From the NCBI GenBank assembly GCA_025935815.1, contig JAICUO010000006.1:1-36938 (forward strand): a DNA stretch of 36,938 bases. The letters are read 5' to 3'. Made by a program: the position numbers and the translations under genes. Origin of the DNA: Streptosporangiaceae bacterium. Its GTDB lineage: Bacteria; Actinomycetota; Actinomycetes; Streptosporangiales; Streptosporangiaceae. Shown here piece after piece: positions 1 through 36,938 of this stretch; within the stretch, counting starts at the first letter, position 1; each line of letters begins with the position of its first letter. A model generated the notes under the pieces. It made no database searches. It was not told where the DNA came from and worked only from the letters and a program-made list of their open reading frames with translations.

Positions 1-289
1 GGGCAGACGCCGGACCTGGCCTCTTCCGGCACGTCGCGTCAGAGTCTGGGGCGCCCAAGAGCTACCACTATCGTCTGCAAGTCGCGCGGTGCTCCGGGGG
101 CTGGGTGAACCCCGTCGATCGGTGGACTGGTGCCATCGTGGCCGGATGCTATGGGGTCGTTGAGGCATCCGAGGGCGAGCTCGCCGTCATCGCCAGGCAG
201 GTCATGGGGCGCTTCGGCGTTGGTTGGTCCACCTGCGCGCTGGCAGAGGTAGGTGGGCAGGTCTTTGCCGCCACCCGCCGGGCAGCAGC

Positions 290-600
290 TGCTCGCGGTG
301 CCGGCCGTAGGTGAACGCGCCGGCGTAGCGGGGGTTGTGCAGCGCGTTCAGCACGGTGGAGTGCCGTAGCGGCTGCCAGTCGACCTCGCCCTTGCGGGGT
401 CCCTTCTGGTGCCGCCAGGGGAAGGGCAGCCCGGCGGCGCGGAACGCCTTCACCACGGCGGTGGCTGACCCGGTGGCCTCGAAGGTGGCGAGCAGGTGCC
501 GGACGGCGCCCTGGATGGCGGCGTCGGGGTCGAGGATGGCGTGCCCGGCGGCGTCGTAGGCCAGCCCGATGGGCAGCGGCATGATGAGCTCGCCGCGCCA
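290..600 (-). pseudogene. Serine recombinase (large resolvase 'Recombinase' domain) remnant
   Basis: Minus frame 202..582 reads WRGELIMPLPIGLAYDAAGHAILDPDAAIQGAVRHLLATFEATGSATAVVKAFRAAGLPFPWR...WQPLRHSTVLNALHNPRYAGAFTYGR, typical of the recombinase domain of large serine recombinases; no N-terminal catalytic resolvase domain and the homologous reading is lost after TYGRHRE. Confidence 0.7.
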
Positions 601-715
601 GCCCGTTTCCCCGGACCGCCTCCCGAACCCGCCGTGCGAGTCGTCCCCGCCTCGGCTTCACCCTCGCCGCCTAACCGAATAAGCCAGCAGGGTCCTACAA
701 GCCGACGAGGCACGG

Positions 716-1408
716 TTAGAAGATCGGGGGATAGCCCAAGCGGCCCTGAAGCTCGTTGATCCGGTCGGCTAGCGGGATCGGCAGGTGGCTTGCGGGCAGC
801 GGCACCCCGGCCAGGGGATCGTCGGCCTCCTCCCCGGCCAGGACGGGGGCCGGCTCGCCGAGGCCGAGGAAGGCGAATGTCTCGCGAGCCTCCTGGACGG
901 GGCGGCCGGCGAGGTCCTCGTACCTGACCTGACGGCAGGCATCGGGATGCGCCTCCCGAAACCGCAGCAGCGATTCGGTCCGTTCGGCCCAGTACGCCGC
1001 TATGGCCGCGTGCCCGGCGCCCGGGTTGGCATCGAGGCCCGCGCGCACGACGTCCGGGCAGCTGCGGTGGAGGCAGAGGAACTGCGTCTGCGGGTAAAGC
1101 TCGAGGAAGGCTTCGCCTACCGAGGGTGGCGAGAAGCAGACCTCGCACCACCGAGGCTTGCCGACCTCCGCCAGAATGATGCTGATCATGCTGCTGGCCA
1201 TGGCGCGGATGGACGAGACCGCTAGCGATGACAGCGGGCCAGCGCGATTGTCGACCTGCCGCCAGGCGGCGGCGGCCTGGGCACACGCTGGCAGCAGGCC
1301 GGTGCCGCTGGTGCAGGCCAGCGCGGGGCTGCGGGCCAGCAGCCGCTGGATCCGCGCGGCTCCGGAGTAGCCGCACGCGAGCACGACGACCGGCTGACGA
1401 GCAGTCAC
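716..1408 (-). CDS. Sulfotransferase family protein (short)
   Basis: 230 aa; N-terminal PVVVLACGYSGAARIQRLLARSPALACTSGT resembles the PAPS-binding loop; QFLCLHRSCPDVV and VRYEDLAGRP match sulfotransferase motifs. GTG start overlaps the upstream gene stop (GTGA, 1405-1408). Confidence 0.75.
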   Translation of the reverse strand: MTARQPVVVLACGYSGAARIQRLLARSPALACTSGTGLLPACAQAAAAWRQVDNRAGPLSSLAVSSIRAMASSMISIILAEVGKPRWCEVCFSPPSVGEAFLELYPQTQFLCLHRSCPDVVRAGLDANPGAGHAAIAAYWAERTESLLRFREAHPDACRQVRYEDLAGRPVQEARETFAFLGLGEPAPVLAGEEADDPLAGVPLPASHLPIPLADRINELQGRLGYPPIF

Positions 1409-2778
1409 TGGCGTACCAGGCCCCGGTCAGGACCGGCCCCGGCCGGCTGCCACGCCGGCGTCAGGCCGAGCAGTTCGGCGAGCATGGCGATGCGGGCATC
1501 CGTGACGACGGGGCCGGCCTCGCCGGTGTCGCAGTAACGCAGTTCGCAGCGGCGCATGGCCACGCCGAGGTTGATGTGGCCAGCGAGCACCGCCCGCCAC
1601 GAGCCGACGGAACCGACGATGTCCCAGGCGGTGTCGTCCTCACCATCGCGGTCCACGCTGGTGAGCGTCCTGGCGGCCAGGTCCACCCGCCACCGGCTTT
1701 CCCGTCCGCCGCCCGCTCCGGCGTCGGGCATCGACACGACCATGAAGGACTCGCTAGCGCACGCGCCCCAGCGTCGCGCGAACCCGCCTCCGATCCGGGA
1801 CAGCCCGGTGCTGAGCAAGTCGACGACGGCTGAGAGTCCAGGAGTCTCGGCCGCGCCGTCCGCTGCGGCGCGGGCACCGGTTACCCGCAGGTCGGCGGGT
1901 ACCGCCGCGGTACCCCACTTCTCATCCACCGGCAGGTAGCCGAGCTTGCCGGTCAGCTCAGTCATGACCTGGGTCACCGGCGGCGGGATCAGCCCGGCCG
2001 GCAAGGACCAGCCTCGGCCGACCGAGGTCCTGCTGATGTGAGAGGTGTGCCAGATCTTGTAGTCCGCCGGGCCGAACCGCTCCCGTTCGGGGGAGAAGCA
2101 GTGGCCCGAGATACCCGGCTGCTGGTCCACGCCGAGGAACTCGAAGATCCCGGCCGCGATGGTCTCGGGCTCGGCGACCAAGTCTTCGTACCGTACCCGG
2201 TGGCAGGAGGCGGCGAACCGCTCCTCCGCGGCCAGGGTGGCGCCCGCGCTGTCCACCCAAAACCTGGCCAGCGCCCACACCGCGTTGCCGGGCGTGCTGG
2301 CGATGTACGGGTCGAACCCGTAGCCGTTCAGGCCCCACGGGCACGCCTCGATCCCGGAGGCGATCACGTCCATCGGGTGCCGGTACAGACACAGGAACTT
2401 CGCCTCCGGGTAGATGCGCAGCAGCAGTTCCGCGTACCGCGCGGTGCCCAGGCTCTTATCGCAGTACCGTTTCTTCCCGCGCCGAGCCAGGTAGGACGCG
2501 GTCATCTCATCCATCGTCCGGCGCACCCCGGCGATGGCCGCGTCGGGGATTTCCGGGGGTTCGTCGCCGCGCTCGGCCGATAGCGGCGCCCCCTCGATCA
2601 GCGACCACACCGTGGCCAACTGCCCGGTCACCCCCGGCAGGTTGGTCTCCGGCGGGCAGGCCAGGTCCGGATGCGCGTCCAGCAGGAACCTCAGCAACGT
2701 CGAGCCAGACCGCCCGTTGCACAGCACGTACACCGGCGGCCCTGGCGTGCAGATCACCGGCGAACCCTTATCTGTCAT
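1405..2778 (-). CDS. Sulfotransferase with C-terminal SCP2-like domain
   Basis: 457 aa; PVYVLCNGRSGSTLLRFLLDAHPDLACPPETN (PAPS loop), KFLCLYRHPMDV, CHRVRYEDLVAEPE; C-terminal ~110 aa (RWRVDLAARTLTSV...WDIVGSVGSWRAVLAGHINLGVAMRRCELRYC) looks like an SCP2 sterol-transfer-type fold. Confidence 0.8.
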   Translation of the reverse strand: MTDKGSPVICTPGPPVYVLCNGRSGSTLLRFLLDAHPDLACPPETNLPGVTGQLATVWSLIEGAPLSAERGDEPPEIPDAAIAGVRRTMDEMTASYLARRGKKRYCDKSLGTARYAELLLRIYPEAKFLCLYRHPMDVIASGIEACPWGLNGYGFDPYIASTPGNAVWALARFWVDSAGATLAAEERFAASCHRVRYEDLVAEPETIAAGIFEFLGVDQQPGISGHCFSPERERFGPADYKIWHTSHISRTSVGRGWSLPAGLIPPPVTQVMTELTGKLGYLPVDEKWGTAAVPADLRVTGARAAADGAAETPGLSAVVDLLSTGLSRIGGGFARRWGACASESFMVVSMPDAGAGGGRESRWRVDLAARTLTSVDRDGEDDTAWDIVGSVGSWRAVLAGHINLGVAMRRCELRYCDTGEAGPVVTDARIAMLAELLGLTPAWQPAGAGPDRGLVRQ

Positions 2779-3033
2779 CAGACCTCCTCAACCACGGACA
2801 CGACCAGGAAGCTATGACCAGGCTCGCGCCGCGGTCAACGCCGGTACGGGCCGTCCCGTACCCGGGCGGAGCAGTGACGGGCGGCCGACGGCGGCGTGGC
2901 CAGCGAGGAAAGCCGACCCGGCCGCGGCGGCCGACCGTCCCCGGGCGCAGCCGGCGCACAGCGTGCCGTCGCACCATGGGCTGGTGGCCGCCGCGAATGC
3001 CGCGGCAGCGAAGCCAACGGAGGGAAACCGCTC

Positions 3034-3495
3034 ATGAAGAAGGTCCGTTACGCACTCGGCGCCCTGGGCGTGGCACAGGCCCTCGGCCTGCTGGCCCCGG
3101 CCGCCAACGCCGCGACCGCCCAAGCCCACGCGCCGAAGCACCCGGTCAAAGCCGTGTCGCTGAGGAAGGACACGCCCTTGATCGTCTGCGGTGCTACCAC
3201 CGGCAAGAATGCGTCCGCCAACCACCTGCACGCACACGTCACCTACCAGGGACATTGCGTCCACTTCCAGTCGGCGTACATCACCCACTCGCAGAACAGC
3301 CTGACCGAGCGGGTCAGGTTCTACAACTCCGTGGGCACCAGGATCGCCCAGACCAGGATCGGCGGACACCAGGGCGGCGGGCGAACGACCTTCAAGTCAT
3401 CGCCCAACGTCACCGACGTCTACAAGATCTGCGAGGCCCTCGTCTTCAATGGGACCAGCTCGGTGAATTACGGTCCCGTGTGCGAGAACATCTGA
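3034..3495 (+). CDS. Small secreted protein
   Basis: ATG at 3034 preceded by ACGGAGGG; MKKVRYALGALGVAQALGLLAPAANAATAQA is a plausible signal peptide; mature part has two cysteine-containing segments (VCGATTG, CHVHF-like, KICEAL, GPVCENI). The tracked ORF start at 2896 is upstream of this more likely start. Confidence 0.65.
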   Translation: MKKVRYALGALGVAQALGLLAPAANAATAQAHAPKHPVKAVSLRKDTPLIVCGATTGKNASANHLHAHVTYQGHCVHFQSAYITHSQNSLTERVRFYNSVGTRIAQTRIGGHQGGGRTTFKSSPNVTDVYKICEALVFNGTSSVNYGPVCENI

Positions 3496-3508
3496 CTGGG
3501 TGACGCTA

Positions 3509-3542
3509 TAGCCGCCGTGCCGCATGCCGGGCACGGCGGCTA
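3509..3542. terminator. Bidirectional hairpin terminator between convergent genes
   Basis: Perfect 13-bp inverted repeat TAGCCGCCGTGCC / GGCACGGCGGCTA with 8-nt loop GCATGCCG, located between the convergent stops at 3495 and 3540. Confidence 0.6.
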
Positions 3543-4592
3543 ATCGGCTTGCTGGCGCAGTATCCGCAGGTAGGATGCTGCCACCTGCGGGCCGGGACGG
3601 ATCCCGAGCTCGCGGTCCAGCCGCCGCCTCAGCTCGCAGAAGACTCGGATCGCCGTGGCCTGCTGCCCGGTGGCCGCCAGCGCCGTCATCAAGATCGCGT
3701 GTGCCTGCTCGTTGAACGGCTCGCTGGCGCACAGCGCGCGCAGCGGCGGCAGTGCCCGTCCGGCCCGCCTGGCGGCCGCCGCAGCCCCGGCAAAACGCAG
3801 CACCACGTCCCCGCGGCGACGCGTGACCTCGGCGGCCGCCGGGTAGCCGTGCAGCACCTCCAGGTCGGCCAGCACCTCACCTCGCCACAGGCCGAGTGAT
3901 CGCTCGTACAACGCGCAAGCGAGGCGACACTCGCCCCTGGCGGCGGCCCTGTCGGCGCGGCGTGACAGCTCGCGGAACTCCGCGATGTCCAGGTCCATTC
4001 CTTCGCCCAGCCGGTAGCCATCGGAGGCCAGCGGGACCGGGCCGCCGTTCCGGCGTGGTACCCCGCTGGGGCCGAGCAGCCGACGTAGCCGGCTGGCGTA
4101 CGCCTGGACCCGCGTCACCGCGCTGGCTGGGGGACGGTCACCCCACAGCACATCGATGATCAGGTCCCGCGGCACTGCGGCGGGCCAGTGCAGGGCCAGC
4201 AGGCCAAGCACCGTTCGCTGCTGGGGTGAGCCGAGGTCGACAGCGGCCCCGCTGTGACGCGCCATCAGCGGGCCGAGTGCTCCGATCCGCACCCCGGCCA
4301 GCGCCCTGGCGCCGACCGTCCCCGCCGGGCCGTAGTCCGGGTCAACATCAGGCTGCCCGCCGCACCACGCATCCGCTAGCTCGCCCCGTTCCCGGTGATC
4401 CATGCTCAGGGCGGCGGCGATCGCGGCCACCGATCCCCAACGCGGGCACCGGGTCCGGCCCTGCTCCAGGTCCCGCAAGGCTCCGATGCTCCATCCGGCT
4501 GCGGCCGCTAGCTCCCGCTGGGTCAACCCCGCGCTCACCCGGCGCTCCCGCACCAACTCGCCCACCCCGTCGGGGGCGTCGTCTGACATCAT
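3540..4592 (-). CDS. XRE-HTH fused to SARP-family (wHTH + BTAD) transcriptional regulator
   Basis: N-terminal XRE helix-turn-helix (GELVRERRVSAGLTQRELAAAAGWSIGALRDLEQGR), then SARP wHTH (QQRTVLGLLALHWPAAVPRDLIIDVLWGDRPPASAVTRVQAYASRLRRLLG) and BTAD (LDIAEFRELSRRADRA...LLRILRQQ). Confidence 0.8.
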   Translation of the reverse strand: MMSDDAPDGVGELVRERRVSAGLTQRELAAAAGWSIGALRDLEQGRTRCPRWGSVAAIAAALSMDHRERGELADAWCGGQPDVDPDYGPAGTVGARALAGVRIGALGPLMARHSGAAVDLGSPQQRTVLGLLALHWPAAVPRDLIIDVLWGDRPPASAVTRVQAYASRLRRLLGPSGVPRRNGGPVPLASDGYRLGEGMDLDIAEFRELSRRADRAAARGECRLACALYERSLGLWRGEVLADLEVLHGYPAAAEVTRRRGDVVLRFAGAAAAARRAGRALPPLRALCASEPFNEQAHAILMTALAATGQQATAIRVFCELRRRLDRELGIRPGPQVAASYLRILRQQAD

Positions 4593-4740
4593 GACGGACT
4601 CCACTCGGACACATCCAGCTCGATCGCCCGTCCAGGCTGAAGAATGGCCACCCCGGTGCATCCGCCCAGTTCAGCAGGCACGTTCTTCACTATGAGATGA
4701 GCCCCCCGCGTCTTGACGCCATGTCCTGGCTGAAACCCCA

Positions 4741-4920
4741 TCATCGATGGACGCGTCCGCGTCTTATGCAAGTCGGATGCAGTGCAGTGCGGGAAGGGGC
4801 ACGGCCCACGGGGCGGCCGGGGCGTTCGTGTTCCGGGTGGTCGGCCTGGACGGAGCCACCTAGGCCGAGTGTCGTAATGACGAGCACTGGCACGAGGAAG
4901 CATGCGAGGCGTTTCAGCAT
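4741..4920 (-). CDS. Putative 59-aa signal-peptide-containing small peptide
   Basis: Internal Met of tracked ORF 4741..4995 gives MLKRLACFLVPVLVITTLGLGGSVQADHPEHERPGRPVGRAPSRTALHPTCIRRGRVHR; strong n/h/c-region signal peptide ending SVQA|D; divergent to the SARP-NB-ARC gene. Confidence 0.45.
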   Translation of the reverse strand: MLKRLACFLVPVLVITTLGLGGSVQADHPEHERPGRPVGRAPSRTALHPTCIRRGRVHR

Positions 4921-4964
4921 TCCGCTCTCTCGATAGCCGAGTTCGGTGTCGCACGGACCCCAGT

Positions 4965-5012
4965 CTCGGAAATGCGCGTTGAAGTCCTGTTGCACTCACA
5001 CTGCATCGGGCT
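4965..5012 (+). repeat. 48-nt imperfect direct repeat, copy 1
   Basis: ctcggaaatgcgcgttgaagtcctgttgcactcacactgcatcgggct; 40/48 identical to 5375..5422, all 8 differences are transitions. Confidence 0.7.
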
Positions 5013-5374
5013 TTGCGCAGGACCAACGCTGACCACCGCAGACGCCCGCCCCGTTACGCATAAGAGGCCGCGCGGATAGGTGATGCGGCGCCCATCCTGG
5101 CTTCCGGCGCACCGCGGGTCACAACAAAGCCGGGGCAGGCGGCGCTGGCGCCGACTCCTCGCTGAATCTCTCAAGGGAACTAAATGGCACGTCTTTGCGG
5201 CACCAGCCCGGCTCGAAGACGATCGGTCGAGTTTGTGTCCCGGCGGCCCCCGATCACATGCGGCACCGTTAGTGCGTTGCTACCCCGTCGTTCTCATGTG
5301 CTGACAGGAATCAAAAACTTCTCGTTCCGCCTGCAGTGCCGTCTGCGTTGCGCCGGGACTGTACGGAACCTAGC

Positions 5375-5422
5375 CTCGGAAATGCACGTTGAAGTTCTGT
5401 TGCGCTCATGTCGCACCGGGCT
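5375..5422 (+). repeat. 48-nt imperfect direct repeat, copy 2
   Basis: ctcggaaatgcacgttgaagttctgttgcgctcatgtcgcaccgggct; ends 32 nt upstream of the likely SARP start codon at 5454. Confidence 0.7.
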
Positions 5423-5453
5423 CGACGAGGGGCGTGCTGTCCAGGAGAACGGA

Positions 5454-8400
5454 ATGTGGTTCGCGATCTTGGGACCATTGCTGGTCCATGACGGGGAAAT
5501 GCAGGTTAATGTGCCGAAAGGGCGGCAGCGTGTGCTGCTCGCGGCCCTGCTGGTGCATGCTGGAGAGCCGGTTTCGGCCGACTCGCTTGCCGAGGTGGTG
5601 TGGGACGGAGCGCCTTCGTCCGGTGCCGAGGTCACGCTGCGATCCCATGTGCTCCGGCTCCGCCGCGCGCTGGGACCATATGCCGGAGCCCGGCTGGTGA
5701 CCCGGCACCCTGGTTACCTCCTCCAGGCCAGTGAAGACGAAGCCGACGTGCTCCGGTTCCGCCGCCTGTGTCAGGACGGCGGAACCGCGCTGCGGGAGAG
5801 AGCCTGGTGGCGCGCAGACGGGCTGCTCGGTGAGGCACTGAACTTGTGGCGTGGCACACCCCTGGCCGACATCCCGTCCGAATCGTTGCACCGGGACCAG
5901 GTGCAGGGTCTGGAGGAGCTGCGACTGCAGGCCGAGGAATGGCGGACCGACGCCGCTCTGCACCTGGGTCGCCACGCCGAGCTGGTGCCCAGGCTGCAGT
6001 CCCTGGCTGCCGGGCATCCGCTGCGGGAACGCTTTCACTCCCAGCTCATGCTCGCCCTCTACCGGTGCGGCCGTCAGGCGGAGGCACTGGCCGTCTACCA
6101 GCGCGCCCGCGACGTCCTCGTCGGGGAACTCGGCGTCGAGCCGGGACCTGGCCTGCGGGACCTGCACCAGCGGATACTGTCCGCCGACGCGGACCTGGAC
6201 ATCACCAGCCCGGTACGCTCCGCGGAGGCCGGACCTCAGCGGGCCGTGCCGCGGGAACTGCCGCCGGCGGTGCCAGGATTCACCGGCCGTTCGGATGAAC
6301 TCTCGGCGCTGTCCCGGCTGCTGGACCGGCCAGATGAGCAGGCTCCCGGAGCCGTCGTGATCTCAGCGATCGGCGGGACCGCCGGAGTCGGCAAGACCGC
6401 GCTGGCGGTGCAGTGGGCGCACCAGGCCACCGGGAGTTTCCCCGACGGGCAGCTCTACGTGAACCTGCGCGGCTACGACCCCGGCCAGCCGATGCCTGCC
6501 ACGGACGCGCTCGCTGGGTTCTTGCGCTCGCTGGGCGTAGCTGGCTCCGAGATCCCGCCAGATGAAGAGGAGCGTACCGCCCGCTACCGCAGCCTGCTGG
6601 CCGGCAAACGGCTGTTGGTCGTGCTGGACAACGCCGGATCAGCCGATCAGATCAGGCCGCTGCTGCCCGGCACCCGGGCCTGCGCTGTGGTGGTCACCAG
6701 CCGGGGCACACTCGCCGGGCTGGTGGCCAGGGACGGCGCTGCCCGCTTGAACCTCGGCGTGCTCCCGCAGCAGGACGCGGTCGCCCTGCTGCGAACGCTG
6801 ATCGGCGCGCGGGTGGACGCCGAACCTGAGGCATCCGCCGAGTTGGCCGACCAGTGTTGCCGACTCCCGCTCGCGCTGCGGGTGGCCGCCGAGTTCGCCG
6901 CCAGCCATCCGGCTGCCACACTGACCGGGCTGGCCGACGAGCTGACCGACCTGCGCACCCGGCTGGACCGGCTGGCCGCCGACGGTGACCCTCGCACCCA
7001 GGTGCGGACCGTGTTCTCCTGGTCCTACCGCCACCTCGACGCCGATGCCGCCCGGACCTTCCGGCTGCTGGGCCTACACCCCGGCCCCGACCTCGACCCG
7101 TACGCCGCCGCGGCCCTCACTGACACGGCGATGCCACAGGCCACGCGGGCGCTAGACGTGCTATCGCGCGCGCACCTGATCCAGCCTGCCGCACCGGGCC
7201 GGTACGGCATGCACGACTTGCTCCGCGCCTACGCCCGCGAACTCACCGCTGACCTGGACACCAGTCAGGAGCAGCACGCGGCGCTGACCCGCCTATTCGA
7301 CCACTACCTGCACACCGCTATGACGGCGATGGACGCGCAGTTCCCCACCGACCACCACCGCCGTCCCCTCATCCCCCGGCCGACTACCCCGGTCCCGCCG
7401 CTGACCGATCCCGCTGCGGCACGGGAATGGCTGGATGCCGAACGCACCGTTCTGGTGGCGGCCGCTGGGCACACCGCCGCCCACGGCTGGACCGGCCACG
7501 CCACGCGGCTAGCCGCCACCCTCGCCAGTTACCTTCACAGCGGCGACTGCATCCCCGAAGCCCTCACCATTTATGGCCACGCGCTCGGTGCCGCTCGCGG
7601 CAGCGGTGACCACGCTGCCGAGGCGACGGCCCTCAAAAACATCGGCAACGTCGAGTTGCAGCAAAGCCGCCTTGAGCAGGCCGGTGACCACCATCGCCAG
7701 GCGCTGGCCCTGTTCCGTGAGATAGGCGACCGATCCGGTGAGGCGCGCACGCTGGGAAGCATAGGCCTTGGTGAAACCAGCCTGGGCCGATACGAGCAGG
7801 CCGGACGCCATCAGCAGGAAGCTGTCGCCATCTTCCGTGACATCGGCGACCGTGTCGGCGAGTCACGCGCGCTCGGCAATCTCGGCCTAGTCCGGCAACG
7901 GGAAGGCCGCTATCAGGAGGCTGCCGACCATCACAAGCAGTCCCTGGACCTGTCCCGCGAGTTCGGCGATGGTCAGGGCGAAGCCTGGGCACTGGCCAGG
8001 CTCGGCTTTGTTGACCTGCGGCTGGGCCGCTTGCAGCACGCGGCCGGCTACCTCCAGCAGGCCATCGCCATGTTCCATGAAATGGGTAGTACAAGCGGCG
8101 TAGCCGAGAACCTGGTGAGGCTCGGCGACGTTTATGTGGAGCTCGGCCGCTACGAGCAAGCTGCCGGGAACTTTGAGCAGGCCCTGGCCATGTTCCGCGA
8201 GATCGGCGATCCGATCATGGAGTCCGATGCGCTCAACGGCCTCGGGGAGGTTCTCTTCCGGACAGGTGATCTCGATCAGGCACGCGCGCACCACGCCACC
8301 GCACTCCGGCGCGCATCCGAGGTCAGCGCGCCACGTCACCAAGCACGCGCGCACAGCGGCCTCGCCCGCGTCTACCAGGCCTGCGGCGATTCTCTCCGGA

Positions 8401-8615
8401 CCCGGCACCACTGGCAGGAAGCCCTCACTCGCTACGAGGCCATCGGCTCCCCCGAGGCCGACGAAATCCACGCCCGCCTCGACAAGGCCAGTGACAGCGA
8501 CGACGATCAGCCGGGGTTATGCCCGGGGCGTCCGAGTAGGTCCTGCTGGGTAGTGGCGATAGCCGCTCCAGGGCACGATTACGCGCGATGGCTGCTGGGA
8601 GGCGGTCCAGGCTAG
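5454..8615 (+). CDS. SARP-BTAD-NB-ARC-TPR (AfsR-type) transcriptional regulator
   Basis: ATG at 5454 with AGGAG upstream; MWFAILGPLLVHDGEMQVNVPKGRQRVLLAALLVHAGEPVSADSLAEVVWDG (SARP wHTH), BTAD, Walker A GGTAGVGKTALAVQWAH (NB-ARC), and at least six C-terminal TPR units (e.g. GRYEQAGRHQQEAVAIFRDIGDRVGESRALGNLGLVRQREGRYQEA). Confidence 0.9.
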   Translation: MWFAILGPLLVHDGEMQVNVPKGRQRVLLAALLVHAGEPVSADSLAEVVWDGAPSSGAEVTLRSHVLRLRRALGPYAGARLVTRHPGYLLQASEDEADVLRFRRLCQDGGTALRERAWWRADGLLGEALNLWRGTPLADIPSESLHRDQVQGLEELRLQAEEWRTDAALHLGRHAELVPRLQSLAAGHPLRERFHSQLMLALYRCGRQAEALAVYQRARDVLVGELGVEPGPGLRDLHQRILSADADLDITSPVRSAEAGPQRAVPRELPPAVPGFTGRSDELSALSRLLDRPDEQAPGAVVISAIGGTAGVGKTALAVQWAHQATGSFPDGQLYVNLRGYDPGQPMPATDALAGFLRSLGVAGSEIPPDEEERTARYRSLLAGKRLLVVLDNAGSADQIRPLLPGTRACAVVVTSRGTLAGLVARDGAARLNLGVLPQQDAVALLRTLIGARVDAEPEASAELADQCCRLPLALRVAAEFAASHPAATLTGLADELTDLRTRLDRLAADGDPRTQVRTVFSWSYRHLDADAARTFRLLGLHPGPDLDPYAAAALTDTAMPQATRALDVLSRAHLIQPAAPGRYGMHDLLRAYARELTADLDTSQEQHAALTRLFDHYLHTAMTAMDAQFPTDHHRRPLIPRPTTPVPPLTDPAAAREWLDAERTVLVAAAGHTAAHGWTGHATRLAATLASYLHSGDCIPEALTIYGHALGAARGSGDHAAEATALKNIGNVELQQSRLEQAGDHHRQALALFREIGDRSGEARTLGSIGLGETSLGRYEQAGRHQQEAVAIFRDIGDRVGESRALGNLGLVRQREGRYQEAADHHKQSLDLSREFGDGQGEAWALARLGFVDLRLGRLQHAAGYLQQAIAMFHEMGSTSGVAENLVRLGDVYVELGRYEQAAGNFEQALAMFREIGDPIMESDALNGLGEVLFRTGDLDQARAHHATALRRASEVSAPRHQARAHSGLARVYQACGDSLRTRHHWQEALTRYEAIGSPEADEIHARLDKASDSDDDQPGLCPGRPSRSCWVVAIAAPGHDYARWLLGGGPG

Positions 8616-8793
8616 GCTCCCGCTGGGGGATGTCGGCTGCTTTATCACCGTGAATGGCTACCAGGTGGACGTGCTCCAGGGTAATACGGTGCCGGTCGGC
8701 AAGCCTGGCTTGGCGGCGGGCCTGGATGGCGCGAGGAATCAGGTGGGCTGGCATGCGGTTGTCTTCGCGAAGCTGGCCGGGCCGCACTCGGCG

Positions 8794-9570
8794 TCAATCC
8801 TCCGCGCGCCGAAGTACTACGCGATCCCCTTCGTCGCGGAACAAGCTGGCGAGGGCCTGCCCTAGGGCTTCGTCGTCGCGGACGTCTAGCCAGCATGCGA
8901 TGCGCCCATGGTCGCTGAGCGCGCCCCGCAGGATCTGGTAGGCACGCGGCAGCGGGGGCACGCTGGTATTCGTGACCACGAGAAGTCGAGCCCCGGCGGG
9001 CAGCGCCGAAAGCAGGGTGGGCAGCGTGCTCCCACCGAACGGGTTGCTCGGGTCGGTGCGCCACTTGGTCTCAACGAACAGTGCGGCCCCCTGATACCGG
9101 ATGATGAAGTCCGGAGAGGCACGGCTGCGGGTGTCCAGCGCGATGATCTCGACCCCGGGGAGAAGTCGGCTGATGGCGGCCATGACCGCTAGGTCATAGG
9201 CCTCGGCGGGATGGATGGGAACGGAACCGGTTTTCTGCAAGACAGCGAGCCGGTCCCGGAGGTTTATCAGCTCGCGGAGAGCCACCTCGCCGTCATCGTC
9301 TTGCTGGGCGACGCGAATCTGAGTCGCCATCGTCTGATCGATGCTTTCCCACGAGATCTCGTTCCCGGATACCGTGAGCCGGGATGGCCAGCGCCCGATG
9401 AGGCCGAGTGTGCTTGTGAGGGCGCCCGTGATGATGAGCGCGGCGGCTCCCGCGCCATTGCCGCCGCTGAGGAACGCAGCGGCACCTCCTGCCCCCCAGG
9501 ACGCCAGGCCCGCGACCAGCAACCCGACCCGGTAGTGGCGGCCGATCATCCGGCTTGCCCCCTGACCCAT
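8794..9570 (-). CDS. Membrane-anchored PD-(D/E)XK nuclease-like protein
   Basis: 258 aa; two N-terminal hydrophobic segments (VGLLVAGLASWGAGGAAAFL; GAAALIITGALTSTLGLIG) then SPDFIIRYQGAALFVETKWR, a D-Xn-ExK core typical of restriction-endonuclease-like folds. Confidence 0.6.
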   Translation of the reverse strand: MGQGASRMIGRHYRVGLLVAGLASWGAGGAAAFLSGGNGAGAAALIITGALTSTLGLIGRWPSRLTVSGNEISWESIDQTMATQIRVAQQDDDGEVALRELINLRDRLAVLQKTGSVPIHPAEAYDLAVMAAISRLLPGVEIIALDTRSRASPDFIIRYQGAALFVETKWRTDPSNPFGGSTLPTLLSALPAGARLLVVTNTSVPPLPRAYQILRGALSDHGRIACWLDVRDDEALGQALASLFRDEGDRVVLRRAED

Positions 9571-9573
9571 GTG

Positions 9574-10203
9574 CTAGCCCCGACGGCGTCTCGCCGTGAG
9601 GCTGGCCGCCATGGTGGCAATGCCGTTGGCCAGGTCGGCGACGTCGTCGATGGAGGCGCTCTCGGGTTCCTCTGATGAGATCTCCCCGAACGCCGCGGCG
9701 GCCTGCCGCCCCAGCCCGCGGGTCACGAACCGGATGTCCTCCGCCTTCATCAGCGCTACCTTGGCCAAGACCTTGGCCCGGGGGCCGAGGTCGCCGTCCC
9801 CGAAGATAGCCACGACGCGGTCAGGGGCGCCCTTGAACCGGTCGAGCAGCTGGTGGCAGCACTCTAGCGGCTCCAGCAAGCTGGTACCCCCGGCGGCTTT
9901 CTTCGTCCGGTCGAGCAGACGGCGCGCCGCCTTCCCGTCTGAATCCGGCTCGGCCAGGTCAGCCACGCCGGTATTCCAAAGCATGACACCGACGTCGTAC
10001 CGGGCTTCAACCGCCTCCGTGATGAACGTCCCTGCCCCCCGCACCGCTTCAAGGATGGGCTTGCCGTCCATGGACCCGCTCACGTCGATGCAGAGCATGA
10101 CGACACCGCCTCGGTAGCGGCCCTGGAGCTTGCCGAGGTGCGGCCCCAGCGGGATCTGAGTCAGCCCGGGCGCGGTGAACGAGCGCCTTACCCAGTCAGC
10201 CAT
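9574..10203 (-). CDS. vWA-domain protein with N-terminal APGLTQ motif
   Basis: 209 aa; MIDAS elements CIDVSGSMDG, GGTSLLEPL, IFGDGDLG; N-terminus MADWVRRSFTAPGLTQIPLGPHLGKLQGRY is shared with the protein encoded at 30849. Confidence 0.85.
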   Translation of the reverse strand: MADWVRRSFTAPGLTQIPLGPHLGKLQGRYRGGVVMLCIDVSGSMDGKPILEAVRGAGTFITEAVEARYDVGVMLWNTGVADLAEPDSDGKAARRLLDRTKKAAGGTSLLEPLECCHQLLDRFKGAPDRVVAIFGDGDLGPRAKVLAKVALMKAEDIRFVTRGLGRQAAAAFGEISSEEPESASIDDVADLANGIATMAASLTARRRRG

Positions 10204-10206
10204 CTG

Positions 10207-11838
10207 TTATCCCCGCACTCTCGTCTGGCTGACCATCTTTGCTAGCCTCTCGGTCTCGGCGGCGTCGATCACGCCCTCGACGAACGCCTCCAGGGTGAGT
10301 TCCTTGCGTGAGCGGGGCTCGTGCGCGATGACCGTCAGCCGCCCGTCGACGGAGATCCGCAGCGTGACCTGGATGACAGCGCCGGCAGGCAGCTTGCTGA
10401 GGCCGGTGAGCTCGCCGTCCAGCACCCGACGGTTGTGCTCGACCTCCGGGGAGAGCACGGCCCCGGACTGCTCGTACACCTGGATCCGGACCGATCCCTG
10501 ATTGGGCACGATGGTACCGAAGCGGTGCTCTGTCTGGTCGACCGGCAGCGGCGTGTTAGCCGTCACCATGTGCGCGATGAAGGCACGCTTGCCCTCGGGA
10601 TCATTGCTGTCCTCGATGCGGATGCCGACCGCGCGCGGCGTTACCGGGGTGATGGCGCCCGGGCCGCCGGGCAGGCCGCGCAACCATCCGGCGGAAGCCG
10701 CGGGGCCGCCACCCCGGGAATGGCTCGCTGCGTGCCGTGCGGTAAGGGCGGACATCTGCGCGGAGCCTACCAGGTGGTGCGCGCGCAGGGCGGCGCCCTT
10801 GGCCACGGCCAGATCCGGGTCGATCAGCTGGGGAACCTTGCCGAACAGGTCGGCGAGCCGCTGCCCGAGAACCGGGATGCGGCTCGACCCGCCCACCATG
10901 ATGATCTCGTCGATGTGATTGCCGCTGTTACCGGCGGCCCGCAGGACCCGCTCGATGATCTCCGACGTCGTCTGGTAGAGGTCCGAGCAGGCGGCGTCCA
11001 GGTCGGCGCGGTCGATCGTCACCGCGGCCCGACCGCGCGGGGTCCGCACCGAGATCTCCCGGGAGGTCACCTTGCTCAGGTCCTTCTTGGCCGCCTCGAC
11101 ATCCAGCGCGAGATCGGCCAGCCACGCCTGATCATCGATGAGGTCGTCCAGTTCCTCGGACGGCAGGATCTCGCCGAACCGCTCGGTAACCAGGTCGAGC
11201 AGCCGCCGGTCCACGTCCGCGCCGCCTAGCTCGTGGTGACCGTCGGTGGCCAGGACCCGGACCGCGCCGTCGACGATCCGCAGCACCGTGGTGTCGAAGG
11301 TGCCGCCGCCGAGGTCGTAAACGAGGATCGTCCGGTTCCCGCCGGTGGTCAGCCCATAGTGGGTGGCGGCCGCGACCGGCTCGTCGAGCAGTTCCAGGAC
11401 GTCCAGACCGGCGAGCACGCCCGCCTGATGGGTGGCCTCGCGCTCGGCCATGCCGAAGTACGCGGGCACGGTGATGACCGCGCTGACCTTCTCGTCTTGC
11501 GCTGGCCCGCCGCCCGTACCGGTGGCCGCGCTGACCAGCTGTCGCAGGATCAGCGCGGAGATGGATTCCGGGGTGTGCTGCTGCCCCCGGATGTCCAGCG
11601 GAAACTCGCTGCCCATGTACCGCTTGACCAGCCGGACACCGTTGTCCGGATCGAACGCGGCATCGCGGACTGCCTCGGTACCGACGAGCGCGGTGCCGTC
11701 CGCCTCGAAGTACACGACCGAAGGGGTGATCTGGCCGCCGTCCGCGTTGGGCAAGATCGCGACCACGCCGCTGTCGTCGACCGTGGCGACGACTGAGTTC
11801 GTCGTCCCGAGGTCAATCCCGATCACTCGGTGACTCAT
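10207..11838 (-). CDS. Hsp70 family protein (543 aa)
   Basis: VIGIDLGTTNSVVATVD, VPAYFGMAEREATHQAGVLAGLDVLELLDEPVAAATHYG, ILVYDLGGGTFDTTVLRI, IIMVGGSSRIPVLGQRL; ends shortly after the beta substrate-binding domain. Confidence 0.95.
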   Translation of the reverse strand: MSHRVIGIDLGTTNSVVATVDDSGVVAILPNADGGQITPSVVYFEADGTALVGTEAVRDAAFDPDNGVRLVKRYMGSEFPLDIRGQQHTPESISALILRQLVSAATGTGGGPAQDEKVSAVITVPAYFGMAEREATHQAGVLAGLDVLELLDEPVAAATHYGLTTGGNRTILVYDLGGGTFDTTVLRIVDGAVRVLATDGHHELGGADVDRRLLDLVTERFGEILPSEELDDLIDDQAWLADLALDVEAAKKDLSKVTSREISVRTPRGRAAVTIDRADLDAACSDLYQTTSEIIERVLRAAGNSGNHIDEIIMVGGSSRIPVLGQRLADLFGKVPQLIDPDLAVAKGAALRAHHLVGSAQMSALTARHAASHSRGGGPAASAGWLRGLPGGPGAITPVTPRAVGIRIEDSNDPEGKRAFIAHMVTANTPLPVDQTEHRFGTIVPNQGSVRIQVYEQSGAVLSPEVEHNRRVLDGELTGLSKLPAGAVIQVTLRISVDGRLTVIAHEPRSRKELTLEAFVEGVIDAAETERLAKMVSQTRVRG

Positions 11839-11963
11839 CAGGCCCCTTTGACCAGCGCGGCCAGCGAGCCAAGCGCGTCGCCGAGCAGCAGGAGGAGGAT
11901 GAAGGCCAGCGTTATGGCCACGCTGACGGTGCGGAAAGCGGTGATGTACTGCGGGGTTTTCAT
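11838..11963 (-). CDS. 41-aa single-pass membrane microprotein (not in supplied ORF track)
   Basis: Hand translation: MKTPQYITAFRTVSVAITLAFILLLLLGDALGSLAALVKGA*. ATG overlaps the upstream GTPase stop (ATGA, 11960-11963) and its TGA overlaps the Hsp70 ATG (TGATG, 11836-11840). Confidence 0.7.
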   Translation of the reverse strand: MKTPQYITAFRTVSVAITLAFILLLLLGDALGSLAALVKGA

Positions 11964-13609
11964 GCGGATGCTCCTACAGGCCGCCGGGCGGGCTTGGCCA
12001 GGAGTGCGTCGCCGCCTGGCACCTTGACTCCGTGCGCGGCCAGCAGCCAGCGCAGCGGGACGCCGGGGTCATGCGCCCGGCCAATGGAGACGCCGAGCGA
12101 CGCAACGGTGAAGTACCGCACCTCGCGGAACTCGCGGGGGGCACCCATGGTCACGTTGTGGACCCCGTTGCTGGCTAGCCACCGGGCGATGTCACCGGAA
12201 TCGAAGGGGACCGCGAGGCCCGCGCCGCTGAGCAGGTCGGCCTTGGACACGATGACCGCGAGGCGCTGCGACTCGACCGGCACCCCCAGGCCGCGCAGCT
12301 GCGTCAGGACTTCGGTGTAGGAGACCTCCGGATCCATGCCTGCGATCGTCACCCGCGACAGCAGTGACGGGTCGCGGGACGCGGCCTGCTCGCGGATCGA
12401 GTCGACCGAGAACGGGTCCAGCACGTAGGCTAGGGCCTGGCCGTCTTCCAGGAACCGCAGAGAGCCGGCGTTCGTCTCCTGGTTGCCGTACCCCAGGGTC
12501 CAGTTTCCTGGGTTGCTGAACTGCTCGCCGGCCGCGTCGAACAGGTGGATGAAGTCCGCGTGGGTGCCCTCGCGCAGCCTCATGCTGATAGCAGTGGCGG
12601 GACCGTCCTGGGTCTTGTCGACCTTGTCGGCCTGCATCCGGCTGATCCAGTCCTCGGCCGTCTTCCGCGAAGGCTCGTCGAGGTATTCCCACTTCACGCG
12701 CGCGCGGTCAAGGTCCTGCTGCAGGCTATTGAGCGAGGAATACAGGAAGCGGGTCTTGCCTGCCGCCACCGCACCGAAGATCGGCACCCGGATGTCGCGC
12801 ACCGCGCCCGTCCCGTCGGGCAGCTCTTGCTGGCACTCCGCTCGCTTGCAGACGGCCCGCGTGTGCCAGGCCGCACGCGACGGCAAGGTGGGGAAGGTCG
12901 TGCCGCACCGGCCGCACTTACGGAAGAACGTGCCCAGGTCACTTGGCATGACGTCGTGGTGCCGCTCGCCGCACGTACGGCAGGCGTAGGCCGGCCAGGG
13001 GGTCACGTGCAGGCACTTCATGCAGGCGGCAGCGGTGTGCTTGCCCTTGCGGCGCCTGCCTTCACGGGCTCGCAGCTGCCCGCGCAGCACCGCTATGACC
13101 GTGTGGTCAAGCCACCAGCTCGCGGTCAGCAGGCCCCAGTACACCCAGTAGGAGGCCCATGAGACGAGGAAGGCTCCGCCCAGGAAGGACAGCACCGAGA
13201 CCGGCACCGGGAAGAGCAAGACCCACCAGGGCCAGCGGTGCTTGCCGTACCGGCGCTTGAAGAAGGTGTTGACCGGCCACGTCCACAGCCGCTTGTGGTA
13301 CGCGAGGAGGTTGGCCCGGACGGCCTTCTTGTCGATCCCGGCTTGCCGGAACGTGTAGAGCGGCCAGGCCAGGTCCGGAGGGAACTCACCCGGCCGGGGA
13401 ACCGGAACGCCCAGCCTTTTTGTCTCTGCCTGCAGCTTCTCGTCCTGGTACTGCTTGGGCTGGTAGAGCATGGACGGCAGGAACTGCTGGGGATTCTTGG
13501 CCTGCCCCCACAGGGTGAGCCAGAATGTCCGGGCGATCATGAAGAACCCGAAGAACAGGCCCGCCTGCAGCGCGATTAGATAGAAGTTGCCCAAAAGGAA
13601 ACGGATCAT
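11960..13609 (-). CDS. TRAFAC-clade GTPase-like protein with N-terminal TM segments and zinc ribbons (double-GTPase type)
   Basis: 549 aa; TM segments (LIALQAGLFFGFFMIARTFWLTLW; WWVLLFPVPVSVLSFLGGAFLVSWASYWVYWGLL), Cys clusters (CMKCLHV..CRTCGERH, CGRCGTTFP..CKRAEC), G1 GAVAAGKTR, G3-like FIHLFDAAGE, G4-like VIVSKADLL. Confidence 0.8.
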   Translation of the reverse strand: MIRFLLGNFYLIALQAGLFFGFFMIARTFWLTLWGQAKNPQQFLPSMLYQPKQYQDEKLQAETKRLGVPVPRPGEFPPDLAWPLYTFRQAGIDKKAVRANLLAYHKRLWTWPVNTFFKRRYGKHRWPWWVLLFPVPVSVLSFLGGAFLVSWASYWVYWGLLTASWWLDHTVIAVLRGQLRAREGRRRKGKHTAAACMKCLHVTPWPAYACRTCGERHHDVMPSDLGTFFRKCGRCGTTFPTLPSRAAWHTRAVCKRAECQQELPDGTGAVRDIRVPIFGAVAAGKTRFLYSSLNSLQQDLDRARVKWEYLDEPSRKTAEDWISRMQADKVDKTQDGPATAISMRLREGTHADFIHLFDAAGEQFSNPGNWTLGYGNQETNAGSLRFLEDGQALAYVLDPFSVDSIREQAASRDPSLLSRVTIAGMDPEVSYTEVLTQLRGLGVPVESQRLAVIVSKADLLSGAGLAVPFDSGDIARWLASNGVHNVTMGAPREFREVRYFTVASLGVSIGRAHDPGVPLRWLLAAHGVKVPGGDALLAKPARRPVGASA

Positions 13610-13612
13610 CGG

Positions 13613-16057
13613 TTAACTCCGGAAGGTCCAGGTAAGGCCCCCATGCCTGGGGAACAGCGCTTCCCACTGATCGCGCAGTCCATCGCGCCCGAGCCGCTCG
13701 CCTACCTCGGCCCGCCACTTGTCCGCGCTCTTGCCGCCACTGGCGGCGCTGATCACGCTCGGGAACTGGCGGATCTCCCTGGCCACCATTTCCCGCCTTC
13801 GGCTCGGCATGTCCGGGTGCGTGTAGATATGGAAGAGCCACAACGCGCACTGCACCCGGTCCTCCGGGTCCTTTAGCTCGCCGAACCGAGTGCCGGCCAG
13901 GGCGATTAGCGCCCCGACCGGCGACTGTTTCCCCCGGGCGGGAAACCGCGCGAACGTATCCGCCGCGAGGTCTGGGTCCCGGCTGAGGGCTTCGACCACC
14001 TCGTCCGCCCGGAGCCGCACCACGGCCGGGCTCGCTTCGCAGACGAGCTTGATGGCCGTGCTCCGCATGCGCTGCTCGTGGATCTTGTCCCCGGAGGTGA
14101 TGTCGAGGAAGCGCGTGAGCTTCCGGTTGCCGTCGGCAAGGTCGGCCAGCTCCGGCGATCCGCTCGGGACCCGGTCGCCCAGGCTGGCCAGCACCGTGAG
14201 CAACTCCTGGTCCGGGTTGCGGGCCTTGTCCGCGAGCCAACTGCGCGCGTAGCCGTAGATCTCCGGGTTGACCTGGGATCCGGATACCTCCGTGATGATC
14301 GTGACGGCCACGGCCTCATTGACCGCGCCCCAGTCGAGCAGCGCCTCCTGCAGCTCGCGTACCGCCCGGGCGCCGAGATTAGCGTCCTTCCGCCGTAGCC
14401 TGCTGGCCGACGCCAGCAGGCTACGCAGGTACGCGATCTTCCTGTCAGCGGTCAGGGCGCTGACCCGCACCGCCTGCAGCGGCCAGTACAGCACGTCGTC
14501 CGGGTCCTTTGCGGCGCCGAAGAACGAGGCGAGACGGCGCACCGTTTCCCGAACGCCCGGCGCCGACGGGACTTCGGCATACCGCTTGGCCAGCTCTGCC
14601 CGTGCTTCGTCGATGATCAGGACGCCCAGGGCCCAGGTCCGCGGGTCGCCCGGTTTTTCGCTGCTGAGCCAGGCCCACGCGAGCTCCGTCACGAATTTGC
14701 GTACCGACGGCGATGGCGGCTCGAGTGAGATCCCGTGCCGCCGGGCAAGCCGCAGCAGCCGGTCGGCCTCGGCCTGGTCGATCTTGCCGTCGGTGCCGCG
14801 AAGCAGCGCCGACGTAAGGGCGCTCTCGGCGTCCCGCCGGGTCTGGTCAGTGAGTGCGGCATTCGGCAGTCCCGCGTCCGGGATGGCGCCGTCGGCGAGC
14901 GCATCGCCGATCTCGCTGTCGAGCAGCCGCGTGCGGATGACATTGTGATCAAATTCCAGTTCCCCGGCGGTGACCTGCGCGTCCAACCAGCGCAGCAGGT
15001 CGCCTGGCGGTCGCCCGGGTCCGCTCAGCAGTGCCTCGGTGATGGCCGGGCCGTGCTCGCGCAGCAGTGCCTGGCTGGCTTGCCGGAGCCAGTTGGACAG
15101 CGCGGCCGGGTCGGTGGCCAGGTCATCCGGCCGGGTCAGCGTCCAGGCGGCCTGCAGCGCTGACGCGTCCCCCGGCTTCAGGCCCGCGCCCAGCGCGCTG
15201 GCCAGGTCGATGGCATCGACGATGTCGTACGGGTCGGCGTCGCCGGTCAGTTTGGCTACCAGGAACTCGGCCCGCGCGGTGGTGGCGGCCTCATCGCTGC
15301 GGCCGGTGGCGGCGTCCAGCACGAACACTCCCAGGCCGGCGCCCGGGCGCAGGTCCGGGTTCACCTCCGGCGTGGCCGCCACTACCCGCTGCTGGGCCCG
15401 CAGCGGGGCGCCACTGAATACCTTGAAGGACACCTGAAGCGCCTCGCGCTGCGCCAGCAGCAGCGTCGCGGCAGCGATCCACCGCATCGCCTCGTCCGCG
15501 TCGGCCGAGACGATAACCACCCGCTGGCCCTTGGGGTCCTCCAGGACGCTGAGCAGGCGAGCCAGCGCCGGGCCGCGCTCGACCTGCTCACGGGCCCAGT
15601 TGGTGACGGTTTCCAGGTTCAGCGGACCGATCTCCAGGTCACCGTCGAAGTCAGGGCAGTCCCGGGTCGGCCACGGGTCGGCCCGCCACAGCGGCGACTG
15701 CCACAGCTGGGCCGGCCGGATAGTCCCGTACCGCTCGGGGTCGCGGGTCAGCAGGCAGTCGGCGAGATGGTTTCCCATCCGGCCGCCGACCGCCTCCTTC
15801 CCGACGTACCGGCCCTGAGCGGTCCCGTATCCCTCGGCGCCGGCGTGGGCGAAGCCGGGCGGGAAGTCCGCCACCGGACGGCCCGCGGCCAACCATGCGT
15901 TCTGCACCTCATACAGTAGCCACCCGACCGCGAATGACGCCTGCTGGGAGTCCACGCCAGGCGACTGCGCCTGGACCTGGAAGCCGCCCCCCGCGCTGCG
16001 CCCGGTGCCCGGCGCGCAGTCGGTGTACAGCAGCCGGCCAAAGGCAGTCTCCGTCAC
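13613..16057 (-). CDS. GTPase-associated protein (GAP1-like)
   Basis: Likely GTG start at 16057 forming GTGA overlap with the GTPase stop; VTETAFGRLLYTDCAPGTGRSAGGGFQVQAQSPGVDSQQ at N-terminus matches my memory of GAP1-N families that accompany double GTPases; ~815 aa. Confidence 0.7.
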   Translation of the reverse strand: MTETAFGRLLYTDCAPGTGRSAGGGFQVQAQSPGVDSQQASFAVGWLLYEVQNAWLAAGRPVADFPPGFAHAGAEGYGTAQGRYVGKEAVGGRMGNHLADCLLTRDPERYGTIRPAQLWQSPLWRADPWPTRDCPDFDGDLEIGPLNLETVTNWAREQVERGPALARLLSVLEDPKGQRVVIVSADADEAMRWIAAATLLLAQREALQVSFKVFSGAPLRAQQRVVAATPEVNPDLRPGAGLGVFVLDAATGRSDEAATTARAEFLVAKLTGDADPYDIVDAIDLASALGAGLKPGDASALQAAWTLTRPDDLATDPAALSNWLRQASQALLREHGPAITEALLSGPGRPPGDLLRWLDAQVTAGELEFDHNVIRTRLLDSEIGDALADGAIPDAGLPNAALTDQTRRDAESALTSALLRGTDGKIDQAEADRLLRLARRHGISLEPPSPSVRKFVTELAWAWLSSEKPGDPRTWALGVLIIDEARAELAKRYAEVPSAPGVRETVRRLASFFGAAKDPDDVLYWPLQAVRVSALTADRKIAYLRSLLASASRLRRKDANLGARAVRELQEALLDWGAVNEAVAVTIITEVSGSQVNPEIYGYARSWLADKARNPDQELLTVLASLGDRVPSGSPELADLADGNRKLTRFLDITSGDKIHEQRMRSTAIKLVCEASPAVVRLRADEVVEALSRDPDLAADTFARFPARGKQSPVGALIALAGTRFGELKDPEDRVQCALWLFHIYTHPDMPSRRREMVAREIRQFPSVISAASGGKSADKWRAEVGERLGRDGLRDQWEALFPRHGGLTWTFRS

Positions 16058-17217
16058 TTCGGCTTCACCGCCTTCACCATCTTGGCCTTGGACATCAGCC
16101 ACAGGATCGGGTCCGCGACCCGGTGCGGCCGGACCCCGCCGGTGGCGACGTGAGCCTGGTCGTAATCTGGCTGGGCGCCGAGCGCGGACACCCCGAAGTA
16201 GCGGTAGTTCGCGTAGTTCCGGCTGATGTGGCGGTCAATCTCCTCGGCGTCCCACTCCTTGAGCAGCATTCGCATCTGCTCGTGGACGGCCAGCCCGTCG
16301 CCCTCGTCGTAGGTCGTTCCGGACGGGGCTTTCGCCAGCAGCGGGTCGCTCTCCTCCAGCCCGGGGAAGAAGGAATCCATCTTGGTGAACACGAACGCCA
16401 CGTGAGTGGACAGCAGTTTTCCGCCCTTGAGCCGGTTGTGCGTCCGGAGCTGCTCGGTGACCTGTTCCAGGGCCTGCAGCGCGGCGTTGTCGGTCGTGCT
16501 CTGCAGCGCCTTCGGCGGCAGGTTGATCGAGGACCGCGCACCCGGCAGCGAGAACGGGTCGAGGGCCACGATGAGGTAGTCGCAGGCGTGCAGGTAGCGG
16601 ACCGCGGACACGTTCTCTCCGGAGGTGAAGTCCTCACCCGCGCTGTCGAGGAACGCCAGCATCGTGGACCTGCGGTCGGCCCGCCAGCGCAAGACGATGG
16701 GTATTCGCCCGTCCGCCTCGAACGTCCCGGTGCCTCCCGGGAGGGTTCCCGTCTGGTAGATGGCCTGCTCCCGCTGCCGCATATAGTCGGCGATGCTATT
16801 CATGCCATCGGGGTTGTCGACGGCGATCGCGATGTCCGCGTTGAAGCGCTGCGCGATGACCTTCCGCAGTTGCTGGATCATGACCGTCATCAGCACGGTC
16901 TTGCCGGATCCCTTGGAGCCGACCATGCCGAGCATCGGGGTCTTGGTGTCCACGAAGTCGATGGACAGCCCGGTGTGGCACTTGGGGCAGGCGCGCCGCC
17001 GGGTCTCGCCCTGGCAGTTCCCGCATTTGGCGACGCCCTTGCGGACCGCCGCATCGGGGGGGAGGTACCGGCCAGACGCGACGCCGCTGCCGGTGATGTC
17101 GCGCCGGTCCGGGTCGATGAGCGGCGGGCACTTGATGTGCCCCTGGCGGGCACACAGGTAGCCGAGCTTGGATGAGTCGATCTCGTAAAAGCAGAACGGG
17201 CAGGTAGTGCGAGCCAC
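16054..17217 (-). CDS. TRAFAC-clade GTPase-like protein with zinc ribbons (partner GTPase)
   Basis: GTG start; CPFCFYEI, CGNCQGETRRRACPKCHTG ribbons; G1 GMVGSKGSGKTVLMT, G3-like FLDSAGED, G4 FVFTKMD. Confidence 0.85.
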   Translation of the reverse strand: MARTTCPFCFYEIDSSKLGYLCARQGHIKCPPLIDPDRRDITGSGVASGRYLPPDAAVRKGVAKCGNCQGETRRRACPKCHTGLSIDFVDTKTPMLGMVGSKGSGKTVLMTVMIQQLRKVIAQRFNADIAIAVDNPDGMNSIADYMRQREQAIYQTGTLPGGTGTFEADGRIPIVLRWRADRRSTMLAFLDSAGEDFTSGENVSAVRYLHACDYLIVALDPFSLPGARSSINLPPKALQSTTDNAALQALEQVTEQLRTHNRLKGGKLLSTHVAFVFTKMDSFFPGLEESDPLLAKAPSGTTYDEGDGLAVHEQMRMLLKEWDAEEIDRHISRNYANYRYFGVSALGAQPDYDQAHVATGGVRPHRVADPILWLMSKAKMVKAVKPK

Positions 17218-17220
17218 GCG

Positions 17221-19866
17221 TTAGTCCTCCTTCATGTCGCCCACGGGGGGGTCGACGAGCCTGCCGGGACCGCTCATGACGAAGCAGCGCACCCAGTAGG
17301 GCTTCTTGATGGTCTTGGGGAGCTCCGCCCGGTACTCGGCGGGCACTCCCGGGGTGAGGCTTAGCGTCGTCTCGAAGACGGTGACGCCCTCGGTCGGCCG
17401 GGTTGGCTTTATCGTGCCGGGCACGGCGATCAGCCGCACCGCGGTGCCGCCGCAAGGCTCGTCGGCGGTGAACGTCAGCTTCTTGGCGCGCCCGCTGAAG
17501 GGACCGCCGCCTGCCACCCGGTACCGGATCGCCGTCTTCATGACCTTGATGACGGTGTCCTTCACCGGCGCCGACGGGTAGCGCTTGCCGTTCGCGGTGA
17601 TCACGGCGCGGACCTCGATCTCAACTGGCCGCTGGCCCAGAGGGACCTGGGCGCCGCCCTTAGACTCGTACTCGGCCCGGCTGAGCACGTACGACTCCCA
17701 GTCGTCATCGCTGTCGCCTTGTGCCCGCCAGGAGACCTCGGCCAGCTGGACGGTTCCGGGCCAGTGCCAGGCGATGGACGCGTGATCCGCGAACGGGGTG
17801 GGGATGAGGTTGGTCACCGGGTCGATGATGGCCGTCGGCCGGGACCGCCCGACGGCGATACCGGTCCCGCCCACCGACACTGGCGTGAGGTAGTGCATGC
17901 CGCCGGGCAGCTCCACCTCCAGGGTTCGCTCCGCCCCTGATACCTCGACGTGCCCGGAGAGCATGGTGCCGCCCCGCCGGACCTCCTCGGGGGAGATCAC
18001 GGTCCCGTACGGCCACGGCTGGTCGCTGACCGTCTGCAGGATCCGGACCTCGGAGCTGTCGATCTGCTTCCAGCTCGCCCGCACCCGGGTCTGGCCGGCG
18101 GCCAGGGAGGTGGTGATCCGCAGGGTGTCGTTGGGCTTGGCCTCACCGCGGGGGGTCGCGGTGACCGTCCGCGGGAGCGAGCGCAGCTCCTCGCCCTCGG
18201 CCCCGCGGTAGACGGCCACCGCCGCGAAGAGCTGCGTGACCCCGTCCGGCAGGTCGGCGAGCTGCACGCTGCTGCCACTCACCGGGACCTCGACCGGTGG
18301 AGCGCCGCCGGCGGCACCGGAGGGGGAGCGGGTCACCATCACGCGCGCTTCCGGCTTGGCCTGCCAGTGCAGCGACACGGTGCCGATTCCCGTTTCGGCC
18401 CTCAGGTTCCACACCGGGGGCTTGGCCGTCACTGTGACGCTGCCGGCTCGCGACGGCGTCCGGCCCTCGGTGGTCGCGAACACCCCGTACTGAACTGGTC
18501 TGCCCGCGGGCGCGGCGGAGTCCGCGCACTCGACCTCGGCCCCCCGGTACACCGGGGTCCCGTCGCCAGGAGCGGCCGGAGCGCGGCCCTCGGTCCGCGC
18601 CACGACGTAGACAACGGACTCGTCATGCCCCGGTCCCCGCTGCCAGAACACCTTGACACTCTCGGCGTCGCCGGTCGCGGAGACAGCGCCAGGCGGGGCC
18701 AGCGGCAGCTGGCGCAGCAGGTCCTCCGCGTCGGAGAGGCTGATCCGCCTGGCAGCTTGCAGGTACTTTTCGGCCTCAGCCTCATCCGATGCCTGCCGGG
18801 CAGCCTCGGCCTTGGCCAGCAGCGCGCCCAGCTCCTGCTTGCTGGCTGCGATCAGTTTGACCAGGTCGGACTTATCGTCACCATCAGGCAGCGCGGCGGC
18901 CTGGCCCTCGGCCTCCTTCAACTGCCCGTCCGCCAGCAGTTTCCGGACCTGGTCAGCCAGGTTGACCTGGGTCGCCTTCTGGCGCCCGTCGAGCAGGGCC
19001 GCGATGATGGCGGCGTCGGTCGCCTCGACCCCGAGTCCCGCCAGCTCGCGCTTGGCCGCGGGCGGCGGGGCGTTCTTGACCAGGTCCACCAGGTGGCAGA
19101 GGGCCACCGCGTCCAGGTTGACGCCGCCGCCCAGCGCGTTGCTGAGCGTCGCCAGCGCCTCGCCCTTGGCGGTGGTGACGGGGTTGATGGCCTTCCCGGT
19201 GGCTTCCTTCTGCTCGCTGATCGCCTCTTTGTCGAGCCGCAGGGCTGGCTTGCCGGTGCAGGCATACCGCTCGACGATCTTGAACGTCCCCGATCCCGGG
19301 TGAAGCAGCTCGGGGATCGTTTTTACCTGTGCTTCCCTGAGCTTCTGGGTAAGGTTGTTGAACTGGACCGTGTTGATCGGGGGCTGCTCGGGGAGCTGCA
19401 CCTTCTCGTCGACGACGATCAGGCCGGCCTGCCGGGCTGCTGAGATAGCGTGCTCGGCGGACAGTCCTTGCAGGCTGCCGTAGGCGGCCGCGTTCCTGGC
19501 CGTCACCGCGCCGAGGCTGGCGTAGTCCTCGCGCAGGCTGACGGTGAGGCGCTGCACGGCCGCCTCCGCCTGCTTCGCCTCCGCTGCTGCCCGCTGCTGC
19601 CACCAGGCGATGGTCTCCAGCTGGCCGCCAAGCCTGGCCTTAAGCTCGCCGTCCCGGTCCTTGCACCACTTGGCGGTCTTGGCGAACCTGGCGTTCCCGT
19701 TGGCATGCTGGTTCCAGAACGCGCGGACCGCCTTGACCTGGGCCGCGATCTGCTCATTGGTGGTCGGAAGCGTGATCGCGTACCGTTCCAGCAGGTCTTC
19801 CGGGTTGGTCCCGGCCTTGCTGTGCCGGGTCAGGGTGGCCTTGTAGGCTTCCTTGTCGAACTGCAT
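17221..19866 (-). CDS. Large protein with helical N-terminus and multiple C-terminal Fn3-like domains
   Basis: 881 aa; Ala/Lys/Glu-rich helical first ~430 aa, then repeated beta-sandwich-like modules (VKVFWQRG...PVQYGVFATTEGRTPSRAGSVTVT; VSLHWQAKPEARVMVTRSPSG...; VRASWKQIDSSEVRILQT...; IAWHWPGTVQLAEVSWR...). Confidence 0.6.
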   Translation of the reverse strand: MQFDKEAYKATLTRHSKAGTNPEDLLERYAITLPTTNEQIAAQVKAVRAFWNQHANGNARFAKTAKWCKDRDGELKARLGGQLETIAWWQQRAAAEAKQAEAAVQRLTVSLREDYASLGAVTARNAAAYGSLQGLSAEHAISAARQAGLIVVDEKVQLPEQPPINTVQFNNLTQKLREAQVKTIPELLHPGSGTFKIVERYACTGKPALRLDKEAISEQKEATGKAINPVTTAKGEALATLSNALGGGVNLDAVALCHLVDLVKNAPPPAAKRELAGLGVEATDAAIIAALLDGRQKATQVNLADQVRKLLADGQLKEAEGQAAALPDGDDKSDLVKLIAASKQELGALLAKAEAARQASDEAEAEKYLQAARRISLSDAEDLLRQLPLAPPGAVSATGDAESVKVFWQRGPGHDESVVYVVARTEGRAPAAPGDGTPVYRGAEVECADSAAPAGRPVQYGVFATTEGRTPSRAGSVTVTAKPPVWNLRAETGIGTVSLHWQAKPEARVMVTRSPSGAAGGAPPVEVPVSGSSVQLADLPDGVTQLFAAVAVYRGAEGEELRSLPRTVTATPRGEAKPNDTLRITTSLAAGQTRVRASWKQIDSSEVRILQTVSDQPWPYGTVISPEEVRRGGTMLSGHVEVSGAERTLEVELPGGMHYLTPVSVGGTGIAVGRSRPTAIIDPVTNLIPTPFADHASIAWHWPGTVQLAEVSWRAQGDSDDDWESYVLSRAEYESKGGAQVPLGQRPVEIEVRAVITANGKRYPSAPVKDTVIKVMKTAIRYRVAGGGPFSGRAKKLTFTADEPCGGTAVRLIAVPGTIKPTRPTEGVTVFETTLSLTPGVPAEYRAELPKTIKKPYWVRCFVMSGPGRLVDPPVGDMKED

Positions 19867-19875
19867 GGGCGCCGC

Positions 19876-21564
19876 CTACATGCCCTTGCGAAGCGCGGAG
19901 ACGATGGCCTTCTCCTGGGCGACCTGCTCGTCTGACATGATGGCGATCTTGACCGACATCTTCAGCTCCTTACCGCTGGTCGGCTCGACCGCGAGCAGGT
20001 TGACGGTGCCCTCAGCGTCGACGTCGAAGGTGATGTCGATTGGCGAGCCGGCCGGCAGCCGGAACGATCCAAGGCCCTCGATGAGGCCCGCGTTGTCGAC
20101 CCGGTGGTTGGCTGAAAGCGCCGTGCCGGGAACGGCCCCGGCCTGCTCCCAGATCTCGATCTCAATCGTCTGCTGGTTAGCCCGCATCGTGCCGGCGGTG
20201 AACTTCTCGGCCTGGTACGGGAGCTGGGTCTGCGCGTGGACCATGTGCTCGACGTAGAACCTTTCCTCATCGGAAAGTGAGTCCCAGTCCGGCTTGTCGT
20301 CGGCCAGCTTGATGCCCACCGCCTTGGGCAGCACGTTGACGATCGTCTTGGTGAGCTTCTCGACCTGCTTGGGATCCAGCCCGGTGTCCGCGGCGACGGC
20401 CGCGATGGCCGCCGGGCCGGGCAGGGACCGGGTGCGCCCGGTGCCCTCCGCGGGGGCATCGCCGGCTTCCGCCTCGACCAGCCGGACCGTCTGCCCGGCC
20501 GCGTACAAGGCGGCACCCTTGGCCACCGCGAGGTCAGGGTCAGCCAGCTTCGGCTCCCACGAGTACTCCTTGCGGAGCCGCTCGGCCACGGCGGGCATCT
20601 TGCTCGACCCGCCGACCAGCAGGAGGTCGGTGATCTGGCCGAGCACGCCGGGGAAGCGCTCCTCCGCCTTGTCCAGCATCCGGCTGGTGATGGTGACGGT
20701 CGCCTCCAGCAAGTCGGAGGTCATCTCCGCGAACTGCTCGCGGGTCACGGAGATCGAGGTCGCCATGCCGCCGGCCAGGCGGTGGTTGACCTTCTTGGAC
20801 TCGGCCTTGGTCAGCGCCTTCTTGGTCTCCTCAGCCAGCCGGCGCAGCTCCTGCAGGGTGGCCTCGTCGTCGTTGATGGAGTCGTCGCCGGTCTGCTCGA
20901 CGGTCTGGTCCTTGAGGTAGTCGAATAGCCGGGCATCCCAGTCAGCGCCGCCGAGCTTGTGGTCCCCGTCGACCGCGAGGACCTCCACCGAGGTGTCGGT
21001 CATCTTGATCAGCGTGATGTCGAAGGTGCCACCGCCCAGGTCGTAGACCAGGAATGTGGTACCGTCCCCGCTGCCGGTGACCCCGTAGGCCAGGGCGGCG
21101 GCGACCGGCTCGGGGACGATCCCGATGACCTCAAGGCCGGCGATCTCGCCGGCCTTTTTGGTGGCGTCCTTCTCCAGCAGCCCGAAGTAGGCCGGCACGG
21201 TGATGACCGCCTGCTTCACCGGACGGTGAGTCTCCTCCTCAGCGCTCTTGGCCAGCGCCGCGAGGATGATCCCGGATATGCCGGACGGAGACAGTTCCTG
21301 TCCGTAGAAGCTGCGGGAGTAGTCCTTGTTGCCCATCTCACGCTTGATCAGCGAGACGACATCATCGGGGCGGAACCCCGCCGCCTCCTTGGCTGTCTTG
21401 CCGACGACGGTGTTATCCGCCGTCTCGAAGTACACCACGGACGGGGTCGTGTCCTCGCCGTCTGTGTTGCGGACAACCGCCGGGCGGCCTGTCTCGTCGA
21501 TGTAGGCCACCACCGAGTAGGTGGTGCCGAGGTCGATGCCGTAGATGCCCTGCTGCTCGCTCAC
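19876..21564 (-). CDS. Hsp70 family protein (562 aa)
   Basis: GTG start; IYGIDLGTTYSVVAYIDETG, VPAYFGLLEKDATKKAGEIAGLEVIGIVPEPVAAALAYG, FLVYDLGGGTFDITLIKM, LLLVGGSSKMPAVAERL. Confidence 0.95.
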   Translation of the reverse strand: MSEQQGIYGIDLGTTYSVVAYIDETGRPAVVRNTDGEDTTPSVVYFETADNTVVGKTAKEAAGFRPDDVVSLIKREMGNKDYSRSFYGQELSPSGISGIILAALAKSAEEETHRPVKQAVITVPAYFGLLEKDATKKAGEIAGLEVIGIVPEPVAAALAYGVTGSGDGTTFLVYDLGGGTFDITLIKMTDTSVEVLAVDGDHKLGGADWDARLFDYLKDQTVEQTGDDSINDDEATLQELRRLAEETKKALTKAESKKVNHRLAGGMATSISVTREQFAEMTSDLLEATVTITSRMLDKAEERFPGVLGQITDLLLVGGSSKMPAVAERLRKEYSWEPKLADPDLAVAKGAALYAAGQTVRLVEAEAGDAPAEGTGRTRSLPGPAAIAAVAADTGLDPKQVEKLTKTIVNVLPKAVGIKLADDKPDWDSLSDEERFYVEHMVHAQTQLPYQAEKFTAGTMRANQQTIEIEIWEQAGAVPGTALSANHRVDNAGLIEGLGSFRLPAGSPIDITFDVDAEGTVNLLAVEPTSGKELKMSVKIAIMSDEQVAQEKAIVSALRKGM

Positions 21565-22289
21565 TGCTCTTCCTTCGCGGCCATGAAAACGGTGACTTCG
21601 GCGGGCGCCAGCGGGCTGTCCGACTCGATGTCCAGGTAGCCGGGCTGCCGCACGGCGGCGACGAGCCCGGCCTGGGCCGGGTCGGTGCTGGGCTGGCGCT
21701 TGACCTGACGGTGCCGGCGTGGGTTGAAGGGATCCCCCTCATCTGGCTGGTACATGATGACGCCGTTGTCCTCCAGCGCTTCCCCGAGCGTGTCGGTGTA
21801 GGACTGCAGCAGCCGGACGGCCTTAGCGGCATCAAAGTCTGGCGGCAGGGTCGCGGCCTGCCTCACGAGGTCAGCATGCAAGCGGCACATCTGCGTCAGG
21901 AGCGGGCGCAGCAGGCCGCGACGCTCTCCCCGGCGCAGCAACTCAAGCTCTGACCGCAGGTAATCAATCACGCGCTCGCGCTGCTGCGCCCGGTCGTGAT
22001 AGTGCCCGGCCGAGTCGGCCAGGTCGCGGAGCACCGCCGAGATCTCAGGATCGGCGGGTGCGGGAACCGCTGTCCCCGTGTCCCGCAGCGCGCCGGACGG
22101 CTGTGCGGAACTAGACGGCTGTGCGGGCGGCGTGACGCCTGCGGGGCTATCCGCGTGGGGAAATTCAGGATGATCGAATTCACCGGCCGTGGTGCTGGTC
22201 AACGAGTTTTCGACCGAATCTAGCTCCGGTGCCACCGGCGCCTCCTCAACGATTTTTGGGCACGGCGAATGAGCACCGCGATAATCCAC
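21561..22289 (-). CDS. GrpE-like nucleotide exchange factor (left arm)
   Basis: 242 aa; RAQQRERVIDYLRSELELLRRGERRGLLRPLLTQMCRLHADLVRQ...LLQSYTDTLGEALEDNGVIMYQPDEGDPFNPRRHRQV; GTGA overlap with downstream Hsp70; disordered N-terminal ~80 aa. Confidence 0.7.
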   Translation of the reverse strand: MDYRGAHSPCPKIVEEAPVAPELDSVENSLTSTTAGEFDHPEFPHADSPAGVTPPAQPSSSAQPSGALRDTGTAVPAPADPEISAVLRDLADSAGHYHDRAQQRERVIDYLRSELELLRRGERRGLLRPLLTQMCRLHADLVRQAATLPPDFDAAKAVRLLQSYTDTLGEALEDNGVIMYQPDEGDPFNPRRHRQVKRQPSTDPAQAGLVAAVRQPGYLDIESDSPLAPAEVTVFMAAKEEQ

Positions 22290-23206
22290 CGATCACCCGA
22301 GCCGGACTCATGGTGACGGAATTCCTGACTAGCTTTCTGGTGTGACGCCAAGGTGCGCGGTCCGGTTTACGCGGAACCGGAAACTGTTAGGAACATATTA
22401 GAAGATTGAGCTTAGTGATTGGCGAATAGGGCTACTGCGACACGTAGGCGGGGCGCGGCAATTCCCTATGACGTGCGCCAGAGGTGGCTTAGTGATGGCC
22501 CGTCCCCCGGATCCCCCCGGTTTCTCCCATCACATCCAGTACCACGCGTGTCGCATCAATCGCTAGTGTCGCGGCCCCGCTTGACGTGTCTGGTTACGTT
22601 TTGTACGCGGGGCGCCCTATCGAAGGCAAGGCCACCCGGTGCTTCATAGCGAGAATCGCGCAAACCGAAGATCGCAGGTCAGGCAAACTCCCATCTCAGA
22701 GGGCTTGCGTCGGGTGGTTTATGGAACCAGCCGGGTGATCCGTGGAAAACTACTGCCATGGGACGTCCGCAGGAGCCGCCAGCCAGCTAGTCTCACCGCC
22801 CTGGGCACAACCCGGCCTGCGGGTGGCGGGCGGCCAGCCTGCCGACGGCAGGTATGCTGCCCCTCCAGACCGGCTGATCCCGGCGACGACGACGGCCGCG
22901 CTCGCGCAGCAGGCGCAGGTCGGCTACCACATTCGTTAGTGGCGGCAGCCCCGTTCTGGGGCAGCGGTTTGCGCGGCCAAATGCCCGCATGCCGATTCCG
23001 GTTCCTCGGTCACAGTCCCGAGCATGCCCTAGTTCAGGGCGGGTCGCATATGGTCAAGTGTCGGTGCGCGGCACGGGCTGGGCCGGGTATGAAGAACGGG
23101 TATGAAGAATATGCGCGTTTGTGGCCGCCGCCGGGGTAGCCTACACGGGAACAGCTTGGCGGCCGCGGTAATTAGAAAGGCCGCTTAGCGATGGGGGGAA
23201 CTTTCC
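22290..23206. promoter_or_regulatory. Divergent intergenic/regulatory region between the two arms
   Basis: ~917 bp with no convincing ORF, locally more A/T-rich around 22310-22430, sits between divergently oriented grpE-like genes. Confidence 0.5.
23084..23109 (+). repeat. Perfect 13-bp tandem duplication (cgggtatgaagaa x2)
   Basis: Direct reading: cgggtatgaagaa|cgggtatgaagaa, ~100 bp upstream of the right-arm first gene. Confidence 0.8.
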
Positions 23207-23791
23207 GTGACGGACGATGCAACCGTTGCCAAAAACGAAGGGCAAGTGGCCGCAGTGCCAGCTGGCCTGCTACTCGAGGCTGTTAGATCTCTGCACGACG
23301 CAATGCAGGACCTGGCCGCTCAGGTTGCCAATGAGCATGACCGGGCGAAAGCGCGTGAGGCGGTCATCGACCGGCTGCACGAGGAGACCCAGCGGCTGCG
23401 CGCAGGGGAGGGCCGTGAATTGCTCCGGCCTGTGCTGTCTGACCTGCGAAAACTCCGCGATGACCTGCAAGGCCAGGCCCGGTCGGTTCCGGGGGTAATG
23501 TCGAACGCCAATGTAGCGGCCCTCCTCGATTCCTACGCCGACAGTGTGGAGCTGATCCTGGAGCGGAATGGCGTCATGGCGGTCCGCCCGAAGCCGGACG
23601 CGCCGTTTGACCCGCGCCGGCATCGCGCTGCCGGGATAGCGGCCGCCTCTGAGCAGGGACTCGATGGGATGATCGCGACGGTGCTGAACGACGGCTACGA
23701 GGACACGCAGACCGGCTCGGTGATCGCGCCAGCCAGGGTCATCGTCTACCGGCACACGGGCGCCGGAGGACCAGACGGTCGGGACGGCTGA
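23207..23791 (+). CDS. GrpE-like nucleotide exchange factor (right arm)
   Basis: 194 aa; EHDRAKAREAVIDRLHEETQRLRAGEGRELLRPVLSDLRKLRDDLQGQ...LLDSYADSVELILERNGVMAVRPKPDAPFDPRRHRA; alignable by eye with the left-arm GrpE-like protein including the PF(D/N)PRRHR segment. Confidence 0.75.
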   Translation: MTDDATVAKNEGQVAAVPAGLLLEAVRSLHDAMQDLAAQVANEHDRAKAREAVIDRLHEETQRLRAGEGRELLRPVLSDLRKLRDDLQGQARSVPGVMSNANVAALLDSYADSVELILERNGVMAVRPKPDAPFDPRRHRAAGIAAASEQGLDGMIATVLNDGYEDTQTGSVIAPARVIVYRHTGAGGPDGRDG

Positions 23792-23796
23792 GCGCC

Positions 23797-26700
23797 GTGC
23801 ACCCGGTACAGGTGGCTAGCCGCATGGCCGCGCTGCGCATCGAGCTCTCCATGGCGGGAACGTCGGCGGAGTCCGTTCCCGCGCTCGCCGCACTGATCGA
23901 GATCGCGGGCGAACTCCAGCAAGACGGCGGCGCGGGAGGGGAGCAGGCCAGGCCGGTCCTTGATGACGTGCTCAGCTACCTGCGGGCCGCGCGCGGGCGG
24001 CTGCCAGACAAGAACCCGGCCAGTCCGCCGCAGGAGGACGAGACGGTGGCCATGCTGTACCTGGAGGCCGAGGCCTGCCTCTTGCGGGACGCCGAGGGCA
24101 CCCCAGTCTGCGACCTCGACAACGCGATCGAGTGCCTGCGTCGGCTACGCGCCCTGCTCCCTGAAGACAGCGACGAACGGGCAGAGGCCGACGCCCGGCT
24201 GACGTTCGCGGCGCTCACTCGCGTCGGCCGCCCGGGCGGCAGCCGGGCCGACATCGACGAGGCGGCCACGCTGCTCGATGGTCTGCTGGCCCGCACCGCC
24301 CCCGGTGACCCGGGCCGCCGCCAGGTCACCCGGAGCCTGGCGGTCGCGCGCGGAGTGCGCTTCACGACCTTCAGTGGCACCGACGAAGACCGCAAGGCCG
24401 CCCTCGGCTACGCGCAGGAGTGCCTCGCGATGCCAGCTCCCGCAAGCGCGGCAGACGCCACTGGGGATGTCTGCCACTTGATGATCGCGTGGCTGACGCT
24501 CGCCCGGCAATTCACCGCCGAACAGCGATCGGCGGGATTCCGGCAGGCCGAGGTGGAGGCCGCGCGCCACGACGGGAAGGCCGCCGCCACCCTGATGGCC
24601 CAGTTCGGCAAGCTGGCTATCGCGCCGGACGATGCCCGCGTCGCGCTGGGCCACCTGCGCCAGGTATCCGGCGCGCTGGCTGATGAGGGCATGCGAGGCA
24701 TGAAGCCAATGCTGTGGAGCACGGCGCTGCTGGCCGCCCGCGACGAAGCACCGGACGGGGACGCCCGCCCGGAGGATGAACTACGCCAGATGGCGGATGA
24801 GCTGGAGCGCGCGGCGGCTGAGGATCCGCCGGGAGCCACGGAGATGCTGGTGGCCCGCGCGGCGCTGCTCGTCACGCACGTGCAGGACCCCGCAGGAGCC
24901 GGGCAGCACGCCCGAGCCGCGCGGGCGCTGAACGACGCCGCGGCCCGGCTGCCCGCCGGGCACCCGGTCCGGGACGCCGGCCTGGCCATGCTCACGAGCG
25001 GGCTGAAAAGCCAGGTGGACTCGGCTGACAGGGCAGACGATCCCGCCGCGGGCCTCAGTGAGGTCCTGGCGGTCCTGAATCAGGTACCCCGCGATGACCC
25101 CGACTTCGCGCGGCTGCTGGCCTCGGTTGGCATTCACGCGCTCGGCCTCGGGATCACCCATCGCTCCGTTGCCGCCGACGGCCAGATCGCTGAGCAACTC
25201 AACCAGGCTATTGCCGTCCTTGGCCCGGAGGAGCCGGTGGGCGTCCTCGCCGAGATGATGTCGGCGACATCCGCTGGGCTGCGCGGGGAACTGCGGCAGG
25301 AGCCAGCCGAGCTGGACTCGGCAATCGGCCGGCTGCGCACGGTGGCTGACTCTCGCAGCGGCAGTGACTGGCTCCGGACGTTCGCCTTGTCGGGGCTAGT
25401 AATGACGCTGATTGACCGGCACGCCATGCGCGGCGCGATCCGCGATCTCGAGGATGCCGGCACCTGCCTGGAGCAAGCGTTCGCCAGCATAGACCCCGGA
25501 GGGCCGTACGCCGAGGGCACCGCCCTGCACGGGAGCTTGCTGTTCATGCGCGCGCACCTGCGGCTGGTGTGGTGCCACTACAGCCAGGAACCCGACCCGG
25601 TGCACATAGGGGAGGCGGTCGCTGACCTTGAGCGTGCCCTGCCGGCGGTGGGCGGGCATCAGTCACTCGAGTCCATGGTATCGCGGGAGCTGCAGGCCGC
25701 CCGGGCGCTGCGCGAGATCGCATCGGCTAAGGGCAGGGTTTTCCTCAGCCCGGTCGCGCGGGAGTCCTACGCGGAGATGCTGGCCCAGGCCCAGAGGCTG
25801 AACGCCGATCATCCCGACTACCCCGCGCTGGTTGCCCAGGGCGCGAGTGGCCTCATGATGGGCGCCTTGGCCGACAATAACCTCAAGCAGATCGACCGGG
25901 CCATTACGCTGCTCGGCGACGCTTGCTCGGTTCCCGGGCTGGCGGTCCGGGAGCGTCCCCGGCTGCTTGCCCTGCACGGGTTCGCGCTGCTGACCCGGCA
26001 TTTCCGGCGCAACAGCCCCCGCGACCTCAGCAACGCGATCGGACGGCTGGAAGAGGCGCGGCGAGCGGTGGAGCTGGAGACCGGGAGCCCTTATGCGACC
26101 GACGTCCTGCTGAAGCTGGCCCTCGCCTACCGCACCCGAGCGGACGTGGCGCGTGGTGACGTGGACCGCGCCGTCGACTACGGACTTCAGGGCCTGCGCG
26201 AGCATACCGGTGACGTGCTGCTGCAAAGCAACGATTACCAGGCGCTGCACATCGCCCGGCGCGGGCGGGAGGACGCGACCGAGATGGTCCGGTGGTTCCT
26301 TGACCATGGCCGGGAGGCCGCCTCCGTCGCAGCGATCGAACTCGGCCGGGGAGCAGTGCTGCACGCTGCGACTGCCGGCGCGAGCGTAGAGGAGGCTCTG
26401 CGGCTGGCAGGCAAGGCCGAACTGGCAGCGAGATGGACCCAACGCTCACCTGATGACCGGGAATCCAGCGCTGACCCGGACCTGCGGTACGAGGTCATGC
26501 TGGCCATCGAGAATTCCCCGGCAGAAGCCCGGCTGCTTTCCCCGCCATCGGTAGGCGACATTGCCGCGGCGCTTACGGTCAGCGCCGCGGACGTGCTCGT
26601 TTACCTGCTGGCAGAGGAGTCCGGGGCACCTGGCCTGGCCGTGCTCGTGGACCGGGCCAAGGACGTCCGCCAGCTACGGCTGCCCGGCCTGGCGGCCGAC

Positions 26701-27798
26701 AATAGCACCCCGGCAGGGCGCTTCATCCAGGCCCGGCGCGATGCCGACGCGCTCGACCGGGCACACCAGGACGCAAGGGCGGCGACCAAGGCCTGGGAAG
26801 CCGCTCTCGCCTCGTTGTGCGAGTGGGCATGGCGGGTCGCCATCGGGCCGGTGCTCGATGACCTGCGGGATCGCGGCGGCAGCCGGGACTGGCGCATCGT
26901 GCTGGCCCCTGGCGGGGAACTGGGCCTCATCCCGTGGCATGCCGCTCGCGAGCCCGGCACGGGGCGGTATGCCTGCCAGCGCGCGGTGTTCTCGTACGCG
27001 TCCTCGGCCCGGCAGTTCATTGACGCTACCCAGTGCCAGCCGCAGCCCTGGAGGCAGGACCCGGTCCTCATCTCTGACCAGAAGAATTCAGAGCGGCTGA
27101 TCAACGTCGGCATCCGCGGGCTGCACGCCGAGCACTACCAGGCCGGCGCCGTGTACGGCGCGGCGCGGGATAAGCTGCCCGCCAGCGTCCCGGGCGAGGA
27201 CACCGCGAGGTCGGGCACGATACTCACCGCCCTGCCCGGTCCCGGTGGCCCCGGCAGGTCCATGCTGCACTTCGGGTGTCATGGCCGGGCCGAGGTGCCG
27301 GTCTTGCGCTCCCGCATCCGGCTGGGAGATGAGGCAGGCGCCGACGGGCGGCAACGGGAGATCCTGCTCAGGGTTGAGGACATCATCCGCCAGGCGCGCA
27401 GATGGCGGTCGGACCGGCAGGCCCCAGCCAGCACCTGCGGGCTGGTGGTGCTCGCGTCCTGCCTATCCGACGTCACCGACGCCGACTACGACGAGGCGCT
27501 CACGCTCGCGACGGCCTTCTTGTCGGCCGGCGCGGGCGGCGTGGTCGCGGCCCGGTGGCGGGTGGACGTGAACGCCACTGCGCTCTTGATGGCCGCGTTC
27601 CACCGGTACCTCAACGCCGGAGCCAGCCCGGCCTGGGCGCTGCGGCAGGCCCAGCGGTGGATGCTCGACCCGGGGCGGGACATCCCGGGGGAGTGGCCGC
27701 GCGAGCTACGCGAGGAAACAGGGCTTGCCGCCGAGTCCGGCGGCCCGGACCTGGCCAGGCCGGCGGCCTGGGCCGGGTTCACCTACCAGGGCCGGTGA
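23797..27798 (+). CDS. TPR-rich protein with C-terminal CHAT (caspase-like) protease domain
   Basis: 1333 aa (GTG start); long helical repeat region; C-terminal SMLHFGCHGRAEV (His codon 27280-27282) and GLVVLASCLSDVTDADYDEALTLATAFLSAGAGGVVAARWRVD (Cys codon 27460-27462). Confidence 0.9.
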   Translation: MHPVQVASRMAALRIELSMAGTSAESVPALAALIEIAGELQQDGGAGGEQARPVLDDVLSYLRAARGRLPDKNPASPPQEDETVAMLYLEAEACLLRDAEGTPVCDLDNAIECLRRLRALLPEDSDERAEADARLTFAALTRVGRPGGSRADIDEAATLLDGLLARTAPGDPGRRQVTRSLAVARGVRFTTFSGTDEDRKAALGYAQECLAMPAPASAADATGDVCHLMIAWLTLARQFTAEQRSAGFRQAEVEAARHDGKAAATLMAQFGKLAIAPDDARVALGHLRQVSGALADEGMRGMKPMLWSTALLAARDEAPDGDARPEDELRQMADELERAAAEDPPGATEMLVARAALLVTHVQDPAGAGQHARAARALNDAAARLPAGHPVRDAGLAMLTSGLKSQVDSADRADDPAAGLSEVLAVLNQVPRDDPDFARLLASVGIHALGLGITHRSVAADGQIAEQLNQAIAVLGPEEPVGVLAEMMSATSAGLRGELRQEPAELDSAIGRLRTVADSRSGSDWLRTFALSGLVMTLIDRHAMRGAIRDLEDAGTCLEQAFASIDPGGPYAEGTALHGSLLFMRAHLRLVWCHYSQEPDPVHIGEAVADLERALPAVGGHQSLESMVSRELQAARALREIASAKGRVFLSPVARESYAEMLAQAQRLNADHPDYPALVAQGASGLMMGALADNNLKQIDRAITLLGDACSVPGLAVRERPRLLALHGFALLTRHFRRNSPRDLSNAIGRLEEARRAVELETGSPYATDVLLKLALAYRTRADVARGDVDRAVDYGLQGLREHTGDVLLQSNDYQALHIARRGREDATEMVRWFLDHGREAASVAAIELGRGAVLHAATAGASVEEALRLAGKAELAARWTQRSPDDRESSADPDLRYEVMLAIENSPAEARLLSPPSVGDIAAALTVSAADVLVYLLAEESGAPGLAVLVDRAKDVRQLRLPGLAADNSTPAGRFIQARRDADALDRAHQDARAATKAWEAALASLCEWAWRVAIGPVLDDLRDRGGSRDWRIVLAPGGELGLIPWHAAREPGTGRYACQRAVFSYASSARQFIDATQCQPQPWRQDPVLISDQKNSERLINVGIRGLHAEHYQAGAVYGAARDKLPASVPGEDTARSGTILTALPGPGGPGRSMLHFGCHGRAEVPVLRSRIRLGDEAGADGRQREILLRVEDIIRQARRWRSDRQAPASTCGLVVLASCLSDVTDADYDEALTLATAFLSAGAGGVVAARWRVDVNATALLMAAFHRYLNAGASPAWALRQAQRWMLDPGRDIPGEWPRELREETGLAAESGGPDLARPAAWAGFTYQGR

Positions 27799-27841
27799 GC
27801 CAGGACCTGGAGAGATCAGGGACAGGGAGATAAGGGGAGAC

Positions 27842-29467
27842 ATGGCATTTGGCATTGACCTGGGCACCACGAACTCTTGCGTCGCCCACATTGACGACGC
27901 GGGCCGGGCGGTGATGATCAAAAGCGCACTCGGCGAGGACACGACGCCATCCGCGGTGTACTTCGAGTCTGCGCGCCTCGCGGTCGTCGGCCGCACCGCG
28001 CGCAACGCCGCGCTGATCGCGCCAGACCTGGTAGCCCAGCATGTAAAGCGCTCCATGGGCAAGCCGAAGGAATACACCTTCCACGGCAAGCCGCACACTC
28101 CGGAGATGGTCTCGGCGCTCATCTTGAAGGAACTGGCCCGCGGGGTGGAAGAGAACACTGGCCAGGTGGTACGGGACGTGGTGATCACAGTCCCGGCGAA
28201 CTTCGGGGTTGCCGAGCGCGAGGCCACCCGCCGGGCCGGGCAACTGGCCGGGCTCAACGTCCTCGACCTGCTAGCAGAGCCGGTCGCCGCTGCCTTGCAC
28301 TACCAGGCGGTGACAGGAACCGGCACCGAAGCGCGGAACATCCTCGTCTACGACCTGGGTGGCGGCACGTTCGACACCACGGTGATCCGGGTTGAAGGGG
28401 ACGATATCTCAGTTGTCTGCAACGACGGGGACGCCAATCTTGGCGGGGCCGACTGGGATGCGATCCTCGTGGACTACTTCCTCGACCAGTTCACCAGCAC
28501 GTACCCAGGGCTGCAGCCGCGTGAGGACGCGTCGTTTATGCAGGACTTGACGATCGCGGTGGAACGGCTGAAGGAGGACCTGAGCTCGGTCCAGTCCGGC
28601 CGGCACAACGTGCGGCTCACCGGCAAGGCACTTCAGGTAGTGCTGACCAGGGACACGCTGGAAGAGCTGACGAAGAAGCTGCTTGACGAGACGATCGCGG
28701 TGACCGAGCGGACGATCGAGACCGCCCGCACCAGGGGCGTGGCCACTTTCGACGATGTCCTGCTCGTGGGAGGCATGGCGAAGATGCCGGCCGTCGTCCG
28801 GGTGCTCAAGGAGCGGCTGGGGCTCACCGCGCGGCAGCACCAGCCGGACTTCGCGGTGGCCAAGGGGGCCGCGCTGTTCGCGCTCACCCGGACGATCCGG
28901 CCCGCCGGGAGCGGGGCGAACGGGCTGCGATCGGTGCAGGACGTCGCGGCCACCACCGGGATGACCATCCCCGAGGTCGAGGCGATTGCCCGCAAGCGGG
29001 TGACGACGGTGGTGTCGCGCGGGTTCGGGGTGATGAGCCTCGACGGGCGTGACCCGCTGGCGTTGACCGACCCGGTTCGCGCCCGCAAGATGATTGTGCA
29101 CCTACTGCCCGCCAACACGCCGCTGCCCGAGGACACCGGGCCGTTCACCTTTCACACGGTGATCGACAACCAGCGGATGGTCGCGATTGAGGTATGGGAG
29201 CAGGCGGGAGCGATGCAATCGGAGGAGCTCGCCGACAACCGGAAGATCGGGCAGGGCCTGCTAACGAGCATCCCGGCCCGGCTGCCAGCCCAGACGCCGA
29301 TCGAGGTCACCTTCTACATGTCTGAGACTGGGCTGCTGACGGTCCGCGCGGTCGAGCCCAATTCTGGCCGGGACCTAAAATTCGAGCTGCAGATCGGTGA
29401 CCTCGACAAGGCCGGGATGGACAAGGCTCGGCAATCGGTCGCGGATTACGAAGTGAGCGGTGACTGA
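27842..29467 (+). CDS. Hsp70 family protein (541 aa)
   Basis: ATG 27842 preceded by AGGGGAGA; MAFGIDLGTTNSCVAHIDDAG, VPANFGVAEREATRRAGQLAGLNVLDLLAEPVAAALHY, ILVYDLGGGTFDTTVIRV, VLLVGGMAKMPAVVRVL. Confidence 0.95.
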   Translation: MAFGIDLGTTNSCVAHIDDAGRAVMIKSALGEDTTPSAVYFESARLAVVGRTARNAALIAPDLVAQHVKRSMGKPKEYTFHGKPHTPEMVSALILKELARGVEENTGQVVRDVVITVPANFGVAEREATRRAGQLAGLNVLDLLAEPVAAALHYQAVTGTGTEARNILVYDLGGGTFDTTVIRVEGDDISVVCNDGDANLGGADWDAILVDYFLDQFTSTYPGLQPREDASFMQDLTIAVERLKEDLSSVQSGRHNVRLTGKALQVVLTRDTLEELTKKLLDETIAVTERTIETARTRGVATFDDVLLVGGMAKMPAVVRVLKERLGLTARQHQPDFAVAKGAALFALTRTIRPAGSGANGLRSVQDVAATTGMTIPEVEAIARKRVTTVVSRGFGVMSLDGRDPLALTDPVRARKMIVHLLPANTPLPEDTGPFTFHTVIDNQRMVAIEVWEQAGAMQSEELADNRKIGQGLLTSIPARLPAQTPIEVTFYMSETGLLTVRAVEPNSGRDLKFELQIGDLDKAGMDKARQSVADYEVSGD

Positions 29468-30140
29468 CATGGCCGTCGAAGACGCCATCGCGGCGTTGCG
29501 TGAGCATTGGGACGATGTCATCTCCCAGCTGGATCCCCAGGCCGCAGGCCAGCTAGGCCGGCTGGTCGGCGAGCTCAGCGGGCCGGGTCGGGAAGCGGCC
29601 GCTGACCAGATCGCCGACATCCTCGTCGATAGCCTGCCCGCCCGGCACCCCGTGCGCCGGGCACTGGTCAGCGGGGTCATGTCCTCGCCCCTGGTCCTCG
29701 ACTGGGATTCGGTCGCCGCCGACCTGCTCGCGCGGGCCGGACTGTCGGTGCCGGGAGAGCCGGAATTCGCGGACGACAGTGCCCCGTCGGTCGCCGAGAT
29801 CCTGCGCAGGGTCACAGAGCGGCTGCTTGCGGCCCCGGCGCTGTCAGAGCAGCAGGTCCTAGGGCACGGGGCCGACCCCGCTGATCCTGGACTTATCCGG
29901 CTGCCCCGGCCTGACGGCGGCCAGCAGTGGCCGCTCTTCCAGTTCACGCCGGGCAATGGCCCGCTGCGGGTGGTGCGGGCCATCAACATCCTGCTGGACG
30001 CGGATGGCGATCCGCTCGGGGCCGCCGACTGGTGGCTGAGCCGCAACGGCTGGCTCGACGGGCGGCCGAGCGAGCTACTTGGCCGTGTCCCCGATGATGT
30101 CCTGCTGAGTGCCGCCCGCGTCGTCGGCTCGGAGGTGTGA
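29460..30140 (+). CDS. Xre/MbcA/ParS-type antitoxin-like protein
   Basis: 226 aa; C-terminal WPLFQFTPGNGPLRVVRAINILLDADGDPLGAADWWLSRNGWLDGRPSELLGRVPDDVLLSAARVV resembles the MbcA/ParS toxin-binding domain (DUF2384 type); immediately precedes a RES-domain gene. Start either GTG 29460 or ATG 29469. Confidence 0.65.
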   Translation: MTDMAVEDAIAALREHWDDVISQLDPQAAGQLGRLVGELSGPGREAAADQIADILVDSLPARHPVRRALVSGVMSSPLVLDWDSVAADLLARAGLSVPGEPEFADDSAPSVAEILRRVTERLLAAPALSEQQVLGHGADPADPGLIRLPRPDGGQQWPLFQFTPGNGPLRVVRAINILLDADGDPLGAADWWLSRNGWLDGRPSELLGRVPDDVLLSAARVVGSEV

Positions 30141-30141
30141 C

Positions 30142-30849
30142 GTGGTGTGGTGCAAGCCTCCCGCCCACTTCGGCCGTAGCCCGAACCGCTACGTGCTCCG
30201 GCACGATACCGAGCTATGGCGCGTCCACCGGCGCCCACATGGCGCCTGGCAGTTCAAGGGGGAACCGGCCGACGTGCTGTGGGGTGGCGCTCGCTTCGAC
30301 GCCACCGACGCTGACAAGTACCCCTACCTCTACGCCGGACTCAGCCCTGCCGCCGCACTGGGCGAGACTCTCCTGCGCGACGTCGCTCCCAACGGGTCGG
30401 GCGACCGTGTCATCTTGAACAAGGAGGCGGCGGGACGAGCCATCTCGATGGTGACTCTAACCCGGGACCTGAATCTCGTCAGCCTGATCGACGCTGAGAG
30501 CCTTGGCGTCATCGGCCAGGACAGATGGCTGGTCGACTGTTCAGGTCACGACTATGCGTTCACCCGGGACTGGGCGCACTGGGTGCGCCGCCAGGCGCCC
30601 TGGTCACATGGGTTCATCTGGGATTCCAAGCGCATGCCAGGCGAGTTCGCGATCGTCGTCTTCGGGGACCGGCTCGCCCGCGACTTCGGTGATGGCTACG
30701 AGCAGAGCCTTCCCGGGGAGGTCACCGGAGTACAGCGCAACCTGGGTGATAGGGCGGGAGCGGACTGGGCGAGTGAACAGCTGCGTCGTTACGGCGCGAT
30801 CGTGTCGCGGCCCGGATGGCTGCAGGTGCTTCGCGGCGGGAGGGCCTGA
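30142..30849 (+). CDS. RES-domain protein (NAD+-degrading toxin-like)
   Basis: 235 aa from GTG 30142 (GGAGGT RBS at 30131); LWRVHRRPHGAWQFKG...WGGARFDATDADKYPYLYAGLSPAAALGETLLRD contains the Arg/Tyr/Glu pattern of RES domains. Confidence 0.8.
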   Translation: MVWCKPPAHFGRSPNRYVLRHDTELWRVHRRPHGAWQFKGEPADVLWGGARFDATDADKYPYLYAGLSPAAALGETLLRDVAPNGSGDRVILNKEAAGRAISMVTLTRDLNLVSLIDAESLGVIGQDRWLVDCSGHDYAFTRDWAHWVRRQAPWSHGFIWDSKRMPGEFAIVVFGDRLARDFGDGYEQSLPGEVTGVQRNLGDRAGADWASEQLRRYGAIVSRPGWLQVLRGGRA

Positions 30850-31571
30850 TGTCTGGCTGGCGACGCCGGGTGTTCGACGCCCCAGGCCTGACACAGTCCC
30901 CGCCCGGACCCTGCCTAGAGAAGCTGGCGCGGCGCTGGACGCGCATGATCTACGTGACCTCGCCCGGCTATGACGACATCGGGCAGGTCCTGCGGTCAAT
31001 GGGCGCGACGTTCGAGCCGTTCCAGGGGAACTACGACTGCGACCTCCTGTTCGTCAACTGCGGCACCCATGATCACCTGAACCCCGGGCAACTGCGGCGC
31101 TTCGTTCACTCGGGCGGGTGCCTGTACGCCTCCGACCTGACCAGTAGCCTTATCTCAAAGGCATTCCCCGGGGCATTCCAGTTCCGTGGTTCCGGCTCGT
31201 CCGGCGAGGTCGCCGCCGACGTCGTTGACGACGAGTTGCGTGAAGTCGTCGGGGACACCACCACTATTCACTTCGACATGCCCAGCTGGTCTGTCATCGA
31301 CGAATGCCAAGGCGAGACGCTGGTCCAGGCGGCTCACCGCACGCCGTACGCCGGGCGACCGCTGATGGTCGAGGTTGAGCTGGGCGAGGGCGCCATTTTC
31401 TACACGTCCTTCCACAACCGGGCACAGGTTTCTGAGCAAGAGAAGGTTCTGCTTCAGCTGCTCGTGCTGAAGCAGATCAGCACGTCATCAAAGACGACGG
31501 TTGTCCAGGCGAGCCAGTCTTTGGGAATTAACCTGAGCGCGCTGAAGAAAAACCGCCACGGAAGAAGCTAA
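30849..31571 (+). CDS. Rossmann/glutamine-amidotransferase-like (ThuA/DUF4159-like) protein with N-terminal APGLTQ motif
   Basis: ATG overlaps RES stop (TGATG). MSGWRRRVFDAPGLTQSPPGPCLEKLARRW shared motif; core YDCDLLFVNCGTHDHLNPGQLRRFVHSGGCLYASDLTSSLIS and GEGAIFYTSFHN. Confidence 0.6.
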   Translation: MSGWRRRVFDAPGLTQSPPGPCLEKLARRWTRMIYVTSPGYDDIGQVLRSMGATFEPFQGNYDCDLLFVNCGTHDHLNPGQLRRFVHSGGCLYASDLTSSLISKAFPGAFQFRGSGSSGEVAADVVDDELREVVGDTTTIHFDMPSWSVIDECQGETLVQAAHRTPYAGRPLMVEVELGEGAIFYTSFHNRAQVSEQEKVLLQLLVLKQISTSSKTTVVQASQSLGINLSALKKNRHGRS

Positions 31572-31696
31572 CGCGGCTGGGCGCCGCTCAGATTCCGTGG
31601 TGAACATGGCCGACCCAGCTCGCTGGATGGCTCAGGCGGAAATCGTCGTCCGCTTCCATTTCCTTTCTGAGGCTCAACGGCCGCATATCGGTCGTG

Positions 31697-31798
31697 CGAT
31701 CCAACCAGCGGCTTGAGCACTGCCGGGTACCCGATCTCCTCCAGTGCCTCCAGCGCAGCCTCTGGCGTGAGGCCCAGCGCTGTGCGGGGCGTCGGCAC
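31697..31798 (-). pseudogene. LysX/RimK-type ATP-grasp ligase fragment
   Basis: Minus frame VPTPRTALGLTPEAALEALEEIGYPAVLKPLVGS is the ATP-grasp N-lobe signature; sequences on either side are out of frame or unrelated. Confidence 0.65.
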
Positions 31799-32399
31799 AT
31801 CCGCACCATCACGATCACCGGGACTTCCCCGTCGGCCACCGTCACGCAGAGCACCGCGACTGCCCTGATATCCGGCGGCACCATGGACGGCAACGAGGTG
31901 ACCGGTGTGGGGACATCGACGGTCAGCAACTGCCCCAACGCCGGCGACGGCTCCATCAACCTTGGCTGAGCCAGCGGCCAGCCGCCAGCGCACCGCTACC
32001 AGCCGGGACGCTTACCGGCGCATGCCAGCGAGTTCACCAGCCGGACCGCCGATGACGGCACCTGGTCGCTCAAGCGACTCGTCAGGGGGTCCGGCTGCTC
32101 GAATCGGCGCTCCGCGTCGCGTGCACCCTCCCCGCGCACGATGCACTGGATTACTGCGGTGCTCCGCTATGCGCTCGGCAAGGACTCCTCGCAGCTGAGC
32201 GCTGAAGGCCTGCTACCGTCGGCTCAGCCTAGGTTGGTTCGAACCCAACACCTGCCCGACAATATCTGGCCGTGTGCGTTCTGGCAGAAGGCACCGATCG
32301 AGCCGCCGGTCAAGGTGACCTCGAACGGGCCGCGCGACATCTGCTGGCGTGCTGGGACCGGACGCGGTCCGCCATCGACCTCGCGAAGGAACTCGCCTC

Positions 32400-33755
32400 A
32401 TGACCAAGGCACCTGCTGCTCGGCCGGCGGTGTCGGCGGTGACGCCGGAGCCCGTGCGGATTTTCGGCATTCCCGGTATTCCTGAGATATCGCCCGGCAG
32501 CGACCTGGCGGGACTGATCGCCGACGCGGTCGACTCGCCGGGTGCGCCCGGCCTGCGGGACGGCGACATCCTCGTCGTCACCTCGAAGGTGGTCAGCAAG
32601 GCCGAGGGCCGGGTGGCCGTCATGGCCCTCGAAGACGCGGCCGCCGCGGAGACCGCGCGCGTGCTGCCGTGGCGCGGCAGGGCGGCGATCTCCCAGACCA
32701 GGCACGGGTTGGTGATGGCCGCCGCTGGGGTGGACGAGTCCAACACCGCGCCGGGCACCGTGGTGCTCCTCCCGGTAGACCCCGACGAGTCGGCGCGGCG
32801 GCTGCGCAAGGCCATCCGCGATAGGCGGGGTGGCGGCCAGGCGGGCGCGCGCATCGGCGTGGTCATCACGGACACGCTCGGCCGCCTTGGGCGGGTCGGC
32901 CAGGCCGACCTGGCCATCGGCGCGGCAGGGGTCCTCACGGTGCGCGATCACCGGGGCGAGCCGGACACGTGGGGCAACGTCCTCGACGTCTCGATGGCCG
33001 CCGTTGCCGATGAGATTGCGGGCGCGGGCGACCTCGTCAAGGGCAAGGCGCTGCAACTGCCCGTCGCCTTGGTCCGCGGACTGTCCGCGCTGGTGACCGC
33101 GGCCGACGGGCCGGGTGCGCGCACCCTGGTCCGCCCGGTGGACGAGGACATCTTCCGGTTCGGTGCGACCGCCATGCTCCCCGCCAGGCGGGCGGTCCGC
33201 GCGTTTAGCGCCGAGCCGGTCGATCCAGCAGCGGTCGAGCGGGCGATCGCAGCCGCGGTGACCGCCCCGGCACCACACCACAGCGAGCCCTGGCGGTTCG
33301 TGATCGTGAGCTCACCGGCCGCCCGGCTGGCCCTGCTTGACGCGATGCGGCGGGCGTGGACCGCGGACCTGCGGCGCGACGGGTTCACCGATGAGCAGAT
33401 CACGAGCCGCCTGCGACGCGGCGCGCTGCTGCGCGACGCACCGCTGATCGTCGTCCCGTGCCTGGAGCTGTCGGCCATGCACGCATACCCGGATGCCCGC
33501 CGGGCCCGTGCCGAACGAGACATGTTCACCATCGCGATGGGCGCGGGGGTGGAGAATTTCCTCGTCGCCCTGGCAGTGCAGAAGCTCGGCTCGGCCTGGA
33601 TCTCGTCGACCCTCTTCTGCCAGGACGTCGCGGCCGACGCGCTCAGCCTCCCGGACGGCTGGCACCCGATGGGCGCGGTCGCGGTCGGCCACCCGGCCGC
33701 CCCGGCCCCCCCGGCCCCCCCGCGCGACCCGGCCGCGTTGACCCTGATCCGCTAG
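32400..33755 (+). CDS. fbiB: Coenzyme F420-0:L-glutamate ligase / FMN reductase FbiB
   Basis: CofE-like N-terminus ([25 protein letters not shown]...[18 protein letters not shown]...[19 protein letters not shown]...[26 protein letters not shown]) fused to nitroreductase domain ([12 protein letters not shown]...[11 protein letters not shown]...[24 protein letters not shown]). Confidence 0.92.
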
Positions 33756-33877
33756 TATCCCGGACCCGAAACACCGGTCATGCCGCCATCCGCGACGAAG
33801 TCCTCGCCCTCGTCCGCTGACCGCCGCGCGGGCGCTGGGCACGGACCTTACACCGAAGTGCGCTGGACGGCGACGGC

Positions 33878-34654
33878 TCAGTCCGCTGGCCGGGCGTTCA
33901 GCCGCGACCAGAAGCCCGTCAGCGCTTGCGCTGCGGGCCCGGGGTCAGTGACCGGCCACCAGTGGCCGACCTCAAGCCCGGCAATCACCGCGCCGGCTTC
34001 CTCGGCCGCCTCGCGGTGCTGCTGCGGGGTCCCGCTGGCGTTCCCGGCGTCCTGCAGGCAGATCAGCGCCAGCCCCGGCCGCCGGCGCGCCGCGGCGAGA
34101 CCGCGCCCGGCGTCGGCCATGACAGGCTGCACCGCTGAGCGGAGCAGGGACAGCACCGCCTGCCCCATGCTGTCGTCCATCCCCGCGGCCACCCGCTCCG
34201 CGGCCGGGCCGGTCATCCCCAGGCTCGCGACCACGCCGAGCCGCTCTTCCAGCGTGCCGGAGAAAATCTGCTTAGCCGACTCCTCGCCCGCCCCCTCCTG
34301 CTGCCACACCTGGGCGCGCGGATGCCAGACGTAGCCAGGGGCGTAGAGGCCCAGCGCGTCCGACGCCCAGCTGCGGAGCAGGTCCGGCCGCGCCATCGCG
34401 ACCTGCACCACATGGGCGCCGCCCCAGTCGTGGCCGACAAGGTCGACCGGCTCGCGGAACGCCTCCAGGCGCGCGATGAGCCACTCCCGGTAGCCCGCCA
34501 CCGTCGCGGCGAAGGACCTGGGAGCCGGCACCCCGAACCCCGGGGGCGACAGCGTGATCACGTCGTCGCGCTGCAGTTCCCCTAGCAGCGGCCCCCAGAC
34601 CGCCGCATTCTCCGGGTTGCCGTGGACGAGGACGAGGGGCGCGGGACGGGTCAT
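33878..34654 (-). CDS. Alpha/beta hydrolase
   Basis: MTRPAPLVLVHGNPENAAVWGPLLGELQRDDVITLSPPGFG...VDLVGHDWGGAHVVQVA (nucleophile D in HDWGG); ATG 34654 with GGAGGA RBS at 34664-34659. Confidence 0.88.
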   Translation of the reverse strand: MTRPAPLVLVHGNPENAAVWGPLLGELQRDDVITLSPPGFGVPAPRSFAATVAGYREWLIARLEAFREPVDLVGHDWGGAHVVQVAMARPDLLRSWASDALGLYAPGYVWHPRAQVWQQEGAGEESAKQIFSGTLEERLGVVASLGMTGPAAERVAAGMDDSMGQAVLSLLRSAVQPVMADAGRGLAAARRRPGLALICLQDAGNASGTPQQHREAAEEAGAVIAGLEVGHWWPVTDPGPAAQALTGFWSRLNARPAD

Positions 34655-34666
34655 GGCTTCCTCCAC

Positions 34667-34692
34667 TAACTTGCGTGCTTACACGCAAGTTA
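34667..34692. promoter_or_regulatory. 26-bp perfect palindromic operator (likely TetR-family site)
   Basis: TAACTTGCGTG-CTTA-CACGCAAGTTA, 11-bp perfect arms, directly upstream of the hydrolase RBS and downstream of a tetR gene. Confidence 0.75.
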
Positions 34693-34741
34693 TCATACCG
34701 CCCAGGGCTGTCGTCGCCTGGAGCCGCGCGCAGACGGCGCG

Positions 34742-35356
34742 TCAGGAAGAAGCGGGGGAGCCGAACGCCCCGCGCGTGGCGCGCCTGGCCTCAGCCGCGA
34801 TCGCCGGGAAGCTCCCTGGCGGCGGCGTCGCCATCAGCTGCAGCCCTGTCCCTCGCACCACCGCCATCAGGAAGACCCCGGCCGCCTCCGGGTCGGCGTC
34901 GGCCCGCACGGACCCGTCCGCGATCCCGGCGCGGACCCGGCCAGACAGGTAAGCGCGAAAGCTGGCGTCCTGACGGGCGAACATGGGCACCAGCACGGGA
35001 TCCCCGGCGATGGCCTCCGACCACAGCTGCAGGAACGCCCGGGCCGGCGGGGACCGGTCAATCACGTTGCGGAGGTACGCCTCCACGATGCCGCAGACCT
35101 GCTCCAGCCCGTTGCCCTCATAGGCCGGGGCCGCAAAGCGCTGCGCGTCCTCCATGACCGCCGCCAGCAGCCGCTCCCGGCTGCCGAAGTGATGACGGAC
35201 GATCCCCCGGCTATAGCCGGCGGCCTCCCCCACCTCGGCCAGCGTGACCGAGCGGGAGCCGTGCGCGGCGATCAGCGCCATCGCCGCGGCCAGCACGCGC
35301 CGTTCGGTCTCCGCGCGCCGCTCCTCCTGAGTTCGCCGAACGGCGCGATCAGCCAT
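34742..35356 (-). CDS. TetR/AcrR family transcriptional regulator
   Basis: RRTQEERRAETERRVLAAAMALIAAHGSRSVTLAEVGEAAGYSRGIVRHHFGSRERLLAAV is a TetR HTH; start taken at the internal ATG 35356. Confidence 0.9.
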   Translation of the reverse strand: MADRAVRRTQEERRAETERRVLAAAMALIAAHGSRSVTLAEVGEAAGYSRGIVRHHFGSRERLLAAVMEDAQRFAAPAYEGNGLEQVCGIVEAYLRNVIDRSPPARAFLQLWSEAIAGDPVLVPMFARQDASFRAYLSGRVRAGIADGSVRADADPEAAGVFLMAVVRGTGLQLMATPPPGSFPAIAAEARRATRGAFGSPASS

Positions 35357-35499
35357 ACCTTGCCCTCCCAAGCAGACATCGACAGCCAGAACGTAGTGTG
35401 GCACCCCGCACGCCGTTGCGGCTGCCCAGATGCAGGACCGGGCTTGGCGGCGGGTTACTACGGCGGCGGGCTGCGCGGCCAGAATGCGGACGTGGCCGA

Positions 35500-35696
35500 G
35501 GGCTACGCCAAAGTCATCGTCATCGAGGTCGTGAAGTTCGCCGACCCAGGCGGTCGCGGCGGGGTCGAGTTCGGTGTCCTGGGCGCGGAGTTCCTCCCAC
35601 TGCAGGAGGCGGGCGAGGCGGGGGTGGGACGCGTGGTAGTCGTACAGTGCGGCGGCGAAGGGGCCGATGTCGCGCAGCGATTCCTCGGTCAGGGGG
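35500..35696 (-). pseudogene. TetR-family regulator ligand-domain remnant
   Basis: Minus reading LTEESLRDIGPFAAALYDYHASHPRLARLLQWEELRAQDTELDPAATAWVGEL resembles the post-HTH region of TetR proteins (YDYHxxHPxLxRLLxWE); no start codon or HTH. Confidence 0.45.
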
Positions 35697-35740
35697 GACG
35701 GCGGCGGCGAGTTTTTCCAGTTCGTACGGGACGCGGCAGA

Positions 35741-36745
35741 TTACCTCAGTCGCAGCAGCGGTTCCCCTGGCTGATCCGCGAGCTCGCGAGAGTGGCGCCG
35801 GTAGCGGCCGGGGGGCTGGCCGTGGTGCCGGGTGAACGCGCGGGAGAAGGAGTATTCCGAGCCGTAGCCGGCTCGCCCGGCCACCACGGCGATGGGCTCG
35901 TCGGTGTCGCGGAGCCATCGCGCCGCCAGGCTCAGCCGCCACCAGGTGAGGTAGGCGAGCGGCGCTTGGCCGACCAGGCGGCTGAAGCGCCTGACGAACG
36001 CCGCCCGGGACATGGCGGCCTCGGCGGCGAGCGACTCCGTGGTCCAGGGGCGGTCCGGATGGGCGTGCAGCCTGGCGAGCGCGGTGGCGATCTGGCGGTC
36101 GCGGAGCGCGCCCAGCCAGGACGCGCCCGGATGCTGGTCAGTCGCGAGCCACGCCCGCAGGATGTGGACGAACAGGATGTCGGCCAGGTGCGAGACGACA
36201 GTGTCGGACCCAGCTCGCGGCCGGGTTAGCTCGGTGGCGAGCATGTGCACGACCGTGGCGAGCTCATCGGCTCCGGTGCCGGGGGCGCCGGGTATGTGCA
36301 GCAGCGGCGGCAGCAGCGACAGCACGGGATGGGCCTTGTCGTGCTCGAAGGTGAATTCTCCGTGGATCAGGTGCACGGCGGGGCCGCTGCCGCCCAGGTC
36401 CACGGTGCCGTCCTCGCCCCGCGGGTGCTCGGCCAGCACTTCCCGTGCGGGCATCGCGCGGCCGTTGCGGGAACTGGTGAGTGCGGCGGCGGACCCGCTC
36501 GGCAGCAGCAGGACGTCCCCCTGGACAAGCTGGATGGGGGGGTGGCCCGCCGCGCGCAGCCAGCAGCTGCCCTGGGCGACGATGAGGAAGGCGCAGTCGT
36601 CGATGCTGTCGGTGGCCAGCCCCCAGCTGCCCCGAGCCCGCAGCTGCATCGCCACCATCCCGGTAACCCGGTTAGCGGTGAGGACATTACTCAATGCGTC
36701 CACGACGAAAGCATATGTGCGGCTCGGTGGGTTCAGGCAGCACAT
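35741..36745 (-). CDS. AraC family transcriptional regulator (cupin sensor + AraC HTH)
   Basis: C-terminal RDRQIATALARLHAHPDRPWTTESLAAEAAMSRAAFVRRFSRLVGQAPLAYLTWWRLSLAARWLRDTDEPIAVVAGRAGYGSEYSFSRAFTRHHGQPPGRYR; N-terminal cupin-like region. Start may be internal. Confidence 0.88.
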   Translation of the reverse strand: MCCLNPPSRTYAFVVDALSNVLTANRVTGMVAMQLRARGSWGLATDSIDDCAFLIVAQGSCWLRAAGHPPIQLVQGDVLLLPSGSAAALTSSRNGRAMPAREVLAEHPRGEDGTVDLGGSGPAVHLIHGEFTFEHDKAHPVLSLLPPLLHIPGAPGTGADELATVVHMLATELTRPRAGSDTVVSHLADILFVHILRAWLATDQHPGASWLGALRDRQIATALARLHAHPDRPWTTESLAAEAAMSRAAFVRRFSRLVGQAPLAYLTWWRLSLAARWLRDTDEPIAVVAGRAGYGSEYSFSRAFTRHHGQPPGRYRRHSRELADQPGEPLLRLR

Positions 36746-36938
36746 CGAGCCGATCGGTTAAAAAATAGAGCTGACATGTCATTTTCCGTATCAACCTCAA
36801 GCCGTAAGGTTCAAGTTAGCTATCTAACTGAGCAGTAGTGGCCTCGGCTGAGAGGCGGAAGAATTGCCATCAGATCAGTACGTGGCCGCGGGGCAGTCAA
36901 CGGGGCTGCGCACGCGGCTGGGCATGGCCAGCAAGACC

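What the first reader, a model, noticed from the sequence alone, without database searches (positions are those of the whole stretch)
11838..11963. Overlooked 41-aa transmembrane microprotein locked between GTPase and Hsp70 by two stop-start overlaps
MKTPQYITAFRTVSVAITLAFILLLLLGDALGSLAALVKGA is below the ORF track threshold but its ATG overlaps the GTPase stop (ATGA) and its TGA overlaps the Hsp70 ATG (TGATG). Such double coupling is hard to explain unless it is translated. A single hydrophobic helix in a suspected death system could be a pore, membrane anchor or holin-like trigger, or a regulator of the TM-containing GTPase.
Basis: seen in the sequence. Interest (0 to 1): 0.75.

Follow-up and report, generated by a model that had tools for sequence, protein, structure and literature searches.

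The report
Detached membrane helix of a GTPase
A 41-amino-acid open reading frame hidden between two genes of a predicted bacterial defence operon is very probably a real, widely conserved gene that makes, as a separate small protein, the membrane helix which related bacteria carry fused to the end of the neighbouring GTPase, so it looks like an overlooked subunit rather than a toxin.

Summary
Confirmed on the minus strand (11963-11838): a 41-aa ORF with one strong TM helix. It starts in an ATGA overlap with the DO-GTPase2 stop, has an AGGAG ribosome site 7 nt upstream, and ends in a TGATG overlap with Hsp70. The operon is the GAP1-N2 / Hsp70-GrpE type of double-GTPase conflict system (Kaur et al. 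2020). Across 147 membrane-type DO-GTPases from several actinobacterial families, 66 carry a C-terminal TM helix fused to the GTPase. 74 lack it but have a separate TM micro-ORF just downstream, most often at -4 with a strong Shine-Dalgarno. Only one clade of 7 has neither. Controls: 0 of 524 other genes have a TM ORF at -4, and 0 of 65 soluble GTPase paralogues have one nearby. Fused tails and micro-proteins share a juxtamembrane arginine motif and align as profiles (E 5e-6; controls at least 0.1). On a rooted tree the fused form arises once and the separate gene looks ancestral. Best explanation: the micro-ORF encodes a dedicated N-in/C-out membrane subunit, the 'C-terminal helix' of the GTPase supplied in trans. 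Toxin, holin, chance-ORF and degenerate-fragment readings fit worse. Direct binding and function are inferred, not shown.

The parts
11838..11963 (-). Micro-gene: 41-aa single-pass membrane protein, detached C-terminal TM helix of the DO-GTPase
11871..11927 (-). Predicted TM helix of the micro-protein (residues 13-31); preceded by juxtamembrane FR (F10 R11), comparable to the Y-x3-R[R/W] motif of homologues; positive-inside rule suggests N-in/C-out
   Evidence: hydropathy; motif; topology inferred
11971..11975 (-). Shine-Dalgarno AGGAG inside the end of the GTPase gene, 7 nt from the micro-gene ATG
   Evidence: sequence
11960..11963 (-). ATGA stop-start overlap, GTPase/micro-gene (offset -4)
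11836..11840 (-). TGATG stop-start overlap, micro-gene/Hsp70
11843..11849 (-). Purine-rich AAAGGGG, likely ribosome site of Hsp70, inside the micro-gene
   Evidence: sequence (-7.5 kcal/mol)
11960..13609 (-). Membrane DO-GTPase2 (549 aa): N-terminal TM helices, zinc-ribbon cysteines, GTPase domain, no C-terminal TM
   Evidence: (PF19993)
10207..11838 (-). Hsp70 family protein (543 aa)
   Evidence: PF00012
9574..10203 (-). VWA domain protein (209 aa)
8794..9570 (-). 258-aa protein with two hydrophobic segments and a PD...ETK motif; candidate effector
   Evidence: sequence; no Pfam, PDB or PADLOC hit; nuclease reading is inference
13613..16102 (-). GAP1 (GAP1-N2 and GAP1-M domains)
   Evidence: PF20013, PF20014
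16054..17217 (-). Second, soluble DO-GTPase2 (387 aa, no TM); no TM micro-gene follows this paralogue in any of 65 homologues
17221..19866 (-). 881-aa conserved system protein of unknown domains, at the place expected for the FNIII-type variable component
19876..21564 (-). Hsp70 (562 aa)
21561..22289 (-). GrpE

Best explanation
The micro-ORF is a genuine gene for a dedicated membrane subunit of the GAP1-N2-type DO-GTPase conflict system. It encodes, as a separate single-pass (N-in/C-out) protein, the helix that in other actinobacteria forms the C-terminal TM segment of the membrane DO-GTPase. It is co-translated with the GTPase by stop-start coupling and its own Shine-Dalgarno. Most likely the helix packs in trans with the GTPase's N-terminal TM helices, so that the two together form the complete membrane domain that anchors the switch and links it to the cell surface. 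Shown by comparison: conservation, position, exclusivity with the fused helix, shared motif at family level, a single fusion/fission event. Inferred: translation in this organism, topology, direct binding, signalling role.
For: (1) Census: of 99 membrane DO-GTPases from the window's own bacterial family, 62 have a fused C-terminal TM (58 in an intact frame; L074 and L123 fused but frameshifted in the record; L111 and L127 with a further C-terminal domain) and 37 instead have a downstream TM micro-ORF; none has neither. Wider actinobacterial genomes add 37 split, 4 fused and 7 neither. 19 of 19 loci from a separate collection, mostly named Nocardiopsis, have it at -4 (these overlap the first set). 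(2) Controls: 0 of 65 soluble DO-GTPase paralogues, 0 of 156 other genes of the same operons, 0 of 524 background genes with a TM ORF at -4 and 3 of 524 within -30..+60. (3) Shared signature: an R[RWKTSCGL] pair just before the helix in 100% of fused tails and 84% of micro-proteins, against 4-17% of the N-terminal TMs; profile-profile alignment fused vs split 86% probability, E 4.7e-6, colinear, with all N-terminal-TM controls at E 0.1 or worse. (4) Tree rooted on soluble paralogues: fused = one clade (62 rows, support 100), one change. (5) Selection: pN/pS 0.61 in frame (p = 0.002), 1.05-1.11 in the shifted frames. (6) Strong Shine-Dalgarno in homologues. (7) Closest relative L031/L002 (GTPase 49% identical over the matched part) has the same TM-GTPase - micro - Hsp70 - VWA order, and its micro-protein aligns with the window's (M[KR]TPxxIxx[FY]R[ST]VxxxIT).
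Against: The window's own 41-aa sequence alone does not score above its shuffles against the fused-tail profile (0.2 bits); its link runs through position, L031 and the family profile. One Streptomyces-like clade (7 loci, L132 and L155-L160) has neither form, so the helix is dispensable in some settings. Purifying selection is weak, as may be expected for a TM helix. No structure or interaction data: AF2 of the GTPase alone is mediocre (pLDDT 69) and no complex could be modelled.
Confidence: 0.82

Rival explanations
1. The micro-protein is the effector: a small pore-former or holin-like toxin released or activated by the GTPase switch.
For: Single hydrophobic helix in a predicted conflict system; small TM toxins exist; other systems of this type use SLATT pore-forming effectors (PMC7159879).
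Against: It is constant rather than variable, is fused to the GTPase switch in 66 homologues, lies at the same place whatever the other genes, and carries C-terminal extensions in some lineages (L184, L186).
Confidence: 0.06
2. The overlap is a frameshift site: the micro-ORF is reached by -1 slippage from the GTPase, giving a minority GTPase-TM fusion protein.
For: In 40 of 72 split loci the micro-ORF starts in the -1 frame at the overlap, and a fused form exists in nature.
Against: Many split loci have gaps of +7 to +66 nt and one of +279, where slippage at an overlap cannot give a fusion; a strong Shine-Dalgarno precedes the start codon.
Confidence: 0.06
3. It is a decayed remnant of a C-terminal tail cut off by a recent frameshift.
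For: Position and resemblance to the fused tail.
Against: Split forms span several families and are paraphyletic to one fused clade; the reading frame is kept with pN/pS below 1; start codons and ribosome sites are maintained.
Confidence: 0.03
4. It is a chance ORF, or a leader that only couples translation of Hsp70 to the GTPase.
For: 57 of 524 control genes have some small ORF at -4.
Against: None of those is a TM ORF; the micro-gene is present where no homologue of the second Hsp70 was found downstream (for example L033, L034 and L039, and L215 and L221).
Confidence: 0.03

Closest known systems
GAP1-N2-type GTPase-centric conflict systems, HSP70/GrpE theme (Kaur, Burroughs and Aravind 2020, eLife 9:e52696, PMC7159879)
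   Same: DO-GTPase2 pair, GAP1-N2/GAP1-M, Hsp70, GrpE; [quoted passage not shown]
   Different: Here, and in 73 homologues, the C-terminal helix is not part of the GTPase but a separate micro-gene, which the passages read do not mention.
C-terminal TM segment of fused membrane DO-GTPases (for example loci L043, L066, L067)
   Same: Same place after the GTPase domain, same juxtamembrane arginine motif, similar helix.
   Different: Fused in one protein; in the split form the linker is replaced by a stop-start junction or a short gap.
Small single-TM accessory subunits of membrane complexes in general (own knowledge)
   Same: Works like a small accessory membrane subunit encoded beside its partner.
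   Different: No sequence relation tested or claimed.

Membership tests
GAP1-N2 DO-GTPase system, HSP70/GrpE theme | DO-GTPase2 domain, two paralogues, one membrane-bound | tested here: met
   PF19993 in both; TM helices only in 11960-13609
GAP1-N2 DO-GTPase system, HSP70/GrpE theme | GAP1-N2 plus GAP1-M protein | tested here: met
   PF20013 4e-21 and PF20014 7e-15
GAP1-N2 DO-GTPase system, HSP70/GrpE theme | HSP70 and GrpE genes in the neighbourhood | tested here: met
GAP1-N2 DO-GTPase system, HSP70/GrpE theme | FNIII-repeat protein fused to DnaJ or TPR | tested here: inconclusive
   881-aa protein at the expected place has no confident Pfam match
GAP1-N2 DO-GTPase system, HSP70/GrpE theme | Membrane GTPase with one C-terminal TM helix (usual, not defining for the whole system) | tested here: not met
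   Absent in cis; a separate micro-gene supplies a TM helix in trans
Detached C-terminal helix family (this work) | Small TM ORF directly 3' of a membrane DO-GTPase lacking a C-terminal TM | tested here: met
Detached C-terminal helix family (this work) | Juxtamembrane Y-x3-R[R/W] motif and profile similarity | tested here: inconclusive
   Family level met; window sequence alone not above shuffles; window motif is Y-x4-R-T
Holin / small pore-forming toxin | Lytic or toxic membrane permeabilisation | not testable with these tools
   needs expression
Holin / small pore-forming toxin | Match to a known holin or toxin family | tested here: not met
   No Pfam, NCBIfam or PADLOC match; PHROGs not searched

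The most novel reading that the evidence does not exclude
A previously unrecognised, ancestral micro-protein subunit is a core part of membrane DO-GTPase conflict systems across actinobacteria: the GTPase's membrane sensor/anchor is a two-chain assembly, and the single-chain form described so far is a derived gene fusion.
Probability: 0.6. Interest if true: 0.65.

Novelty: new variant of a known kind. Interest (0 to 1): 0.55.

Why it matters
It adds a missing component to a widespread class of predicted bacterial immune/cell-death switches for which the papers found here give no experimental test. Anyone reconstituting such a system from genes above the usual size threshold would leave this subunit out wherever it is separate (74 of 147 surveyed cases) and could wrongly conclude that the GTPase is inactive or mislocalised. 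The natural fused and split forms give a direct interaction hypothesis and ready-made chimeras for testing. It is also a clear example of how comparison with fused homologues can find sub-50-aa genes.

Tried and rejected
An HMM of fused tails separates single micro-proteins from controls only moderately (AUC 0.70-0.83) and does not place the window's own sequence; replaced by profile-profile comparison with controls. The 'exceptions' of the first census were resolved: L104 and L114 are fused with a weak or displaced helix (tails), L074 and L123 fused but frameshifted in the record, L111 and L127 fused with an extra C-terminal domain, and the long L062 ORF is a soluble paralogue (L062 also has a true split pair). 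L169 and L184 looked empty but have the micro-gene at +279 or as an extended version. The micro-gene was not found elsewhere in five loci of the clade lacking it that were fetched at 20 kb (L210-L214). Plasmid records hold no relative, so public annotation of the micro-gene could not be checked. A whole-genome background count was not possible; related loci were used instead. The supplementary tables of Kaur et al. could not be read.

Full report
OBSERVATION. The 41-aa ORF is real and lies on the minus strand, 11963-11838. Its ATG overlaps the stop of the upstream 549-aa gene (ATGA) and its TGA shares a base with the ATG of the downstream 543-aa gene (TGATG). An AGGAG ribosome-binding site sits 7 nt before the ATG, within the upstream gene. 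Residues 13-31 are strongly hydrophobic.

CONTEXT. Pfam identifies, in transcription order: GrpE (22289-21561), Hsp70 (21564-19876), an 881-aa protein (19866-17221), a soluble DO-GTPase2 (17217-16054), GAP1 with GAP1-N2 and GAP1-M (16102-13613), a membrane DO-GTPase2 (13609-11960), the micro-ORF, a second Hsp70 (11838-10207), a VWA protein (10203-9574) and a 258-aa protein (9570-8794). This is the GAP1-N2-type, HSP70/GrpE-theme GTPase-centric conflict system described from sequence by Kaur et al. 2020 (PMC7159879). That paper notes that where two GTPases occur, one has four N-terminal TM helices and one C-terminal TM helix. The window's GTPase lacks the C-terminal one, which suggested that the micro-ORF might be it.

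COMPARISON. A search of 347 genomes of the same order gave 149 genomes with relatives; 100 loci were fetched. Operon order is conserved. Of 99 membrane DO-GTPases, 62 carry a C-terminal TM helix and 37 do not; all 37 of the latter are followed by a TM micro-ORF, 26 of them starting exactly at -4. One of the fused loci (L048) also has a small TM ORF nearby, probably by chance. Soluble paralogues (65) and 156 other operon genes have none. In a larger background, 0 of 524 other genes have a TM ORF at -4 and 3 have one within -30..+60. Beyond the family, Streptomyces-like genomes and others add 37 split cases and one clade of 7 with neither; 4 more fused cases come from the window's own family and partly repeat genomes already sampled. 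Loci from a separate collection, mostly named Nocardiopsis species plus a Streptomonospora, a Glycomyces record and one MAG, all have the micro-ORF at -4; they largely duplicate genomes already counted.

SAME HELIX, TWO PACKAGINGS. Fused tails read like ...VPAGYQAGRWAVLAGLSVLT...; micro-proteins like ...EHRAARRTVAVVTYVLT......DPYRPWRLAVFVVV......TPHIARGRRLLFGLF.... Profile-profile alignment is colinear with 86% probability and E 4.7e-6, whereas every comparison with N-terminal TM helices of the same proteins gives E 0.1 or worse. The juxtamembrane arginine pair is present in 100% of fused tails and 84% of micro-proteins, but in 4-17% of N-terminal helices. The window's own sequence (QYITAFRTVSVAITL) is not separable from its shuffles in a single-sequence test; its membership rests on position, on its closest relative L031 (MRTPPHIVVYRSVISSITALIL) and on the family.

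HISTORY. On a tree of 95 membrane GTPases with the C-terminal tail removed from the fused ones, fused versus split needs one change. With 143 membrane GTPases and 16 soluble paralogues as outgroup, the fused proteins form one fully supported clade, the split state is spread over the other deep lineages, and the seven cases without either form one clade. By parsimony the separate micro-gene is ancestral and was fused once, but the basal forks are unresolved and several long branches are flagged, so one ancient fission is not excluded. The exclusivity of the two forms and the fusion itself (a Rosetta-stone pattern) point to physical association.

TRANSLATION. In frame, pN/pS is 0.61 over five independent pairs (p = 0.002), and 1.05-1.11 in the shifted frames. 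Median Shine-Dalgarno energy before the micro-ORF is -9.3 against -3.3 kcal/mol at control positions, p = 1e-22. The window's own site is -6.5.

MECHANISM (inferred). Arginines before the helix imply N-in/C-out topology by the positive-inside rule. The micro-protein then occupies the same topological place as the fused C-terminal helix, beyond which some lineages carry further domains on the far side of the membrane: L111 and L127 fused, L184 with an extended micro-protein, and the domains listed by Kaur et al.. The likeliest role is as a partner chain of the N-terminal TM helices of the GTPase, completing its membrane domain and possibly relaying surface events to the GTPase/GAP1 switch. AF2 of the window GTPase is consistent with a small-GTPase core (nearest folds Arl, Rab, EF-Tu) but has modest confidence in the membrane part; no complex could be modelled.

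VERDICT. Observation confirmed; interpretation partly supported (real gene, GTPase partner) and partly not (no sign of a toxin or holin). Novelty: a new variant of a known kind, a known fused helix shown to exist widely as a separate micro-gene. Whether public annotations already include it could not be checked, and the supplementary tables of Kaur et al. were not readable here.

Noticed in passing
window 8794-9570 (-): Last operon gene (258 aa): two hydrophobic segments and a C-terminal SPDFIIRYQGAALFVETKWR, resembling a PD-(D/E)XK nuclease motif; candidate membrane-associated nuclease effector. No Pfam, PDB or PADLOC match.
   Followed up: partly
window 23207-31571 (+): A second Hsp70-containing cluster on the other strand: GrpE, a 1333-aa CHAT-protease protein, Hsp70, a RES-domain protein and two unknowns; looks like a separate conflict system beside the first.
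   Followed up: no
window 5184-8615 (+): BTAD / NB-ARC / TPR regulator (1143 aa) next to the operon.
   Followed up: no
L184 (G1131), L186 (G1215): Micro-gene extended at its C-terminus (213 and 81 aa), suggesting an extracytoplasmic tail on the detached helix.
   Followed up: partly
L132, L155-L160: A Streptomyces-like clade of membrane DO-GTPases with neither fused nor detached C-terminal helix.
   Followed up: partly
L111, L127: Fused GTPases with a further domain of about 120 aa beyond the C-terminal TM (KYPxLxCSGxLTLEP), possibly an extracytoplasmic beta-rich domain.
   Followed up: no
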